NCBI GenBank assembly: GCA_947447355.1
Contig: CANFJF010000009.1
Coordinates: forward strand, 1-64,000
Source of the DNA: Comamonadaceae bacterium
GTDB lineage: Bacteria > Pseudomonadota > Gammaproteobacteria > Burkholderiales > Burkholderiaceae_C
Length of the DNA stretch: 64,000 nucleotides
Direction: 5' to 3'
Positions 1 to 64,000 of the stretch are shown here, in pieces; position 1 is the first letter of the stretch, and every line of letters begins with the position of its first letter. The notes under the pieces were generated by a model. That model did not search any database. It saw nothing but the letters and a program-made list of their open reading frames with translations, and was not told the origin of the DNA. The translations under genes and the position numbers were made by a program.

Positions 1-551
1 ATCGCCTTCAAACGCCCATACTTATCGGCTGTAAATTTTTAATGATCCTGACTTGACTCAGTAGCTTTTGCTACCTTGCTGCGTCGCTAGCTGTAATCAG
101 CTGAGCCTCAAATTATATACCGGTTTTTTATGCCGTGTCAAATAATTTTTGACTTTTTTTCTTGCTGCTGTCGGCGCTGGGTGTTTCCACTAAGCTAGTG
201 CCGTCAGAAGCTGAGCCAGCAATCATATCACTGCTTTTATGGCTGCGCAAAGATTTCTTAAAGATAAATCATATACGGCTGAAGAACACCCCTTCCACAT
301 CACTTCTGACATTGCCATACGTGCCCAAATGGGCGGTCTTTATGTGCTTGCGATTCTGACCTCCACTACACACAAGGTGGTCAAGTTTGCATTCATCTAT
401 TGCATCGCAACGCCCTATTTATGACGTTAACAAGATTAAGACTCCGCCTTGATCAGAGGTCATACGAGCGACTCTTTTCCCACTTGCTTGCCGCATCCTT
501 GCCCAGCGCGCCCGCACTCATTCGCTCTTGACGGGATAATGATCTTCTTAT
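1..551. other. Intergenic stretch with no recognisable gene
   Basis: This stretch is richer in A and T than the genes that follow. It has several runs of T (around 125-165) and loosely repeated GCTG/CAGC words, including the near-palindrome around 88-105. No reading frame resembles a known protein and no tRNA fold was found. It may be the leader of the gene starting at 552 or the outer flank of a unit lying to the left, but nothing here decides that. Confidence 0.4.
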
Positions 552-2474
552 ATGGCACTCATTACTCTTTTAGACGCTCAACTCGCTTTTGGGCACGTCG
601 CACTGCTGGACCACGCAGATTTTTCACTTGAGAACAACCAACGCATTGGCTTGATTGGCCGTAACGGGACGGGCAAATCTTCATTGCTAAAGATTTTGGC
701 CGGCTTGGACAAGCCCGATGACGGTACTCTGCAGCTACAGCAAAACCTGCGTATTGCCTATGTCCCACAAGAACCCAGCCTAGACCCGCATGCCACTGTC
801 TTCAACGCGGCCAGCGCCGGCCTAGCCCGTACGCGGCATGTTGTCGAACAATACCTCGCTGCGGACGAACACACAGACCTTGACGCCTTGCAGTCTGAGA
901 TTGAAGCTTTGGATGGCTGGAACTGGGAGCAACGGGTTGAGGAAACCTTGCATCGCTTGCACTTGGACAAAGATGCCATCGTCGGCTCTTTATCAGGCGG
1001 CACAAAAAAGCGCGTCGCGCTAGCCCAAGCCTTAGTCGCCAAGCCAGATGTTCTTCTACTAGATGAGCCAACCAACCATTTGGACCTTGACTCCATCGCT
1101 TGGCTTGAAGAACTGCTGGTCAATTTCAACGGCAGCATCATCACCATCACCCATGACCGCGCCTTTCTGGACCAAGTCGCTACTGTCATCGTCGAGCTTG
1201 ACCGCGGCAAACTGCGCAGCTACCCAGGCAACTTTGCCCAATACCTGATCACCAAAGAAGATCAGATGGCGCAAGAGGCGGTGATCAACGCCAAGGCGGA
1301 CAAGCTACTGGCCCAAGAAGAGATCTGGATCCGCAAAGGCGTCGAAGCCCGTCGCACTCGCAGTGTGGCGCGCATTGGCAGGCTTGAAGCGCTGCGCGAT
1401 ACCCGCTCGGCCCGACGCGACGCCGTTGGCCGCGTCAATCTGGATGTGTCCAGCGGCGAGAAGAGCGGCAAGATCGTGGCCGAGTTGACCGATGTTTCTT
1501 TGAGCTTCGGCCATCCCGGCGCTGAAAAAATCATTGTCAGCCATTTCACCGGCACCTTGCTGCGGGGTGACAAGATAGGCTTACTGGGCCCAAACGGCGC
1601 CGGCAAAACGACTTTGCTCAAGCTCATCCTCGGTGAATTGCAGCCTGACGTGACGACCCCGCCCGGCAAGATCCGGCAAGGTGCCAATTTACAGGTGGCT
1701 TATTTCGACCAGATGCGCGATGCGCTCGATCTTGACGCCACGCTGGAAGACTTCATCAGCCCTGGCAGTGAATGGGTCGAGATCAATGGTCAGAAAAAGC
1801 ACGTCAAGAGCTATCTCACAGACTTCTTGTTTTCACCAGCGCGCGCCAACTCGCCCGTTCGCACACTTTCGGGCGGCGAACGCAACCGCTTGTTGCTGGC
1901 ACGTCTTTTCGCCCGGCCAGCCAATGTACTGGTGTTGGATGAGCCGACGAACGACCTTGACATCGACACCCTCGAACTTCTGGAAGATTTGCTGCAGAAC
2001 TACGAAGGTACCGTGTTTTTGGTCAGCCATGACCGGCGCTTTTTGGACAACGTAGTCACCAGCACCATCGCCTACGAAGGCACACCGGAGAACCCCGGCT
2101 TCTGGCGCGAATATGAAGGCGGTGTCACCGACTGGATCACGCAATCCAAGCGCGCGGCCCAAATCAATGGTGGCAACAAAGCAGCACCAGCGGCCAAAGC
2201 CGCCAGCGCTAACAAAGCTGCACCGGCTGCTGCAAAATCGGACGTAGATGCCCCCAAGAAAAAACTCAGTTACAAAGATCAACGGGAATTAGAAGTTTTA
2301 CCCGCCCTGATACAGCAGCTTGAGTCGCAACAAAAGGCGATTGAGCAGGAACTCTATGACGGTACGCTCTACGCCCGTGATGCCAAGCGGGCGGCCGAAC
2401 TCAATGCGCGTAACAGCAAACTTGAAGAGGACTTGATGACCGCCTTGCAGCGCTGGGAAATGCTGTCGATCTAA
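552..2474 (+). CDS. uup: ABC-F family ATPase, Uup type
   Basis: A 640-residue soluble protein with two ATP-binding cassettes and no membrane segments, as expected for ABC-F ribosome- or DNA-associated ATPases. Walker A loops are GRNGTGKS (about residue 36) and GPNGAGKT (about 346). Signatures are LSGGTKKR (about 147) and LSGGERNR (about 439). Walker B stretches run into DEPTNHLD and DEPTNDLD. An Ala/Lys-rich linker leads to a charged C-terminal coiled coil (about 574-638), the hallmark that separates Uup from EttA and YbiT; E. coli Uup is almost the same length. Known roles of Uup are in ribosome function and in limiting precise excision of transposons. It stands upstream of the MFS gene with a 48-base gap, so co-transcription is possible but functionally unrelated. 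Confidence 0.93.
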   Translation: MALITLLDAQLAFGHVALLDHADFSLENNQRIGLIGRNGTGKSSLLKILAGLDKPDDGTLQLQQNLRIAYVPQEPSLDPHATVFNAASAGLARTRHVVEQYLAADEHTDLDALQSEIEALDGWNWEQRVEETLHRLHLDKDAIVGSLSGGTKKRVALAQALVAKPDVLLLDEPTNHLDLDSIAWLEELLVNFNGSIITITHDRAFLDQVATVIVELDRGKLRSYPGNFAQYLITKEDQMAQEAVINAKADKLLAQEEIWIRKGVEARRTRSVARIGRLEALRDTRSARRDAVGRVNLDVSSGEKSGKIVAELTDVSLSFGHPGAEKIIVSHFTGTLLRGDKIGLLGPNGAGKTTLLKLILGELQPDVTTPPGKIRQGANLQVAYFDQMRDALDLDATLEDFISPGSEWVEINGQKKHVKSYLTDFLFSPARANSPVRTLSGGERNRLLLARLFARPANVLVLDEPTNDLDIDTLELLEDLLQNYEGTVFLVSHDRRFLDNVVTSTIAYEGTPENPGFWREYEGGVTDWITQSKRAAQINGGNKAAPAAKAASANKAAPAAAKSDVDAPKKKLSYKDQRELEVLPALIQQLESQQKAIEQELYDGTLYARDAKRAAELNARNSKLEEDLMTALQRWEMLSI

Positions 2475-2522
2475 ACTCGAAAGTCGTTACACAGCGAATC
2501 GCAACACGATACCAAGCACACC

Positions 2523-4154
2523 ATGCCCCCCTCTCCTGAAGCCGCGCCAGCCGCCATTCAATCCGTCTGGGGGCCGCTGAAAATCCCCGTGTTCCGCATG
2601 CTGTGGTGCACTTGGCTGGCCGCCAACATTTCCATGTGGATGAATGACGTCGCCGCAGCTTGGATGATGACGTCCTTGACAACGGCACCCATCTGGGTCG
2701 CGCTGGTTCAAACCGCCTCGACCCTCCCAGTGTTCCTGCTGGGCTTGCCGAGCGGGGCGCTGGCTGACATTCTTGACCGGCGGCGTTACTTCATCATCAC
2801 GCAGTTCTGGCTGGCCGGCACCGCCGTGGTCTTGTGCATAGCCGTGTTGCTCGACGTCATCACGCCACCGTTGTTGTTGGCGCTGACCTTTGCCAACGGC
2901 ATTGGTTTAGCGATGCGCTGGCCGGTTTTTTCGGCGCTGATCCCGGAAGTCGTGCCACGACCACAGCTGCCCAGCGCCCTCGCCCTCAACGGCGTGGCTA
3001 TGAATGCATCGCGCATCATTGGTCCACTGGTCGCTGGCGCCTTGATCGCCAGTGCCGGCACCGCCTATGTGTTTGTGCTGAACGCCATACTGTCAGTGAT
3101 CTCCGGATTTGTCATCATGCGATGGCGCCGTGAACATTCGCCCAGTCCACTGGGTCGCGAGCGTTTGCTCAGCGCAATGCGCGTGGGCATGCAATTCGTC
3201 AGCCAGTCGGCGCGCCTTCGGTCCGTCTTCATTCGTGTATCACTGTTCTTTTTACACTCAACCGCGCTGCTTGCGCTTCTGCCCCTGCTCGCCAGACGAT
3301 TGAAAGGCGGTGACGCTGGCACCTTCACCTTGCTGCTGGCCTCCATGGGTGCCGGTGCCATCACGGTGGTGATGCTGTTGCCACGTATTCGTCAGTTTTT
3401 GAATGGCAACCGGTTGGTGATGACGGGTGCCTTACTGCAGTCGTTAGCCACCTTGATCATGGCCTTTGCACCCAACGTTTATGTCGCAGTTCCGGCCATC
3501 TTTCTGGGCGGCATGGCTTGGCTCTGCACCGCCAATAGCTTGAGCGTGACGGCGCAGATGGCGCTGCCCGACTGGGTCCGTGCGCGCGGCATGTCGATGT
3601 ATCAAATGGCCATCATGGGTGGCAGCGCACTTGGCGCAGCTCTGTGGGGACAGGTTGCCACCGTGAGTTCGTTAACGATCAGCCTGACTATTGCCGCCGT
3701 GACCGGCAGTATTGCAATGTACCTAGCGATCCGCTTCATGAAGGACCCTGGACAGCAAGAAGACCTGACGCCATCGCGCGAATTCAAAGTCCCGGTGGGG
3801 CAAACAGCACCCCAAACCGGCCACGTTGTGGTGACCTTCGAATACCGAATTGACCCAACCCGCGCCATTGCATTTGTCACCCTCATGCAACAAAGTCGCA
3901 GCAGTCGGCTGCGACAAGGAGCCCTCAGTTGGGAGTTGCTCCATGACTTGGGTGAACCTGGACGATACCTCGAACAGGTTGTCGATGAGTCATGGACCGA
4001 GCACTTGCGCCGCTTTGACCGCGTCACAGCGGCAGATGTCGCGTTGCGCGACCGTAAACTGGCTTTTCATGTGGCGCCAGAACCTCCGGTTGTCACGCGT
4101 TATGCGATCGAAGACTCAGAACGTCACCGATCCTCTGGTGACGTCAGACCCTAA
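2523..4154 (+). CDS. MFS transporter (MFS_3/EntS-like) with C-terminal ABM-like domain
   Basis: A 543-residue inner-membrane protein. Residues of about 15-410 form alternating hydrophobic segments typical of a 12-helix major facilitator, with the loop DILDRRRYF after helix 2. The family is the one often annotated as enterobactin exporter EntS-like or transmembrane secretion effector. The remaining 130 residues are soluble (about 420-515) and resemble the antibiotic-biosynthesis-monooxygenase (dimeric alpha-beta barrel) tail known in this MFS subgroup: a strand with VVVTFEYRI, then LMQQSRSSRLRQGALSWELL. The substrate is unknown. The 3' end overlaps the convergent pseudouridine synthase gene by four bases, so the two transcripts are antisense at their ends. 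Confidence 0.85.
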   Translation: MPPSPEAAPAAIQSVWGPLKIPVFRMLWCTWLAANISMWMNDVAAAWMMTSLTTAPIWVALVQTASTLPVFLLGLPSGALADILDRRRYFIITQFWLAGTAVVLCIAVLLDVITPPLLLALTFANGIGLAMRWPVFSALIPEVVPRPQLPSALALNGVAMNASRIIGPLVAGALIASAGTAYVFVLNAILSVISGFVIMRWRREHSPSPLGRERLLSAMRVGMQFVSQSARLRSVFIRVSLFFLHSTALLALLPLLARRLKGGDAGTFTLLLASMGAGAITVVMLLPRIRQFLNGNRLVMTGALLQSLATLIMAFAPNVYVAVPAIFLGGMAWLCTANSLSVTAQMALPDWVRARGMSMYQMAIMGGSALGAALWGQVATVSSLTISLTIAAVTGSIAMYLAIRFMKDPGQQEDLTPSREFKVPVGQTAPQTGHVVVTFEYRIDPTRAIAFVTLMQQSRSSRLRQGALSWELLHDLGEPGRYLEQVVDESWTEHLRRFDRVTAADVALRDRKLAFHVAPEPPVVTRYAIEDSERHRSSGDVRP

Positions 4155-4987
4155 AAACGCTCGTGAGAGGCCAAGTAGCGCCATTGACCGACCGGCAGAT
4201 GGCCCAGATTAACGCGGCCAATGCGAACGCGTTTAAGGCCCGTGACAAACAGACCCACCTGCTCGCACATGCGGCGAATCTGCCGCTTCTTGCCTTCTTT
4301 CAGCACAAATCGCAGTTGCTCAGGGTTTTGCCAAGACACTTGGGCGGGCTTCAACGCCACGCCGTCCAAGCTTAAGCCGAGGCACAAGCGCTTTAACTGC
4401 TCGGCCGGGAAAACACCCTGCACGTTCACGGTCTCAGCACCGTAGCTCACGCGCACCAAGTATTCTTTCTCCATCTCAGAGTCTTCGCCAATCAGCTGGC
4501 GCGCCACACGCCCGTCTTGCGTCAGCACTAAGAGGCCGATGGAATCAATGTCGAGACGACCCGCTGGCGCCAAACCGCGCAACTGCTCATGGCCCCAGCG
4601 CATGCGGCTGTTGCATTCAGTCCAGCGATTTTGCGGCTGCACCAGCACCACGGCCGGCTCATGCCCGTCTTCGGCTTGACCACTGACGTAGCCAACAGGT
4701 TTGTTGATCAGAATCGTGACCTGCTGACGCTGCTGATGCTCAGCCTGCTGCGCCACTTCGATGCGGTCGCTAGGCGAAACGGGTTGCCCCATCAAGGCCG
4801 GCTTGCCGTTGACACGAACCCAACCCCTTTCGATCCAGTCATCGGCTTCTCGGCGCGAACACATGCCGAGTTCGGCCATGCGTTTATTCAGTCGGATGGT
4901 GACAGGGCCGCCGCTGTCGGATAAGGTACCAGACGTCACAGGCTTAGGAATTCGGCGTGCGCCGGAGGGAGGGAGTTGTTCAGTCAT
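4151..4987 (-). CDS. RluF-like rRNA pseudouridine synthase (RsuA/RluBEF family)
   Basis: A 278-residue enzyme that isomerises a uridine in rRNA to pseudouridine. An N-terminal S4 RNA-binding domain (IRLNKRMAELGMCSRREADDWIERG, about 31-85) precedes the catalytic domain. INKPVGYVSG starts that domain, and the active-site motif GRLDIDSIGLLVLT carries the catalytic Asp. The late motifs KEGKKRQIRRMCEQVG and LKRVRIGRVNLGHLPVGQWR fit RluF more closely than RsuA, RluB or RluE. The first 30 residues are a polar leader before the S4 domain. The gene converges on and overlaps the MFS gene by four bases and faces away from the PQQ dehydrogenase gene. The exact target uridine cannot be told from the sequence. 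Confidence 0.87.
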   Translation of the reverse strand: MTEQLPPSGARRIPKPVTSGTLSDSGGPVTIRLNKRMAELGMCSRREADDWIERGWVRVNGKPALMGQPVSPSDRIEVAQQAEHQQRQQVTILINKPVGYVSGQAEDGHEPAVVLVQPQNRWTECNSRMRWGHEQLRGLAPAGRLDIDSIGLLVLTQDGRVARQLIGEDSEMEKEYLVRVSYGAETVNVQGVFPAEQLKRLCLGLSLDGVALKPAQVSWQNPEQLRFVLKEGKKRQIRRMCEQVGLFVTGLKRVRIGRVNLGHLPVGQWRYLASHERF

Positions 4988-5118
4988 GAGCCGTCTATTT
5001 TGCTACATCACCACAGATCACCACCAATAGTCCATTTACACAATATAGAATGAATTCGCTGCGACGCATGGTCGGATGTGCGACGAGTAAAACTAACAAA
5101 ACAGGAGACCCCTTCATC

Positions 5119-6339
5119 ATGCGTATTCAGAAAATTCTGGGCGCTGCAGTAATTGCAACGCTGGCCGGCGCCGCTTTCGCCCAACAAGCTGCCGCACCCG
5201 CTGCACCACCGTCTTGGAAACAGGGCATCGCGCCAGATCAAGCGTCTTCCACACTGCACCCATTTGCCCCACACCTGACAGGCCGCCCCACCAGCGAACT
5301 GAAACTGGACAAACTCAAGCTCCCAAAAGGCTTCAAAGTCGAAGTCTGGGCTGAAGGCGCACCAGAAGCCCGTTCATTGGCTTTGGGCGACAAGGGCACC
5401 GTGTTCGCGTCCAACCGTAACTTGTCGAACGTTTACGCCATCGTCGACAAAGACGGCAAGCGCGAAGTGAAAACCCTTTTGAAGGGAAAGATCGCCCCGA
5501 ACGGTTTGGTGTTTGACAAAGGCACGCTGTACGTTGCAGAGCGCAACCGCATCACACGCTATGACAACATTGAAGCCAATCTGGACAATCCAGGCGAAGG
5601 CAAAGTGGTGATTGACAACCTCGATCCAAACAATGCAGCAGGCCACTTCTGGAAGTATTTGGTCATGGGTCCGGACGGCAAGCTGTATTTCAACATCGGC
5701 TCGCCACAAAACATCACCATGCCGACCTACAACGAGGCATCCATTCTGCGCGTTGACCCCAAGACCGGCATCATGGAAAACTATTCTCAGGGCGTGCGTA
5801 ACAGCGTCGGTATGGCATTTCACCCGGTCACCAAACAACTCTGGTTCACCGAACATGGCCGTGACTGGATGGGTACCGACTTGCCGAATGACGAGCTCAA
5901 CGTGGCAACAAAAAAAGGAGAGCACTTTGGCTTCCCGTTCTGCCATCAGGGCGACACGCTGGATCCGATTTATGGCGCCAACCGCAGCTGTGACGAATTC
6001 AAAAAACCAGTCTTGAAACTGGGCGCACACATTGCGCCGCTGGGCTTGAAGTTCTACACCGGCAACATGTTCCCGGCTGACTACAAAAACAGCATGTTGA
6101 TTGCGCAGCACGGCTCATGGAACCGCAATCCAAAGCAGGGCTACAACCTGATCCGCGTGAGTGTCGATGCCAATGGCAAAGCCACCAAGCACGCCTTCAT
6201 CGACGGCTTCCTGGAAAACGAACAGGGTGACCCACCGATGTGGGGTCGCCCCGTTGACGTGCTGCAGATGAAGGATGGCTCGATCCTGTTTTCTGACGAC
6301 TTCAACGGCGTCATTTACCGCGTGACCTACGCCAAGTAA
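5119..6339 (+). CDS. PQQ-dependent sugar (sorbosone-type) dehydrogenase, periplasmic
   Basis: A 406-residue exported oxidoreductase of the soluble glucose/sorbosone dehydrogenase beta-propeller family. The frame is open from 5050, but ATG 5119 is preferred: it follows AGGAGA (5103-5108) and starts a clean signal peptide, MRIQKILGAAVIATLAGAAFA, cut before QQ. Family motifs are FTEHGRDW (with the proposed catalytic His), NDELN, HFGFPFCHQGD and AQHGSWNR. Such enzymes oxidise aldose-like substrates in the periplasm with pyrroloquinoline quinone and pass electrons to cytochrome c. That fits the neighbours: the dihaem cytochrome starts four bases after this stop, and a PqqU-like receptor comes next. 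The sugar or alcohol substrate is not visible. Confidence 0.85.
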   Translation: MRIQKILGAAVIATLAGAAFAQQAAAPAAPPSWKQGIAPDQASSTLHPFAPHLTGRPTSELKLDKLKLPKGFKVEVWAEGAPEARSLALGDKGTVFASNRNLSNVYAIVDKDGKREVKTLLKGKIAPNGLVFDKGTLYVAERNRITRYDNIEANLDNPGEGKVVIDNLDPNNAAGHFWKYLVMGPDGKLYFNIGSPQNITMPTYNEASILRVDPKTGIMENYSQGVRNSVGMAFHPVTKQLWFTEHGRDWMGTDLPNDELNVATKKGEHFGFPFCHQGDTLDPIYGANRSCDEFKKPVLKLGAHIAPLGLKFYTGNMFPADYKNSMLIAQHGSWNRNPKQGYNLIRVSVDANGKATKHAFIDGFLENEQGDPPMWGRPVDVLQMKDGSILFSDDFNGVIYRVTYAK

Positions 6340-6343
6340 GCAC

Positions 6344-6976
6344 ATGACATTGATCCAACCCACGCGTTCAAGCAACGCGCGGCGCTGGAACACCACGGCG
6401 GCCCTGAAAATGGCTGCCGTTTTTGTTCTCGCCGCACTCACCTCTCATGCACAAGCCGGCCTGGAAGAAGGCCGCGTCAAGGCGCAAGCCTGCATTGCCT
6501 GCCACGGTGCCGACGGCAATTCAGTCATCCCTACCATCCCGTCCATCGCAGGTCAGCCGCGTCAATTCATCGTCACGGCTCTGTACATGTTTCGCGAAGG
6601 TCGGCGCAAAAACGAGGTCATGGCGCCATTCGCAGCGAAGCTGAGCAATGCGGATCTGAACGATCTGGCCGCCTACTTCAATGCCCAAACAATGACCCCG
6701 CCGACCGGCCAAGCCAGCGAAGAAACGATCGCCAAAGGCCGCGCCATAACCGCCGCCAACAACTGCGTGGCGTGTCACACCGCAACGCTGGTCGGCCAGC
6801 AGCAAATTCCCAGACTGGCGGGCCAGCACAAGCCTTATTTGCTGGACCAGCTGAAGGCCTTCAAGGCTGGAACGCGTGGCGATTTAGACGGCACCATGAC
6901 CTCCGCCGCACAAGGGTTGGTTGTCGAAGAACTCGACATGCTGGCAGAATACCTGTCGACTTTGAAAGTACCGTAA
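6344..6976 (+). CDS. Dihaem cytochrome c (c4-like), periplasmic
   Basis: A 210-residue exported cytochrome made of two class I haem domains. An N-terminal hydrophobic segment (about 19-38, ending SHAQA) is a signal peptide. Haem sites are CIACH at residues 50-54 and CVACH at 141-145, and each is followed by a Met-containing stretch that could give the sixth ligand (around NEVMAPF and GTMTSAA). Two-domain cytochromes of this kind carry electrons from periplasmic dehydrogenases to terminal oxidases. The start lies four bases after the PQQ dehydrogenase stop, so the two are almost certainly translated from one message, and this protein is the likely electron acceptor. Confidence 0.88.
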   Translation: MTLIQPTRSSNARRWNTTAALKMAAVFVLAALTSHAQAGLEEGRVKAQACIACHGADGNSVIPTIPSIAGQPRQFIVTALYMFREGRRKNEVMAPFAAKLSNADLNDLAAYFNAQTMTPPTGQASEETIAKGRAITAANNCVACHTATLVGQQQIPRLAGQHKPYLLDQLKAFKAGTRGDLDGTMTSAAQGLVVEELDMLAEYLSTLKVP

Positions 6977-7028
6977 AGCGGCTTAATGCTAGTCGGTGAT
7001 GAGTGTTTTAAACGAGTCCGGAATAGAC

Positions 7029-9185
7029 ATGCAATCGAAAAAAACAATCCGAAGAGACAGCGTCCCACAGTTCGGACGTGCCATGGGGAAAACATCATGG
7101 GCTTTGGTGGTAGCGGGCATCGCACCCCTTCAGCTCGCAGCCCAAACCCTCGATGAGGTGGTGATTTCAGCCACGCGCTCTGAGCAGCGCAGCTTTGATG
7201 CGCCGGCCTCGATCAGCGTGGTCGACCGCGACACCATCCAGAACGGTGGACCGCAGATCAACCTGTCGGAATCACTGAACCGCGTGCCGGGTCTGACCAT
7301 TTTGAACCGGCAAAACTACGCGCAAGACTTGCAGTTGTCGATACGCGGCTTTGGCGCACGCACGCCCTTTGGGATCCGCGGCATTCGGCTGCTGATCGAC
7401 GGTATTCCCGCCACCACACCCGATGGTCAGGGTCAAGGCTCCTCCATCAGTCTGCCTTCCACTGAGCGGATCGAGGTGCTGCGCGGACCACTCGCCCTGA
7501 TGTACGGCAACTCCGCCGGCGGCGTGATTCAGGCCTTCACCCGCGACGCCCCCGAAGTACCCGAGTTCACCGCCCAGGCCTACACCGGCTCGTTTGACAT
7601 GCGCCGCACGGCTTGGCAATATGCCGGCCGCATCGGTGACTACGGCTTGGTCGCTGACTACAGCACCTTTGACACCAACGGCTACCGGGACAACAGCAAG
7701 ACACAACGCACGCAGTTCAACGGTAAGCTCAGCTTCAACCCGAACGACCAGACCCAGGTGAACGTGGTTTTCAACCAGTTCGACATGCCGCTGGCGCAAG
7801 ATCCGCTGGGGTTGACAGCTGCGCAGTTGGCGAGCAACCCACAGATGGCGGGCAACTATGCAGCCACCGCCAGTGTCAGAAAAATCACCAGCCAGAACCA
7901 AATCGGCAGCGCGATGACGTACACGCTGGATGCAGACCGCACAGTGACTGCACGCGCTTACTACGGCGTGCGTGAGAATCTGCAGTATCTGGCTCCGGCC
8001 ACGAGCGTGGCCACGAGAAAATGGGTTGGTCTGAACCGAGACTACTATGGCGCGGGTCTACAGTACAACGAAAAAACCTCGCTAGCCGAAAGACCTGTGC
8101 GCTTGGCCGTAGGCTATGAGTTCGATTATTCGACCGAGCGACGCCAAGGCGGGGAAGCCACAAATGGTCAACAAACACCAGGTTCGCTAACCCGCAACGA
8201 AGACAACCGATCACAGAACAGTGATTTTTTTGCACAGGCGACAACGCTGGTAACCGACAACATATCGGTCGTCACAGGTGTGCGCTCAAGCACCGTGAGC
8301 TTCACCAGCAAAGACTATATGCCTTCAACCACGCCGGATCCGGATGGCTCTGGCGCCGTCACCTACCGGGCCACAAGCCCCGTGTTGGGTCTGACTTATC
8401 ACGCGACAGACCGACTCAACCTGTATGCCAACTATGGCAAAGGCTTTGAAACACCGACGCTGGCCGAAGTCGCTTACATCGACAGTGGCGTGTCAACACC
8501 AACGCCTAAGTTCAACCCCTTGTTGCGCGCCGCCAGCAGCCAGCACTATGAGATCGGCGCCAAGTGGCTGCCCAGCAACACGTCACGGGTCGACCTAACG
8601 GCTTACCAGATCGACTCCAGCGACGAGATCGTGGTCTCGACCAGCAATCTCGGCAGTACCGCCTACAAAAACGCGCCAGGCACCCAACGCCGGGGCTTGG
8701 AACTCTCAGCCACCAACTGGCTGACACCGCATGTCAGCGCCCTGTTGTCATCGTCATGGATTGATGCCAGCTTCACGCAGGCCTACACCAGCAGCACAGG
8801 CAATGTAGCGGCCGGCAACAAAATGCCCGGCATACCGCAGCACTTTGTGTTTTCAGAGCTGCTGTGGTCCAGCCAAGCCATGGGCGGTGGCAGACGCGCC
8901 GCCATGCTCGGCACACGCGCCGGCTTTGAATTGGTCAGCGCAGGCCGTTTGTACGCCAATGACACCAACGCAGACTCTGCCCCCGGCTACAACGCCTTCA
9001 ACGCCAAAGTCAGCCAAGGCTGGGCGCTGGGAAATAATCTGCTGACGGCCTACGCGCGCGTCGACAACCTGGCCGACAAACGCTACGTGGGCTCGGTCAT
9101 CGTGAACCAGTCATCAGGACAGTTCTATGAGCCAGCCCCAGGCCGGAACTGGACACTGGGCTTGCGTTTTTCCATGCCCATGTAG
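7029..9185 (+). CDS. pqqU: TonB-dependent outer-membrane receptor, PqqU (YncD)-like
   Basis: About 718 residues: a signal sequence (MGKTSWALVVAGIAPLQLAAQ region), a TonB box-like start of the mature part (LDEVVISATRS), a plug domain and a 22-strand barrel ending in an aromatic-rich strand (LRFSMPM). Several long stretches match what I recall of E. coli YncD, now called PqqU, the receptor for PQQ: NLSESLNRVPGLTILNRQNY, AQDLQLSIRGFGAR, GIRGIRLLIDGIPATTPDGQ, RGFETPT-like KGFETPTLAEV, and the C-terminal RVDNLADKRYVGSVIVNQ with YEPAPGRN. Upstream starts at 6996 (GTG) and 6999 are possible; 7029 has CCGGAA before it. It follows the PQQ dehydrogenase and cytochrome genes by about 50 bases, which makes PQQ a sensible cargo. 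Confidence 0.85.
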   Translation: MQSKKTIRRDSVPQFGRAMGKTSWALVVAGIAPLQLAAQTLDEVVISATRSEQRSFDAPASISVVDRDTIQNGGPQINLSESLNRVPGLTILNRQNYAQDLQLSIRGFGARTPFGIRGIRLLIDGIPATTPDGQGQGSSISLPSTERIEVLRGPLALMYGNSAGGVIQAFTRDAPEVPEFTAQAYTGSFDMRRTAWQYAGRIGDYGLVADYSTFDTNGYRDNSKTQRTQFNGKLSFNPNDQTQVNVVFNQFDMPLAQDPLGLTAAQLASNPQMAGNYAATASVRKITSQNQIGSAMTYTLDADRTVTARAYYGVRENLQYLAPATSVATRKWVGLNRDYYGAGLQYNEKTSLAERPVRLAVGYEFDYSTERRQGGEATNGQQTPGSLTRNEDNRSQNSDFFAQATTLVTDNISVVTGVRSSTVSFTSKDYMPSTTPDPDGSGAVTYRATSPVLGLTYHATDRLNLYANYGKGFETPTLAEVAYIDSGVSTPTPKFNPLLRAASSQHYEIGAKWLPSNTSRVDLTAYQIDSSDEIVVSTSNLGSTAYKNAPGTQRRGLELSATNWLTPHVSALLSSSWIDASFTQAYTSSTGNVAAGNKMPGIPQHFVFSELLWSSQAMGGGRRAAMLGTRAGFELVSAGRLYANDTNADSAPGYNAFNAKVSQGWALGNNLLTAYARVDNLADKRYVGSVIVNQSSGQFYEPAPGRNWTLGLRFSMPM

Positions 9186-9284
9186 GTAACCGACAGACCG
9201 GCATGAGGCTTGGTCAGTTGCAGTAGGCGCTGCGGAGCAAGGTTGAATAAACCGCAAGGCCCACCACAAAATCATTGCGTTAAA

Positions 9285-10106
9285 TCAGGCAGCAACAGCC
9301 AAGGTTTGCCGGCTAGCGCCTATGTGCCCGCGCAGATCGTGGACGATCTCTGAAAACGCTTTGGTGTAAGTCACTTCAAGATCGCGCGGTCTTGGCAAAT
9401 CGATGTGCCGCTTGGCAACAAAGCGCCCCGGGCTCTTGCTCATCACGTAAACCGTGTCAGCCAAAAAGACTGATTCACGCAAGTCATGCGTGACAAGAAT
9501 CACGTTAAAACGCTGCTCTGTCCACAAATCGCGCAGGATGCACCAGAGCTCCTCGCGCGTGAAGGCGTCCAGCGCACCAAAGGGCTCGTCAAGCAACAGC
9601 AGTTTGGGCTCGTGGATCAATGCACGGCAAATACTGACCCGCTGCTGCATGCCGCCCGACAACTGCCAAGGAAACTTGTCTTCATAACCACTCAAGCCCA
9701 CCTTTTGCAGCAACCTGCGCGCACGAACTTCATAAGCCTGTCGATTTTCACGAAAAAGGCTGCGATAAGGTTCAACGATTTCAAGTGGCAGCAAGACGTT
9801 ATCTACCGTGGTTCGCCAAGGCAACAGTGAGGGTGCCTGAAAGGCCATGCCAGAAATCTTCAGAGGCCCCGTGACGGGCTGCTGGTCTATCAAAATTTCA
9901 CCTTGGGAAGGCATGCGCAACCCGGTCGCGAGCTTCATGAAGGTGGATTTTCCACAGCCTGAAGGACCCACAATGGCGATGAATTCGCCCAGCTGCGCGC
10001 TCAGGTCGATGGCCTCGACGGCAAATTTTCCTTGTGCCAGAAGCGCGTCGTTGTAGGCCAGCCAGACATCCCGAAAATCAATGAAAGGATGGGTTTTGTT
10101 TTGCAT
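9285..10106 (-). CDS. ABC importer ATPase, SsuB/TauB type
   Basis: A 273-residue cytoplasmic ATPase for a nitrate/sulfonate/NMT1-type importer. It shows Walker A GPSGCGKS, the Q-loop in AFQAPSLLPW, signature LSGGMQQRVS, Walker B LLLLDEPFGALD and switch VTHDLRES. The frame extends to a TTG at 10133 that would overlap the gene before it, but ATG 10106 is the more likely start. It is the last gene of a seven-gene minus-strand operon whose permease and binding protein are the two most upstream genes, an unusual split of one transporter by four enzyme-like genes. The substrate is presumably the compound handled by the hydantoinase-family enzyme. Confidence 0.86.
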   Translation of the reverse strand: MQNKTHPFIDFRDVWLAYNDALLAQGKFAVEAIDLSAQLGEFIAIVGPSGCGKSTFMKLATGLRMPSQGEILIDQQPVTGPLKISGMAFQAPSLLPWRTTVDNVLLPLEIVEPYRSLFRENRQAYEVRARRLLQKVGLSGYEDKFPWQLSGGMQQRVSICRALIHEPKLLLLDEPFGALDAFTREELWCILRDLWTEQRFNVILVTHDLRESVFLADTVYVMSKSPGRFVAKRHIDLPRPRDLEVTYTKAFSEIVHDLRGHIGASRQTLAVAA

Positions 10107-10129
10107 CAATGGCTTTCGTTCGCTTCTCG

Positions 10130-10555
10130 TCAATCGAAGGTTCGGGCGCCAGGCAAGGCGGCCAGCGCATGATTCGCCACCTCACGGTCCTGCTCTCCGG
10201 TGCCTGAGCCCACGCCAATTCCGCCGACCACGTGACCGGCAACGATGATGGGCAAGCCACCCTTCAGGTTGGTCACCAAGCCGCCTGTCGCGAGCGCCAG
10301 TTTTGTCTCCACATCGGCCGGCGTATGGCCGGTGGGCACGCGGCTCGATGCCGCCGTCATCGCTTTGTGGAGTGAGGATTTCTCGGACAGCACTTTGGCA
10401 CCATCCATACGGATAAACGCCAGGAGATTGCATCCATCGTCAACAATGGCGATGCACTGGGGCTGATTCATCGCCGTCGCTTTGTCAACGGCTGCGCTCA
10501 GCAACTGCAAAGCGCCTGCGTGCGTGAGTTTGAGGTGGGCAAGGGTAGCAATCAT
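10130..10555 (-). CDS. GlcG/HbpS-family protein
   Basis: A 141-residue single-domain protein of the GlcG/HbpS (DUF336) family. Recognisable stretches are the N-terminal helix LTHAGALQLLSAAVDKA, the strand CIAIVDDGCNLLAFIRMDGA and the Gly-rich end GGLPIIVAGHVVGGIGVGSGTGEQD. Members bind haem or small ligands or occur as accessory proteins in catabolic operons, including glycolate and propanediol-type clusters; a catalytic role is not established for most. There is no signal peptide, so it should be cytoplasmic. Its start overlaps the preceding UPF0317 gene by four bases (ATGA), showing translational coupling. Confidence 0.8.
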   Translation of the reverse strand: MIATLAHLKLTHAGALQLLSAAVDKATAMNQPQCIAIVDDGCNLLAFIRMDGAKVLSEKSSLHKAMTAASSRVPTGHTPADVETKLALATGGLVTNLKGGLPIIVAGHVVGGIGVGSGTGEQDREVANHALAALPGARTFD

Positions 10556-11343
10556 GGCAAGGCACTTTCATGGTCTTCAAGGGTTGAGTTGAGGCAATCG
10601 GTCACTAACATTTTTCCGGGCGCGTGGGTGATGAAAAAATCCAACCCGGCGTTCTGCAGGGCGACCATGGCCGTCAGGCCACAGGCCCAGTAGAGTGGTA
10701 CTTCGCCTGCCAACGGCAGCAGCACTTCACCAAAATCAGGTGCGCCAAGGTCGGCGATGCCCAATGGCGCGGGATCACCTTCGTGAATCGGGCCACCATG
10801 CACGCAGGCGAACCGGCTGGTAATTCTGCGCACGGCGTCAACTGCCTCGGACGAAAACGGACGCATGGAAACAACCAGCGGTCCACCAAAAATACCAGCA
10901 CTTTTGGCCAGCCGACTGGTTTTGAAAAGCGGGCCCTGAATACCCAGCTCGGTGTGCCGCAAACGCACACCCGCGCTGGCCAGCGCATCTTCCATGGAAA
11001 ACCAACAGCCAATGGCGACGGCCACCAAGTCATCCCGCCACAGACCGGTGATGTCGCTCACTTCCTGAATGTCCTCGCCGAGGCGATGGACGAGGTAGCC
11101 CGACAGGTCACAACGCAGATCCATGTCTTCGGCCAGAGCGGGGATGTAGGGACTCCCCGGCTGGCTGACCCCCAGCACCGGACAGGCCGTTGCGTTCGCA
11201 TTGCAAAAACTCAGGAAGTCATGTGCATGAATTTCAGGCAGTACCAACAAATTGGCCTGAACATAGCCTGCAGCGTGGCCCGTTGTCAGCCCGGCGTAGT
11301 CACCGCGCCGTATGGCCATCCGCAAGTCAAGCGCAACGCTCAT
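10552..11343 (-). CDS. UPF0317/DUF1445 protein (D-glutamate cyclase-like, putative hydro-lyase)
   Basis: A 263-residue cytoplasmic protein of the DUF1445 family. Typical motifs are the start RMAIRRGDYAGLTTGHAAGYVQANL, then GCWFSMEDALASAGV, and the C-terminal THAPGKMLVTD. The family is annotated as putative hydro-lyase, and its mammalian member converts D-glutamate to 5-oxo-D-proline. The bacterial activity in this setting is not known. It overlaps the SDR gene by one base (TGATG) and the GlcG-like gene by four. Its place next to a hydantoinase-family ring-opening enzyme suggests a step on a cyclic amide or its open-chain product; that is inference. Confidence 0.82.
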   Translation of the reverse strand: MSVALDLRMAIRRGDYAGLTTGHAAGYVQANLLVLPEIHAHDFLSFCNANATACPVLGVSQPGSPYIPALAEDMDLRCDLSGYLVHRLGEDIQEVSDITGLWRDDLVAVAIGCWFSMEDALASAGVRLRHTELGIQGPLFKTSRLAKSAGIFGGPLVVSMRPFSSEAVDAVRRITSRFACVHGGPIHEGDPAPLGIADLGAPDFGEVLLPLAGEVPLYWACGLTAMVALQNAGLDFFITHAPGKMLVTDCLNSTLEDHESALP

Positions 11344-12134
11344 CAGACTGACCGGATATTTCCGCCATCGCAGCGCAGCATGCTGCCGGTGATGTAACTC
11401 GCAGGCATACCGGCCACAAAAGCCGCCAGTGCGCCAAACTCTGCCGGCGCGCCGTAGCGCCCCATAGGAATAGTCGAGGTCGAGCGTCGCTTGGCTTCTT
11501 CAGCGGTGATGCCATCTTTCTGGGCCACGGCCTCATCCGTCAAGCGCACGCGCTCGGTATCGATGCGCCCGGGCACCAGCACATTGACAGTGACGCCTTC
11601 TTTCGCAACTTCCATAGACAACGTCTTGGACCAAGCCACCAAGGCATTGCGCAGGGTGTTGGATACACCGAGGATGGGAATCGGCTGCACCACGCCGGAC
11701 GACACCACGGTCATGACGCGGCCCCACTGGCGTTGACGCATGCCGGGCAGCAAAGCATCGGTCAGCGTGATGACCGACAACACCATGTCATTGAAGCTCG
11801 ACGTCCACTCGGTGATGCCGCGCCCGCTGGCGCCGCCGTAGCCGGGCCCGCCCGTGTTGTTCACAAGAATATCGATGGGGCCAAAACCCTTGGTGACTTT
11901 TGCCGCAAATAACTCCAGGCTTGCTGTGTCTGCCAGGTCGACGGCGAAAGCCTCTACCTGCGCACCAGCATGGCAGGCTCTGAGCTCGACCACGGCTGCG
12001 TTCATGCGCTCCACGTCGCGCCCCGTGATGGCGACATGCACGCCTTCACGCACCAACGCCTGGGCAATGCCCTGACCGATGCCGCGGTTGCCACCCAATA
12101 CCAGCGCACGTTTTCCCGCAATGCCTAGGTCCAT
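11343..12134 (-). CDS. SDR-family oxidoreductase with atypical active site
   Basis: A 263-residue Rossmann-fold protein of the short-chain dehydrogenase family. The nucleotide-binding loop is GGNRGIGQGIA, the second motif NNTGGPGYG, and the C-terminus ASYITGSMLRCDGG is typical. The usual catalytic Tyr-x-x-x-Lys is not present: at that position the chain reads VSNTLRNALVAWSKTL, so Ser-Asn-x-x-Arg replaces it. A known SDR subgroup shares this change, and its chemistry is less certain. It overlaps the hydantoinase-family gene by ten bases and so belongs to the same operon. Its natural substrate is unknown. Confidence 0.83.
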   Translation of the reverse strand: MDLGIAGKRALVLGGNRGIGQGIAQALVREGVHVAITGRDVERMNAAVVELRACHAGAQVEAFAVDLADTASLELFAAKVTKGFGPIDILVNNTGGPGYGGASGRGITEWTSSFNDMVLSVITLTDALLPGMRQRQWGRVMTVVSSGVVQPIPILGVSNTLRNALVAWSKTLSMEVAKEGVTVNVLVPGRIDTERVRLTDEAVAQKDGITAEEAKRRSTSTIPMGRYGAPAEFGALAAFVAGMPASYITGSMLRCDGGNIRSV

Positions 12135-13555
12135 GACTTGTCTCCTTTTTTTGCCCTGAATCGCTTGAGAAACTGACCATGGCCGGGCTGACCCACCAGT
12201 TCGCCTTCGTGACAGATCACCTGCCCCCGCGACAGCACGGTGACAGGCCAGCCTGTGAGGGTGCGACCTTCATAAGGCGTGTAGTCGACGTTGTGGTGCA
12301 GCATGTCGTTGGTGATGGTGACCTTGCGCTCAGGATCCCATATGGCAATGTCAGCATCCGCACCCACGGCAATCGTGCCCTTTTGCGGATGCAGGCCATA
12401 CAGCTTGGCTGCGTTGGTTGAATTGAGCGCCACAAAGCGATTGAGGTCCAACCGGCCCGTCATCACGCCTTCAGAGAACAGCAGCGCAGAACGCGTCTCC
12501 AGCCCGGGAATGCCGTTGGCCACCTTGCTGAAGGAAATTTTGGGGCCGTACATCAACTTGCCGCCTTCGTCAAAGCGGTAAGGCGCGTGGTCAGACGAGA
12601 AAATATCAAACAACCCGTCCTCAACGCCCTGCCAGACATGCGCCTGGTTCACCGGATCGCGCGGTGGCGGGCTGCACATGCATTTAGCACCTAGGAAATC
12701 AGGCAGCGCCAGGTCTTCTTTTGACAGAAACAAATACTGCGGACAGGTTTCGGCAAAAATCTTCACGCCACGTGCGCGTGCACGGCGGATTTCCTCCATC
12801 GCGTCGCGGCCCGAGACGTGCACGATCAGCAAGTTGGCCTCGGCCACTTCAGACAACGTGATGGCACGGTGTGTGGCTTCACGTTCTACCGCCATGGGTC
12901 GCGAGTCCTCATGGTAACGCGGCTCGGTCTTGCCCTCGGCTTCCAGCCGGTCTGTCAGCCAAGCGATGCACTCGTAGTTTTCGGCATGGATCATGGTCAG
13001 TGCTCCCGCGCGCTGGTTGACGTCGAGCACATCGAGTATTTGCCGATCCGACAGGCGCATCGCCTCGTAGGTCATGTAGACCTTGACGGAGGCATAGCCC
13101 TCGGCAATCAGCGATGGCAGCTCCACCTTCAGCACCGGTTGTGTCGGATCCGAAACGATCAAATGAAAGCCGTAATCGACATAGGCTTTCCCGGCTGCGC
13201 GGCGGTGGTAATCCTCTACAGCCGCGCGCACCGACTGACCGCGATGCTGCACAGCAAATGGGATGATGGTCGTGGTCCCGCCGAATACAGCCGACAGACT
13301 GCCCGACTCAAAACCATCGGCCATGATGGCGCCGCCAGACGCCAGACCCTGCGCGCGTGGCTGGTCTAGATGGCAATGCGCATCGATACCGCCAGGCAGC
13401 ACCAGCTTGCCAAATGCATCTAAGGTTTTTTTCGCGCGCCCAAGAGCAGTGCCCAGCGCAACTATCTTGCCTTTGGTGATGCCAACGTCACTGCGAAAAG
13501 TATCGGACGCCGTGGCGACCGTCCCGCCTCGAATAATCAGGTCAAAGTCATTCAT
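12125..13555 (-). CDS. Dihydropyrimidinase/hydantoinase-family amidohydrolase
   Basis: A 476-residue metal-dependent cyclic amidohydrolase. The start at 13555 (MNDFDLIIRGGTV) is chosen over an open extension to 13654 because the family begins exactly here. The metal site is GGIDAHCHLDQP; the likely carboxylated Lys lies in SVKVYMTYEAM; further ligands are in HVSGRDAMEE and FSSDHAPYRF. The C-terminal DADIAIWDPERKVTI is typical of the beta-sandwich domain. Known members open hydantoins, dihydropyrimidines or allantoin. The operon carries its own importer, so the substrate is probably taken up from outside. Which ring it opens cannot be read from the sequence. Confidence 0.87.
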   Translation of the reverse strand: MNDFDLIIRGGTVATASDTFRSDVGITKGKIVALGTALGRAKKTLDAFGKLVLPGGIDAHCHLDQPRAQGLASGGAIMADGFESGSLSAVFGGTTTIIPFAVQHRGQSVRAAVEDYHRRAAGKAYVDYGFHLIVSDPTQPVLKVELPSLIAEGYASVKVYMTYEAMRLSDRQILDVLDVNQRAGALTMIHAENYECIAWLTDRLEAEGKTEPRYHEDSRPMAVEREATHRAITLSEVAEANLLIVHVSGRDAMEEIRRARARGVKIFAETCPQYLFLSKEDLALPDFLGAKCMCSPPPRDPVNQAHVWQGVEDGLFDIFSSDHAPYRFDEGGKLMYGPKISFSKVANGIPGLETRSALLFSEGVMTGRLDLNRFVALNSTNAAKLYGLHPQKGTIAVGADADIAIWDPERKVTITNDMLHHNVDYTPYEGRTLTGWPVTVLSRGQVICHEGELVGQPGHGQFLKRFRAKKGDKSWT

Positions 13556-13571
13556 AGAAATCGAGTCAGCA

Positions 13572-14348
13572 TCAAGACAACATGCCATCGTCGCGCTGCG
13601 ACCAGAAGGTCGTGCGTTTTTCGATGACTGCGAATATCGCGTACATGGCCACACCCATGACGGACGTGACGATCAACCCGGCAAAGACCAGTGGCGTGTC
13701 AAAGTTAGAGGTCGCCGCCATCATCAAATACCCGATGCCGCGCTTGGACGCCACCGTTTCTGAAATGATGGCACCGACAAAGGCCAGCGTCACGGCCACC
13801 TTGAGTGACGCAAAAAAATAGGGCATGGCGCGCGGAAAGCCAACCTTCACCAGTATGTCGCGCCGGCTGGCGCCCAACGCCCGCAAGACATCCAGCAGTT
13901 CTGGCTCCACCGTGGCCAAACCAGTCGCGATGTTCACCGCAATCGGAAAGAAAGACACCATGAATGCCGTCAGCACAGCAGGGATCGTCCCGGCGCCGAA
14001 CCAAATCACAAAAACCGGCACCACCGCCACCTTGGGAATGCTGTTGAAGGCCACCAACACAGGATACAACCCGCGATAGATCAGGCGCGACGAGCCGATA
14101 CCAACGCCAAGGGCGACACCCAGAACAACGGCGAGAGCAAAGCCCGCCAGCGTAGAGAGCAGCGTGAAGCCGGCGTTCTGGAGAATCGGGGCCGTCCACT
14201 GGACCATGGACTGGGCAATGGAATGCGGGCTTGGCAGCAAAAAGAGAGGGATCTCAAACAACACGCACGCCCCCTCCCAAATGACCAGCAAGCCGATCAC
14301 AAAACACCAAGGCATGGCATTTTCCAGCGTATGGGTACTGATTTTCAT
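13572..14348 (-). CDS. ABC importer permease, SsuC/TauC type
   Basis: A 258-residue inner-membrane protein with about six hydrophobic segments. The cytoplasmic coupling loop LRALGASRRDILVKVGFPRAMPY matches the EAA motif of nitrate/sulfonate/taurine-type permeases, and GVALGVGIGSSRLIYRGLYPVLVAFNSIPKVAVVPVF is the usual preceding region. ATG 14348 is preferred to a TTG two codons upstream. Sixteen bases separate it from the hydantoinase-family gene and 30 from the binding-protein gene, so the three are one transcription unit. The partner ATPase is encoded at the operon's far end. Confidence 0.88.
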   Translation of the reverse strand: MKISTHTLENAMPWCFVIGLLVIWEGACVLFEIPLFLLPSPHSIAQSMVQWTAPILQNAGFTLLSTLAGFALAVVLGVALGVGIGSSRLIYRGLYPVLVAFNSIPKVAVVPVFVIWFGAGTIPAVLTAFMVSFFPIAVNIATGLATVEPELLDVLRALGASRRDILVKVGFPRAMPYFFASLKVAVTLAFVGAIISETVASKRGIGYLMMAATSNFDTPLVFAGLIVTSVMGVAMYAIFAVIEKRTTFWSQRDDGMLS

Positions 14349-14378
14349 GGTCAACCTTGGCCTTGAGTGGGCGCTGGT

Positions 14379-15434
14379 TCAGGGCAGTTTGCGGCTGGCC
14401 ACCGGCGGCAAGAAGGCATTGGTGTAAACATCAGCCGAGGTTGGCTTGCCGGGCAATTCAAACGCCTTAGACAAGACCGCGACAGACTTCTCAAGCCTTG
14501 CTCCGCGCACGCCGCCCATACCGTCCGCAACGGATTCAGCGGTGGTGATCTGGTTTTTGATCAGCCATTGAAGTTTTTCAAGTTCGAGTTTTTCGTCGAC
14601 CAACGGCGCCTGTTTTTTCAAGGCAGCAATCGCTGCAGCCGGATTGGCCACCGCATCGCGCCATCCCTTGGCTGAAGCTGATACAAAACCCTTGACGATG
14701 GCGGGCTTGGTTTCAAGAATTTTTTTCGAGGCAACGATGCCATTGCCGTAAAGATCCATGCCCATGTCGGCGTAATACTGAAACTTGATGTTGGCCGGAT
14801 TGATGCCTTGACGCGTCAAGCCAAAGTACATAGTTGAGTCAAAACCCAAAATAGCATCCACATCGCCCTTAAGCAGCATCGCTTCGCGCAGACGCAGATC
14901 GCCATATTCCCATTTCACAGAGTCAGGCTTGATACCTGTCAAGCTGGCATAAACGGGGAAAAGCTTGTAAGCACCATCTGTCAGCGCACCCCCTAGTTTT
15001 TTGCCGACCAAGTCAGCTGGCTTGTTAATACCGGCTTTGGCAAAGCTGGCAATCGACAGCGGCGACCGGTAATACAGCATGTACACCGCCTTGCCGGCGC
15101 TAGCGGGATTCTTGGCGTTGAACTCTAAAAGTACGTTGACATCGGCAAAACCAAAGTCATAAGCACCGCCACCGATGCGCGTTACAGCCTCGCCCGAACC
15201 GCCAGAGGGGTCCATGTTGACGGAGATGCCCTCTGCGGCGTAATAGCCTTTTTCCTGTGCCAGAAAAAAGGCTGCATTGCTGCCGTCAAAAGGCGCGTTG
15301 AGGGACAACTTAACTTCGGTAAGCCCTGACTGAGCGGCAGCAGTCCCGCACAACCCTATCAATGAAGATGCCGCGATGACGGAACAGACGACAAGAGCTC
15401 TGCGCTCAAGTCCGAAGTTGATTTTTTGGGCCAT
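14379..15434 (-). CDS. ABC importer substrate-binding protein, NMT1/SsuA-like
   Basis: A 351-residue periplasmic protein. ATG 15434 follows AAGAGAACC and starts a signal peptide (MAQKINFGLERRALVVCSVI with AASSLIGLCGTAAAQ). Mature-domain marks include VKLSLNAPFDGSNAAFFLAQ, EKGYYAAEGISVNM and the later QGINPANIKFQYYADMGMDLYGNG, as in NMT1/THI5-like proteins that bind pyrimidine or thiamine-precursor type ligands. This is the first gene of the operon. The promoter must lie in the 144 bases to the GntR gene, where a perfect inverted repeat is found. A pyrimidine- or hydantoin-like ligand would suit the downstream amidohydrolase. Confidence 0.87.
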   Translation of the reverse strand: MAQKINFGLERRALVVCSVIAASSLIGLCGTAAAQSGLTEVKLSLNAPFDGSNAAFFLAQEKGYYAAEGISVNMDPSGGSGEAVTRIGGGAYDFGFADVNVLLEFNAKNPASAGKAVYMLYYRSPLSIASFAKAGINKPADLVGKKLGGALTDGAYKLFPVYASLTGIKPDSVKWEYGDLRLREAMLLKGDVDAILGFDSTMYFGLTRQGINPANIKFQYYADMGMDLYGNGIVASKKILETKPAIVKGFVSASAKGWRDAVANPAAAIAALKKQAPLVDEKLELEKLQWLIKNQITTAESVADGMGGVRGARLEKSVAVLSKAFELPGKPTSADVYTNAFLPPVASRKLP

Positions 15435-15520
15435 AAGGTTCTCTTGTCGTGAATTGCGAAATTGCACTGATATCTATGCAAACCGCATGCCAGCTTGTTT
15501 GCCATTCAGTGTATTTATCA

Positions 15521-15547
15521 CGCACAATTTAGATTTAAAATTGTGCG
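15521..15547. promoter_or_regulatory. Perfect inverted repeat, probable GntR operator
   Basis: The arms CGCACAATTT (15521-15530) and AAATTGTGCG (15538-15547) are perfect reverse complements separated by seven bases (AGATTTA). The repeat sits 87 bases before the binding-protein start on one strand and 32 bases before the GntR start on the other, the usual place for an operator shared by a divergent regulator and its target operon. A related word, TTGCGCGCAA, occurs inside the 3' end of the regulator gene near 16266, but the coding sequence explains it. Confidence 0.72.
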
Positions 15548-15578
15548 CAATCTAAGAACCCACTGAACCCAGCAGCGT

Positions 15579-16322
15579 ATGACCAAATCATCTGAAGCAA
15601 AAGCCGCAAAATATGCAGCCAGTGACCTATCGGTTAAAGATGTTTACCGAAGCGTTATGGATGCCATCGTGGACCAACGCCTGCTGCCTGGCACGCGGCT
15701 GAACGAGCTGGCGATGTGCGAGGCCTTCAAGATTTCCAGGCGCGAGATGGAGCGGGTTTTTGCACGACTGACATTTGAAAAAATGGTTCGCTTGGTGCCC
15801 AACCGCGGCGCCTTTGTGGCCAGCCCTGATGCGCGAGAAGCGCGGGAGATATTTGCAGCTCGGAAAACCATCGAGGCGGGCATTGTCGAACTGGCCGCTG
15901 CGCGCGCTTCGGGTGCCGACTTCAAAGCACTTTCAAAAAATATGGCAGAGGAAGATGCGCACCGCCGCGCGGGCCGCATGCGTGAGGCCATCAAGCTCTC
16001 AGGCCAGTTTCATCTGCTGCTGTCCAGCATCGCGGACAACACCATACTGGCAGACCAAGTCAGGCAGCTCGTGGCACGCACGTCACTGGTCACCAGCCTG
16101 TATGACAACGCGAGTGAAATGGTCTGCTGGCACGATGACCATCACAAGCTGATCGATCATCTGCGAGCACACCAGACCAAGCGCGCAGTAGACCTAATGC
16201 GCCGGCACCTTGATGACCTCGAGGAAAGCTTAGATTTAGACAGAAGCATCAGCAAAAAAACAAATTTGCGCGCAATTTTTGGTCTCGACGCCGCAAAGCC
16301 AGAATCGATCAGCAAGCCCTGA
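15579..16322 (+). CDS. GntR-family transcriptional regulator (FCD domain)
   Basis: A 247-residue DNA-binding repressor or activator. The N-terminal winged helix runs through VYRSVMDAIVDQRLLPGTRL, NELAMCEAFKISRREMERVF and VRLVPNRGAFVA; an all-helical FCD ligand-binding domain follows, with conserved His in FHLLLSSIADN and HDDHHKLIDHLRAHQ that can bind metal and the effector. It reads away from the hydantoinase operon across the 144-base interval holding the CGCACAATTT repeat, so local control of that operon is the natural reading. The effector is probably the imported ring compound or its product. Confidence 0.87.
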   Translation: MTKSSEAKAAKYAASDLSVKDVYRSVMDAIVDQRLLPGTRLNELAMCEAFKISRREMERVFARLTFEKMVRLVPNRGAFVASPDAREAREIFAARKTIEAGIVELAAARASGADFKALSKNMAEEDAHRRAGRMREAIKLSGQFHLLLSSIADNTILADQVRQLVARTSLVTSLYDNASEMVCWHDDHHKLIDHLRAHQTKRAVDLMRRHLDDLEESLDLDRSISKKTNLRAIFGLDAAKPESISKP

Positions 16323-16336
16323 CGGCCTCAAACCAG

Positions 16337-16371
16337 TGCACCCAAACAGATTACGTCACTATTTTGGTGCA
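16337..16371. other. Hairpin between convergent genes, possible terminator
   Basis: TGCACCCAAA (16337-16346) can pair with TTTTGGTGCA (16362-16371) with one mismatch. It lies between the ends of the GntR gene and the convergent Crp/Fnr gene, where a two-way terminator would be expected. There is no T run after either arm, so the assignment is weak. Confidence 0.3.
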
Positions 16372-16408
16372 TTCGCAACGGCCAACCCGGTTGCGTCTGA
16401 CCGCCTGA

Positions 16409-17134
16409 TCACTGAATGCTGCTACGCAGAGCTGCCAAATCCAACACACGCAGGCCACCGTATTCAATGCGAATCATGCCCTCTACCTGCAGCGCGCTCA
16501 AAGCTTCATTGACACGCTGCCTTGACAACCCAACCAGATACGCCAGTTCCTGCTGCGTGATGCGCAGGATGTCGCCGACACCTGGATACAACACCGGGTT
16601 GAACAGTGCGGCCAAACTGCGCGCAACGCGCAGGTCAGGGTTGTTCATGCGGTCAATTTCACGCGCGGCAATGAACTGCCCCAGACGCTCATTGAGCTGG
16701 TTCATCACGAAGCGGTTGAAGCCAATTGAATGGTCTAAAAGCCAGTGAAAAGTTTCTAAAGGCAGCCCCGCCACAACGCTATTGCGCAGCGCTTGTATGT
16801 TGTAGCGATAAGGCTCGCGCTTGAGCGCCGTGCCTTCGCCAAACCAGCCGCCCGGCGGCACGCCGGTGAAGGTCATGGTCATGCCCTGCGCGTTGTCGGC
16901 GCTCATTTTGAGCAAGCCCTCAACCACACCAAACCAGTAAGTGACCGGTTTGCCAAAACGGCAGATGAAGTCACCCGACTTGGCGTCAGCCACCACCAGC
17001 TCGGCTTCGGCGCGCGTTCGCTCATCCGGCGACAGCAATGCTAGCCATGGAATGCTTTGCAGTTCCACGAACGACGGTTGCCGGCGCCGCTGATGCAAGC
17101 TCGGATCTTGGCGTGGGGTGACTTGAGAAACCAT
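16409..17134 (-). CDS. Crp/Fnr-family transcriptional regulator
   Basis: A 241-residue regulator with an N-terminal cyclic-nucleotide-binding-like beta barrel (GDFICRFGKPVTYWFGVVEG and GVPPGGWFGEGTALKREPY) and a C-terminal helix-turn-helix (ILRITQQELAYLVGLSRQRV followed by NEALSALQVEGMI). No N-terminal Cys cluster of the FNR iron-sulfur kind is present, so oxygen sensing by that route is unlikely. ATG 17134 is preferred to a TTG at 17188. It diverges from the acyl-CoA ligase and Liv operon, which it probably controls. The effector is unknown. Confidence 0.85.
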   Translation of the reverse strand: MVSQVTPRQDPSLHQRRRQPSFVELQSIPWLALLSPDERTRAEAELVVADAKSGDFICRFGKPVTYWFGVVEGLLKMSADNAQGMTMTFTGVPPGGWFGEGTALKREPYRYNIQALRNSVVAGLPLETFHWLLDHSIGFNRFVMNQLNERLGQFIAAREIDRMNNPDLRVARSLAALFNPVLYPGVGDILRITQQELAYLVGLSRQRVNEALSALQVEGMIRIEYGGLRVLDLAALRSSIQ

Positions 17135-17170
17135 GACTACGGGAAAGTCCTGAGAGGAATGACCCTTGGA

Positions 17171-17188
17171 TTGTCGCCCGAGTGACAA
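17171..17188. promoter_or_regulatory. Imperfect palindrome, candidate Crp/Fnr-type site
   Basis: TTGTC (17171-17175) and GACAA (17184-17188) are perfect half-sites with eight bases between them, two pairs of which also match. The site is in the divergent interval between the Crp/Fnr gene and the acyl-CoA ligase gene. The spacing is longer than in the classical FNR box, so this is only a candidate. Confidence 0.35.
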
Positions 17189-17273
17189 GCTGACGTCAAA
17201 TCGAGTCGTAGTATCCGCCTCATACCTGTGCTAACGACAGTCCAACCGGACAGCAGCAAGAGAGATACCGCCG

Positions 17274-19220
17274 ATGCAGACCACGTTCCCAAGACTGCTC
17301 ATGAAACACGCCGCCGAGCGCCCGGGCGCGCCCGCCATGCGTGAAAAGGAATACGGCATCTGGCAAGCGCACAGCTGGGCCAACATGGCCACGCTGGTCG
17401 AACATATCGCCTGCGGTTTGCACCTGGCCGGACTGAAACGCGGCGAACACATGGTCGTGATCGGCGCGAATCGACCACGGCTCTACGCCACCATGCTGGC
17501 CGCGCAATCACTGGGTGCGATTCCGATCCCGCTGTACCAAGATGCCGTGGGTGCCGAATGCGTGTTTCCCATCACCAACGCCGATGTGCGCTTGGCAATG
17601 GTTGAAGATCAGGAGCAAGTCGACAAGTTGCTAGAGATCCGTGATCGCTGCCCGGAACTGGCCACGCTCATTTACGACGACCCACGTGGTCTGCGCAATT
17701 ACGCAGAGGCCGGACTGAGTTCACTCGACGCACTGATTGATGCAGGCCGCGTGTTTGCGACAACCCATCCTCAGTTTTTGACAGGCGAAATAGACAAAAG
17801 CCAAAGCGACGATGTGGCGGCCATGTTTTTCACCTCCGGCACCACGGGTAACCCCAAGGGCGTGGTGCACACGCACAACAACTTAATCGACCGGGCACAA
17901 GCCGGCGCCGAGTTCGACAAGCTCAGCTCCGCTGAAGAAGTGCTGGCGTATTTGCCACCCGCTTGGATCGGCCAGAACATCTTCAGCTACGCGCAGTGGC
18001 TGTGCTGCGGCTACGTGGTGAACTGCCCAGAAAACGCCAGCACCGTCACCATTGATTTGAAGGAAGTCGGGCCGACTTATTACTTCGCACCACCGCGCGT
18101 TTTTGAAGGCCTGCTCACCAGCGTGATGATCCGCATGGAAGACGCGGGCAGCCTCAAGCGACATATGTTTCATTACTTCATGGATGTGGCCAAGCGCGTC
18201 GGCCCAGACCTGATGAATGGCAAATCGATAGGTTTTGCGCAGCGACTTTTGTATGCGCTCGGAAACTTCATGGTGTACGGCCCGCTGCGCAACAACCTCG
18301 GCTTCTCGCGGGTGCGCGTGGCCTACACCGCCGGCGAGGCCATAGGCCCTGACCTGTTCACCTTTTACCGCTCCATCGGCATCAACCTGAAGCAGTTGTA
18401 CGGATCGACCGAAACCGCCGTGTTCGTCTGCCTGCAACCCGATGACCAAGCGCGTGCCGACACCGTGGGCGTGCCGATTCGTGGCGTGCAAATCAAGGTC
18501 GCCGACAACGGCGAGATTTTGGTCAAGTCAGCCGGTCTGCTGAAGGAATACTACAAAAATCCAACAGCCACGGCTGAGGTGCTGAGCGCCGACGGCTGGT
18601 ACCACACGAGTGACGCCGGCTTCATCGACGCCAGCGGACACCTGAAGATCATCGACCGCGTCAAAGACGTCGGCCGCATTCAGGGCGGAGCCAACGACGG
18701 TGCCATGTTCGCGCCCAAATATGTTGAAAACAAGCTGAAGTTTTTCCCCTTCATCAAAGAAGCTGTGGCCTACGGTGACGGCCGCGAAAAAGTCTGCGTC
18801 ATGCTGAACATCGACTTCGATGCCGCCGGCAATTGGGCAGAGCGCCGCAACCTGCCATATGCCGGCTACACCGACTTGGCGCAAAAACCTGAGGTCTACC
18901 AACTGATCAAAGAATGCGTTGAAAAAGTCAATGTCGACCTGAGCGTTGACGCGTTGCTGGCGGGCTCGCAGGTGAGCCGATTTTTGGTGCTGCACAAAGA
19001 GCTTGATGCCGATGACGGCGAGCTAACGCGGACCAACAAAGTCAGGCGCGGCTTCATCGCTGAAAAATACCAACCGCTGGTCGATGCGCTGTACAGCGGC
19101 AAGACCGAGCAGTTCATTGAAACCGTCGTGAAATTTGAAGACGGTCGCAGCGGCAGCGTCAGCGCCACGCTCAAGCTCAGCGACGCCAAAACCTTTGCCT
19201 CTGTGAAGGTCGCAGCATGA
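17274..19220 (+). CDS. AMP-forming acyl-CoA ligase (long-chain type)
   Basis: A 648-residue adenylating enzyme that makes an acyl-CoA from a carboxylic acid, ATP and CoA. The phosphate loop is FTSGTTGNPKGVVHTHN (about 184-200), the later adenylation motif YGSTETAVFV, and the hinge stretch GWYHTSDAGFIDASGHLKII. The long C-terminal domain places it with the FadD15/long-chain subgroup rather than with acetate or benzoate ligases. It overlaps livG by four bases (ATGA) and opens an operon with a complete branched-chain-type importer. The enzyme probably activates the acid that the importer brings in; aromatic acids are common substrates of such clusters, but the ligand is not shown here. Confidence 0.84.
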   Translation: MQTTFPRLLMKHAAERPGAPAMREKEYGIWQAHSWANMATLVEHIACGLHLAGLKRGEHMVVIGANRPRLYATMLAAQSLGAIPIPLYQDAVGAECVFPITNADVRLAMVEDQEQVDKLLEIRDRCPELATLIYDDPRGLRNYAEAGLSSLDALIDAGRVFATTHPQFLTGEIDKSQSDDVAAMFFTSGTTGNPKGVVHTHNNLIDRAQAGAEFDKLSSAEEVLAYLPPAWIGQNIFSYAQWLCCGYVVNCPENASTVTIDLKEVGPTYYFAPPRVFEGLLTSVMIRMEDAGSLKRHMFHYFMDVAKRVGPDLMNGKSIGFAQRLLYALGNFMVYGPLRNNLGFSRVRVAYTAGEAIGPDLFTFYRSIGINLKQLYGSTETAVFVCLQPDDQARADTVGVPIRGVQIKVADNGEILVKSAGLLKEYYKNPTATAEVLSADGWYHTSDAGFIDASGHLKIIDRVKDVGRIQGGANDGAMFAPKYVENKLKFFPFIKEAVAYGDGREKVCVMLNIDFDAAGNWAERRNLPYAGYTDLAQKPEVYQLIKECVEKVNVDLSVDALLAGSQVSRFLVLHKELDADDGELTRTNKVRRGFIAEKYQPLVDALYSGKTEQFIETVVKFEDGRSGSVSATLKLSDAKTFASVKVAA

Positions 19221-20002
19221 GTAAAAAGATAGGCGACGTCATCCTTGACATCAACAATATTTCCCTGAGCTTCGGTGGCGTCAAGGCGCTCTCCGACATC
19301 TCGTTCAATGTCAAAGAGCACGAGATCCGCGCCATCATCGGACCCAACGGCGCGGGCAAAAGCTCGATGCTCAATTGCATCAACGGCGTCTACGCGCCGC
19401 AGCAAGGCTCCATCACATTTCGCGGAGAAACGTTCAAGCACATGAACAGTCACCAAGTGGCAGTGATGGGCGTGGCGCGCACCTTCCAGAACTTGGCGCT
19501 GTTCAAAGGCATGAGCGTGCTCGACAACATCATGTCAGGCCGCAACCTGAAGATCAAAAGCAATCTCTTCATGCAGGCGCTGCGTATTGGGCCGGCTGAA
19601 AAAGAAGAATTCCGGCACCGAGAAGCCGTCGAGAAGATCATCGACTTCCTTGAAATTCAGGCCTACCGAAAAACGCCCGTCGGGCAACTGCCTTACGGCT
19701 TGCAAAAACGCGTCGACCTTGGTCGCGCGCTGGCCATGGAACCTCAAGTGCTGCTACTCGATGAACCCATGGCCGGCATGAACGTCGAAGAAAAACAAGA
19801 CATGTGCCGCTTCATACTCGACGTCAACGACGAGTTCGGTACCACCGTCGTGCTCATCGAGCACGACATGGGCGTGGTGATGGACATCTCCGACCGGGTC
19901 GTGGTGCTGGACTACGGCAAAAAAATCGGTGACGGCACACCAGATGAAGTGCGCAACAACCCAGACGTGATCAGCGCCTACCTCGGCACCAGCCATGACT
20001 GA
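19217..20002 (+). CDS. livG: Branched-chain-type ABC importer ATPase LivG
   Basis: A 261-residue ATPase of the branched-chain amino acid (HAAT) importer family. Motifs: Walker A GPNGAGKS, the family-specific GVARTFQNLALFKGMSVLDN, a signature-region PYGLQKRVDLGRALA in which the usual LSGGQ is LPYGLQ, Walker B LLLDEPMAGMN and the switch IEHDMGVVM. The altered signature is normal for LivG proteins of clusters that contain acyl-CoA ligases. Its start overlaps the ligase stop, so translation is coupled. It pairs with the LivF-like ATPase at 23865. Confidence 0.9.
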   Translation: MSKKIGDVILDINNISLSFGGVKALSDISFNVKEHEIRAIIGPNGAGKSSMLNCINGVYAPQQGSITFRGETFKHMNSHQVAVMGVARTFQNLALFKGMSVLDNIMSGRNLKIKSNLFMQALRIGPAEKEEFRHREAVEKIIDFLEIQAYRKTPVGQLPYGLQKRVDLGRALAMEPQVLLLDEPMAGMNVEEKQDMCRFILDVNDEFGTTVVLIEHDMGVVMDISDRVVVLDYGKKIGDGTPDEVRNNPDVISAYLGTSHD

Positions 20003-20136
20003 CATGACACTCAAGCAATCGCCCATCGGCACACATCATTGCGTACGCATCAATTCCCGGCATAGCGGATCATCTAAATCAGTTCAGATGCCGCGCACAG
20101 ACCTTGGACGAAGAGCCAATGAAATGCTAGAAATTT

Positions 20137-20213
20137 CGTCTCTGCGAGCGCAGCGCGGCAGTCCATCAACGCGCACCTCGACGATGGATGGCCGCGCTAC
20201 GCTCGCCATGACA
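20137..20213. repeat. Imperfect inverted repeat (dispersed REP/MITE-like element)
   Basis: The 31-base left arm (20137-20167) and right arm (20183-20213) pair with only a few mismatches around the shared core CGAGCG-AGCGCGGC-TCCATC. The form, with CTGCGAGCGCAGCG on one side and CTACGCTCGCCATGACA on the other, is like the TCATTGCGAGCG palindromic repeats scattered in many proteobacterial genomes. It fills most of the 245-base gap between livG and livH and would fold into a strong RNA hairpin inside the operon message. Confidence 0.72.
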
Positions 20214-20247
20214 CGCTCACATTTAAACCTTCACCGAGGTCAATAGC

Positions 20248-21177
20248 ATGGCAAACTTCCTTGAGACATTGCTCGGCGGCCTGATGGCCGGCATGCTTTA
20301 TTCGCTGGTGGCGCTGGGATTTGTATTGATCTACAAAGCGTCCGGCGTGTTTAACTTTGCACAAGGCGCGATGGTGCTATTTGCTGCGCTGGCGATGGCT
20401 CGATTTTCTGTGTGGCTGCCACAGTGGCTTGGCTTCGAAAGTCTTCTATTAGCCAATGTACTGGCTTTTTTGATGGCCGCAGTCATCATGTTTGCAGTGG
20501 CTTGGCTGATCGAACGACTCGTGTTGCGACATCTCGTCAATCAAGAAGCGGCAACGCTCTTGATGGCCACGCTGGGCATAGCCTACTTTTTGGAAGGCCT
20601 TGGGCAAACTCTTTTCGGCGGGAGCGTTTACAAAATCGATATTGGCATGCCGAAAGACCCTGTCTACCTGCTTGAATCTATTTTCCCGCAAGGTATTCTC
20701 ATCAACAAAGAAGACCTGTATGCCGCGCTGATTGCCGCTCTTCTGGTGGGCACACTCAGCTTGTTTTTTCAGAAGACCGCAACCGGAAGGGCTTTGCGAG
20801 CGGTGGCTGACGACCACCAAGCGGCGCAGTCGATTGGCATTCCATTGAATCGAATCTGGGTCATCGTCTGGTGCGTGGCCGGTGTGGTGGCGCTGGTCGC
20901 CGGAATGATCTGGGGCAGCAAGCTCGGCGTGCAGTTTTCACTCGCGACAGTCGCATTGCGCGCATTGCCGGTCGTCATTTTGGGTGGTTTGACCTCGGTG
21001 CCTGGCGCCATCATTGGCGGCCTGATCATCGGCGTTGGCGAGAAACTCTCTGAAGTTTTTCTCGGCCCCTACGTCGGCGGCGGCATTGAAATTTGGTTCG
21101 CCTATGTGCTAGCGCTGGGCTTTTTGCTGTTCCGTCCGCAAGGCCTGTTCGGCGAAAAAATTATCGACAGGGTATGA
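20248..21177 (+). CDS. livH: Branched-chain-type ABC importer permease LivH
   Basis: A 309-residue inner-membrane protein with about eight hydrophobic segments. The start FLETLLGGLMAGMLYSLVAL and the segment GVFNFAQGAMVLFAALA are hallmark LivH sequence, and the cytoplasmic loop ATGRALRAVADDHQAAQSIG is the coupling motif. GAGGT stands before the ATG. A 245-base gap holding an inverted repeat separates it from livG; otherwise it belongs to the same importer operon. Confidence 0.91.
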   Translation: MANFLETLLGGLMAGMLYSLVALGFVLIYKASGVFNFAQGAMVLFAALAMARFSVWLPQWLGFESLLLANVLAFLMAAVIMFAVAWLIERLVLRHLVNQEAATLLMATLGIAYFLEGLGQTLFGGSVYKIDIGMPKDPVYLLESIFPQGILINKEDLYAALIAALLVGTLSLFFQKTATGRALRAVADDHQAAQSIGIPLNRIWVIVWCVAGVVALVAGMIWGSKLGVQFSLATVALRALPVVILGGLTSVPGAIIGGLIIGVGEKLSEVFLGPYVGGGIEIWFAYVLALGFLLFRPQGLFGEKIIDRV

Positions 21178-21204
21178 GACCCCACGCTTGTCATTTCGTG
21201 TACT

Positions 21205-21280
21205 GCGCTGCCCCCCGAGGGGGTCGCTGCGCCTGCGGCCCGGCGAAGCCGGTTCCGCGGCCCCTGCTGGGTGGGAGACA
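21205..21280. repeat. GC-rich dispersed intergenic repeat
   Basis: The stretch contains CCCCCCGAGGGGG, then CTGCGCCTGCGGCCCGGCGA and GCCGGTTCCGCGGCCCCTGC, three overlapping short inverted repeats. Closely similar blocks are common between genes in Comamonadaceae, as far as I recall. It lies in the 152-base gap between livH and livM, so the same operon carries two different repeat elements. No frame codes through it convincingly. Confidence 0.6.
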
Positions 21281-21329
21281 ACTCTTCGGCAATAAAATTT
21301 TCATTTCGACCTAACCGCGGCTTAACTTT

Positions 21330-22406
21330 ATGTTCTACAGAGAAAACGGTCAGTTCAAAACCAGCTACCGGGATGACCAGCAGATCTTCCCGATCTTGCA
21401 GGATCGCATCGCCATTGGCTTGCTGCTGGCCGTTGCGTTTGTAGCCGTACCGGTGCTGGCCAGTGACTATCTGATCCGTGCCATTTTGATTCCTTTTGTG
21501 ATCATGTCCTTGGCCGCGCTGGGAGTGAATATTTTGGTCGGCTACTGCGGCCAAATTTCACTCGGCTCTGCGGCGTTCATGGCTGTCGGCGCCTATAGCG
21601 CCTACAACATCTTCGAACGCATTCCGGGTATTCCGCTGATACCAGCGCTGATCCTGGGTGGCTTATGCGCCACCGCTTTCGGCATCCTGTTTGGCTTGCC
21701 CAGTTTGCGCGTCAAGGGCTTGTATTTAGCGGTAGCTACACTCGCCGCTCAGTTCTTCAGCGACTGGATGTTTCTGCGCATCAAGTGGTTCACGTTGGAC
21801 GCGCCATCCGGCTCTGTCTCGGTGTCAAAACTACAGATATTTGACCTGCCGATTGAAAGCGCTGTCAGCCGCTATCTGCTGTGCCTGACGCTGCTGCTGG
21901 TCATCGGCGTGATGGCCAAAAACTTAGTCCGCGGCGCAATCGGTCGTGAATGGATGGCGATCCGCGACATGGACGTGGCCGCCGCCGTCATCGGCATTCG
22001 CCCGATGTACGCAAAGCTCAGCGCCTTTGCGGTCAGTTCCTTCATCATCGGCATCGCGGGTGGGTTGTGGGCCTTCATCTACCTAGGCGCGTGGGAACCC
22101 GCAGCCTTCTCATCCGAGCTGTCCTTTCGGCTGCTGTTCATGGTGATCATCGGCGGCCTCGGCTCCATCATGGGCAGCTTTTTTGGCGCGGCTTTTATCG
22201 TCGTGTTGCCGATTGCATTGAATCAGTTTTTGCCATTTTTTGCCGGCTTGTTTGGCATCGAGATTTCGACCGCCGGCATATCCCATGCCGAGTTGATGAT
22301 TTATGGTGGCTTGATCGTTTGGTTTTTGATTGTGGAACCACACGGGCTGGCCAAACTGTGGTCGATGGGCAAACAAAAATTGCGTCTGTGGCCTTTCCCA
22401 CATTGA
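21330..22406 (+). CDS. livM: Branched-chain-type ABC importer permease LivM
   Basis: A 358-residue inner-membrane permease. The hydrophilic N-terminus (about 30 residues) is followed by about nine membrane segments. Typical sequence: LGVNILVGYCGQISLGSAAF, GLPSLRVKGLYLAVATLAAQ and the coupling loop GREWMAIRDMDVAAAVIGI. It forms the translocation pore with LivH. The binding-protein gene begins 53 bases downstream. Confidence 0.91.
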   Translation: MFYRENGQFKTSYRDDQQIFPILQDRIAIGLLLAVAFVAVPVLASDYLIRAILIPFVIMSLAALGVNILVGYCGQISLGSAAFMAVGAYSAYNIFERIPGIPLIPALILGGLCATAFGILFGLPSLRVKGLYLAVATLAAQFFSDWMFLRIKWFTLDAPSGSVSVSKLQIFDLPIESAVSRYLLCLTLLLVIGVMAKNLVRGAIGREWMAIRDMDVAAAVIGIRPMYAKLSAFAVSSFIIGIAGGLWAFIYLGAWEPAAFSSELSFRLLFMVIIGGLGSIMGSFFGAAFIVVLPIALNQFLPFFAGLFGIEISTAGISHAELMIYGGLIVWFLIVEPHGLAKLWSMGKQKLRLWPFPH

Positions 22407-22459
22407 CTTTCACGAGTGTTCACGGTGTGTTTTTCAAGTAATTTTTTAAGGAGAAAAAG

Positions 22460-23785
22460 ATGAGATCTGGCAAATTAATGTTGGCGCTTGCGACCCTCGC
22501 CATGAGCGCCTCCGTCGTCACAAGCGCCGTCGCGCAAACCAAAGAGCAGTTCTTTCCGCTGTTGTCTTACAGAACCGGACCTTACGCACCGAATGGCGTG
22601 CCTTGGGCCAACGGCAAACAGGACTATCTCAAGCTGATCAACGCCCGCGACGGCGGCGTCAACGGTGTCAAGATGACCTATGAAGAGTGCGAAACAGGCT
22701 ACGCCACCGACCGTGGCGTGGAATGCTACGAGCGCCTCAAAAGCAAGCCTGGCGTGGCCTTGTTTGATCCACAAGCCACCGGCATCACATTTGCACTGAC
22801 TGAAAAAGTACCGACTGACAAAATCCCCCTCATCACGCTGGGCTATGGCCTGTCGGTATCGCAAGACGGGCAAGCCTTCAAGTGGAACTTTCCACTCATG
22901 GGCAGCTACTGGACAGGCGCCGACATTCTGATCCAGCACATCGGCAACAAAGAAGGTGGCCTGGACAAACTCAAAGGCAAGAAAATCACGTTGGTCTATC
23001 ACGACTCACCGTTTGGCAAAGAGCCGATTCCGCTGCTGCAAGAGCGCGCCAAAATGCACGGCTTTGAGCTGCAGATGATTCCCGTCACAGCACCCGGCGT
23101 CGATCAAAAATCAGCGTGGCTGCAAGTGCGCCAGAGTCGTCCCGACTTTGTCCTGCTGTGGGGTTGGGGTGTGATGAATTCAACCGCCCTGAAAGAGGCT
23201 CAGGCCACCGGCTATCCGCGCGAAAAAATGTACGGCGTCTGGTGGGCCGGTGCTGAGCCCGATGTCAAGGACGTCGGCGAAGGTGCCAAGGGCTACAACG
23301 CGCTGGCGTTGAACACCTCCGGCAAAGAACCGAAAGTGATTCAGGACATCATGAAATATGTTCACGACAAAGGCCAAGGCACCGGCCCGAAAGATGAAGT
23401 CGGTCAGGTTCTTTATACCCGTGGCGTGATCATCCAGATGCTCAGCATCGAGGCCGTGCGCCGCGCACAAGAACGCTTCGGCAAAGGCAAGGTCATGACC
23501 GGCGAGCAAGTGCGCTGGGGCCTGGAAAACTTGGCGCTGGACCAAAAGCGGCTCGACGCACTGGGCTTTGCGGGCATCATGCGACCCCTCTCAACCTCGT
23601 GCGCTGACCACATGGGTTCGAGCTGGGCAAGGGTCCAAACCTGGGACGGGAAAAAATGGGCCTTCAGCTCTGACTTCATCCAAGCGGATGAACAGATCCT
23701 CAAGCCCATGGTCAAGTCGGGCGCAGACAAGTACCTGGCCGACAAGAAAATGACACGCCGCTCCTCGGCCGACTGCCAGTCGTGA
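22460..23785 (+). CDS. Periplasmic binding protein of branched-chain-type importer (LivK-like)
   Basis: A 441-residue type I periplasmic binding protein, about 60 residues longer than classical LivK. A strong ribosome site AAGGAGA (22448-22454) precedes the ATG, and the signal peptide ends at TSAVAQ. The mature protein contains YRTGPYAPNGVPWANGKQDY and the acidic-cysteine pair region TYEECETGYATDRGVECYER. This subgroup is usually found with acyl-CoA ligases and is often annotated for aromatic or phenylacetate-like acids rather than leucine. The strong ribosome site and the hairpin after the stop fit the need for excess binding protein. Confidence 0.87.
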   Translation: MRSGKLMLALATLAMSASVVTSAVAQTKEQFFPLLSYRTGPYAPNGVPWANGKQDYLKLINARDGGVNGVKMTYEECETGYATDRGVECYERLKSKPGVALFDPQATGITFALTEKVPTDKIPLITLGYGLSVSQDGQAFKWNFPLMGSYWTGADILIQHIGNKEGGLDKLKGKKITLVYHDSPFGKEPIPLLQERAKMHGFELQMIPVTAPGVDQKSAWLQVRQSRPDFVLLWGWGVMNSTALKEAQATGYPREKMYGVWWAGAEPDVKDVGEGAKGYNALALNTSGKEPKVIQDIMKYVHDKGQGTGPKDEVGQVLYTRGVIIQMLSIEAVRRAQERFGKGKVMTGEQVRWGLENLALDQKRLDALGFAGIMRPLSTSCADHMGSSWARVQTWDGKKWAFSSDFIQADEQILKPMVKSGADKYLADKKMTRRSSADCQS

Positions 23786-23791
23786 TGTGAC

Positions 23792-23825
23792 GGTGGGGCT
23801 GGCGTCTGTCAATGCCAGCCCCACC
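23792..23825 (+). terminator. Strong hairpin between livK and livF genes (partial terminator or mRNA stabiliser)
   Basis: GGTGGGGCTGGC (23792-23803) and GCCAGCCCCACC (23814-23825) form a perfect 12-base-pair stem with a 10-base loop. A short T run (TTTTT, about 23836) follows after ten more bases, so it is not a classical intrinsic terminator. Such hairpins after binding-protein genes commonly protect the upstream message and reduce read-through, giving more binding protein than ATPase. Confidence 0.6.
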
Positions 23826-23864
23826 TGAGCAGCCCTTTTTATCTGCTTGATCGGAATTCAGCCC

Positions 23865-24674
23865 ATGCAAGATTCACCCATCGTTCTCAATGTCAACGGC
23901 ATCGAGGTCATTTACAACCATGTGATTCTGGTGCTAAAGGGCGTCTCGTTGCAGGTGCCCGAAGGAAAAATTGTAGCGATTCTGGGCGGCAATGGTGCGG
24001 GCAAAACCACCACATTGCGGGCGATTTCCAACCTGCTCAAGGGCGAACGCGGTGAGGTCACCAAAGGGTCCATCGAGCTGCGCGGCGAGCGCATTGAAAA
24101 CCTATCGCCGTCTGATCTGGTGCAACGCGGCGTGGTGCAGGTCATGGAGGGACGTCACTGCTTTGCGCACCTGACCATCGAAGAAAACTTGTTGACCGGT
24201 GCTTACACACGCAAAGACAAGGCCGAAGTGGCTGCCAATCTGGAGAAGGTTTACAACTACTTTCCCCGCTTGAAAACACGCCGAACATCGCAGGCCGCCT
24301 ACACCTCAGGCGGCGAACAACAGATGTGCGCCATTGGCCGCGCGTTGATGGTCAACCCCAACATGGTGTTGCTCGACGAGCCGTCGATGGGGCTGGCCCC
24401 GCAGATCGTTGAGGAAGTTTTCAACATCGTCAAAGACCTGAATGAAAAAGAAAAAGTCACCTTCTTACTGGCCGAGCAGAACACCAACATGGCGCTCAAA
24501 TATGCAGACTACGGCTACATCATGGAAAGCGGCAGAGTGGTGATGGATGGCGTGGCCCGCGACTTGGCCAGCAACGAAGACGTCAAGGAGTTTTATCTGG
24601 GCGTCGGTGGTGGCGAGCGCAAGAGTTTCAAAGACGTGAAAAGCTACAAGCGGCGCAAGCGCTGGTTGGCTTGA
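23865..24674 (+). CDS. livF: Branched-chain-type ABC importer ATPase LivF
   Basis: A 269-residue ATPase. ATG 23865 is chosen over an in-frame TTG at 23847. Motifs: Walker A GGNGAGKTT, Q-loop region VQVMEGRHCFAHLTIEENL, signature SGGEQQMCAIGRAL, Walker B MVLLDEPSMGLAP and switch LLAEQNTNMAL. The C-terminus carries a basic tail, FKDVKSYKRRKRWLA, that classical LivF lacks but that is familiar from importers clustered with acyl-CoA ligases. It starts eleven bases before the PaaK-like gene's ATG. Confidence 0.89.
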   Translation: MQDSPIVLNVNGIEVIYNHVILVLKGVSLQVPEGKIVAILGGNGAGKTTTLRAISNLLKGERGEVTKGSIELRGERIENLSPSDLVQRGVVQVMEGRHCFAHLTIEENLLTGAYTRKDKAEVAANLEKVYNYFPRLKTRRTSQAAYTSGGEQQMCAIGRALMVNPNMVLLDEPSMGLAPQIVEEVFNIVKDLNEKEKVTFLLAEQNTNMALKYADYGYIMESGRVVMDGVARDLASNEDVKEFYLGVGGGERKSFKDVKSYKRRKRWLA

Positions 24675-24684
24675 GGCGCACAAC

Positions 24685-25932
24685 ATGACGGACTATTTCG
24701 ACACCTTGGAATGCCGCGATCCCGCCCTGCGGGAAGCCACGCAGATGGCGGCACTGCCGAGAGTGATCGCTCACGCGCAGCAACACAGTCCCGCCGCGAA
24801 ACAAACGCTCGCCGGCATCGACCCGACCCGAATCAATTCAAGCACAGCGTTGGCCGCCTTGCCCGTCACCCGCAAGCACGAGCTGCTGGAACGACAACAG
24901 GCGACGCGCCCGGCGGATTCGTTTGGCGGCTTTGCGGCCTTGCTGCGGGGCCGCAGAATGTCGCGCATTTTTGCGTCACCCGGTCCCATCTACGAACCCG
25001 ATGTTGCCCGACCGGATTACTGGCGGGTGGGCCGTGCTCTGTTTGCTGCGGGTTTTAGGGAGGGTGATCTGGCGCACAACGCCTTCAGTTACCACATGAC
25101 GCCTGGTGCCTACATGATGGAGTCTGGTGCGCATGCAATTGGCTGCACGGTATTTCCCGCCGGCACTGGCCAAACAGAACAACAACTCGCGGCCATCGCA
25201 GACCTCCGGCCTGAAGGTTACGTCGGTACCCCCAGCTACCTGCGGATCCTGATTGAAAAAGCGCTGGCCAGTGGTTCGGACATCTCGAGCTTCAGGCGCG
25301 CGCTGGTGTCAGGCGAAGCCTTTCCGCCATCGCTGCGCGACTGGTTGGCAGACAAGGGCATTGCCGGCTACCAGTGCTACGCCACCGCCGACCTCGGTCT
25401 GATCGCCTACGAAACCGAGGCACGCCAAGGCTTGGTGCTGGACGAAGGGGTGATTGTCGAGATCGTGCGGCCCGGCACAGGCGACCCGGTGCCCGAGGGG
25501 GAAGTCGGCGAATTGGTGGTGACAACGCTCAACCCCGATTACCCCTTGATCCGTTTTGGTACCGGCGATCTATCGGCCGTGCTGCCCGGTTTGTGCCCGA
25601 CGGGTCGCAGCAACACACGCATCAAAGGTTGGATGGGTCGCGCTGACCAAACCACCAAGATTCGCGGCATGTTTGTGCATCCGGGTCAGGTGGCCGAGAT
25701 CGTCAAACGATTTCCGGAAGTCCTGAAGGCGCGGTTAGTCGTGTCCGGAGAAATGGCGAACGATGTGATGACGCTCAAAGTTGAAGTCTCTGCTTCAACG
25801 GACGGTTTGACAGCGCGCATCGGCGATGCCATCCGCGATGTGACCAAGCTGCGTGGCGATGTCGACATGCTCAGCCCCGGCAGCTTGCCGAATGACGGCG
25901 TGGTGATTCAAGATGCCCGACGCTACGAGTAA
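24685..25932 (+). CDS. PaaK-like AMP-forming ligase family protein with altered phosphate loop
   Basis: A 415-residue member of the phenylacetate-CoA ligase family. The C-terminal part is well conserved: YPLIRFGTGDLSAVLPG, then TRIKGWMGRADQTTKIRGMF and VHPGQVAEIVKRFPEV. In the N-terminal half the expected SSGTTGKP phosphate loop reads FASPGPIYEPD (about residues 96-106), so the Ser/Thr/Lys residues that hold ATP phosphates are gone. Activity as a true ligase is therefore uncertain. It ends the acyl-CoA ligase/Liv operon, so it may act on the same imported acid as the normal ligase at 17274, or may sense it. Confidence 0.8.
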   Translation: MTDYFDTLECRDPALREATQMAALPRVIAHAQQHSPAAKQTLAGIDPTRINSSTALAALPVTRKHELLERQQATRPADSFGGFAALLRGRRMSRIFASPGPIYEPDVARPDYWRVGRALFAAGFREGDLAHNAFSYHMTPGAYMMESGAHAIGCTVFPAGTGQTEQQLAAIADLRPEGYVGTPSYLRILIEKALASGSDISSFRRALVSGEAFPPSLRDWLADKGIAGYQCYATADLGLIAYETEARQGLVLDEGVIVEIVRPGTGDPVPEGEVGELVVTTLNPDYPLIRFGTGDLSAVLPGLCPTGRSNTRIKGWMGRADQTTKIRGMFVHPGQVAEIVKRFPEVLKARLVVSGEMANDVMTLKVEVSASTDGLTARIGDAIRDVTKLRGDVDMLSPGSLPNDGVVIQDARRYE

Positions 25933-26022
25933 CACCTCACCCAGCTTGACGATAGATCCAATTCACCCCGTAAGTTTGTGTTGACACCCTAGAATGCCCG
26001 CTCAATTCAAGGAGTTTTTCAA

Positions 26023-27009
26023 ATGAAAAAACTGTTCGCACTGGCGCTGGCTACCGCCGCCATCTTTGCTCAAGCGCAAACTTTTCCCGGCTCTAAGCCA
26101 ATCACTTTTGTCGTCCCCTTTGCAGCCGGCGGCCCCACCGATCGCGTCGCCCGCGACTTGGCAGAAGCCATGCGCAAATCCATGGGTGGCGGTGCGAATT
26201 TCGTGGTCGAAAACGTCAACGGTGCCGGTGGCACGATTGGCATGGCCAAGGTCGCCCGGGCCAATCCGGACGGCCACACCCTGCTGCTGCACCACATCGG
26301 CATGGCATCGGCCCCCGCCTTGTATCGCAAGCTCTCGTTCAAAGTGGCTGACGACTTCGAATACCTCGGCATGATCAATGAAGTGCCGATGACGCTGATT
26401 GGCAAGCCGCAGTTGCCTGCCAATACCTACCGCGACTTCGAAAATTACATCAAGGGCAATGCCGGCAAACTGAACATCGCCCACGCCGGTTTGGGGTCAG
26501 CCTCGCACCTGTGCGGTCTGATGTGGCAGTCGCGCCTGCAGGCCAGCGAAGCCATGACGACCATTCCCTTCAGTGGCACGGCACCGGCCATGAATGCCTT
26601 GGTCGGCGGGCAGGTTGACATCATGTGCGATCAGACCACCAACACCACCAGCCAGATTGAAGCCGGGCGTGTCAAAGCATTCGCGGTGACCACTGCCAAA
26701 TCGTTATCCGATAACAAGCTTCTGAAAAACTACCCGAGCCTGCAAGAGCTGGGCATGAAGGGCTTTGAGCTGACAATCTGGCACGGTCTTTACGCGCCAA
26801 AAGGCACGCCACCGGCCGTTTTGACCCAGCTCAACAATGCATTGAAGACGGCACTGAAAGACCCTGACTTCATCAAGAAACAAGAAGGCTTGGGTGCCGT
26901 GGTGGTGACCGACAAGCGTGTCGAACCCGCCGCCCACAAGGCTTTCGTCGCCTCTGAAACTGCCAAGCTCAAGCCGCTGATTGAAGCCGCGGGCAAGTTT
27001 GCCGACTAA
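26023..27009 (+). CDS. Bug-family (TctC-like) periplasmic receptor 1
   Basis: A 328-residue exported solute-binding protein. AAGGAG (26009-26014) precedes the ATG. The signal peptide MKKLFALALATAAIFAQAQ is followed by [20 protein letters not shown] and VVENVNGAGGTIGMAKVARA, the two strand-loop motifs that bind the carboxylate of the ligand in Bug proteins. It differs from its neighbours in the second lobe (HAGLGSASHLCGLMWQSRLQ). No TctA or TctB membrane partner is encoded nearby. A terminator follows, so it is probably transcribed alone. Confidence 0.88.
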   Translation: MKKLFALALATAAIFAQAQTFPGSKPITFVVPFAAGGPTDRVARDLAEAMRKSMGGGANFVVENVNGAGGTIGMAKVARANPDGHTLLLHHIGMASAPALYRKLSFKVADDFEYLGMINEVPMTLIGKPQLPANTYRDFENYIKGNAGKLNIAHAGLGSASHLCGLMWQSRLQASEAMTTIPFSGTAPAMNALVGGQVDIMCDQTTNTTSQIEAGRVKAFAVTTAKSLSDNKLLKNYPSLQELGMKGFELTIWHGLYAPKGTPPAVLTQLNNALKTALKDPDFIKKQEGLGAVVVTDKRVEPAAHKAFVASETAKLKPLIEAAGKFAD

Positions 27010-27022
27010 GCCCGCCTGCGCT

Positions 27023-27064
27023 AAAAAAACCGCTTGCGATCTTCGGGTTCAGGCGGTTTTTTTT
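27023..27064 (+). terminator. Intrinsic terminator
   Basis: A run of A and CCGCTTG (to about 27036) pairs with CAGGCGG (27050-27056), with one mismatch, and eight T follow. The A run opposite the T run makes it able to work in both directions. It closes the Bug receptor 1 transcript. Confidence 0.8.
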
Positions 27065-27177
27065 GTGCCCAAAGCAAAGTGCTGGATACGGGTAATCCCA
27101 GTCACACGCCATGGCCCTTAGCAGTACAAACCAAAGGTATCTATCATCATGTCATTCGTCACAAAAAAGAGGTCTTC

Positions 27178-28209
27178 ATGTCTTTGAAATCAACACAGCG
27201 TCGAACGCTCATCCGTGCCATGACCCGCACACTGGGGCTTGTCAGCGTCACGACCTTTTCTGCGCTGCTCACCCTGCCGTCCTTCGCGCAATCGACATGG
27301 CCCACCAAGCCCGTCAAGATCGTTGTACCTTTCGCGGCCGGCGGTACCACCGACATCTTGGCGCGGGCCATCGCACCCGAACTGTCCAAGGCCTTTGGCC
27401 AAGCTTTTGTCATTGAGAATCGCGGCGGTGCTGGTGGCAATATCGGTGCAGACCTCGTCGCCAAGTCCCCCGCTGACGGCTACACCTTGCTCATGGGAAC
27501 GGTCGGCACGCACGGTATCAACCAGTCGCTTTACGCCAAGATGCCGTTTGACCCGATCAAAGATTTTGCACCCATCACCATGGTCGCTGGCGTCCCGAAC
27601 GTGATGGTGATGAATGCCGAAAAAGCCCGCACGCTGGGCATCAACAACGTGCCCGACTTCATCAACTACGCCAAAGCGCACCCCGGCAAACTCAACATGG
27701 CGTCGAGCGGCAACGGCACCTCGATTCACATGGCGGGTGAGCTTTTCAAAAGCATGACCGGGACCTTCATGGTGCACTTCCCCTACCGTGGTTCCAGCCC
27801 TGCGCTGCTGGACCTCGTGGCCGGCAACACCGACGTGATGTTCGATAACCTGCCATCGTCTTTGCAACATATCAAGAGCGGCAAGTTGAAAGCTTTTGCG
27901 GTCACCAGCAGCCAGCGTTCAGCCGTTTTGCCGGACGTTCCGACGGTCGAAGAAGCCGCCAAACTCAAAGGCTTTGAAGCCAGCAGCTGGTTTGGCTTGC
28001 TGGCGCCAGCGGGCACGCCGCCAGACATCGTCAGCCGCATTCAACAAGAAGTGGCGAAGTCACTGAACACGCCCGCCATCAAAGAAAAGCTGATGCTGCA
28101 AGGGGCGATTCCCAGCGGTAACACGCCGCAGGAATTTGTCAAACTCATTGAATCTGAAACCAACAAATGGGCCAAGGTGGTGAAGGTCTCGGGCGCCAAG
28201 ATCGACTGA
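27178..28209 (+). CDS. Bug-family (TctC-like) periplasmic receptor 2
   Basis: A 343-residue exported binding protein. The frame is open back to 27034, across the terminator, but ATG 27178 starts a proper signal peptide ([20 protein letters not shown] through TLPSFAQ). Ligand-loop motifs are [38 protein letters not shown] and [16 protein letters not shown]. No membrane components or enzymes share its strand; the next gene downstream is the broken IclR on the other strand. The ligand is unknown. Confidence 0.88.
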
Positions 28210-28263
28210 CAAACACCAGCTTGGATGAGGTAGGGAAGGCTGACCGCGTGGCTGGCAGTGAAA

Positions 28264-29090
28264 TCAACGAGCTGTTGGGTGATCGACCACAGGCCATGGC
28301 CCTCGGTAGCCCAGCAGCCTAGAAATGTCTTCCGCTGCTTCGCTCACGGCGGCTTCAACGGCTTTGACACGCTCGGCCATGCGAGCAGTTGGGCCACCCA
28401 CGCTGAGGGCAGCGACAACCTGCCCGTCGGCTCCAAAAATAGGGGCCCCGATGGACAGGACACCGCTGACGGTTCCGCTGTCAACCGTGCTGACACCCCT
28501 TTGCTTCACCGCTTTCAAACTCGCCAGCAATGCCCGCCGCGAGGTCACCGTCTTGGCGGTGAGGGCTTGAAAGGAAAGCTTTGCAAAAGCTGCTGCACCT
28601 CGTCTTGAGGCATGAAGGCCAACATCGCCCGGCCGCTACCCGTGGCGTAAGCCGGTTTGTGCGAGCCGACCTTGACACTGAAACGCAGCCAATTGTCGGT
28701 CTCGACAACGGCGACATATTTGCAATCCTGTCCGTCCGGCGTGAGCACCGCGAGGAAGCAGGTTTCACCTGAGCGCTGCGATAGATTTTGAAGAATCCCC
28801 TTGGCACAATCCGGGAAATTTCGTTGCGAACTTTCGGCCATGGTGGCACCCAGAGCGACCGCTTGCGCCCCCAGTCGGTAGGCACCGCCATCATGGCTCA
28901 GGTAATTGGCGCTCTCCAACACCTTGAGCATGGTGTGCAAAGTGGTTTTTGGCAATGACAGGCTTTGGCAAAGCTGCGACAGCGTTTGCCCTTCAGGGTG
29001 GGCGCTCAGTTTGGCAAAAACCTGCACCACTCGCAAGATGGCGCGAGGGCCAGTCAGCGGGCCATGGGTCAGTCTGGAAACATCGAACAT
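28264..29090 (-). pseudogene. IclR-family regulator interrupted by a frameshift
   Basis: Two consecutive frames together make one ordinary IclR protein of about 275 residues. The first (29090 to 28545) has the winged helix (FAKLSAHPEGQTLSQLCQSL, SLPKTTLHTMLKVLESANYL) and the first half of the effector domain. It runs out of frame after QQLLQSFPFK into a stop. The second frame continues ALTAKTVTSRRALLASLKAV and ends with LSIGAPIFGADGQVVAALSV. One missing G near 28565 explains the shift. It is either a true recent loss or a sequencing error. The gene follows the TLP1 gene on the same strand and may have regulated the CoA-transferase operon. Confidence 0.85.
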
Positions 29091-29108
29091 GCGCAGGTCA
29101 TTTCAAAT

Positions 29109-30629
29109 TCAAGCGGCGCTGAACAGCGTGCCGTGCATGGCAATTGTCGCGCCACAAAACTCGCTGTGCTGCACCCTATCAATCAGCGCTGGGTCGCTGC
29201 TCCTTGCCAGCGCCCGACCGCCATTGGCCGTATCGGCCAGCACCAGCGCACTTGGCGCTTGTTCCTTGTCATGCAGCACGGTGTAGCCCGCCACAACCGC
29301 TAGGCCGTGAAAATCCTCGAGGACCACTTTGGCAACGGTCTGCTGCGCCGTGTCCAGGGACACGTCTTTGAAGGCAAAGCCATTGGCCGGGGGTTGACTG
29401 GACCACACCCCAAAACCATGCTTGGTCAAAACCCCGGACACGGATGACACCAGCCCGTGCCGGCTCTTGTCCTGAAGAGCACTGTCTTGTCGAATTAATT
29501 CAGCCATTCGGCAAGTGGCTTGCAATACATAGTTGTTGAATGGCCCGCCGGCAAAAGGCATGCCGCCAGTGACCGTCAAATCGCGTCGCGCATTGCGCGT
29601 CACGTCTTGTCGCCACTCAAGACCCAAAGCCTGCGCGTGGCACTGCACAGCAATCGGAAAGCAGCTGTAAAGCTCCATCCAATCGATCTGCGATGAGCTC
29701 AAACCTGCGCCCTCAAGCGCAGCGCGACCTGCCAAGCGTGCACCGATAGACGTTGCCAAGTCCGACCGTGCCGACACCGACAGCATGTGGTTGGACTCGG
29801 TACTGGCCGAGGCATAAATCCAGCCAGCCGGGTCAATGCCCAGTGCCTGCGCCTTGCCGGCCGAGCACAGCAGCAAAGCCGCCGACTGGTCGACATTCCA
29901 ATGGGTGCAATGCAGCCGTGTGTAAGGAAAGGCCTGCATGGGGTTGCGGTCTGAGGCTTCGCTGATCTGCTCGGCACTGAAAGCTTGCCTGCGCCAAGCC
30001 TGCGGGTTGCCCGCTGCCAACTCAGAAAATCGCTGGTACATCACACCCAAATGCTGGCGATGGTGGTCTAGTGTCCAGCCATTTTTGGCGCGCCATGCTG
30101 ACTCCAAAATAGCGTAAAGCGCTATCGGCATGCGGATCCCCGCACGCAGTTCTGCGGGGTGAAGGAGCTCTTCGGCAGGCTCCAGGCTCACATCGGGAGT
30201 GTCTTCTTCTTGTTGTCGTTCCGTCGCCCGCTGACCCCGCTTTTTGGCGCACGCGATACGGTGGCCCGCGTCAGCGCCCACCACCAAGGCTGATTCAATC
30301 TCACCCGCGGCAATCTGCCGACAGGCATCGCCAATGAGGAATTGCTGCAAAACACCAACGCTGGCCAGTACCGTGCTGGCGGCATCAGCGCCAATGATGC
30401 GTGCGATCTCGCCCGCAGGGTTGCGGTAACGCCAGCGCCCCTTGGGCACAGCAATCTGGTTCAAGCCCTTCAATAGCTGTGCACCATTGACGCCAACCGC
30501 ATCTCTTGCTGCGAGTTGGACGGCCTGCAGCATCAGGTCCATGGGCTCCTGGCTGCGTGTCAAGTCGTCCTCGCGCTGCATGCACGAGCCGATGCCGACC
30601 AGCACCGGCTGGCGCGGATCAACACTCAT
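29109..30629 (-). CDS. Thiolase-like protein of TLP1 type, paralogue A
   Basis: A 506-residue thiolase-fold protein with an extra C-terminal domain (about 420-506, VVAGYTVLHDKEQAPSALVL) matching the add-on of SCP2-thiolase-like protein 1. The start VLVGIGSCMQREDDLTRSQE and LMLQAVQLAARDA are typical. The nucleophilic Cys of thiolases is not seen: the segment reads SVGVLQQFLIGDACRQIAAG. The GHP motif is also replaced, by GGMPFAGGPFNNY. Classical thiolysis is thus doubtful; CoA-ester binding or another Claisen-type role is possible. It overlaps the Bug gene before it by four bases and has a paralogue at 43754. Confidence 0.82.
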   Translation of the reverse strand: MSVDPRQPVLVGIGSCMQREDDLTRSQEPMDLMLQAVQLAARDAVGVNGAQLLKGLNQIAVPKGRWRYRNPAGEIARIIGADAASTVLASVGVLQQFLIGDACRQIAAGEIESALVVGADAGHRIACAKKRGQRATERQQEEDTPDVSLEPAEELLHPAELRAGIRMPIALYAILESAWRAKNGWTLDHHRQHLGVMYQRFSELAAGNPQAWRRQAFSAEQISEASDRNPMQAFPYTRLHCTHWNVDQSAALLLCSAGKAQALGIDPAGWIYASASTESNHMLSVSARSDLATSIGARLAGRAALEGAGLSSSQIDWMELYSCFPIAVQCHAQALGLEWRQDVTRNARRDLTVTGGMPFAGGPFNNYVLQATCRMAELIRQDSALQDKSRHGLVSSVSGVLTKHGFGVWSSQPPANGFAFKDVSLDTAQQTVAKVVLEDFHGLAVVAGYTVLHDKEQAPSALVLADTANGGRALARSSDPALIDRVQHSEFCGATIAMHGTLFSAA

Positions 30630-31609
30630 TCCGGCTGTATGCCAGCGTCCGCCACCTTGCGTCCCCAGACTTCGAGTTGACGTTTGACCAGCGCCGTGAA
30701 GGTCGGGATGTCCGACGGTGTGGGCTCTGCGCCCGAGGCGAGTATGCGGTCACGCACGGCCGGTTTTGCCAGAACATCTTGCAAGGCGTTCGAGAGTTTT
30801 TCTTGCACCTCTTTGGGCAACCCTGCCGGACCAAACAAGCCGGTCCATGCCGCCAGATCGAAGTCCTTGAGCTTGAGCGTTTCTTCAATCGTTGGCAGCT
30901 CCGGTGCCAGCGCCGTGCGCTTGGACGTGGTCACCGCCAGCGCACGCAATCGACCTGACTGCAGATGCGGCCTGGCAGACGCCAGATCCACCACCAAAAA
31001 CTGCGCCTGCCCACCGATCACATCGGTCATGGCGCCAGGGCTGCTTTTGTAAGGGATGCCAACCGCTTCCAGTTTTTCCAGACGGTTCAGCGCCTCGGCC
31101 GGAATCTGCACGGTGGGCGTCCCATAGGCGTAGTTGAGCTTGCCAATATTGGCACGCGCATAAGCGACGAATTCTTGCGGGGTTTTCACCGGCAAGCTGG
31201 CATTCACGGCCAAGATAAATGGGAAGTAAGCGATGCCGCCAATCGGCGTGAAGTCGGCAATCGGGTCATAAGGCAACTTCTTGAACATGTGCGGGTTCAC
31301 GGAGTGCGACGAGTTCGATGTCAAGAACAAGGTGTAGCCGTCAGCGGCTGACTTGGCCACCGCAGACGCTGCAATTTGTGCTGAAGCGCCGGGTCGGTTG
31401 TCGACGATGAAAGGCTGACCCAATGCCACGCGCAGTTCCTCGGCAATCATCCGCGCCATGATGTCCGTGCCGCTGCCCGGACCAAAGCCGATGACGATTT
31501 TCACCGGCTTGTTGGGATAAGCGGCTTGCGCTTGAACGCGTGCGGTCGCGCCCAAGAGTGTCAAGGCTGCAAGCAGCAGCATCAAAGTCTGTGTCAATCT
31601 GCGTTTCAT
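30626..31609 (-). CDS. Bug-family (TctC-like) periplasmic receptor 3
   Basis: A 327-residue exported receptor with the ribosome site AGGAGAC just before its ATG and a signal peptide ending ATARVQAQA. Ligand motifs are VKIVIGFGPGSGTDIMARMI and VDNRPGASAQIAASAVAKSA, with FGPGSG where receptors 1 and 2 have FAAGG. The same variant occurs in receptor 4 (37681). Its stop overlaps the TLP1 start, and the CoA-transferase at 31690 lies 80 bases upstream, so uptake and CoA activation genes share one message. Confidence 0.88.
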   Translation of the reverse strand: MKRRLTQTLMLLLAALTLLGATARVQAQAAYPNKPVKIVIGFGPGSGTDIMARMIAEELRVALGQPFIVDNRPGASAQIAASAVAKSAADGYTLFLTSNSSHSVNPHMFKKLPYDPIADFTPIGGIAYFPFILAVNASLPVKTPQEFVAYARANIGKLNYAYGTPTVQIPAEALNRLEKLEAVGIPYKSSPGAMTDVIGGQAQFLVVDLASARPHLQSGRLRALAVTTSKRTALAPELPTIEETLKLKDFDLAAWTGLFGPAGLPKEVQEKLSNALQDVLAKPAVRDRILASGAEPTPSDIPTFTALVKRQLEVWGRKVADAGIQPE

Positions 31610-31689
31610 GTTGTCTCCTAAAAAGTTGTTTATGTTTTTTATGATCGGGCGGGAAAGTTTAAATACGCGATGAGCCTTGGGGCTGTGTT

Positions 31690-32916
31690 CTAACCCGCAA
31701 CGACCGCGCCGCAGCCTATCAAAGTTGCTGACTGCGTCTCATCAAAACCTAGCTCGGCCAGAATCTCCAAGCTGTGTTGGCCTAGCCTCGGCGCCGGGCG
31801 TTGCCATGCCAGCGGTTGGCCGTCAGCCAACCAAGGCAGTCGTACCAAGGGCACGCCGTCTGACTCTATGAAGGTGCCGCGCTCGCGGGCCACGTCACTC
31901 CGCACGGCTTCTTCCAGACCGCTGACGCGCGTGACAGGCACGTCGGCTTGGGTCAGACGGGTGATCCAAGTGTCCACATCGTGTTCACTAAGAATGCTGT
32001 TGATCGCCGCCTCTAAAGCGCGCAGGTTTTGACTGCGTGAATGGACACTGGCAAAGCGAGGGTCTTGCGCCAGTGCGGGGGACTGCAATGCGCGCACCAC
32101 GGCCTCCCACAGTCGTTGGCTGGGCGCAGCGATCAGGATCTCTGCATCTCTGGCTTGGTAACACTGGTAAGGCGCTGCGATCGGGTTACCCGAACCGGCT
32201 TTGGGTGGCCGCTGACCCGAGAGTTTGGCCGCGGTTGCTTGGTAGGGAATGACGCTGAAGGCGGTGTCCACCAAGGCGGTTTCAAGCGACTGAACCGGCT
32301 GACCTTTTTGACGCGCCAGCAGGGCGGCCAGCACCCCCATGGCAATCCATTGGCCGCTGCCAAGATCAATCAGCGAGGGCGCGCAACGGGTCGGCGGCGA
32401 GCCCTCGTGCCCGGTCATTTGCATGATCCCTGCGAAGGCCTGCACCAAAGGATCGTAGCCAGGCATGGCCCGACCCGTTTCGCCGTTGCCAAAGGCATTC
32501 AGGTCGTAATAAAGCACTTCCGGGTTGACCGCTCGCGCCGCCGCTTGACCAATGCCAATACGATCGGCAACGCCGGGCCGCATGCTCTGAATCACCACCT
32601 GCGAACCCGCGATCAAGGCCATGGCGACTTGAACACCCGCCGCTTGTTTCAGGTCGATCACCATGCCGCGTTTGCCAGCCCCCACGTGGCGGTGCGCCAA
32701 ACTCATGCCGTCCACTATCGGCGGCCAGGCGCGTGCATCATCCCCTTGCGGCGACTCGACTTTGATGACGTCAGCGCCCAGTTGGGCCAAAATCATGGCG
32801 CCATAAGGCCCCGCCATGTTGGATGAAAAATCGGCCACCCGCACACCCGCTAACGGCTGCAGTGCTGTTGTAGAAGGCTGTAGGTTTGGCTTCGCGTGAT
32901 AGAGAGGGTCGGACAT
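31690..32916 (-). CDS. Family III CoA-transferase (CaiB/BaiF)
   Basis: A 408-residue CoA-transferase. The N-terminus VRVADFSSNMAGPYGAMILAQLGADVIKVESPQGD is the family signature. The catalytic Asp that forms the aspartyl-CoA mixed anhydride is kept at about residue 184, in PSLIDLGSGQWIAMGVLAAL. These enzymes move CoA between a donor thioester and a free acid without ATP. It lies 32 bases from the second CoA-transferase gene upstream. Donor and acceptor acids are unknown. Confidence 0.88.
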   Translation of the reverse strand: MSDPLYHAKPNLQPSTTALQPLAGVRVADFSSNMAGPYGAMILAQLGADVIKVESPQGDDARAWPPIVDGMSLAHRHVGAGKRGMVIDLKQAAGVQVAMALIAGSQVVIQSMRPGVADRIGIGQAAARAVNPEVLYYDLNAFGNGETGRAMPGYDPLVQAFAGIMQMTGHEGSPPTRCAPSLIDLGSGQWIAMGVLAALLARQKGQPVQSLETALVDTAFSVIPYQATAAKLSGQRPPKAGSGNPIAAPYQCYQARDAEILIAAPSQRLWEAVVRALQSPALAQDPRFASVHSRSQNLRALEAAINSILSEHDVDTWITRLTQADVPVTRVSGLEEAVRSDVARERGTFIESDGVPLVRLPWLADGQPLAWQRPAPRLGQHSLEILAELGFDETQSATLIGCGAVVAG

Positions 32917-32948
32917 GGTGGCTCAGTGAAATAGGGGGCTGTCGGGGG

Positions 32949-34163
32949 TCAGGTCAACACCGCAATAGCACGCAATCGTTCTAGCTCATCTGGCGCCACA
33001 CCCAGTTCCCTGAGCAAAGCATCCGCATCAGCGCTGACGCCTGGGGGCGGTCCGTCCAGGCTGATTGGCGTGGCGCTGAAATCAACCGGTGTCGCAACAC
33101 CGTTGAACCGCTCTGGCGTGGCTTGCCCGTCTGCCACCGGCACGGTGACAAAAGCGCCGCAGGCCAACACTTGTGGGTCGGTCAGCAAGTCATCAACCGA
33201 GTTGATCGGTGCCCACCAGACCTCGTGATGGTGAAAAATATCAGCCCATTCCGCCCGCGTGTGACGTGCCGTGAGGGCGTCGATAGCCAACACCAGCGCC
33301 CCGGCATTTCGTCTGCGCTCACGTGGGGTTAGGTAGCGTTCGTCAGTGAGCAACTCAGAGCCGTCGAGTGCTTTGACGATGCCGGGCCAATGTCGCTCAG
33401 ACTCCGCGCCGACCAACCAGAACCACTTGCCGTCACTGGCGCAGTAAGAGTTCATCAACGGGTTTTGTGGCTTGCTGCGCGACGGTGCTGGCGCAATCCG
33501 ATCCAGCCCCACGCGCGTGGCGACGTCCATGCCAATGCTGTAGATGCCGGTGCGCAACAGAGAGGTCGAAACCATTTGTCCGAGGCCCGTGCGCTCGCGG
33601 TGAAACAGCGCGCCCATGATGCCGGAGACCAGGGTGATCGCCGTCACGTTGTCGCCCATGCCGCCCGGCAAAACGGGTGGTGCTGCACCAGGCGGTGTGG
33701 CTCGGTCTGCCAAGCCGCTGCGTCCGGAGTAAGCGGCCATGTCGAAGCCCGGCGCATCGCGGTCTGGCCCTTCCAATCCATAGGCGGTCAGGCTGGCATA
33801 CACCAGACGTGGGTATTGGGCCAGCAGCGTGGCATGGTCCAGACCGATGCGTTCCAAAAACTGTGGTCGCATGTTGGTGATGAACACATCCGCAGTGGCC
33901 ACCAAACGTTGAACCAACGCCATGCCATCCGGGTGGTTGACGTCAAGCGCAATGCTTTTTTTGCCGCGGTTGTACAAGTCGAACGGTGGGCAGCGGTCTT
34001 CTTTCGAACCCGACAACGCGCCGAACAATTTGCGCATAGGGTCACCCTTGGGCATCTCTATCTTGACGACTTCGGCACCCCAGTCGGCCAAAATTCCACC
34101 GGCGGCCGGACCCGCCACCCACAGACCCATTTCCACGACACGAATGCCCTTGAGCAAGCTCAT
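32949..34163 (-). CDS. Family III CoA-transferase (CaiB/BaiF)
   Basis: A 404-residue paralogue of the preceding enzyme. ATG 34163 is chosen over an open extension to 34259, since MSLLKGIRVVEMGLWVAGPA is the natural family start and overlaps the enoyl-CoA hydratase stop by four bases. The catalytic Asp is at about residue 171 in GGMGDNVTAITLVSGIMGAL. Two adjacent CoA-transferases may form a hetero-oligomer, as in benzylsuccinate CoA-transferase, or serve two acids of one pathway. Confidence 0.87.
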   Translation of the reverse strand: MSLLKGIRVVEMGLWVAGPAAGGILADWGAEVVKIEMPKGDPMRKLFGALSGSKEDRCPPFDLYNRGKKSIALDVNHPDGMALVQRLVATADVFITNMRPQFLERIGLDHATLLAQYPRLVYASLTAYGLEGPDRDAPGFDMAAYSGRSGLADRATPPGAAPPVLPGGMGDNVTAITLVSGIMGALFHRERTGLGQMVSTSLLRTGIYSIGMDVATRVGLDRIAPAPSRSKPQNPLMNSYCASDGKWFWLVGAESERHWPGIVKALDGSELLTDERYLTPRERRRNAGALVLAIDALTARHTRAEWADIFHHHEVWWAPINSVDDLLTDPQVLACGAFVTVPVADGQATPERFNGVATPVDFSATPISLDGPPPGVSADADALLRELGVAPDELERLRAIAVLT

Positions 34164-34975
34164 GATGCAGCCCTTCCGCGGAACACCGGCGGGCGTTTTT
34201 CCATGAAGGCGCGCGAGCCCTCTTTGGCATCCTCCATGGCGGCGTTTTCCTTGGTGCACTGCGTCTCTATGGCGAAGGCTTCTTCCAGCGGCCGACCGTT
34301 GGATCGCACCATCACCTCCTTGGTTTTTTCCAATGCGACCGGCGCACCCAAACTGACCCGACGTGCCAGGTCCAGCGCGGTGGCCATGACTTGGTCCGGC
34401 GGCACCACGCGGTTGACCAAGCCCATGGCCAGTGCTTGCTGCGCGCTGACCGGTTCACCGAGCAATAGCAACTCCATCGCATGTGCCCAAGGCACCTGCC
34501 TTGCCATGCGCACCAGCGAACCGCCACTGGCGATCAGGCCGCGGCGCACTTCGGTCACGGCGAGGGTGGCCTCGCTGGACATGACGCGCAGGTCGGTGCT
34601 CATGACAAACTCTGCCCCCCCCGCATGGGCGTGGCCATTGATGGCCGCAATCACAGGTTTGAAAAAGCTCGCGTTGCGCAGCAAGGCCGCGCCCAGTTGC
34701 TTTCGGTCGGCGGCAAAACGCTCTTCCCATTCTCCTACCGGTGCCCGGGTTTTCATCATCAGCGGAATCAGACTGCCCATGTCGCCGCCTGACGAAAATG
34801 CTTGATCGCCCGCGCCGGTCAACACCACCACACGCACAGAGTGATCGTCGGCAATGTCTTTCCAAAACTGCGCTAAGCGCACCAACATTTCGGGCGAGAA
34901 GGCATTGCGTTTTTCAGGACGGTTGAGCGTGACGATTGCGACGCCGCCTTGCCGCTCGATCAGAATTTGAGACAT
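34160..34975 (-). CDS. Enoyl-CoA hydratase/isomerase family protein
   Basis: A 271-residue crotonase-fold enzyme. ATG 34975 gives the usual start MSQILIERQGGVAIVTLNRP. The oxyanion-hole segments are AFSSGGDMGSLI and INGHAHAGGAEFVMSTDLRV, and an acidic residue is kept in VTEVRRGLIASGGS. It probably hydrates or isomerises an enoyl-CoA formed after activation by the ligase or CoA-transferases of this operon. The stop overlaps the CoA-transferase start by four bases. Confidence 0.86.
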   Translation of the reverse strand: MSQILIERQGGVAIVTLNRPEKRNAFSPEMLVRLAQFWKDIADDHSVRVVVLTGAGDQAFSSGGDMGSLIPLMMKTRAPVGEWEERFAADRKQLGAALLRNASFFKPVIAAINGHAHAGGAEFVMSTDLRVMSSEATLAVTEVRRGLIASGGSLVRMARQVPWAHAMELLLLGEPVSAQQALAMGLVNRVVPPDQVMATALDLARRVSLGAPVALEKTKEVMVRSNGRPLEEAFAIETQCTKENAAMEDAKEGSRAFMEKRPPVFRGRAAS

Positions 34976-34999
34976 CTGGGACTGCACTTTCTTTGGGTT

Positions 35000-36658
35000 T
35001 TATTTTTCAAAGGGAAGGACTACAGCATCCTTCACTAGCCGGTCTGCTGCAACCTTGCGCAAGGCCATGTAGTCGGCCTTGCCGTTGGGACCACGCCCAA
35101 TGGAGGCCACGACCAACACATGTCGCGGGGCTTTGTGGCGCGCCAGCCGATCGCGCACATGGGCAATCACTTGATCAGCCACAGTATTTGCATCCAGGCT
35201 GCAGCCGTCAACCAATTCGACGATGGCCGCGACGGTTTCTCCAAAACGTTCATCCGGCACGCCCACCACCACGGCGTCACGCACGTCTGACAGGAGCTTG
35301 ATGCATTCCTCGACTTCTTCAGGAAATACTTTTTCCCCGCCGGTGTTGATGCTGACCGAACCGCGTCCCAGCAAGGTGATGCTGCCGTCAGCTTCAACCA
35401 AAGCGAAGTCGCCTGGTACAGCGCAGCGAACACCATCAATCACCGGGAAGGTGGCTGCGCTTTTTTCTGGATCGCCGTGATACCCCAAGGGCACGTTGCC
35501 GCTGACGGCGATCCGCCCGGCGATGCCGCTGCCGGGTTCAACAGGCCGGTTGTCAGCATCGATGACGAATGCGTTCTTACCCAGTTTGAATCGCGCCGAC
35601 GGGTTGGCCCGACCTTTGGAAGAAATCGCCCGACCCATGCCACTGGCTTCGCTGCTGTTGAGAAAGTCGATGAGCACGGCCTCGGGTGCATGCGCCAACA
35701 ATCGGGCTTTGTTGGCGTTGCCCCACATCATCCCTGACGATGACACCGCCTTCAGCCCGGCGATGTTCCAGCGGCCAGGTGCTGCGTCGAGCGCATCCAC
35801 CATGGGCCGGCAAAACGCATCACCCACAATGCACAGGTCGGTGACCGGACCCGCCTCAATGGCGCTGAGAAGCTCGGCGACGTCGAACGCAGAGGCGGTC
35901 AGCGTGACCACGCAACCCGCGCGATTCAAAATGGCGCTGGCAAACACGTAGGCGGTGCCGTGCATCAGCGGTGCAGCCGGCAAGCCGACCGGCGGCGCTG
36001 TCTTGTCAGCGCGTAACCGGACGACGCGCTCACGCACAAAGGCCAGGTCGGCCTGTGGTGGATCTCCGGTGGTGTTCGATGCCACATACAGGTCATGCTG
36101 ACGCCACATCACACCGCGCGGCCTGCCGGTGGTGCCACCGGTGTAGATCAGAATCTGGTCGTCACCCGAGCGGCCCCAAGCGGTCTCGACTTGCGTCGGA
36201 TGCGAAACAGCCGATGCTTCAAAAGGCACTGCCCAGACGGGGCACGGCGCAGAACCATCGTCCACATGCAACCACAAGCGCACCTGGGTGCAGCGTGCGC
36301 GGACCGCCTCCACGATTGCGGTGAACGCGCCATGAAAGACCACCGCGACAGCGTCGGCGTTGTCCCACAAATAGTGCAGTTCGTCTTGTTGATAGCGGTA
36401 GTTGGTGTTGACGGGCACCAAAGCGGCTTTCATGCAGGCGAATGCCGACTGCATATAGTGCGGGCCGTTGTGCAAGTACAGCGCGATTTTGTCTTGGTGA
36501 AGGCAGCCGCCTTGCAGCAGCGTCGAAGCAATGCCGTTGGCACGGGCGTCGAACTCGCGCCAGCTGATGCGTTCATCGCCATGGACTTGCGCAATATGGT
36601 CTGGCACGCTGTGCGCCACCACTTCCCAAACCTCTGAAAAATTCCACCCACGGGACAT
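35000..36658 (-). CDS. AMP-forming acyl-CoA synthetase (FadD3/FadD19-like)
   Basis: A 552-residue adenylating enzyme. ATG 36658 (MSRGWNFSEVWEVVAHSVPD) is preferred to an upstream start at 36694. The phosphate loop is LIYTGGTTGRPRGVMWRQHD, the hinge region LLGRGSVSINTGGEKVFPEE, and the catalytic Lys lies in GRGPNGKADYMALRK near the C-terminus. The GGTTGRPRGVMWRQ version is seen in synthetases acting on steroid or terpenoid side chains, but that link is only by resemblance. It is the first gene of a compact operon running to the TLP1 gene, and a palindrome stands in front of it. Confidence 0.86.
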   Translation of the reverse strand: MSRGWNFSEVWEVVAHSVPDHIAQVHGDERISWREFDARANGIASTLLQGGCLHQDKIALYLHNGPHYMQSAFACMKAALVPVNTNYRYQQDELHYLWDNADAVAVVFHGAFTAIVEAVRARCTQVRLWLHVDDGSAPCPVWAVPFEASAVSHPTQVETAWGRSGDDQILIYTGGTTGRPRGVMWRQHDLYVASNTTGDPPQADLAFVRERVVRLRADKTAPPVGLPAAPLMHGTAYVFASAILNRAGCVVTLTASAFDVAELLSAIEAGPVTDLCIVGDAFCRPMVDALDAAPGRWNIAGLKAVSSSGMMWGNANKARLLAHAPEAVLIDFLNSSEASGMGRAISSKGRANPSARFKLGKNAFVIDADNRPVEPGSGIAGRIAVSGNVPLGYHGDPEKSAATFPVIDGVRCAVPGDFALVEADGSITLLGRGSVSINTGGEKVFPEEVEECIKLLSDVRDAVVVGVPDERFGETVAAIVELVDGCSLDANTVADQVIAHVRDRLARHKAPRHVLVVASIGRGPNGKADYMALRKVAADRLVKDAVVLPFEK

Positions 36659-36733
36659 TGCTTCATTCCTTTGGAGACATCGACTGCAGGACACGCCCGC
36701 ATGTCATTGTTCGATTATTCTTGATGTGGAATT

Positions 36734-36751
36734 TGTTCTGTATTCAGAACA
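36734..36751. promoter_or_regulatory. Palindrome TGTTCTG-N4-CAGAACA upstream of acyl-CoA synthetase operon
   Basis: TGTTCTG (36734-36740) and CAGAACA (36745-36751) are perfect inverted arms with a four-base spacer, about 75 bases before the synthetase ATG. Read on the minus strand, AATAAT 20 bases further on could be a -10 box with a poor -35, so the palindrome would cover the -35 region, as activator sites of IclR proteins often do. The regulator is not known. Confidence 0.55.
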
Positions 36752-36803
36752 TGGAGCCTACCTCCGTCACCGCAGAGTTCATCGCGTCACCGGAAAGAAC
36801 TTG

Positions 36804-37592
36804 TCAGCCAATCATGGCGGACACACCGCCATCCACCGCGATGCATTGACCGGAGATGTGCCTCCCAGCGTCCGATGCGTAAAGCAGGCACAAGCCCTTG
36901 AGCGATTCGTCATCACCAAGCCGACCGAGTGGCGTGCGTTTCGCTAAGTTGTCTTCACCCAGTTCACGAAAAATTCCCTTGGTCATCTTGCTGGGAAAAA
37001 AGCCGGGGCAGATGGCGTTGACGTTGATGTTGTATTTGCCCCATTCACACGCCAGCGCGCGCGTGAAGTTAATGACCGCGCCTTTGGACGTGTTGTAGGC
37101 GAGGGTCGTCATCTCGGGAACATTCCCTCCGAGGCCCGCGATAGACGCCACGTTGATGATTTTTCCCGAGCGCCTTGCGATCATGCTGTTGCGGGCGATC
37201 TGCTGGGTGAGGATGAAATAGCCGCGCACGTTGAGGTTCATCAGCTTGTCCCAGGCTTCGACTGAGTGGACTTCGGCGGGCTCTCCCCATGCCGCGCCCG
37301 CATTATTCACGAGAATGTCAACGTGACCAAGGCGACGAATCGCTTCGTCGGCCAGCCCTCGGCTGCCGGTCTCTTGTGAACAGTCGGCTGCGATCCAATC
37401 CGCTTGGATGCCAGCAGCTTGCAGTTCTGCAGTGGCGCGCTGAAGGTCTTCTGCGCTGCGCGAGCTGAGCATGACGCGCGCACCAGCCTCTCCCAGTGCG
37501 TACGCCATTTGCAGTCCCAGCCCGCGGGAGCCGCCGGAGACGAGGGCAGTTTTGCCGGTGAGATCAAACAGTTGCTGGACGCTGCGGTTCAT
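36804..37592 (-). CDS. SDR-family oxidoreductase
   Basis: A 262-residue short-chain dehydrogenase with all usual residues: cofactor loop VSGGSRGLGLQMAYALGEAG, NNAGAAWG, Ser in VASIAGLGGN and the Tyr-x-x-x-Lys of LAYNTSKGAVINFTRAL. ATG 37592 gives the normal start. It probably oxidises or reduces a hydroxy/oxoacyl intermediate. It sits between the Bug receptor 4 gene (88 bases upstream) and the acyl-CoA synthetase (145 bases downstream, with the palindrome). Confidence 0.87.
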   Translation of the reverse strand: MNRSVQQLFDLTGKTALVSGGSRGLGLQMAYALGEAGARVMLSSRSAEDLQRATAELQAAGIQADWIAADCSQETGSRGLADEAIRRLGHVDILVNNAGAAWGEPAEVHSVEAWDKLMNLNVRGYFILTQQIARNSMIARRSGKIINVASIAGLGGNVPEMTTLAYNTSKGAVINFTRALACEWGKYNINVNAICPGFFPSKMTKGIFRELGEDNLAKRTPLGRLGDDESLKGLCLLYASDAGRHISGQCIAVDGGVSAMIG

Positions 37593-37680
37593 GAGATTGT
37601 CTTTAGGGTTGCCGGTCATCTGCACACTTTAAAAGGCAGTGTGGGGGGCAGTTAATAAAAATGAAAATTGGAAGCAGAGC

Positions 37681-38652
37681 CTATTGCGGCTCCATCCCCG
37701 AAATTTTGATCTGCTGCTGCCAGACACCGAGTTGGCTCTTCACGAACTGCTGGAACTCCTCAGGCCCGGCCGGCGCTGGCTCGACGCCCATGGATCGTAA
37801 CTTTTCTTGCAGTTCATGCGACCCGAGAATTTTCTGTATTTCTGTGTTGAGCTTGTCGACGATGGCCACGGGCAGGTTGGCAGGCCCGAACAGACCCAGC
37901 CAGGCCGTCACGCCAAAGTCTTTGATGCCGACCGCTTCTGAGATGGTCGGCAAGTTGGGCGCTAAGGTCGTTCGAGTCTGCGGCGTCACCGCCAAGGCAC
38001 GCAGGCGACCCGCCTTGATCAGCGCCTGACTGGTGGCGAAGTCGATGATGCTGAAAGTAACCTGTCCACCAACAACACTGTTCAGGGCTTCTGGCGCAGA
38101 TTTGTACGCCACGCCCACAGCACCCATTTTTGTCGCGTTGCTTAACGCGGCCGCCGGCACTTGGCCGGCACTGCTCGAATACGAATATCCGATCTGCTGC
38201 GGGTTGGCTTTAGCGTAGGTCAACAATTCGGCGATATTGTTGATCGGCAGCTTCCCATCCACGACCAGGAGAAAGGGGAAGTACGAGATACGCGAAATCG
38301 GCGTGAAGTCCTTGATCGGGTCGTAGGACAGCTTTTTAAACAGGTACGGGTTGGCTGAGTGCGTGGTGTTGGTGGTCAGGAACAGCGTGTATCCATCAGC
38401 CGGCGCCCTAGCGACGAATTCAGCGGCGATCTGACCCGCAGCGCCGGGTTTGGACTCAACAATCACCGGCTGACCGACTGCCTTTGACAGGGGCTCGCCA
38501 ATCATCCTGGCGAATATGTCACTGGCCGAGCCCGGTCCGAACGCAATTTGAATCTTGATCGGCTTGCTGGGCCAAGTTTGGGCAAGCACACTGGTGCCCA
38601 GGCACATCAGTGTGACCCATGATGCGGCTAGGCGAATGAGGTATCGGGTCAT
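37681..38652 (-). CDS. Bug-family (TctC-like) periplasmic receptor 4
   Basis: A 323-residue exported receptor starting MTRYLIRLAASWVTLMCLGT with cleavage near SVLAQ. Ligand motifs are IKIQIAFGPGSASDIFARMI and VESKPGAAGQIAAEFVARAP, close to receptor 3 including the FGPGS variant and the TNTTHSANPYLFKKLSYDP segment. An upstream start at 38691 is open but lacks the signal-peptide character. It lies 113 bases from the MaoC-like gene, which may share the promoter at 39747. Confidence 0.87.
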   Translation of the reverse strand: MTRYLIRLAASWVTLMCLGTSVLAQTWPSKPIKIQIAFGPGSASDIFARMIGEPLSKAVGQPVIVESKPGAAGQIAAEFVARAPADGYTLFLTTNTTHSANPYLFKKLSYDPIKDFTPISRISYFPFLLVVDGKLPINNIAELLTYAKANPQQIGYSYSSSAGQVPAAALSNATKMGAVGVAYKSAPEALNSVVGGQVTFSIIDFATSQALIKAGRLRALAVTPQTRTTLAPNLPTISEAVGIKDFGVTAWLGLFGPANLPVAIVDKLNTEIQKILGSHELQEKLRSMGVEPAPAGPEEFQQFVKSQLGVWQQQIKISGMEPQ

Positions 38653-38765
38653 CGGAAGTCTCCTGTGGTTTGAATAAAACTCGTCACACATGGCTATCGG
38701 CTCATCAGCCTTTCCCGACCTTCAGCGGCTGCGACACGGTCCTGACTTCGTCATAAACCTTGTGG

Positions 38766-39641
38766 TTACAGCTCATGACCCACACCCATGGCGCCTTCGA
38801 CCGACACGCTGCCGTGTTCATCATCGGCCCAGACTTGCCACTGTGTCTCACCGGCCAGCGCATTCAGCCCGATTGGACGACCGCAAAAAGACAATCCTTT
38901 GTTTCGCAACTTGATAAAGTCTGGCTCTGTGCCGGACTCTTTTCGATAAAACTCCAGCAGCAGCAGCGTTGTGACAGAGCCATTGACAACCAAGGACGGA
39001 TACGACTCGACCTTGTTCGCGTAAGGCAGGTCGTAGTGAATGCGGTGGGGATTGAACATCACTGCCGAGACGCGGAACAGCAACAATTCGTCCGGCACCA
39101 CGATGCGGCGAATGCTCGGTTCAGGCATGGCAGGAACGGCGGCCGTCGGTGCAGTCTTGCTGGTGTCAGTAGGCTCTTGCGGCACAGCGGCTTCGCGCAT
39201 GACGTAGTCGAGCAGCTCGGTAATGGCCGGCTCCTTGCTCCCGGCCAAAAAAATCTCATGTTGCACAGTCACCAGCGCAAAGCGGCCCGATCGACCCGTC
39301 TTGGGGACGACGGACAGCAGGCGGCTCGCACGGTTCAGGTGCGCGCCGATCGGTATATCCGTGTGAAAGCGAACACGTCGCCCGCCAAACACAATTCGCG
39401 GCAAGCCCAGTTCTGGCAGTTGGATGCCCAAGCCGGCCAACCCATCAGCACGCAGTTGTGACTGCGGTGTGTCGACTGAAAACAAGGCCAAGTGCCAGCC
39501 CCGAGGCATCGCGTCGCCCTCACGCATCCCGCGCACATCTCTGTCGAGGGTCGCGCCCAGACGGCGCACCAGCGGCAGGGCGCAGACATCGTCTGCCTCT
39601 TGGGCCGCGTCAACCGCGCCGTTATCCACTTCCAAATTCAT
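38766..39641 (-). CDS. Hot-dog fold acyl-CoA dehydratase/hydratase (mesaconyl-C4-CoA hydratase/HTD2-like)
   Basis: A 291-residue protein. ATG 39641 is preferred over 39659 because GGAGAC lies before it. The second half has the catalytic hydratase motif FNPHRIHYDLPYANKVESYP followed by SLVVNGSVTTLLLLEF, where the family has xxHRIHYDxxYA...EGYPxLVVHGP. The N-terminal hot-dog (about 40-130) is the non-catalytic half. Members hydrate mesaconyl-C4-CoA or dehydrate 3-hydroxyacyl thioesters. The Val-Glu-Ser-Tyr and Val-Asn-Gly forms differ slightly from the consensus. It is the first gene leftward from a well-formed promoter with an operator. Confidence 0.8.
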   Translation of the reverse strand: MNLEVDNGAVDAAQEADDVCALPLVRRLGATLDRDVRGMREGDAMPRGWHLALFSVDTPQSQLRADGLAGLGIQLPELGLPRIVFGGRRVRFHTDIPIGAHLNRASRLLSVVPKTGRSGRFALVTVQHEIFLAGSKEPAITELLDYVMREAAVPQEPTDTSKTAPTAAVPAMPEPSIRRIVVPDELLLFRVSAVMFNPHRIHYDLPYANKVESYPSLVVNGSVTTLLLLEFYRKESGTEPDFIKLRNKGLSFCGRPIGLNALAGETQWQVWADDEHGSVSVEGAMGVGHEL

Positions 39642-39723
39642 GGCTTTGTCTCCGTCCATCTTGTCTCAGCAGCAAGCTCAAAACACATTGACTGCATTGC
39701 TTAGCGGCTTTGTAATTCCTGAA

Positions 39724-39764
39724 AATGTAATGCTACAATTTTCAAATGTCAATTGTTAGACCAT
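39724..39764 (-). promoter_or_regulatory. Sigma70-like promoter with GntR/FadR-type operator (site 3)
   Basis: Read leftward, TTGACA (39752-39747), a 17-base spacer and TACATT (39729-39724) make a good promoter for the hydratase gene. The operator-like word ATGGTCTAACAAT (39764-39752) abuts the -35 box. It differs at one half-site position from the TGGT-N3-ACCA palindromes beside the GntR gene at 45257. The same operator and -35 arrangement occurs at 50434-50474. It could also act on the rightward kinase gene at 39844. Confidence 0.68.
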
Positions 39765-39843
39765 AGAATTTGATTGAAAGTGATGTTCCGACTGGAGCAA
39801 AAAACATGCAAACTTCACCGACTTTCGGGCAGGGAACAGGGTC

Positions 39844-40875
39844 ATGATCGATGTCCACGGATTCGATGAGCCAAAGTTAGACGCCTACCTGCGACACCAC
39901 CTCGAACCCTACGACGGCCCTTTCGCCATCAGCGTTCTCAGTGGTGGTCAATCCAACCCAACGTATTTACTCAGCGGACGCGAGCGAAAATTTGTCCTGC
40001 GCAAAAAACCTAGCGGTATCTTGCTGCCATCGGCCCATGCAGTTGACCGGGAGTACCGGATCATCGGTGCGCTGCGCGATACAGATGTGCCGGTCGCCAA
40101 AGCTTGGTTGTATTGCGACGATGCGGACGTTATCGGCACGCCGTTTTATGTGATGGATTTTCTGGAAGGCCGGCAATTCATGGACCCGGCGCTGCCAGGA
40201 CTCGAGCCTCAGCAACGGCATGAAATATGGGATGAATTCAACCGTGTCGTCGCGGCCCTGCACCGGCTTGACTATGGGAAGCTCGGGCTGGCTGATTACG
40301 GCAAACCTGGCAACTATCTCGAACGGCAGATCGCGCGTTGGTCGCGTCAATACCGTGCCTCGGAAACAGAACACATCCCCACCATGGAGCGATTGATCGA
40401 GTGGCTGCCACGGAATATTCCGCCAGGTGACGATACATCGATCGTGCATGGCGACCTGCGCATTGATAACCTGATGTTTGACCGACATTCGCACCGCATT
40501 GTGGCTCTGCTGGATTGGGAGTTATCAACACTGGGGCATCCGCTGGCCGACCTGGCTTATCACCTGATGTCATGGCGCCTGACGGCAGAACAATTTCGCG
40601 GCATGGCCGGTCGCGATCTGTCATTGCTCGGGATTCCCGACGAGGCGCAGTATTTACGCAGGTACTGCGAAAGAACCGGCCTTGGCGGGATCGATCCTGC
40701 ACAGTGGGAGTTCTACATGGCGTTCAGCATGTTCAGACTGGCCGCCATCCTGCAGGGCATTGTGAAGCGCGCGCTAGACGGCAATGCCGCCAGCGACGAA
40801 GCATTGTTGACCGGCCGGCGCGCCCGCACCATCGCCGATGTGGCTTGGGCACAAGTCGAAAGACTCGAAGGCTAG
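39844..40875 (+). CDS. APH-family kinase, ACAD10/11 or LvaA type
   Basis: A 343-residue cytoplasmic kinase of the aminoglycoside-phosphotransferase fold. ATP-binding Lys in KFVLRKKPSG (about 51-55), catalytic loop HGDLRIDN (about 202-209) and Mg-binding LLDWELSTLGHPLADLAY (from about 222) are all intact. The closest relatives I recognise are the kinase domains fused to acyl-CoA dehydrogenase in ACAD10/ACAD11 and LvaA of the Pseudomonas levulinate operon, which phosphorylate the 4-hydroxyl of 4-hydroxyacyl-CoA. The ACAD11-type dehydrogenase follows 72 bases downstream, which supports that reading over drug resistance. Confidence 0.82.
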   Translation: MIDVHGFDEPKLDAYLRHHLEPYDGPFAISVLSGGQSNPTYLLSGRERKFVLRKKPSGILLPSAHAVDREYRIIGALRDTDVPVAKAWLYCDDADVIGTPFYVMDFLEGRQFMDPALPGLEPQQRHEIWDEFNRVVAALHRLDYGKLGLADYGKPGNYLERQIARWSRQYRASETEHIPTMERLIEWLPRNIPPGDDTSIVHGDLRIDNLMFDRHSHRIVALLDWELSTLGHPLADLAYHLMSWRLTAEQFRGMAGRDLSLLGIPDEAQYLRRYCERTGLGGIDPAQWEFYMAFSMFRLAAILQGIVKRALDGNAASDEALLTGRRARTIADVAWAQVERLEG

Positions 40876-40947
40876 TTCTCAAGCGAGTTTTACAAGACTT
40901 TTAAATTTCAAAAATCGAACGTCATCGACACCAGAAAGCCAACGACC

Positions 40948-42150
40948 ATGTTTGAGTATTCGCCCAAAGTCCAGGATCTACAGCGTCGCCTGACGGCATT
41001 CATGGATGAGCACATCTATCCCAACGAATCCCTGTTTTATCAACAAGCTGAGGAGCTGGGACCGTGGAAGGTTTATCCCATCATCGAGCAACTCAAGATC
41101 AAAGCCCGCGAGGCAGATCTATGGAACCTCTTTCTGCCGAGTTCAGAGCATGGCGCAGGCCTGACAAATTTTGAATACGCCCCCTTGTGCGAAATCATGG
41201 GCCGCTCCCACCTTGCCCCCGAAGTCTTCAATTGCTCAGCCCCTGACACGGGCAACATGGAAGTGCTCGAGCGTTACGGCACCCAAGAACACCAAGAGCG
41301 TTGGTTAAAACCCCTGCTGTCGGGTGAGATCCGTTCAGCCTTTGCCATGACGGAGCCTGACGTGGCCTCCAGCGACGCGACCAATATTGAGTCTCTGATC
41401 GTTCGTGATGGTGACGACTACATCATCAACGGCCACAAGTGGTACACCACCAACGGGACCGATCCGCGCTGCAAGATCATCATCTTCATGGGCAAGACAG
41501 CACCGGATAACCCAGACCGCCATCACCAGCAATCGATGGTGCTGGTGCCGATGGACACCCCGGGCGTCAAGGTTGTGAGACCGATCTCCGTGCTGGGTTT
41601 TTACGGTGTGCCAGACCGCGCGTCTGAAGTCACCTTTACGAATGTTCGCGTGCCGGTGGCCAACCTCTTGTTGGGCGAAGGTCGTGGCTTTGAAATCGCC
41701 CAAGGCCGGCTTGGCCCCGGGCGTATTCACCACTGCATGCGACTGGTCGGTTTGGCTGAGCGCATGCTGGAGATGATGTGCAAGCGCACCTTGTCGCGCG
41801 TCGCCTTTGGCAAAAAAATCTCGCAGCAGGGCGTGACGATTGAACGCATTGCCGAGGCCCGCATCATGATCGAGCAGACACGGCTACTGACACTCAAAGC
41901 CGCGTACATGATGGACACGGTCGGCAACAAGGTGGCCAAAGCCGAGATCGCCATGATCAAGGTTGCAGCGCCCAAGATGGCCTGCCAAGTGATCGACTGG
42001 GTGATGCAAGCCTTTGGCGGCGGCGGCACCAACAACGATGTTGGCATTGCTGCTGCGTATGCGTCTGCCCGCCTGTTGCGGCTGGCCGATGGTCCTGACG
42101 AAGTGCACCGCCACCAGATCGGCAAGATCGAACTGGCGAAATACCAATAA
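40948..42150 (+). CDS. Acyl-CoA dehydrogenase, ACAD11/LvaC-like
   Basis: A 400-residue flavoprotein of the acyl-CoA dehydrogenase fold. The start [40 protein letters not shown] and ETG-like [18 protein letters not shown] are characteristic of the ACAD10/11 clade, as are [15 protein letters not shown] and the C-terminal [20 protein letters not shown] with ADGPDEVH. In the levulinate route the equivalent enzyme removes phosphate from 4-phosphoacyl-CoA to give an enoyl-CoA; in other contexts it may be a plain dehydrogenase. The kinase gene precedes it and the acyl-CoA synthetase begins 17 bases after its stop. Confidence 0.85.
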
Positions 42151-42167
42151 GTCAATCGGAGGTCAAG

Positions 42168-43757
42168 ATGCAGATTCGCAAGGAATGTCATTGGGACCGG
42201 GTGATGGCCTGCTACGCTGATCGCCCGCTGAATGTCAACGACATGCTGGCAAAAAGCTGGGCGTCAGCCGCCGACAAGTTAGCTGTGGTGGACGGTTCGG
42301 TGCGCATGAACTACCGTGAACTTGAGCACGCTGTCGCAACGCTCGCAGCGGCTCTGGCTGCGCGCAGCGTCACTTTTGGCGACCGCGTTGCCGTGATGCT
42401 GCCCAACCAGCTGGAGGCCGTCTTGAGCGTGCTGGCGATTGCGCGTTTAGGCGCGGTACTCGTCCCTCTGGGCACCCGATTAAAAGAACCAGAGATCAGC
42501 TACATCTTTGGCGATGCACAACCCGTAGCCGTCATTTATGCGCCTGACTATGCCGCAGAGATGCCGACAACCGGTCCAACCACTGCCATGCGTTTCGAAT
42601 GTGGCAGCGCTGCCTGGCAAGACATGATGCAACCCGGCCCGCAAACGTCGGCGCCACCCGCAGAGGTGAATGAGCATGATGCCTTTGGCATTATTTACAC
42701 GTCAGGCACGACCGGCAAACCCAAAGGCGCGGTGCTGACCCACCTGAACGTTGTGCATTCCTGCTTGCACTGGGAAGACGCGCACCAACTGACCCGCGAT
42801 GAACGCACGCTGGTGTGTGTGCCTTGGTCGCACGTGGCCGGACTGTGCGGCGTTGTCTTGCCCTTTCTCGCCATCGGTGGATCGCTGATTTTGATGCGCG
42901 AGTTCAAACGCCGTGATTTCCTTGAACTGGCACAAAAAGAGCGCATCACACACGCGCTGATGGTGCCTGCCATGTACGGTCTTTGTCTGCTTGAGCCGGA
43001 CCTCGACACCTTCAATCTGATCGACTGGCGAATTGGCGCCTATGGCAGTGCGCCCATGCCCGAGCCGACGATTCAGCGCTTTGCACAGGCCTTTCCGGCG
43101 CTTCAAATGTGCAACTGCTACGGTGCCACCGAAACAACATCACCCGCCACCATGATGCCGCGTGGCGATGGCGTGGCGCATGCCGAAAGCATCGGCAAGA
43201 CGGTGCCCTGCGGGGATATTTTGGTGATGGACGAACAGGGCTGCGAAGTCGCCGCTGGCGAGGAAGGCGAACTCTGGATTGCTGGCCCGATGGTGGTCCC
43301 CGGTTACTGGAAAAACGAACAAGCCAATGCAATTTCATTCGCTGGGGGCTATTGGAAATCAGGTGACATCGGCGCTATCGATGCGGCCGGATATGTGCGA
43401 ATTGCCGACCGTAAAAAAGACATGGTGAACCGCGGCGGCTTCAAGGTCTACCCCGCCGAAGTTGAAAGCGTGTTGGCGGGCATCGAAGGCGTGATCGAGG
43501 CGGCTGTCATCGGGCAGCCCGACGACATGCTGGGTGAGTGTGTGGTCGCCTTTCTGAATGTGTCGACAAACCTTGATCCCGAGATGGTGCGCAGCTACTG
43601 CGCCCAACGGATGGCCGATTACAAGGTGCCCGGTCGCGTGGTCATCCGTAAAACGCCCCTGCCACGCAATGCCAATGGGAAAATCCAGAAGGCTGATCTG
43701 CGCGAAGCCGCCAAGCTTTTACCACCCTTGATTCGTTCCCCAAAGGCCGCCCTATGA
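42168..43757 (+). CDS. AMP-forming acyl-CoA synthetase
   Basis: A 529-residue ligase. GGAGGTCAAG directly precedes ATG 42168 and fixes the start. The phosphate loop is IIYTSGTTGKPKGAVLTHLN, the adenine region NCYGATETTSP, the hinge GYVRIADRKKDMVNRGGFKVY and the C-terminal catalytic Lys in NANGKIQKADLREA. The layout fits medium-chain or short-chain hydroxy acids but does not define the substrate. It overlaps the TLP1 paralogue by four bases. With the kinase and dehydrogenase it makes the core activation module. Confidence 0.88.
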   Translation: MQIRKECHWDRVMACYADRPLNVNDMLAKSWASAADKLAVVDGSVRMNYRELEHAVATLAAALAARSVTFGDRVAVMLPNQLEAVLSVLAIARLGAVLVPLGTRLKEPEISYIFGDAQPVAVIYAPDYAAEMPTTGPTTAMRFECGSAAWQDMMQPGPQTSAPPAEVNEHDAFGIIYTSGTTGKPKGAVLTHLNVVHSCLHWEDAHQLTRDERTLVCVPWSHVAGLCGVVLPFLAIGGSLILMREFKRRDFLELAQKERITHALMVPAMYGLCLLEPDLDTFNLIDWRIGAYGSAPMPEPTIQRFAQAFPALQMCNCYGATETTSPATMMPRGDGVAHAESIGKTVPCGDILVMDEQGCEVAAGEEGELWIAGPMVVPGYWKNEQANAISFAGGYWKSGDIGAIDAAGYVRIADRKKDMVNRGGFKVYPAEVESVLAGIEGVIEAAVIGQPDDMLGECVVAFLNVSTNLDPEMVRSYCAQRMADYKVPGRVVIRKTPLPRNANGKIQKADLREAAKLLPPLIRSPKAAL

Positions 43758-45229
43758 AGTCGATTCCTGGCAACACCCCTGTCTTGGTGGGCTTCGGCAC
43801 CGCCACGCGGCGCGAAGAAGATTTCATGCGGGCGCTGGAACCGATGGACCTGATGCTGGAGGCCGTCGCTGCCGCCGGTGCCGACAGCGGATCACGTGCA
43901 GCACTTGCGGGGCTGCAATACATCGCGGTGCCCAAAGGACGCTGGTCGTACCGAAATCCTGCCGGCGAAATTGCCCGAAAATTCGGCGCGCACAGTGCGA
44001 CCACAGTTCTCGCTACAACCGGCGTTTTGCAGCAGACCCTGATCGGCGAGGCCTGCTTGCGGATTGCTCGCGGTGAAGTGCATACAGCCTTGGTCACAGG
44101 CGCCGACGCAGGTTACCGGTTGCTGCGCGCGCAAATTGCCGGGCAGAAAGCCAGTGAACGCGAACAATCCGACGAGCCTGACAATTACCTCAAGCCGAAG
44201 GACGAATTGCGGCACCCAGTGGAACTTCGGGCGGGCCTGCAAATGCCGGTGGGCCTTTACGCCATTCTTGAAAGTGCCTACCGCGCCAAAAAGGGTTGGA
44301 GCGTGGATGCGCATCGCGACCATCTTGCGGGTTTATGGAGACGCTTCAGCGGCATTGCGTCGAACAATCCGCACGCCTGGAATCAAGAGGCCGTGGCCTC
44401 TGAAGACATCCGCAACGCATCGGCGCGCAACCCGATGCAAGCGTTTCCCTACACGCGCTATCACTGCTCAACATGGAATGTCGACCAAGCCTCGGCCTTG
44501 CTGCTGTGCTCTGCATCCCGCGCCGAGTCGCTGGGTGTGCCACGCTCGCAATGGATTTTTCCAATGGCCAGCACGGAGTCCAATCACATGGTGGCGGTGT
44601 CTGCACGCGAAGACCTTGCGACGTGTCATGGCGCACGGGTCACCGGCTTAGCTGCGCTCAAAGCGAGTGGCTTGTCCATCGCCGACATCGACCTGATCGA
44701 CTTTTACAGCTGCTTTCCTATCGCTGTCGAAACGTATGCGGAGGCGATCGGTTTATCACTGGATCGCGACTTGACGCTGACCGGCGGCATGGCATTCGCA
44801 GGTGGGCCTTACAACAATTATTTCTTGCAGTCGACTTGCCGCGCCATTGAATTATTGCGACAAGGCAATGGACGCAACGCGCTGCTGTCATGTGTCTCAG
44901 GCGTGGTCACCAAGCAGGCCTTTGCGCTGTGGTCGGTGGATCCCCCGCCAAAGGGTTTTGTCCATGCCGACCTCACGCAACAGGTAGCTGACGAGACGCG
45001 CGCCATCGAAGTGTTGGAAGACTTCACCGGCGAGGCGTGCGTTGCCGGCTACACCGTGCTCCATGGACGCGGCCAAGTTCCCAAAGGGGTGGCGTTGCTC
45101 GATACCGCGGAAGGCCAACGTGCCATGGTGACCTGTGAAGACGATGCCCTCGTCGCGGTCATGCAAGAAACTGAATTGGTTGGCCGGCAGGTCCGCGTTG
45201 AGGCGAATCGATTGCTCGCCATTTTGTAA
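43754..45229 (+). CDS. Thiolase-like protein of TLP1 type, paralogue B
   Basis: A 491-residue paralogue of the protein at 29109, recognisable along the whole length (VLVGFGTATRREEDFMRALE, EPMDLMLEAVAAAGADS, NPMQAFPYTRYHCSTWNVDQ). It has the same C-terminal add-on domain (CVAGYTVLHGRGQVPKGVAL). The nucleophile position again lacks Cys (ATTGVLQQTLIGEACLRIAR), and GHP is replaced by GGMAFAGGPYNNY. Both copies thus share the same loss, so it is a family property rather than damage. The stop lies 28 bases from the convergent GntR gene. Confidence 0.83.
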   Translation: MKSIPGNTPVLVGFGTATRREEDFMRALEPMDLMLEAVAAAGADSGSRAALAGLQYIAVPKGRWSYRNPAGEIARKFGAHSATTVLATTGVLQQTLIGEACLRIARGEVHTALVTGADAGYRLLRAQIAGQKASEREQSDEPDNYLKPKDELRHPVELRAGLQMPVGLYAILESAYRAKKGWSVDAHRDHLAGLWRRFSGIASNNPHAWNQEAVASEDIRNASARNPMQAFPYTRYHCSTWNVDQASALLLCSASRAESLGVPRSQWIFPMASTESNHMVAVSAREDLATCHGARVTGLAALKASGLSIADIDLIDFYSCFPIAVETYAEAIGLSLDRDLTLTGGMAFAGGPYNNYFLQSTCRAIELLRQGNGRNALLSCVSGVVTKQAFALWSVDPPPKGFVHADLTQQVADETRAIEVLEDFTGEACVAGYTVLHGRGQVPKGVALLDTAEGQRAMVTCEDDALVAVMQETELVGRQVRVEANRLLAIL

Positions 45230-45256
45230 CCGCTGATGCAACCTTAGCGCTTCCCC

Positions 45257-46045
45257 CTAGGCCATGTCCCGACCGCTCGCTTTGGCGGCCGCTTCAAGAT
45301 GGGTCGCATAGGCTTGGACATCCCGTTCCGCGCGCCGCCGAGCCGCATCAGCATCCTGCGCTTCAATCGCCTCGAGAATGCGCCGATGCGCCTGGCTCAC
45401 CAGCGTCCGAACATCGGGCGATGCAAAATTCTCAATACGCGATGCCTCCAGCATGAGTCCCGATATGGATCCCGTGAACGCGCGCAGCAAGTCGTTGTGG
45501 CTCGCCACGGCGATGGCCGAATGCCAGTTGGCATTTTCCTCAAGAAAGCGCGGCACATCGCTCAAGGCGGCCTCGTCCAGACGGGCGGAAATCAATTTCA
45601 ACGCTTTGATGTCTTCGTCAGTCCGGTTGTGAGCCGCCAGATACGCGACCATCGGTTCGAGCGCTTGACGGGCTTCGACCAAAGAGCTGAGCGACACGCT
45701 GCGACCCTTGGCAAACAGATTGATGTGGCTGGCGAGCAGCGCATCGGTGGGCCGTGAGACGACCGATCCGCCATAGCGGCCAGCCTTGGTTTCCACCAGC
45801 CCCTGGGCTTCCAAAATGCGCAGTGCCTCACGCACCGAACCCCGGCTCAAGCCTGTCCCCGCGACCATCTCGCGCTCCGTCGGCAATGACGAACCGGGCG
45901 GATAGGCACCGCTCAATATTTGCTTTTGCAGGCGATCTGCCAAAACGTCACATGATTTCGGCACCTTGATGGTCCCAATGTCATCCAGCATGGCGGGTTC
46001 GTGGGCTGGCGCTTCGTCGATAGTCGGAGGGGTCATGTTGAGCAT
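45257..46045 (-). CDS. GntR-family (FadR subfamily, FCD) transcriptional regulator
   Basis: A 262-residue regulator. After a 25-residue leader the winged helix reads VLADRLQKQILSGAYPPGSS, LPTEREMVAGTGLSRGSVRE and ALRILEAQGLVETKAGRYGG, typical of FadR-type GntR proteins, which bind TGGT-N3-ACCA. The FCD domain keeps His in ENANWHSAIAVASHNDLL and LVSQAHRRILEAI. Two such palindromes lie in its own upstream interval and two near-matches lie at 39752 and 50434. It probably represses this catabolic region until an acid or acyl-CoA binds. Confidence 0.88.
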   Translation of the reverse strand: MLNMTPPTIDEAPAHEPAMLDDIGTIKVPKSCDVLADRLQKQILSGAYPPGSSLPTEREMVAGTGLSRGSVREALRILEAQGLVETKAGRYGGSVVSRPTDALLASHINLFAKGRSVSLSSLVEARQALEPMVAYLAAHNRTDEDIKALKLISARLDEAALSDVPRFLEENANWHSAIAVASHNDLLRAFTGSISGLMLEASRIENFASPDVRTLVSQAHRRILEAIEAQDADAARRRAERDVQAYATHLEAAAKASGRDMA

Positions 46046-46071
46046 CTCATTATTTTAGTCGGCCTCGTACA

Positions 46072-46084
46072 TTGGTTAGACCAA
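46072..46084. promoter_or_regulatory. GntR/FadR-type operator (site 1), perfect palindrome
   Basis: TTGGTTAGACCAA has perfect five-base arms (TTGGT/ACCAA) and a three-base centre, the shape bound by FadR-type GntR proteins. It lies 27 bases before the GntR start, upstream of a TAAAAT that could be that gene's -10 box, so autoregulation is likely. Confidence 0.72.
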
Positions 46085-46154
46085 AAGAAATTTGACTGTT
46101 ATCCCCCTACGATAAGGCGTCGAAGCGCTTCTGTATTTCGGGTTTACCCTCTTT

Positions 46155-46172
46155 ATGGTCTGACCATTGATT
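46155..46172 (+). promoter_or_regulatory. GntR/FadR-type operator (site 2) abutting a -35-like box
   Basis: ATGGTCTGACCAT (46155-46167) is a perfect palindrome and is directly followed by TTGATT (46167-46172), which would be the -35 box of the rightward enoyl-CoA hydratase operon. The arrangement equals that of sites 3 and 4, but no good -10 box stands 17 bases further on (TGCATT at 46190). Confidence 0.65.
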
Positions 46173-46226
46173 GGGATGATATTTGCCATTGCATTGGATA
46201 TACCAAGCTAGTAAGGAAACTCACAG

Positions 46227-47093
46227 ATGGATCTGAAGGTCACGGATTACTCAGTAGACGGTAACGGTGTCGCTGTCGTACGCCTGAACCGCCCTGGGCG
46301 GGGCAATTCGTGGAGCGCACGCATGAATGCGGAATACCGGTGGGTCATGCTGCAGATGGACGAAGACCCAAACGTTCGCGTCATCTTGGTCACGGGTGCT
46401 GGCAAGCAGTTCTGTGTCGGTGCTGATTTCAAGGCGCTCAACCACTATGCAGACACGAACGCGGACTACGTCAGCAGTCTGCAGGCTGAAGAAATGGCCA
46501 TGCCGGGGTACGGCGTGCGACCCGAGTACGACCATGACATTATTTGGCAATGGGGCCTCAAGAAGCCTGTCATTTGCGCCATCAACGGGTCCTGTGCCGG
46601 CATGGGCGTTGCCATTGCGGGCTTCAGCGATTTCCGTTATGCCGTGGCCGGCTGCAAGATCACGACCGCTGCCGCCAAGGTCGCCTTGCCCGCTGAATAC
46701 GGCATGAGCTGGCTGCTGCCCAAGATCATCGGCTTGACTCAGGCGACGGACTGGCTGATCACCAGCCGCATCGTGCTGGCCGAAGAAGCTCAACGGGTGG
46801 GCTTCCTGAACGATGTCTTCGCGCCTGAAGAGTTCCATGCACGCGTCGCCGAGATCGCAAGGACGATGAGCCTAGCGCTGTCGCCGATGGCCGCAGCCAT
46901 CACCAAGCGACAGATTTATGCCGACCTGATGAGCGACGATGCTGGCGCTGCCGTCGAAGAGTCAAAGCGTCTCATCGGCGTGCTGATGAAGACGCCCGAT
47001 TTCAAAGAAGGATCGCGTGCCCTCCAAGAGCGCAGGCCGCCTCGCTTTGAAGCTCTCACGGCCGGGGTCCTTATCCCGCAACCTGAGCGCTGA
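46227..47093 (+). CDS. Enoyl-CoA hydratase/isomerase family protein
   Basis: A 288-residue crotonase-fold protein. AAGGAAA stands before the ATG. Motifs: VVRLNRPGRGNSWSARMNAE, oxyanion loops FCVGADFKAL and AINGSCAGMGVAIAGFSDFR, and KVALPAEYGMSWLLPKIIG with a conserved acidic residue. It opens an operon with Bug receptor 5, a TIGR03084 protein and a CoA-transferase, divergent from the FadR-type regulator. The probable job is hydration of an enoyl-CoA from the imported acid. Confidence 0.86.
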   Translation: MDLKVTDYSVDGNGVAVVRLNRPGRGNSWSARMNAEYRWVMLQMDEDPNVRVILVTGAGKQFCVGADFKALNHYADTNADYVSSLQAEEMAMPGYGVRPEYDHDIIWQWGLKKPVICAINGSCAGMGVAIAGFSDFRYAVAGCKITTAAAKVALPAEYGMSWLLPKIIGLTQATDWLITSRIVLAEEAQRVGFLNDVFAPEEFHARVAEIARTMSLALSPMAAAITKRQIYADLMSDDAGAAVEESKRLIGVLMKTPDFKEGSRALQERRPPRFEALTAGVLIPQPER

Positions 47094-47170
47094 ACAGTCC
47101 AATGTCTGCCGTTTTCAACCAGCGGCGCATGGCCCATTTTTCTTTTTCTCGATTTGTATTGGAATTTTTC

Positions 47171-48139
47171 ATGCTGATCATCCGTCTCAAAAGGGCCCTC
47201 ACGGTCCTCATCTTCGTCGCCTGCGGCAGCGCTTTCGCGCAAGCCTGGCCGGCCAAACCAGTGCGCATCATCGTGCCGGTCGGTGCGGGATCGTTCGGTG
47301 ACATCCTCGCGCGCTTGGTGGCTGAGGAATTGCAAACCGTCTTCAAGCAGTCGTTTGTGGTGGAGAACAAGGCCGGCGCTTCAGGTATTCTCGCGGCCGA
47401 TTTTGTGGCGAAGTCGCCGGCCGACGGCTACACGCTGTTGATCATGACCAACTCCGCGCATTCAGCCAACCCGCATCTGTTCAAGAAGCTGCCATATGAA
47501 CCTGTCAAGGACTTCACGCCGATCGCGCGCATTTGCTACGTACCATTCGCCCTCATGGTCGGCGCTGACTCGCCGATTCGCAGTCTGGAAGATCTCGTGG
47601 CGCGCGGTAAGGCAGCGCCCGGCAAGCTGAACTACGGCTACGCGAACACAACGTCGCAGGTAGCCGCTGCCGCATTGAACACGCTGACCGGCATGCAAGG
47701 TGTCGCCGTCGCTTACAAGACGTCGCCACAGGCACTGTTGGAGGTTGTCAGTGGCCGGGTTGACTTTCTGTTTAACGATGCAGGGTCGAGCGCCGCGCTG
47801 CTGAAGGCGGGACGCTTGCGGCCCCTCGCCGTGACCTCGGCAAAACGCAGCGCATTATTTCCGGCGTTGCCGACCGTTGAAGAGGGCGCGCGGCTGGCTG
47901 GCTTTTCCGTGGCGGCTTGGGCTGGCCTTGGCGCACCCGCTGGTTTGCCGAACGACATCACCTTGAAATTGAGCAATGCTGTTCTTGACTTGGTGAAGCG
48001 TCCTGCATTCAACGAAAAACTCATGGCCATGGGATCGGAAGCGGCGCCAGCTGCCCCTGCCGAGTTCGGCACCTACGTTGCGCAACAGATGGACGTCTGG
48101 GGGCAAAAGGTGAAGGAAGCGGGCATTGAGAAAGAATGA
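47171..48139 (+). CDS. Bug-family (TctC-like) periplasmic receptor 5
   Basis: A 322-residue exported receptor. ATG 47171 (MLIIRLKRALTVLIFVACGS, cleavage near SAFAQ) is preferred to an open start at 47102. Ligand motifs are VRIIVPVGAGSFGDILARLV and VENKAGASGILAADFVAKSP. The first loop reads VGAGSFGD where others have FAAGG or FGPGS, so ligand preference may differ. Its stop overlaps the TIGR03084 start by four bases. Confidence 0.88.
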   Translation: MLIIRLKRALTVLIFVACGSAFAQAWPAKPVRIIVPVGAGSFGDILARLVAEELQTVFKQSFVVENKAGASGILAADFVAKSPADGYTLLIMTNSAHSANPHLFKKLPYEPVKDFTPIARICYVPFALMVGADSPIRSLEDLVARGKAAPGKLNYGYANTTSQVAAAALNTLTGMQGVAVAYKTSPQALLEVVSGRVDFLFNDAGSSAALLKAGRLRPLAVTSAKRSALFPALPTVEEGARLAGFSVAAWAGLGAPAGLPNDITLKLSNAVLDLVKRPAFNEKLMAMGSEAAPAAPAEFGTYVAQQMDVWGQKVKEAGIEKE

Positions 48140-48978
48140 GCACGATCAACGTGACGGATTTCCACCAGCCGCAGTCCTTCCTCGACGAATCAGAAGCTTT
48201 GTTCGACGTCCTGGCGGGTGTGGATGCATCATTGTTCACACGACCTACGCGCTTCAAGGAGTGGGCGATCAACGACATCTTGGCGCATCTCCACATCTGG
48301 AACTGGGCGCTGGAACAAGCCATCGTCGATGTGCCGGCCTTCGACAACTTGCTGTTGCAATTCAAGGCGCACGTGAAAGTCGCACCGGTGCGTACATTCG
48401 AGAATACTTGGGTTGCGCCCTTGCACGGCCCAGAGCTTCTCGACGCATGGTGGGCTCAGTGCCGTCAAACCACGGCCTTGGTGCAGTCCGTAGACCCCAA
48501 GCTGCGCACCCGTTGGTTCGGGCCCGACATGAGCGCGCGCTCAAATATCACCGCACGGCTCATGGAGACCTGGGCGCACGGCCAGGCGATCCACGACTTG
48601 CTTGGGCTGGAGCGCGTGCAGACCGATCGCCTCAAGGACATCGCGGTGCTGGGCATCCATACGTTTGACTGGACCTTCCGTGTGCGCAAGCTGCAGCCAC
48701 CAGCGGTGCACCCGCATGTGCGCTTGCGTGCGCCTTCTGGGGCAACTTGGTCTTGGAACGAAGCCAGCGACACAGACCTCATCGAAGGCAATGCCGCTGA
48801 GTTTTGTCAGGTCGTCACGCAGGTGCGTCACGTCGACGATACCCAGCTGCACGTTGTCGGCGAAGCCGCGCGACTTTGGATGGCGTCAGCCCAGTGTTTT
48901 GCGGGTCCGGCACATACGCCGCCTGCAGCCGGCACTCGGTTTCGCGAGCCCACCTTTCCTGCTTTCATTAGCACCTGA
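48136..48978 (+). CDS. TIGR03084-family DinB-like metal-binding protein
   Basis: A 280-residue cytoplasmic protein with a DinB/mycothiol-isomerase-like four-helix N-terminal domain. RFKEWAINDILAHLHIWNWA carries one conserved His, and ARLMETWAHGQAIHDLLGLE carries the other His pair, so a metal site is likely. The C-terminal part (APSGATWSWNEASDTDLIEG, AEFCQVVTQVRHVDDTQLHV, AQCFAG) is typical of TIGR03084. The function of this family is not established. Coupling to the Bug gene and closeness to a CoA-transferase suggest a step on the same acid. Confidence 0.8.
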   Translation: MSTINVTDFHQPQSFLDESEALFDVLAGVDASLFTRPTRFKEWAINDILAHLHIWNWALEQAIVDVPAFDNLLLQFKAHVKVAPVRTFENTWVAPLHGPELLDAWWAQCRQTTALVQSVDPKLRTRWFGPDMSARSNITARLMETWAHGQAIHDLLGLERVQTDRLKDIAVLGIHTFDWTFRVRKLQPPAVHPHVRLRAPSGATWSWNEASDTDLIEGNAAEFCQVVTQVRHVDDTQLHVVGEAARLWMASAQCFAGPAHTPPAAGTRFREPTFPAFIST

Positions 48979-48999
48979 TTCTTCCTTTATGGCCACCCG

Positions 49000-50229
49000 A
49001 TGGCTCACCATCACATGTCTACCGAAACTAAGCCTCTCCTGCCGCTCTCCGGCACCCGCATCCTCGACTTGACCGCCGTTCTTCTCGGCCCCTACGCCAC
49101 CCAGATGCTGGCGGACTACGGCGCCGAAGTCATCAAGATTGAGCCCCCCACTGGCGACACCACGCGTTACATCGGACCAACCAAGGAAAAGGGCATGGCA
49201 GCGATTTTTCTGGGTCTTAACCGCAACAAGCGCAGCGTGGTCCTCGACTTGAAGCAGTCCGCCGCACGTGATGCACTGCTGCAACTGGTCGACGGTGCCG
49301 ATGTGCTGATCCACAGCATGCGACCGCAAAAGATGGCGGCGCTCGGTCTGTCGCCACAAACCCTGCGTGAACGCAATCCCCGGCTGGTCGTGGTCGCGGC
49401 TTACGGTTTCGCAGAAGGAGGACCCTATTCGGGCCGCCCCGCGTACGACGACATCATCCAGGCCACGTGCGGCATAGCCGGCCTCTTTGAGCAGGTCCAA
49501 GGCAGACCGGCCTACGTCCCGACGGTGCTTGCCGACAAGACCTCGGGCCTCTTTGCTGCTCAGGCCATCTTGATGGCACTGCTGGCACGTGAGCGTGATG
49601 GCGTTGGCAGCGAAGTCGAAGTGCCGATGTTCGAAACCATGGTCGGGTTCATGCTGTCCGATCATCACTATGGCGCGCAGTTTGAGCCGCCGCTAAGCCC
49701 TCCGGGTTACGTGCGCTTATTGTCTAAGTACCGCCGTCCGTTCAAGACTCTGGACGGCTACATCGCTTTGATGCCCTACACCGACGCCAACTGGCGCATG
49801 TTCTTCACCGAGATTGGCAAGGTTGAACTGGTGGCGGACAAGCGCTTCATTGGCGTGGCGGCACGGACGGAAAATATTGAGGCGCTTTACGACATTTTGG
49901 AGACAGCGGTTGCCACGCGAAGCACCGCTGATTGGCTACAGGCCTCCGAACGTCTCGACATCCCGGCGGCGCGTATCAACAAGTTGGACGAGTTGGAGTC
50001 GGATCCACATCTGGTGGCGACGGGCTTCTTCAAGACGATGCATGACGAGAAGATAGGCAAGCTGCGTCGCCCCGGTGCATCGCTGCGCTTCAAGGGGATG
50101 GAGCCTGCGGCCGAATTCCCTCCACGGCTAGGGCAGCACACGGCAGAGGTGTTAAGTGAGTTCGGACTTGCAGCTGAGGAGGTCGAAGCCTTGATCGCTG
50201 GTGGTGCCGCGGTGCAGTGGAAGGGTTGA
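49000..50229 (+). CDS. Family III CoA-transferase (CaiB/BaiF)
   Basis: A 409-residue CoA-transferase; ATG 49015 is an alternative start. The N-terminal signature is TRILDLTAVLLGPYATQMLADYGAEVIKIEPPTGD. The catalytic Asp is kept at about residue 179 in TVLADKTSGLFAAQAILMAL. It ends the four-gene operon that begins with the enoyl-CoA hydratase. With the receptor it suggests import of an acid followed by CoA transfer. Confidence 0.87.
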   Translation: MAHHHMSTETKPLLPLSGTRILDLTAVLLGPYATQMLADYGAEVIKIEPPTGDTTRYIGPTKEKGMAAIFLGLNRNKRSVVLDLKQSAARDALLQLVDGADVLIHSMRPQKMAALGLSPQTLRERNPRLVVVAAYGFAEGGPYSGRPAYDDIIQATCGIAGLFEQVQGRPAYVPTVLADKTSGLFAAQAILMALLARERDGVGSEVEVPMFETMVGFMLSDHHYGAQFEPPLSPPGYVRLLSKYRRPFKTLDGYIALMPYTDANWRMFFTEIGKVELVADKRFIGVAARTENIEALYDILETAVATRSTADWLQASERLDIPAARINKLDELESDPHLVATGFFKTMHDEKIGKLRRPGASLRFKGMEPAAEFPPRLGQHTAEVLSEFGLAAEEVEALIAGGAAVQWKG

Positions 50230-50544
50230 CGATTCCCGCAACCAAAGACAAATCCGTGTGTACGGTCTTCATCTTTGGCCGTTCAAATAAGACGTAGCGT
50301 TCCGGCGAGTCACCCGCGAGGAGATGAATAGCTGTTTTAGACAGCCGTTCTTCATTCATTTGGAACGAGACTGCTGTTGTGCATGCTCGCACTGGCTTTC
50401 AAGATTCTTCGCATTTATACACCCCAGAATCTTATGGTCAAACAATTGACTGAAACAAATAATTTACTTATTATTAAAGCTGGAATTTAGATCTGACGGC
50501 GTCGAAGAACGCTGAAACTTCTCAACTTAAACAGGAGACAAACT
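50230..50544. other. Intergenic stretch, 315 bases, holding the promoter of Bug receptor 6
   Basis: The left part (50230-50400) has no recognisable gene or clear terminator. The right part is AT-rich and contains the operator and sigma70 promoter at 50434-50474 and the ribosome site AGGAGA at 50533-50538. Confidence 0.6.
50434..50474 (+). promoter_or_regulatory. Sigma70 promoter with GntR/FadR-type operator (site 4)
   Basis: TTGACT (50446-50451), a 17-base spacer and TATTAT (50469-50474) form a near-consensus promoter, giving a leader of about 65 bases. ATGGTCAAACAAT (50434-50446) abuts the -35 box. The joined word ATGGTCAAACAATTGACT matches site 3 (39764 leftward to 39747) at 16 of 18 positions, including the position against -35. 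Binding here would block RNA polymerase. Confidence 0.75.
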
Positions 50545-51552
50545 GTGAAAAATAACCTCTCGCGACCGACAAGCTTTCCATTTGTCCGGCGTCTTGCCGC
50601 TACCTTGCTGATGTCCCTCGGCACCTGCTTACTGGCCGCACCGGCGCAAGCTCAGAGCGCTTACCCCAACAAACCCATTCGAATGATTGTGTCGGTAGGC
50701 GCTGGCGGCGCTACCGATTCAATCGCGCGCCGTCTGGCGGATCGCCTGTCCAAGTCGATGGGCGTTGCCGTTTTCGTTGAGAACCAACCTGCGGGAAGCG
50801 GTGTCATCGCCGCGCAAGCGGTGGCGCGCGCCGCGCCGGATGGCTACACGATCCTGATCGGAACGAACACCACGCACGCAGGCAACGCCAGCTTTCTCAA
50901 AAACATGCCTTACGACCCGATCAATGATTTCGAGCCGATCACTCGGCTTGGCATCGCGGCGCTGGTCCTCAGCATCAACAGCGACGTGCCCGTCAAAACC
51001 GTGCCGGAGTTTGTCGCTTACGGCAAGGCGAATCCCGGCAAGATGGCTTTTGGGGCGGGCACCGGCTCTGCCCGGTTGGCTTCAGAAATGCTGAAAGCCA
51101 AGACCGGCATCGACATCCTCAGCGTGCCTTACAAATCCAACGTGCAGGCATTGACAGACTTACGCGGCGGGCAAATTCAAATCTTGATGGGCGACATTGC
51201 CTTGATGCTGCCGCAAATTCGTTCTGGTGCGGTCAAGGGTCTGGCCGTGTCGAGCGCCAAGCGGTCTGCAGCCATGCCTGAAACACCGACCCTGCAAGAG
51301 GCTGGGGTACCGGGTTATGAATTGGTCGGTTTTATCGCTGCTTTTGCACCGGCAAAAACACCGGAGCCGATCGTGCGCAAACTGAACGAAGAAATGGGCA
51401 AAATTTTGCGTGAGAAAGAATTTGCAGCATCACTCGCAGCCGCAGGTGTCGACGCGGCGCCCAACACGCCGGCAGAATTGCGCGAGTGGGTCGTCTCCGA
51501 AACCAAAAAGTGGAACGACTTGGCCCGCGCTGCAGGCATACAGCCGGAATAA
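50545..51552 (+). CDS. Bug-family (TctC-like) periplasmic receptor 6
   Basis: A 335-residue exported receptor with a GTG start fixed by AGGAGA six bases upstream. The signal peptide runs MKNNLSRPTSFPFVRRLAAT to APAQAQ. Ligand motifs are IRMIVSVGAGGATDSIARRL and VENQPAGSGVIAAQAVARAA, in which the usual RPGA turn reads QPAGS. It has its own promoter with operator site 4 and precedes the fused CoA-transferase gene by 61 bases. Confidence 0.88.
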   Translation: MKNNLSRPTSFPFVRRLAATLLMSLGTCLLAAPAQAQSAYPNKPIRMIVSVGAGGATDSIARRLADRLSKSMGVAVFVENQPAGSGVIAAQAVARAAPDGYTILIGTNTTHAGNASFLKNMPYDPINDFEPITRLGIAALVLSINSDVPVKTVPEFVAYGKANPGKMAFGAGTGSARLASEMLKAKTGIDILSVPYKSNVQALTDLRGGQIQILMGDIALMLPQIRSGAVKGLAVSSAKRSAAMPETPTLQEAGVPGYELVGFIAAFAPAKTPEPIVRKLNEEMGKILREKEFAASLAAAGVDAAPNTPAELREWVVSETKKWNDLARAAGIQPE

Positions 51553-51613
51553 TCAGCAGAAAAATGACGCATTAACCCGCATATACCTCGATTGAAAAAT
51601 AGACAGTAGTTTC

Positions 51614-54001
51614 ATGAGTCATTCAGCAGAAAATAGCGTCGGCGTTCGCGTCATTGAATGTGCAGGCAGCAGCATTGCCGCCGCGTATGCGGGTTGGTCG
51701 ATGGCAAGAATGGGCGCGCTAGTCACGCGACTGGCGTCCTCAACGCCAGCCAGCGACACAGCACCTGCGGACGCGACAGATCCCATTGGCATGGCGCTGG
51801 AAGTCTTGCGTGAAGGCAAGTCCAGCGCAGCACGCCCAAACGATGCGGTATCGATCGACAAGCTTCTGGCCGATGTCGACATCCTGATCGCCGACAACCG
51901 CGAGGCGCTTGAAGCTTGGGCCGGTCCTCTGGATCAATTAACGCAGCGACTTCCCCGTTTGGTCATCGGTATCGCCAGCGTCTTTGGCCTTGACGGTCCC
52001 TATGCCGGTTATGCCGGCACAAGCCTTGACGCCCAAGCGATCAGCGGCGTGGCTTGGTCGCTGGGTGAGGCCTCGCGAGAACCGCTGACTTTTCCGCCGG
52101 GCGTCATCGAACACCAAGCCGGAGCGATGCTGGCCGCTGGTTGCTTGCTTGGCCTGACGGTGCGCGAGAATTCGGGCCGAGGTCGGGTTGTCGACATCTC
52201 GCTGGCCGAGATCATGGCGACCTACGTTGCCGGCAATTGCCGCCTCTACATTCACCACAACTTGCAGTGGCATCGCAGTGGTCGCCGAGCCTCGGGTTCC
52301 GGTGGTGCGTACCCCTACGTCATCCTGCCTTGCAAGGACGGGCAGGTCTGCATTTGCGGCCGGACACGCGAAGAGTGGATGCGTTTTGTACAGGCGATGG
52401 GCAGTCCGGCTTGGGCGGCTGAACCGCGCTATCAAGAACTTCGAGCCATGGGGACGCAATACCCGGACGAAGTGGACGCGCTGGTGATGCCGTGGCTCGC
52501 CGAAAAAACCATGGCGGAACTGGAAGCTATTGCGCTCAAGAACAACCTGATCGTCTCGCCGCTGCGAAGCTTCGACGAGGTGTTGAACACGCGCCATTTC
52601 AAAGACCGCGGCTTCCTGCGTGAAAGCCATGTCGCAGATCAACCTGTGCTGGTTCCCTCAATGCCATTCAAGGCACTTGAATCGCGCACTGGGAAAGCGC
52701 CAGATAAAGCATCTGTTTTGCTGTCGTGCAGAACGACTCCGATTGGCGATGCCTCAACACCAGCAACAAACATTGCAAAGCCACTGGCGGGCATGCGCGT
52801 TCTCGATTTCGGCTGGGTCTGGTCGGCGCCTTGGGTCGGCACCATTCTTGGTGAACTGGGCGCGCAGGTCATCAAGGTGGAGCACGCACTGCGGCCAGAC
52901 AACCTGCGCCTTTCGGGTCGTGTTTTTCGGGACGGCCAGCAAGTGCCGGGGCCGTCGAAAGAAATGTCGCCGATGTTTCACCAGATCAACCACGGCAAGC
53001 TGGGCATCACGCTCAATGCGAAGGAACCGCGCGCTGTAGAGCTACTCAAACAACTCGCCGCCACCAGCGATCTGGTGGTTGAAAACATGTCGCCAGGCTC
53101 GATGGAGCGCGTGCATCTGGGTTACGACGTTTTGCGCGCCGTCAACCCGAAGCTGGTGATGTTGGCCATGTCGGCCGCAGGCCAGTTCGGCGAATTGGCC
53201 ACTATGCGGGCTTATGCGCCGACCATGTCGGGTTTTGTCGGCCTCGAAAGTTTGATCGGCTATCCCGGGGAGCCCGCCATTGGCGCGCTGAATTTTGGCT
53301 TCGGCGACCCGAACGCATCGACGCACGGACTGATGGCCGTCATGGCCGCACTTTGGCGAGCGCGCGCCACCGGGCTTGGTTGTTATATCGACCTCTCGCA
53401 AATCGAATCCTTGCTGGGCACCTTGCGTCCTTATTTACTGGACACGCAAGTCAACCACCGTCAGACCCCCGTCATGGGCAATCGGCATCCCGGCATGGCA
53501 CCGCACGGCATCTACCCTGCGGCAGGAACTGACCAATGGTTGACGCTGGCGGTGACGACCGACGCGCAGTGGCAGGCTTTGACCGCCCATGCCGTCGGGC
53601 AGGTTTGGACTGTAGATGTGCGTTTTAAATCTAATGCAGGTCGACTTGCCCATGTAGCCGAGCTGGATGCCGTCATTGCCGTATGGACGAGGAGTAAGCC
53701 ACGCGATGTGTTGGTCGCCCAATTGCGCGCAGATGGCATCGCCTCGTCGCCCGTCTTGTCGGTTCAAGAGCTATGGGCTGATCCTCATTTCACCGCACGT
53801 CACATCAAGAGCAAGGTCGAGATTCCGGTCTATGGCCAAGAGCAACTGTTCCGGGCACCTTGGAAATTCTCTGATTTCGAACCCCGCATCGACAACCCCG
53901 GCCCTTTGACCGGGCAGCACAACGACTATGTTTTCGGTGAACTTCTGGGCCTTGACGCCGATGAGATCGCACGACTCAAAGAAAGCGGCGTGATTGCTTG
54001 A
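51614..54001 (+). CDS. Tandem-fused family III CoA-transferase (two CaiB/BaiF domains)
   Basis: A 795-residue protein made of two CoA-transferase units joined near residue 385. The first unit is diverged: at the catalytic position it has Glu (about 166) in GVIEHQAGAMLAAGCLLGL. The second unit is canonical, starting MRVLDFGWVWSAPWVGTILG with ELGAQVIKVEHALRP, and keeps the Asp at about 565 in FGFGDPNASTHGLMAVMAAL. Family III enzymes are interlocked dimers, so a fusion with one active and one altered site could act as a built-in heterodimer. It lies between Bug receptor 6 and the double hot-dog dehydratase. Confidence 0.87.
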   Translation: MSHSAENSVGVRVIECAGSSIAAAYAGWSMARMGALVTRLASSTPASDTAPADATDPIGMALEVLREGKSSAARPNDAVSIDKLLADVDILIADNREALEAWAGPLDQLTQRLPRLVIGIASVFGLDGPYAGYAGTSLDAQAISGVAWSLGEASREPLTFPPGVIEHQAGAMLAAGCLLGLTVRENSGRGRVVDISLAEIMATYVAGNCRLYIHHNLQWHRSGRRASGSGGAYPYVILPCKDGQVCICGRTREEWMRFVQAMGSPAWAAEPRYQELRAMGTQYPDEVDALVMPWLAEKTMAELEAIALKNNLIVSPLRSFDEVLNTRHFKDRGFLRESHVADQPVLVPSMPFKALESRTGKAPDKASVLLSCRTTPIGDASTPATNIAKPLAGMRVLDFGWVWSAPWVGTILGELGAQVIKVEHALRPDNLRLSGRVFRDGQQVPGPSKEMSPMFHQINHGKLGITLNAKEPRAVELLKQLAATSDLVVENMSPGSMERVHLGYDVLRAVNPKLVMLAMSAAGQFGELATMRAYAPTMSGFVGLESLIGYPGEPAIGALNFGFGDPNASTHGLMAVMAALWRARATGLGCYIDLSQIESLLGTLRPYLLDTQVNHRQTPVMGNRHPGMAPHGIYPAAGTDQWLTLAVTTDAQWQALTAHAVGQVWTVDVRFKSNAGRLAHVAELDAVIAVWTRSKPRDVLVAQLRADGIASSPVLSVQELWADPHFTARHIKSKVEIPVYGQEQLFRAPWKFSDFEPRIDNPGPLTGQHNDYVFGELLGLDADEIARLKESGVIA

Positions 54002-54017
54002 GCATCGCCAAAAAAGA

Positions 54018-55205
54018 ATGACCCCCATGAATGACACCGGCAACGGCTCCACGCGCTCATCAACGGAGACTCTTGCATCCCAGACTCCCGCCTTATGGGA
54101 AGGTGCACTTGAAGAAGCCCGAAGCTTGATTGGCGTTGACCTGCGCCGTACCGGGCAGACCTGGCACACGGAAGCATCGCCTGACGCCGTGCGTCATTTC
54201 AGTTGGGGCATTGGTGACGAGAATCCACTTTTTTGCGATCCATCTTATGGCGCATCGAGCCGATGGAAGTCCGGCATCGCCCCTGGATGTTTTCTCTACG
54301 CCATAGACACAACCGTGGTGGCACCCAAACTTCGCGGCATACAGTGGATGTATGGCGGCACCGACTGGGAGTGGTTCAAACCGATTCGTCACCGCGATAG
54401 TTTCACGGTTCAGGCGCGGCTCCTTGACGCGGTCGAAAAGCAAGGCGGGAAGGCCAAAAGTTTCATCATTCAGACCGGCGAAGTGCTCTACACCAACCAG
54501 CACGGCGAACTGGTTTGCCGCGCCATAGGCCACACAGCACGCACGCCACGCGCGAGCGCAAAAGGCGGCCTCAAATACGAACCGCGCGAAACCCACAGGT
54601 ACACCCCGGAAGAGCTTGAGCACATTGCACACGGCATTGAAACGGAAGAACTACGCGGCGTATCGCCGCGTGTCTGGGAAGACGTCGTAGTCGGCACGTC
54701 GGTGCAACCGATGCTGAAGGGCCCTCTCAACATTACCGACATGATTTGCTGGTACTCCGGCGGCGGGCACAGTTATCAGGCACACCGCCGCGCCACCCTG
54801 CACCGTCTGCGCCACCCGGCTGATGCATATGTCGACCCCAAAACTGGCGCCCAAGACAATCCGGCGCGAGGCCATGCAGAACAGAAAATGGCACGCGATG
54901 TCGGCATGCCAGGTGGCTACGATGTCGGTCCGCAACGCATTTCTTGGATGGGCCAACTTATGACCAACTGGATGGGTGACGACGGTTTCCTGCGCAAGTT
55001 AAGCGTGTCTGTGCGCAGGCCCAATATCTTTGGCGACGTCTCATGGTGCAAGGCCAACATTGTCGACAAACGCATGGAAGATGGCGCTTGCTTGGTGGAC
55101 CTTGAGTTGCACGTCGAGAATCAGCTTGGCGAGATCACTGCCAAGGGCACGGCTGTCGTTGAGTTGCCGTCCCGAGTAGCGGCTGTGACTGTATTGCGAG
55201 GCTAA
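54018..55205 (+). CDS. Double hot-dog acyl dehydratase (FAS1-like/MaoC fusion)
   Basis: A 395-residue protein; ATG 54018 or 54027 are the likely starts. The N-terminal half (HFSWGIGDENPLFCDPSYGA, followed by a strand and GEVLYTNQHGELVC) is a FAS1-like dehydratase hot-dog domain. The C-terminal half (about 210-395) contains PLNITDMICWYSGGGHSYQA and a second hot-dog with ENQLGEITAKGTAVVELP. The family probably hydrates or dehydrates acyl-CoA. The usual MaoC His-Asp pair is not obvious in the second half. It starts 17 bases after the fused CoA-transferase, and its 3' end overlaps the convergent DUF1840 gene. Confidence 0.78.
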   Translation: MTPMNDTGNGSTRSSTETLASQTPALWEGALEEARSLIGVDLRRTGQTWHTEASPDAVRHFSWGIGDENPLFCDPSYGASSRWKSGIAPGCFLYAIDTTVVAPKLRGIQWMYGGTDWEWFKPIRHRDSFTVQARLLDAVEKQGGKAKSFIIQTGEVLYTNQHGELVCRAIGHTARTPRASAKGGLKYEPRETHRYTPEELEHIAHGIETEELRGVSPRVWEDVVVGTSVQPMLKGPLNITDMICWYSGGGHSYQAHRRATLHRLRHPADAYVDPKTGAQDNPARGHAEQKMARDVGMPGGYDVGPQRISWMGQLMTNWMGDDGFLRKLSVSVRRPNIFGDVSWCKANIVDKRMEDGACLVDLELHVENQLGEITAKGTAVVELPSRVAAVTVLRG

Positions 55206-55519
55206 ACGCCCCAGACCACATCGCTGCCGTCCCGGCTGCAGCGTTTGAGCATGTCGATAAAAGGCAGCGCTCGCTGACGCAAACCGAGCAGCTTGTCGCC
55301 CTCTTCTTCAACTCCCTCATGATTAGCTGCGGCAGCTTGGCGTTCTATTTGCTCCTGCGCAATCGCGGCTTCCAAACTGGCAATCGCAGCGGGCATGTGT
55401 GCCGCCAGCAGGATGCCTTTGGGTTCCGGTGCTTTACCGATGATCTCCAACACACGCCGGCCATTCGGCTCCAGCATGATCAGGTCACCAGTCGTTTTCG
55501 ATTTGAATTTATAGAGCAT
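55202..55519 (-). CDS. DUF1840 family protein
   Basis: A 105-residue soluble protein of DUF1840, a small family found in beta- and gammaproteobacteria. The start MLYKFKSKTTGDLIMLEPNG and RRVLEIIGKAPEPKGILLAA are highly characteristic. The C-terminal half is a charged helix (EEEGDKLLGLRQRALPFIDM). Its function is unknown. It is convergent with, and overlaps by four bases, the dehydratase gene, and so is not part of the catabolic operon. Confidence 0.85.
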   Translation of the reverse strand: MLYKFKSKTTGDLIMLEPNGRRVLEIIGKAPEPKGILLAAHMPAAIASLEAAIAQEQIERQAAAANHEGVEEEGDKLLGLRQRALPFIDMLKRCSRDGSDVVWGV

Positions 55520-55625
55520 GTGAATGTTTTACCTAGTTTGGATGGATGATCGTTTTACGCACATCGTAATGGGGCATTCACGCATTGGGCAGCAGCCATA
55601 CGCTAATGCAGGAAAATAACGGCTT

Positions 55626-56375
55626 ATGTTCACTATTCCCTCAGTTCAAAAGCCTGCCGCTCAGGGGCTCAGCCAGGATGGTTTGAGTTTGCTTCAACCC
55701 AACGAGTTACTGAGCACACTGGCGCTCGATGCGGCCGACTGGAAACAGCGATGGCCGGCGCTGGCAGACTCTTGGCATCGCCTGCCGCCTGACCTTCATC
55801 TGCGCGATGGCGGTCACTACCGCAAACGCCGTCATGCCTGCTTTGTGCAAAGCATCACCGCTCAAACTTTTCAGCCTGTGCCGCACCGAGCACACTGGCA
55901 GCCGGTCGATTACAACGCCTTGCATGGTGGCTTCGAACGCTGGTTCGATCCGATTGAGCCCCACATCACGCATGACACTTTGTGGATCAATCTCTTGACC
56001 GCCCTGGGTCAACTGTTCGGCCAAGTGAAGCCCGTCAGCGAGTGGTTCATTGAGGCGCATCAATTTCGCATAGACACCGCTGGCGGCGTTGGCCGCCCCA
56101 CCCCGGAAGGTGCACACCGTGACGGGGTGGATTTTGTCGTGGTGATCTTGGTGGGGCGCAGCGGCGTCAAAGGTGGTGAAACGCGGGTTTTTGATGCACA
56201 TGGCCCGCACGGCTTGCGTTTTGTCATGGAACAACCACTGACCGCGTTGTTGCTGGACGATGAGCGTGTGATTCATGAAACAACGCCCATCTTGCCGGCG
56301 GATACCTCAGGCAGTGGTTTCCGAGACACGCTGGTATTGACTTACCGTGCTGGCGGATTTCAGGCGCCGTTGTGA
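55626..56375 (+). CDS. 2-oxoglutarate/Fe(II) dioxygenase family protein (PF10014-like)
   Basis: A 249-residue soluble protein of the 2OG-Fe dioxygenase family that includes bacterial amino-acid hydroxylases. The metal motif His-x-Asp is in EGAHRDGVDFVVVILVG, the distal His probably in ERVIHETTPILP, and the 2OG-binding Arg in SGFRDTLVLTYRA. The substrate is unknown; free amino acids are typical of the family. It stands alone between DUF1840 and a convergent Crp/Fnr gene. Confidence 0.84.
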   Translation: MFTIPSVQKPAAQGLSQDGLSLLQPNELLSTLALDAADWKQRWPALADSWHRLPPDLHLRDGGHYRKRRHACFVQSITAQTFQPVPHRAHWQPVDYNALHGGFERWFDPIEPHITHDTLWINLLTALGQLFGQVKPVSEWFIEAHQFRIDTAGGVGRPTPEGAHRDGVDFVVVILVGRSGVKGGETRVFDAHGPHGLRFVMEQPLTALLLDDERVIHETTPILPADTSGSGFRDTLVLTYRAGGFQAPL

Positions 56376-56395
56376 ACTCGCGGCGTTGCCTCGCG

Positions 56396-57289
56396 TCACC
56401 AAGCTTCTGACAACGCGCGGTTTGTAGACTGCGTTCGCAGGGACAGCAAGCGGCTGTTCATCAAATTGGGGAACCCATAGGGTCCAAGTTCTTCTTGAGC
56501 ACTGTCCATGTCGTCGAGCAGCTCCAATAGGCTCGTACGACTGCGAACGCATTGGCTTTCACGCTGCTTGCGGGCAAAAATTCGCCACGTTTCCGCTGAT
56601 TGAAGCTCAATGCCACCGTAGCGTACTTTGAGCCAACCTGCTCGAGCCAAGTGCTGAAGGTACTCTGAAAACAAGGTTCGCGAGACGCCACACAGTGCCG
56701 CGATTTGGCTCTGTGTGATGGGAATATCCACCACTTCTTTTTGCATACTTCTCGTAGTTGATGACAAGCGGCAGTCCCATGCCTCGGCATATTGCGCCAA
56801 TCCCATGACGACCCGCAGTGGAGAGTTTCCGAGTCGCATCAACAACAACATCTCTGACTGCCGCTGTGCCCGCCATGCCAAGAGCGTGGCGATATAACGT
56901 ACAAAATCAGGTTCTTCCAAAACTGCTGAGTCAAAGTATTTTTTGCTCATCCCAATCACCTCTACGGCGGTCAGGCAGGTGTACTCAAATTGCGTAGGCT
57001 GTTTGTTGAGCAACGGTTGTTCGCCAAACCAAGTCATCGGGCCATAAATATGAACCGGTAGAGGCTTGCCCCCGGCTATCGGAATACTTGCAGCGACATA
57101 ACCGGTCATGACACAGTTCCAAGACTGCACGCTATGCCCCTTATTCCAGATCGCTTCGCCTGTATCGAATGATGTCAAGGTCAGGTGCGGAATGACGCTG
57201 AGTATTCGTGTTTTGCTGAACTGGATCTTTTGCAGTAAGCGATGCGCATAAGTAGACAAATCTTGACCCTCTGATTTAAAAATATTCAT
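56396..57289 (-). CDS. Crp/Fnr-family regulator with C-terminal extension
   Basis: A 297-residue regulator, about 60 residues longer than usual. The sensor barrel covers LTSFDTGEAIWNKGHSVQSW to IYGPMTWFGEQPLLNKQPTQ. The helix-turn-helix is PITQSQIAALCGVSRTLFSE followed by YLQHLARAGWLKVRYGGIEL. No FNR-type Cys cluster is seen. The C-terminal tail (QCVRSRTSLLELLDDMDSAQ onward) is polar and helical, of unknown role. It diverges from Bug receptor 7, so it may control that gene and the reductase and dehydrogenase behind it. Confidence 0.82.
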   Translation of the reverse strand: MNIFKSEGQDLSTYAHRLLQKIQFSKTRILSVIPHLTLTSFDTGEAIWNKGHSVQSWNCVMTGYVAASIPIAGGKPLPVHIYGPMTWFGEQPLLNKQPTQFEYTCLTAVEVIGMSKKYFDSAVLEEPDFVRYIATLLAWRAQRQSEMLLLMRLGNSPLRVVMGLAQYAEAWDCRLSSTTRSMQKEVVDIPITQSQIAALCGVSRTLFSEYLQHLARAGWLKVRYGGIELQSAETWRIFARKQRESQCVRSRTSLLELLDDMDSAQEELGPYGFPNLMNSRLLSLRTQSTNRALSEAW

Positions 57290-57348
57290 TTCTCGATTAA
57301 TAGTTATAAATTATTACACCTTAACTTTCACTTTAGTCAATTGCCCAG

Positions 57349-57362
57349 TTCAATTTAATGAA
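57349..57362. promoter_or_regulatory. Candidate Crp/Fnr-like half-palindrome
   Basis: TTCAATTTAATGAA has TTCA/TGAA arms and FNR-like length (14 bases) but not the TTGAT half-site. It lies in the 214-base divergent interval between the Crp/Fnr gene and Bug receptor 7. Its base composition alone could produce such a word. Confidence 0.25.
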
Positions 57363-57503
57363 TTGCTGCCGTTTTTCCGTATACATGCCGGTTGACGCAT
57401 AACAGCTGTTCTGCTTTTAGAGTCACGCTGGTGTCGCGGACTTTTACACTTTCCATGTATGCCAGCGCACTGCAACGGTAACTGAGACTTTTAAGAATTG
57501 ACG

Positions 57504-58502
57504 ATGCTCAAAAATCCCTTCTTCAAATTCATCTTCAATCCCATCAGCGTCTTCACTTATTTTGGGCTGGCAGCGCTTGCGACCGGTGCCCTGCCGGCGA
57601 ACGCACAAACCTATCCAACTCGGCCGATCACGCTCATTGTTGGCTATGCGCCGGGTGGACCGGTTGACACGGCGGCACGCATTATTCAGGGGCCACTTCA
57701 ATCTCGCCTCGGGCAAACGGTGGTGATCGAGAACCGCGGGGGGGCTTCCGGCTTGTTGGCGGGTACCGCGGTTGCCCGAGCCACGCCTGATGGCTACACC
57801 CTTTTTTTCGCGGCCAGTGCAACGCAGACCATGGCCCCTCATGTCCAAAAAAGCATGCCCTACGACCCCCTGAAGGACTACACGCCCGTCGGTCTCGTGG
57901 TCAATGCGCCCAACGTTTTACTGATCAACAAGGATGTCCCGGTCAAGAACATGACCGAACTCATTGCTTATGCCAAAGCGAATCCCAACAAGGTCTCGTT
58001 TGGATCCGCCGGTCCAGGCGCAGGCAATCATCTCGCTGGTGAACTGCTCAAAAAAGTGACCGGCGCCCAGATGCTGCACGTGCCTTACAAAGGCAACGCA
58101 CCTGCGATGACCGACCTCATGGCGGGGACGATCACCTTCATGTTCGATGCAGTGAGCACCGGCGCGAGCAGCGTCGCCAGCAAGCGAGTCATTCCGCTGG
58201 CCATCACTGCAGCCAAACGTCATTCGCTATTACCCCATGTGCCGACGATGGCAGAGGCAGGCATCGCGAACTTGATTGTCGAAAGCTTCTATGCCATTGA
58301 GGGCCCGCCGAGCATGCCGGCTGCGATTGTTCAGCGCTTGAACGCCGCATTGCGCGACGTCTTGGCGGATCCTGCTGTTGTTCGCAAACTAATCGACGCA
58401 GGTTATGACGTCATGCCGTCTTCGCCTGAAGAACTCGCGGCCAAGGTGAAATCTGACTATGAGCTTTGGGGCCGCGTCGCCCAAGGGCTGACTTTCGACT
58501 GA
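57504..58502 (+). CDS. Bug-family (TctC-like) periplasmic receptor 7
   Basis: A 332-residue exported receptor. ATG 57504 is used rather than a TTG two codons earlier. The signal peptide is long (MLKNPFFKFIFNPISVFTYF through LPANAQ). Ligand motifs are ITLIVGYAPGGPVDTAARII and [20 protein letters not shown]. It starts an operon with an aldo/keto reductase and an aldehyde dehydrogenase, which suggests an aldehyde or sugar-like acid ligand. Confidence 0.87.
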   Translation: MLKNPFFKFIFNPISVFTYFGLAALATGALPANAQTYPTRPITLIVGYAPGGPVDTAARIIQGPLQSRLGQTVVIENRGGASGLLAGTAVARATPDGYTLFFAASATQTMAPHVQKSMPYDPLKDYTPVGLVVNAPNVLLINKDVPVKNMTELIAYAKANPNKVSFGSAGPGAGNHLAGELLKKVTGAQMLHVPYKGNAPAMTDLMAGTITFMFDAVSTGASSVASKRVIPLAITAAKRHSLLPHVPTMAEAGIANLIVESFYAIEGPPSMPAAIVQRLNAALRDVLADPAVVRKLIDAGYDVMPSSPEELAAKVKSDYELWGRVAQGLTFD

Positions 58503-58535
58503 GAAGCGGCCAAACATTCAGGCACAGGTAGATTC

Positions 58536-59504
58536 ATGCAGTACAAAACAATCGGTCGAACTGGCGTTCGCGTGTCCACTCTGTGTTTGGGCACCATGTC
58601 CTTTGGGAATTGGTCCGACGTCGCCAATTCAAAAGCCCTTTTTGCGCACAGTCGCGAGGCGGGTATCAACTTTTTTGACTGCGCCAATTCGTATGCGGGC
58701 GGTCAGGCTGAATCTGTTTTGGGTCAATGCATTGCAGAGCAAAAATGCCGCGACGACATTGTGCTGATCTCTAAGGTCTGTCGCCCGATGAGCCCCGATG
58801 TGAATGGCCGTGGGTTGTCCCGCCTGCACATAATGCGCGAAGTGGAGAACAGCCTGCGCCGCCTTCAAACCGATCACATAGATTTTTATTTTGCACACCA
58901 CTACGACCCATGCACACCGGTCGAAGAAACACTTCGCGCTTTCGACGACCTTCAGCGTCAAGGCAAGATCCGTTACCCCGGCGTAAGCAACTGGTCTGCG
59001 TGGCGTATCGCCAAGGCGCTCGGTATTTCAGAGAAAGAATCGATGGCGCGTTTTGAGCTTGTGCAGCCCATGTACAACCTTGTCAAGCGTCAGGCAGAAC
59101 TCGAACTGTTCCCACTGGCCGAAGCCGAGCAACTGGGTGTGATCGTTTACAGCCCACTTGGCAGTGGCTTGCTCACCGGCTTGTATGGTGTCAATCGGAG
59201 TCCGGAAAAGGGACGTTTGCTAGAGGCACGTTATGCTGAGCGGTATTCGGATGCGGCCAATTTCGACACTGCAGATCGGTTCACGCAGTTCGCCAACGAA
59301 CAGAAAGTGGCCCCTTCTACGCTCGCCGTAGCTTGGGCGATGTCCCATCCCGCTGTGACAGCCCCGATCATTGGGCCCGATAACCTTTCGCAACTAGAGG
59401 CTTATCTCGCCGCCGCCGCGATGGCTATGGACGCTTCGCTGCGCCAGCAAATTACTTCACTTTCGATGTCATACGACTACGGCATTGAGCGCACTGTCGA
59501 CTGA
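58536..59504 (+). CDS. Aldo/keto reductase
   Basis: A 322-residue NADPH-dependent oxidoreductase. The start MQYKTIGRTGVRVSTLCLGT is typical. The catalytic set is visible: Asp and Tyr in FFDCANSYAGGQAESVLG, Lys in DIVLISKVC and His in DFYFAHHYDPCTP. The cofactor-binding end is ITAPIIGPDNL-like (VTAPIIGPDNLSQLE). It probably converts a carbonyl to an alcohol or the reverse on the compound taken up by receptor 7. The aldehyde dehydrogenase ATG lies 14 bases after its stop. Confidence 0.88.
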   Translation: MQYKTIGRTGVRVSTLCLGTMSFGNWSDVANSKALFAHSREAGINFFDCANSYAGGQAESVLGQCIAEQKCRDDIVLISKVCRPMSPDVNGRGLSRLHIMREVENSLRRLQTDHIDFYFAHHYDPCTPVEETLRAFDDLQRQGKIRYPGVSNWSAWRIAKALGISEKESMARFELVQPMYNLVKRQAELELFPLAEAEQLGVIVYSPLGSGLLTGLYGVNRSPEKGRLLEARYAERYSDAANFDTADRFTQFANEQKVAPSTLAVAWAMSHPAVTAPIIGPDNLSQLEAYLAAAAMAMDASLRQQITSLSMSYDYGIERTVD

Positions 59505-59517
59505 AAGATACGAAAGA

Positions 59518-60978
59518 ATGAACTCAAAAAACGCTCAAATGATCAAAACCGAACTGCTCATTGACAACAACGACGTTGCAACGAGCGAGTACCTAGAGGT
59601 CAACGACCCGGGAAACTTTGAGGAACGCGTCGGTCTGTTGGCACAAGCCACGAAGTCCCAAGTTGATCAGGCGGTGACATCGGCGCATGAAGCATTCAAG
59701 TCTTGGAGCCGCACAGATCTGCAAACACGATCAGAATTGCTGCTGCAGGCTGCGGGTATTTTGGAAGCTGAAGCGCCCCATGTGATCGAACTGATGGCGC
59801 GCGAATCCGGCATGTTGTTGACTATCAACAAAGCTGAAATCGGCATGGCGGCCAATATCGTTCGGGACAACGTAGAACTGGCCGCGGAGTTCTTGAAGCC
59901 GAAACAGATTGAAGACGCAGCCAGCTGGGTGAGTATCGAGAAACGTCCTATTGGTGTGATAGCGGGCATTGTTTCGTGGAATGCGCCGGTTATTTTGACC
60001 ATGCGAAAACTCGCACCGGCCTTGGTTTGCGGAAACACCATCGTGATCAAGCCTTCGCCGTTTGCCGCCATGGGAATCTCCCTGCTGCTTAAGAAGATGG
60101 CTGCTATTTTCCCGCCCGGCGTGATCAATGTTGTGCATGGAGGCGCTGAAGTCGGTGATGCATTGACCCGCCACCCACTCATTCGAAAAATCTCGTTCAC
60201 TGGCGGAGCGAAGGTCGCGGAAGCGATCATGAAGAGCGCTGCCAATTCCATCAAGGACGTTCAATTCGAACTTGGCGGAAATGACCCCGCGATTATTCTT
60301 GACGATGCAGACATCGAGGACCTGATGCCTAAGCTAGTCGGCGGGGTTTTCCGTCGCTCTGGTCAATTTTGTTTTGCAGTCAAACGGATTTATGTGCCGG
60401 AACTAATTTATGACCGATTTTTTACGCGCTTGATTGAAGAAGTCGCTAAATTTAAGGTGGGCCATCCATTAGCGACGGGTGTCACTTTCGGCCCCATGAA
60501 CAACCGCCATCAATATCAGTTCATCAAAGACATGATCGACCGAACTCGAAAATCAGGCGCTGAAGTGATTGAGCTAGGTGAAAAACTGGATCCTTCGACA
60601 TGGGACGGTGGCTACTACTTGCTCCCTGCCGTGGTCAAACACGCGAGCCCAGATCTTGAAGTTGTTCTGACAGAACAGTTCGGCCCTGTCATTCCGGTTG
60701 TTTCGTATCGCACTGAGACAGACGTGATCCGCATGGCCAACCAGACTGAATTGGGATTAGGTTCCAGCGTCTGGTCAAGTGACTTCGATCGTGCATTGGC
60801 TGTTGCACGTCAGCTCGAAGCAGGAATGACGTTTATCAATCAGGCAGGAACATCGCGACTAGGCCAAAAGAACATTCCATTTGGTGGCGTCAAGCAAAGC
60901 GGCATAGGGCGCGAAAGTTCAGAGATAGGTCTAGGCGAATACGTCGAGTACCACGGCATCAACTATCACAAGATTTAA
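59518..60978 (+). CDS. Aldehyde dehydrogenase (NAD(P)-dependent)
   Basis: A 486-residue enzyme; ATG 59518 follows the reductase, and ATG 59539 is an alternative. Motifs: GIVSWNAPVILTMRKLAPAL for cofactor binding, the general base Glu in FELGGNDPAIILDDADIEDL and the catalytic Cys in RSGQFCFAVKR. The C-terminal PFGGVKQSGIGRESSEIGLG is standard. It oxidises an aldehyde to an acid, so with the reductase it may turn an alcohol or aldehyde into a carboxylate. It ends before a strong terminator. Confidence 0.9.
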   Translation: MNSKNAQMIKTELLIDNNDVATSEYLEVNDPGNFEERVGLLAQATKSQVDQAVTSAHEAFKSWSRTDLQTRSELLLQAAGILEAEAPHVIELMARESGMLLTINKAEIGMAANIVRDNVELAAEFLKPKQIEDAASWVSIEKRPIGVIAGIVSWNAPVILTMRKLAPALVCGNTIVIKPSPFAAMGISLLLKKMAAIFPPGVINVVHGGAEVGDALTRHPLIRKISFTGGAKVAEAIMKSAANSIKDVQFELGGNDPAIILDDADIEDLMPKLVGGVFRRSGQFCFAVKRIYVPELIYDRFFTRLIEEVAKFKVGHPLATGVTFGPMNNRHQYQFIKDMIDRTRKSGAEVIELGEKLDPSTWDGGYYLLPAVVKHASPDLEVVLTEQFGPVIPVVSYRTETDVIRMANQTELGLGSSVWSSDFDRALAVARQLEAGMTFINQAGTSRLGQKNIPFGGVKQSGIGRESSEIGLGEYVEYHGINYHKI

Positions 60979-61057
60979 TGGCCTTTTATTGACAAACGCA
61001 TATAACAGCATTGTGATTTAGGCCTGCAAAGTGCGTTAAATCTGTAGAAGGCCAGAC

Positions 61058-61089
61058 AGCAAAAAGCCCACATGAGTGGGCTTTTTGCT
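61058..61089. terminator. Bidirectional intrinsic terminator
   Basis: AGCAAAAAGCCCAC (61058-61071) and GTGGGCTTTTTGCT (61076-61089) form a perfect 14-base-pair stem with the loop ATGA. T runs on both strands lie inside the stem base. It can end the aldehyde dehydrogenase message from the left and the tRNA/ribosomal message from the right. Confidence 0.85.
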
Positions 61090-61111
61090 ACCGATCTGAA
61101 AGACTGGAATT

Positions 61112-61188
<77 letters not shown>

Positions 61189-61208
61189 ATAAGTATCTAT
61201 TATAACTG

Positions 61209-61610
61209 CTATTCGGCTGCTGTGCCGGCTGCGGCTGCACTTTCATCCGCATCAGGACGATCAACCAGTTCCACCAACGCCATCGGCGCATTGTCACCCA
61301 CACGGAAACCCATTTTCAGGATGCGCGTGTAACCGCCTGGACGCGTGTTGTAACGTGGACCCAGTTCTGCGAAGAGCTTGACAACCATGTCACGATCACG
61401 CAAACGATCAAATGCTAGGCGTTTGTTTGCCAGTGTTGGGTTTTTAGCCAATGTGATCATGGGCTCAACAACGCGGCGCAATTCTTTGGCTTTTGGCAGG
61501 GTGGTCTTAATGGCCTCATGCTGAATCAACGAGTTCATCATGTTGCGCAGCATCGCCAAGCGATGTGAGCTGGTGCGATTGAGTTTACGAAGTCCGTGTC
61601 CGTGGCGCAT
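61209..61610 (-). CDS. rplQ: 50S ribosomal protein L17
   Basis: A 133-residue ribosomal protein. The start [20 protein letters not shown] and [20 protein letters not shown] are nearly invariant in L17. It has an acidic Ala-rich tail ([12 protein letters not shown]) common in betaproteobacteria. It is the last protein gene of the alpha operon, 85 bases after rpoA. Confidence 0.97.
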
Positions 61611-61695
61611 GGTGCTATTTCCTTCAAGTTTTATAATTCAAGCAGCCGTATCAGGTACTGCTCGTGCACTGCCTCGTTGAAGAGGCATTTTCTAA

Positions 61696-62685
61696 TTAAC
61701 GCTTGTCGAGGCCAGCCGGCGGCCAGCTTTCGAGGCGCATACCAAGGGTTAGGCCGCGGGATGCCAGCACTTCCTTGATTTCGTTGAGCGACTTGCGACC
61801 CAAGTTCGGCGTTTTGAGAAGTTCATTCTCTGTGCGCTGAATCAAATCACCAATGTAATAAATGTTCTCGGCCTTCAAGCAATTGGCTGAACGCACAGTG
61901 AGTTCAAGCTCATCGACTGGGCGAAGCAGAATCGGGTCGAACTGCTGTGAGCTGCGCTGAACTGGCGCATCAAATGCAGCCAACTCATTGCCTTCAAGCT
62001 GAGCGAATACAGCCAACTGCTCAACCAAAATCTTGGCTGAAGCGCGGACTGCATCTTCTGCAGTCACTGCGCCGTTGGTTTCAATTTCAAGAACCAGTTT
62101 GTCCAAATCAGTACGCTGCTCAACCCGGGCGCTCTCGACTGTGTAGCTCACTCGTTTGACGGGTGAGAAAGAGGCATCCAAGACGATGCGGCCTATTGAT
62201 TTGGTCGACTCATCGCCATAACGACGCATCGTTCCAGGTACATAACCACGGCCATTTTCAACCTTGATCTGCATGTCGATCTTGCCGCCATGCGACAAAT
62301 TGACGATGACGTGCTCAGGGTTGATGATTTCAACATCGTGTGGCGTCTGAATGTCAGCCGCAGTCACAGGACCTTCGCCGTCTTTGCGCAAACTCAAGGT
62401 GACTTCATCGCGGTTATGCAATTTGAAGACAACACCTTTGAGGTTCAACAAAATGTTCAGCACATCTTCCTGCACACCATCAATCGACGAGTACTCATGC
62501 AAAACGCCAGCAATGGTGACTTCTGTGGCGGCATGGCCGACCATAGACGACAACAAAACGCGACGCAGGGCATTGCCCAAGGTGTGACCGTAGCCGCGCT
62601 CAAAAGGCTCCAAAGTAACTTTGGCGCGGTTTGCAGACAACTGCTCAACGTTGATTGTTTTTGGTTTTAGTAGATTGGTTTGCAT
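61696..62685 (-). CDS. rpoA: RNA polymerase alpha subunit
   Basis: A 329-residue protein of normal length. The N-terminal assembly domain includes [20 protein letters not shown]; the C-terminal domain holds the UP-element and activator-contact region [20 protein letters not shown] and [19 protein letters not shown]. It is encoded between rpsD and rplQ, as in most bacteria. Confidence 0.98.
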
Positions 62686-62791
62686 ATATTCTTCCTCTCA
62701 ATACCCTCAGCTCGTTACGCCGATAAGGCCGGGTGAAGCAGACCTGAACACGGACATACCGAGCTCAGGAACGGGGAAAATTAGCGTCAAG

Positions 62792-63415
62792 TTAACGTGA
62801 ATACAGTTCGACGATCAACGATTCATTGACATCGGCTGCAAATTCATCACGATCAGGCACTTTCTTGAAAATGCCTTCGCCTTTGTCGATGCTGACATCT
62901 ACCCAAGCTGGCATACCAACTTGTTGGGCCAACTGCAGTGCTTCAAGAACGCGGTTTTGTTTCTTGGACTTCTCGCGAACACCCACCACGTCACCTGTTT
63001 TTACCAAGTACGAAGGAATATTCACTGAATGACCGTTGACGGTGATCGCTTTGTGCGACACCAACTGACGTGCTTCAGCGCGGGTTGAGCCGAAGCCCAT
63101 GCGATAAACAACGTTGTCCAGGCGGCATTCCAACAGGAACAAGAGGTTGGCACCGGTATTGCCCTTGCGGCGATCAGCTTCTTCGAAGTAACGGCGGAAC
63201 TGCTTTTCGAGCACGCCGTACATGCGCTTGACCTTCTGCTTTTCGCGCAGTTGCAGACCGTAGTCCGACGTGCGCATACCCGAAGTGCGACCGTGCTGGC
63301 CTGGCTTCGAATCAAATTTAGCCTTGTCACCAATCGCGCGTCGCGCGCTCTTGAGGAACAAGTCAGTGCCTTCACGGCGGGAGAGTTTAGCCTTGGGGCC
63401 TAGGTAGCGTGCCAC
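62792..63415 (-). CDS. rpsD: 30S ribosomal protein S4
   Basis: A 207-residue primary 16S rRNA-binding protein. [20 protein letters not shown] is the N-terminus, and the S4 RNA-binding domain includes [20 protein letters not shown] and [20 protein letters not shown]. No zinc-binding Cys cluster is present in the N-terminus. In E. coli S4 represses the alpha operon by binding its leader; that leader lies outside this window. Confidence 0.97.
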
Positions 63416-63550
63416 TTGATTTTCCTTTTGTCATCTGCTGCACAGTGTGCAGGAGCCCTCGGTATGAAACCTAACGGCGGTGGGCTTGATAAAAATGCCA
63501 AAAACCTGGCTGGTCACCGAAGCAACCGACCAGGCCAGAGGCAAGGTGAT

Positions 63551-63955
63551 TTAGATGCGACGGCGCTTTTGCGGGCGGCAGCCGTTGTGCGGAACCGGCG
63601 TCACATCAGCAATGGAGTTGATGCGGATACCGAGAGCGCCCAGGGCACGCACTGACGATTCGCGACCAGGACCAGGGCCCTTGATTTCGACGTCGACGTT
63701 CTTGATGCCCTGTTCAATGGCTGCACGACCCGCCACTTCTGACGCAACCTGAGCTGCGAAAGGTGTAGATTTACGTGAGCCCTTGAAGCCCTGACCGCCA
63801 GATGAGGCCCACGACAGTGCGTTGCCCTGACGGTCAGTGATCGTGATGATTGTGTTGTTGAAAGACGCATGGATGTGGGCGATACCATCGGCCACATTCT
63901 TACGAACTTTCTTGCGGACGCGTTGTGACGCGCTATTGCTGGGTGCTTTTGCCAT
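63551..63955 (-). CDS. rpsK: 30S ribosomal protein S11
   Basis: A 134-residue protein of the 30S platform. The stretches [20 protein letters not shown] and [18 protein letters not shown] are standard. Its start lies 13 bases after the rpsM stop. The 135-base gap to rpsD has no other gene. Confidence 0.97.
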
Positions 63956-63968
63956 AACTTACCTTCGA

Positions 63969-64000
63969 TTATTTCTTCAAGGACTGCGCTGCCTTACGCG
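63969..64000 (-). CDS. rpsM: 30S ribosomal protein S13, 3' end only
   Basis: Only the last nine codons and the stop are inside the window. They read RKAAQSLKK, which fits the basic C-terminal tail of S13, and the position before rpsK is the standard one in the alpha operon. The rest of the gene lies beyond the right edge. Confidence 0.8.
   Translation of the reverse strand, partial: RKAAQSLKK

Follow-up and report, generated by a model that had tools for sequence, protein, structure and literature searches.

Introduction

Regulators of the FadR subfamily, a class comprising PdhR, LldR, GlcC and others, combine a helix-turn-helix (HTH) with an FCD domain and are described as recognizing palindromic operators of consensus TKGT/ACMA with 3-base spacing, which lie in divergent spacers beside the regulator gene; in the same account, Arg, Ser and Gly at HTH positions 28, 40 and 59 are tied to the G/C pair at site positions 6/14 (PMC4494728). 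Among FCD repressors, AlkR is reported to bind ATTGTCAGACAAT and to be released by acyl-CoA (PMC12042122). The locus considered here, in a 64-kb stretch of DNA analysed as a whole (the window), likewise pairs an HTH-FCD protein with palindromic TKGT-N3-ACMA words placed in divergent spacers beside the regulator gene, but unlike the named members as described in that account (PMC4494728), its proposed targets constitute a CoA-thioester catabolic cluster (Table 1). The most probable reading is that an autoregulated FCD/GntR repressor blocks the -35 boxes of a 4-hydroxyacyl-CoA-type catabolic cluster and that an acyl-CoA of the pathway releases it. A search of the open-access literature, including one for lva genes with GntR and for this operator type, found no paper on this regulon, which is new and of an ordinary kind, the proposed mechanism being a textbook one.

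Table 1. Features of the locus, in window positions
Feature	Position	Strand	Remarks
CoA-transferase	32949-34259		after the leftward-operon genes
Bug (TctC) protein, SDR, acyl-CoA ligase, enoyl-CoA hydratase	34160..38691	-	rest of leftward operon
FAS1-dehydratase-like hydratase	38766..39659	-	first leftward-operon gene; PF13452 21.8 bits, just below cut-off 22
Leftward hydratase promoter	39724..39752	-	TTGACA-N17-TACATT; sigma-70-type match 10/12
Possible rightward kinase promoter	39741..39769	+	TTCAAA-N17-TAGAAT; overlaps operator 1; suggested by consensus match alone, 9/12
Operator 1	39752..39764	-	ATGGTCTAACAAT; ends in the T that opens the -35 box of the leftward hydratase promoter
APH-type kinase, ACAD11-like acyl-CoA dehydrogenase, acyl-CoA ligase, thiolase-like protein	39844..45229	+	
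gntR, FadR-subfamily regulator (GntR HTH + FCD)	45257..46045	-	proposed autoregulated repressor; Pfam and orthologues
Operator 2	46072..46084	-	TTGGTCTAACCAA; covers -35 region of gntR promoter
Operator 3	46155..46167	+	ATGGTCTGACCAT; locked to TTGATT of the enoyl-CoA-hydratase-operon promoter
Promoter-like sequence of the 46227-50229 operon	46167..46195	+	TTGATT-N17-TGCATT; weak -10
Enoyl-CoA hydratase, Bug protein, TIGR03084 protein, family III CoA-transferase	46227..50229	+	
Operator 4	50434..50446	+	ATGGTCAAACAAT; locked to TTGACT
Promoter of the Bug/fused-CoA-transferase operon	50446..50474	+	TTGACT-N17-TATTAT; sigma-70-type match 10/12
Bug protein, fused double family III CoA-transferase (795 aa), FAS1-dehydratase-like hydratase	50545..55205	+	

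The regulator and its gene set

The gntR product carries a GntR winged HTH (PF00392, 57.8 bits, cut-off 27) and an FCD effector domain (PF07729, 83.3 bits, cut-off 24.3), has orthologues that are 80-85% identical, and may truly start at Met19 (45991), a residue invariant in five orthologues. Against the named NCBIfam models it scores far under the cut-offs for FadR (38.7/249.2 bits), PdhR (99/330) and NanR (104.5/260), and an assignment as E. coli FadR, PdhR or NanR orthologue was rejected because all three were missed. Arg58, Ser70 and Gly89 fall at HTH positions 28, 40 and 59 (register from the 1hw1 alignment row, with the HTH taken as ungapped), site positions 6/14 being taken as the second base of TKGT. 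Alignment to 2DI3 sets Asp against Asn171 and one His against Ala201, with His175 and His220 kept, at positions which we take to be those of the Asp-His-His-His ligands of the metal-type (carboxylate-binding) FCD subgroup. Structure prediction from five close sequences gave a mean pLDDT of 51.6.

Strand and spacing suggest that the leftward genes form one operon, whose first gene encodes what is presumably a MaoC-type hydratase. The rightward kinase and dehydrogenase each correspond to one half of ACAD11 (E 4.6e-78 and 1.4e-133); the kinase aligns with the ACAD11 structures 8v3v/8v3u over positions 3-334 and the dehydrogenase over 2-397, and the best single matches are the uncharacterised proteins 3dxp and 4hr3. 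Because these two proteins correspond to a split ACAD11, a 4-hydroxyacyl-type intermediate is proposed, and the pathway, judged by its gene content, is probably of the 4-hydroxyacyl-CoA type.

Operators, promoters and the sign of control

A preliminary description had placed four related words around gntR, two of them perfect palindromes, and all four were found at those positions: the five-base arms of 46072-46084 (TTGGTTAGACCAA) and 46155-46167 are perfectly complementary, and the TKGT-N3-ACMA consensus is fitted by every word. The joined words ATGGTC(T/A)AACAATTGAC(A/T), leftward from 39764 and rightward from 50434, are indeed alike at 16 of 18 positions, each followed by a 17-base spacer and a TACATT or TATTAT box. 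The locking of the word to the -35 box held at both of these sites, but not the count of two, since 46155-46167 has the same lock and three of the four sites are therefore locked. Operator 3 belongs to a composite ATGGTCTGACCAT-TGATT-N17-TGCATT, while at operator 2 no good -35 box occupies the lock position in the gntR promoter. Within 39600-50600, where seven sigma-70-type promoter matches were counted against 3.7 from shuffles, the leftward hydratase and Bug/fused-CoA-transferase promoters are the two best; the promoter-like sequence at 46167-46195 is graded weak because it is absent from that list.

This geometry suggests a simple mechanism, in which a dimer of the gntR product would bind TGGT-N3-AC(C/A)A at the four operators. 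One base is common to the operator and the -35 box at the hydratase, enoyl-CoA-hydratase and Bug/fused-CoA-transferase promoters, so that bound regulator would exclude sigma-70 polymerase; from the same place it would repress its own gene, and one of the pathway's CoA-thioester intermediates, probably of the 4-hydroxyacyl type, would release it and open all operons together. That the -35 boxes beneath the operator are close to consensus is in keeping with repression. If the -10 box lies at -12 to -7, the operator centre falls near -41 in the three locked promoters, which is also the position of a class II activator. The same regulon could thus work with the opposite sign, the regulator activating from the class II position and the ligand releasing the activator, as the rigid -35 spacing at three promoters would allow; FadR is a dual regulator, and that of E. 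coli is described as activating fabA and fabB (PMC4537474). We regard activation as unlikely nonetheless: at two promoters the -35 boxes, TTGACA and TTGACT, and the promoters as a whole are near consensus, and gntR has its operator in the same place, which fits autorepression. Promoters that depend on an activator usually match the -35 consensus poorly, and catabolic gene sets are normally induced.

The kinase-ACAD operon has a less direct claim to membership. The centre of operator 1 is 6.5 bases off the midpoint of the 184-base divergent spacer (genes as called), and in published FadR-subfamily divergons an operator near the middle usually controls both sides (PMC4494728), from which we infer that the kinase operon, too, would be controlled through operator 1.

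Frequency in the window and in the genome

How far such words could arise by chance depends on how strictly they are defined. The one-mismatch criterion was dropped as support, since 24 matches to TGGTNNNACCA in the window against 21.9 expected amount to chance, and the published core TKGTNNNACMA is near it as well (seven in the window, 3.7 expected, at least seven in 9/100 shuffles), which lends something to the view that AT-rich promoter sequence simply resembles a GntR word. That view becomes hardly credible with stricter definitions. Matches to WTKGT-N3-ACMAW in the window are confined to the four operators; all four WTKGTNNNACMAW matches are intergenic, within 4.3 kb of intergenic DNA where a Markov model expects 0.098 and four were reached in none of 500 simulations; and against the three TTGA-locked words observed, even one arose in 0/2000 simulations. 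Across the 3.95-Mb genome, exact copies of the joined word ATGGTCWAACAATTGAC are confined to the hydratase and Bug/fused-CoA-transferase promoters, so that the genome scan proposed earlier found the composite unique to the two promoters from which it had been described. The next-best composites, with two mismatches (C18:50902 and C43:9086), both lie within genes, and up to three mismatches yield 24 matches genome-wide, against nine for the reversed pattern.

The looser WTGGTNNNACMAW is found at 40 distinct places (60 rows counting both strands, against 17 for a reversed-pattern control). The window, 1.6% of the genome, holds four of the 40 (P ~0.004) and four of the nine intergenic places (P ~8e-6), intergenic or genic status being throughout that of a simple gene caller (length, GC3 over GC2) rather than an annotation. 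Outside the window (n=36), four places are intergenic, one of them at a contig edge, a fifth, C86:8370, lies just ahead of a likely start, and 31 or 32 fall within genes, for which reason a regulon clearly enlarged by these words was rejected; a further member may be present among the four or five intergenic ones, whose neighbours were judged by their first residues.

Conservation in related bacteria

The pattern recurs in four related bacteria. The strict composite ATGGTNNNACAATTGAC is present in all five genomes with an 80-100% identical regulator, at seven places, all intergenic, and in one of 98 relatives without an orthologous regulator, many of those 98 genomes being incomplete and the regulator family search having scored at most six candidates per genome. 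The random frequency that would have undone the regulon proposal was therefore not what the comparison gave. Co-occurrence is not independent proof of binding, because orthologous gene clusters are inherited together.

Conservation upstream of orthologues, likewise anticipated, holds at three promoters. Three other genomes have the operator at their orthologous hydratase promoter, and two (G038 and G058; sites L118 19683-19695 and L119 17953-17965) have it at the orthologous Bug/fused-CoA-transferase promoter, which retains ATGGTTAGACAAT. Four carry it at the gntR promoter, two of them in degenerate form (GTGATCATACAAG); the operator 2 word occupies the same alignment columns in L028, L029, L030 and L031, hence in five genomes including its own. 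L029 (G038) and L030 (G058) are near-identical at these loci, and alignment A1 therefore amounts to three independent sequences. Across four aligned hydratase promoters exactly ATGGTnnnACAAT is invariant, that is, 10 of 13 operator columns, the central three alone varying, and all six of the -35 box, against 42 of 149 columns in the rest of the spacer. The Rhodoferax gntR upstream region carries the full composite, and in G038/G058 the composite beside a Bug-cupin pair faces away from the pair. A search of 100 other genomes at E 1e-60 found no relative of the first gene of the 46227 operon. Sites of three relatives overlap an ORF called by the simple gene caller: a start extension of gntR itself takes in the gntR site of L028, a 176-aa antisense ORF that of L030, and a 111-aa ORF that L119 lacks the L118 site, the latter two ORFs being taken as spurious.

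Promoter likeness extends beyond the operator. Between the G038 Bug/CoA-transferase and Rhodoferax gntR promoters, the 17-base spacers are identical at 12/17 positions (1/4000 shuffles), uncorrected and the best of 54 between-class spacer pairs, among the pairs listed (at least eight matches). Of the common descent or common control first invoked for the two joined words, both may apply, the spacer likeness hinting at a copied promoter module. On this spacer identity we tentatively suggest, as a possibility short of probable, that a cassette of about 40 bases (operator, -35, spacer, -10) was copied before unrelated operons (the hydratase, Bug/CoA-transferase and gntR ones) and spread in Comamonadaceae with the regulator; if so, the regulon would have grown by promoter duplication and not by each operator evolving anew. 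Descent might even be the whole story, the word being inherited from a duplicated promoter and now recognized by a different FCD regulator, if by any, with gntR an incidental neighbour. The alike spacers of non-orthologous promoters would agree with that, as would the 21 FCD matches in the genome (this regulator included), any of which could in principle use TKGT-N3-ACMA, but we find it very improbable: the composite tracks the orthologous regulator and stands at its own promoter, the ATGGTnnnACAAT invariance is what selection on a dimer site leaves, and no such 13-base word is found near the window's other FCD gene (about 15579-16322).

Discussion

Genome scan, relatives and frequency support the single response first proposed to join these operons, the kinase operon presumably by way of its divergent operator. 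That gntR bears an operator at its own promoter is itself a FadR-subfamily trait. The locus offers a proposed regulator, an operator and a set of genes for a catabolic cluster of CoA thioesters that is poorly described and in which several Bug binding proteins occur together with a fused CoA-transferase and a split ACAD11, and the operator and -35 box, kept as a single unit at non-orthologous promoters, make it a case for studying regulon growth.

Known systems resemble it in part. AlkR, as described, shares the ACAAT half, a lipid/CoA-linked catabolism and an acyl-CoA ligand (here proposed), whereas its site covers -10 boxes instead of the -35 box and its described targets are alkB2 and other alkane genes (PMC12042122). 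E. coli FadR at fabA/fabB is likewise a GntR-family protein with an operator at the promoter and an acyl-CoA ligand (again proposed here), but it is reported to activate there (PMC4537474), and the present regulator reaches only 38.7 bits with the FadR model. The lva operon of Pseudomonas putida and ACAD10-ACAD11 (PMC12440821) offer a similar kinase and dehydrogenase, the likeness being drawn through ACAD11, with acyl-CoA ligase and SDR nearby; compared with lva as described, the present cluster has Bug proteins, CoA-transferases and a GntR gene.

Putative operator words and promoters in the window

The four putative operator words that the preliminary description placed around gntR, the gene of a FadR-subfamily GntR protein, are all present. 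Read from 39764 on the minus strand and from 50434 on the plus strand, the joined word ATGGTC(T/A)AACAATTGAC(A/T) is followed by 17 bases and then by TACATT and TATTAT, respectively, and these promoters are the best two of 7 sigma-70-type matches in 39600-50600. Both had been described as locked to the -35 box and both are confirmed, but the number was too low, since the word at 46155-46167 is locked as well (three of four). The finding was thus right in substance and slightly understated, in the count of locked sites and in their conservation in relatives.

Features of the window and of related loci (L and G, loci and genomes of relatives in two collections; C, contig)
Feature	Position (strand)	Remarks
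Second FCD/GntR gene	about 15579-16322	no WTKGTNNNACMAW word nearby
Hydratase operon	leftward from 39659	
Operator 1	39752-39764 (-)	centre 39758; spacer midpoint 39751.5
Kinase-ACAD operon	39844..45229 (+)	
gntR	45257..46045 (-)	
Operator 2	46072-46084 (-)	over -35 region of gntR promoter; no good -35 box at lock position; centre 46078
Operator 3	46155-46167 (+)	ATGGTCTGACCAT, then TGATT, 17 bases, TGCATT; centre 46161
Enoyl-CoA hydratase operon	46227..50229 (+)	
Operator 4	50434-50446 (+)	
Bug/fused CoA-transferase operon	50545..55205 (+)	
Fused double family III CoA-transferase	51614-54001	795 aa; in a search of the other 100 genomes, close orthologues (74%) came from G038 and G058 alone
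Composite, L093 (G038:C3)	1747-1763	exact
Composite, L140 (G058:C8:54981)	1981-1997	one mismatch
Word ATGGTAAGACCAT, L030	9085-9097	~100 bases before the next feature; absent in L029
Apparently broken family III CoA-transferase gene (by eye), L030	9197-10000	beside gntR; similar remnant in L029

Allowing one mismatch, the loose word lies at chance level (24 matches in the window versus 21.9 expected) and was rejected as support. The published core TKGTNNNACMA occurs 7 times versus 3.7 expected, and the core plus A/T flanks has exactly four matches, 4/4 intergenic, where intergenic DNA makes up 4254/64000 bases by our own gene calls. A Markov model of intergenic DNA expects 0.098 flanked words and reached four in 0/500 draws, and it produced any lock to TTGA in 0/2000 draws, against three real sites. 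In the 3.95-Mb genome the exact composite (operator word joined to -35 box) is confined to the promoters at 39764 and 50434, so that the random genome-wide frequency regarded beforehand as telling against a regulon is not seen. The word WTGGTNNNACMAW has 40 distinct places genome-wide, with 31 or 32 of the 36 beyond the window lying within genes, and its clustering in the window has P ~8e-6 over the 9 intergenic places and ~0.004 over all 40.

The regulator and its candidate target genes

The regulator joins a GntR HTH to an FCD domain and stays below the cut-offs of all NCBIfam models listed. By comparison with 2DI3, two of four residues that we take to be metal ligands are absent (Asn171 and Ala201 stand in their place), and the protein appears to lean away, short of proof, from a metal-bound carboxylate as effector. 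In the FadR subfamily the consensus is TKGT/ACMA, GT and AC being three bases apart, and Arg, Ser and Gly at HTH positions 28, 40 and 59 are tied to a G/C pair at site positions 6/14 (PMC4494728), which we read as the second base of the half-site, i.e., TGGT. In the FadR-chain register (query 38 = chain 15, assumed ungapped across the HTH), these positions are Arg58, Ser70 and Gly89 of the regulator, invariant across five orthologues. The genome holds 21 FCD matches, the regulator included, which counts against assigning the sites to this protein.

ACAD11 converts 4-hydroxyacyl-CoA to 2-enoyl-CoA, and its two halves are matched by the kinase and the dehydrogenase; a comparable lva pathway is described in Pseudomonas putida (PMC12440821). 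Together with ligases, hydratases, CoA-transferases, a thiolase-like protein and Bug binding proteins, this pair gives the cluster the look of one by which a hydroxylated acid is taken up, activated with CoA and degraded.

Conservation and co-occurrence in relatives

Few close orthologues of the regulator exist in the two collections searched; those of the second, in G038 and G058 (101 relatives) and G305 (399 family genomes), seem to be the same as L029, L030 and L031, and L028 lies within G496.

Regulator orthologues and the word upstream of gntR
Locus	Identity	Word	Overlapping gene call
Window		TTGGTCTAACCAA	
L028, Polaromonas MAG	85%	ATGGTCAGACAAA	start extension of gntR
L029, Comamonadaceae MAG	81%	GTGATCATACAAG, degenerate	
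L030, Comamonadaceae MAG	81%	GTGATCATACAAG, degenerate	antisense 176-aa ORF
L031, Rhodoferax MAG	80%	ATGGTCTAACAAT, with complete TTGACT-N17-TACATT	

The kinase/hydratase spacer, aligned in the window, L028, L029 and L030, has one conserved block, in which the operator is invariant in 10/13 columns (ATGGTnnnACAAT), the -35 box in 6/6, the spacer in 13/17 and the -10 box in 5/6, the remaining columns of the alignment giving 42/149. At the operon start of the fused CoA-transferase orthologues, G038 and G058 carry ATGGTTAGACAAT-TGCAT-N17-TATCAT, matching the promoter at 50434; the operator is thus kept in relatives at both promoters first described (hydratase; Bug/fused CoA-transferase). The word upstream of gntR occupies the same alignment columns in 5/5 loci. 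Conservation thus bears on operators 1, 2 and 4; for the first gene of the operon behind operator 3, a search of 100 other genomes at E 1e-60 gave no relative. Its degeneration in two relatives counts against the regulon, as does the overlap of three non-strict sites with our ORF calls, the third being the L118 site (111-aa ORF).

The strict composite ATGGTNNNACAATTGAC occurs in 5/5 genomes with an orthologous regulator, at 7 places (7/7 intergenic by our gene calls), and in 1/98 without one (G029). With the own genome left out, the comparison is 4/4 versus 1/98 (P ~1e-6, to be read knowing that gene clusters are inherited together, that the four include a pair of genomes nearly identical in this region and that the searched word derives from this genome). 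A looser form, WTGGTNNNACMATTGAC, scanned in 101 genomes, matches 3/3 with the orthologue (5 places) and 7/98 others, once each (5 within genes, one over a doubtful gene start, one intergenic); as a reversed control pattern has one match each in 6/101 genomes, these seven are at background level. The G038/G058 composite is oriented away from the nearest genes, a further point against the regulon. On the opposite strand, ~170 bases off, is a Bug gene paired with a cupin gene (cupin by eye); the -35 of the composite faces ~400-500 bases in which no gene is convincing.

L141, L142, L143 and L144 (G013, G007, G015, G045) and L058 (G022) represent a sister clade, 43-47% identical to the regulator, with two neighbouring matches in G013, G022, G007 and G045. 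The genes of this clade adjoin others that by eye resemble hydantoinases, and the spacer holds a TGGTCAGACCA palindrome.

A bolder reading would have several operons carry copies of one promoter cassette; it draws on one good spacer pair (12/17 identical, as in 1 of 4000 shuffles, and the best among 54 pairs).

Probable mode of control and known systems

The operator's last base is common to the -35 box, placing the operator centre near -41 by standard numbering, and a regulator dimer bound there would cover the -35 box and shut out polymerase. The same centre is also a class II activator position, and FadR activates fabA (PMC4537474), so the sign of control could be either; repression nevertheless seems likelier than activation from that position, because the -35 boxes beneath the operator are near consensus at two promoters. 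The centres of the two palindromes between gntR and the hydratase gene are separated by 83 bases, about eight helical turns, and looping or cooperation of operators 2 and 3 is therefore possible.

In FadR divergons, single sites are mostly central and serve both sides (PMC4494728); at the kinase/hydratase operator, a weak rightward promoter match, TTCAAA-N17-TAGAAT, overlaps the site. Between gntR and the enoyl-CoA hydratase gene, the two sites lie closer to their respective genes, which corresponds to the 'separate sites' layout of the same source. AlkR, the nearest working model, is an FCD repressor that has the operator ATTGTCAGACAAT and an acyl-CoA ligand (PMC12042122); the predicted regulon is new, its kind well known.
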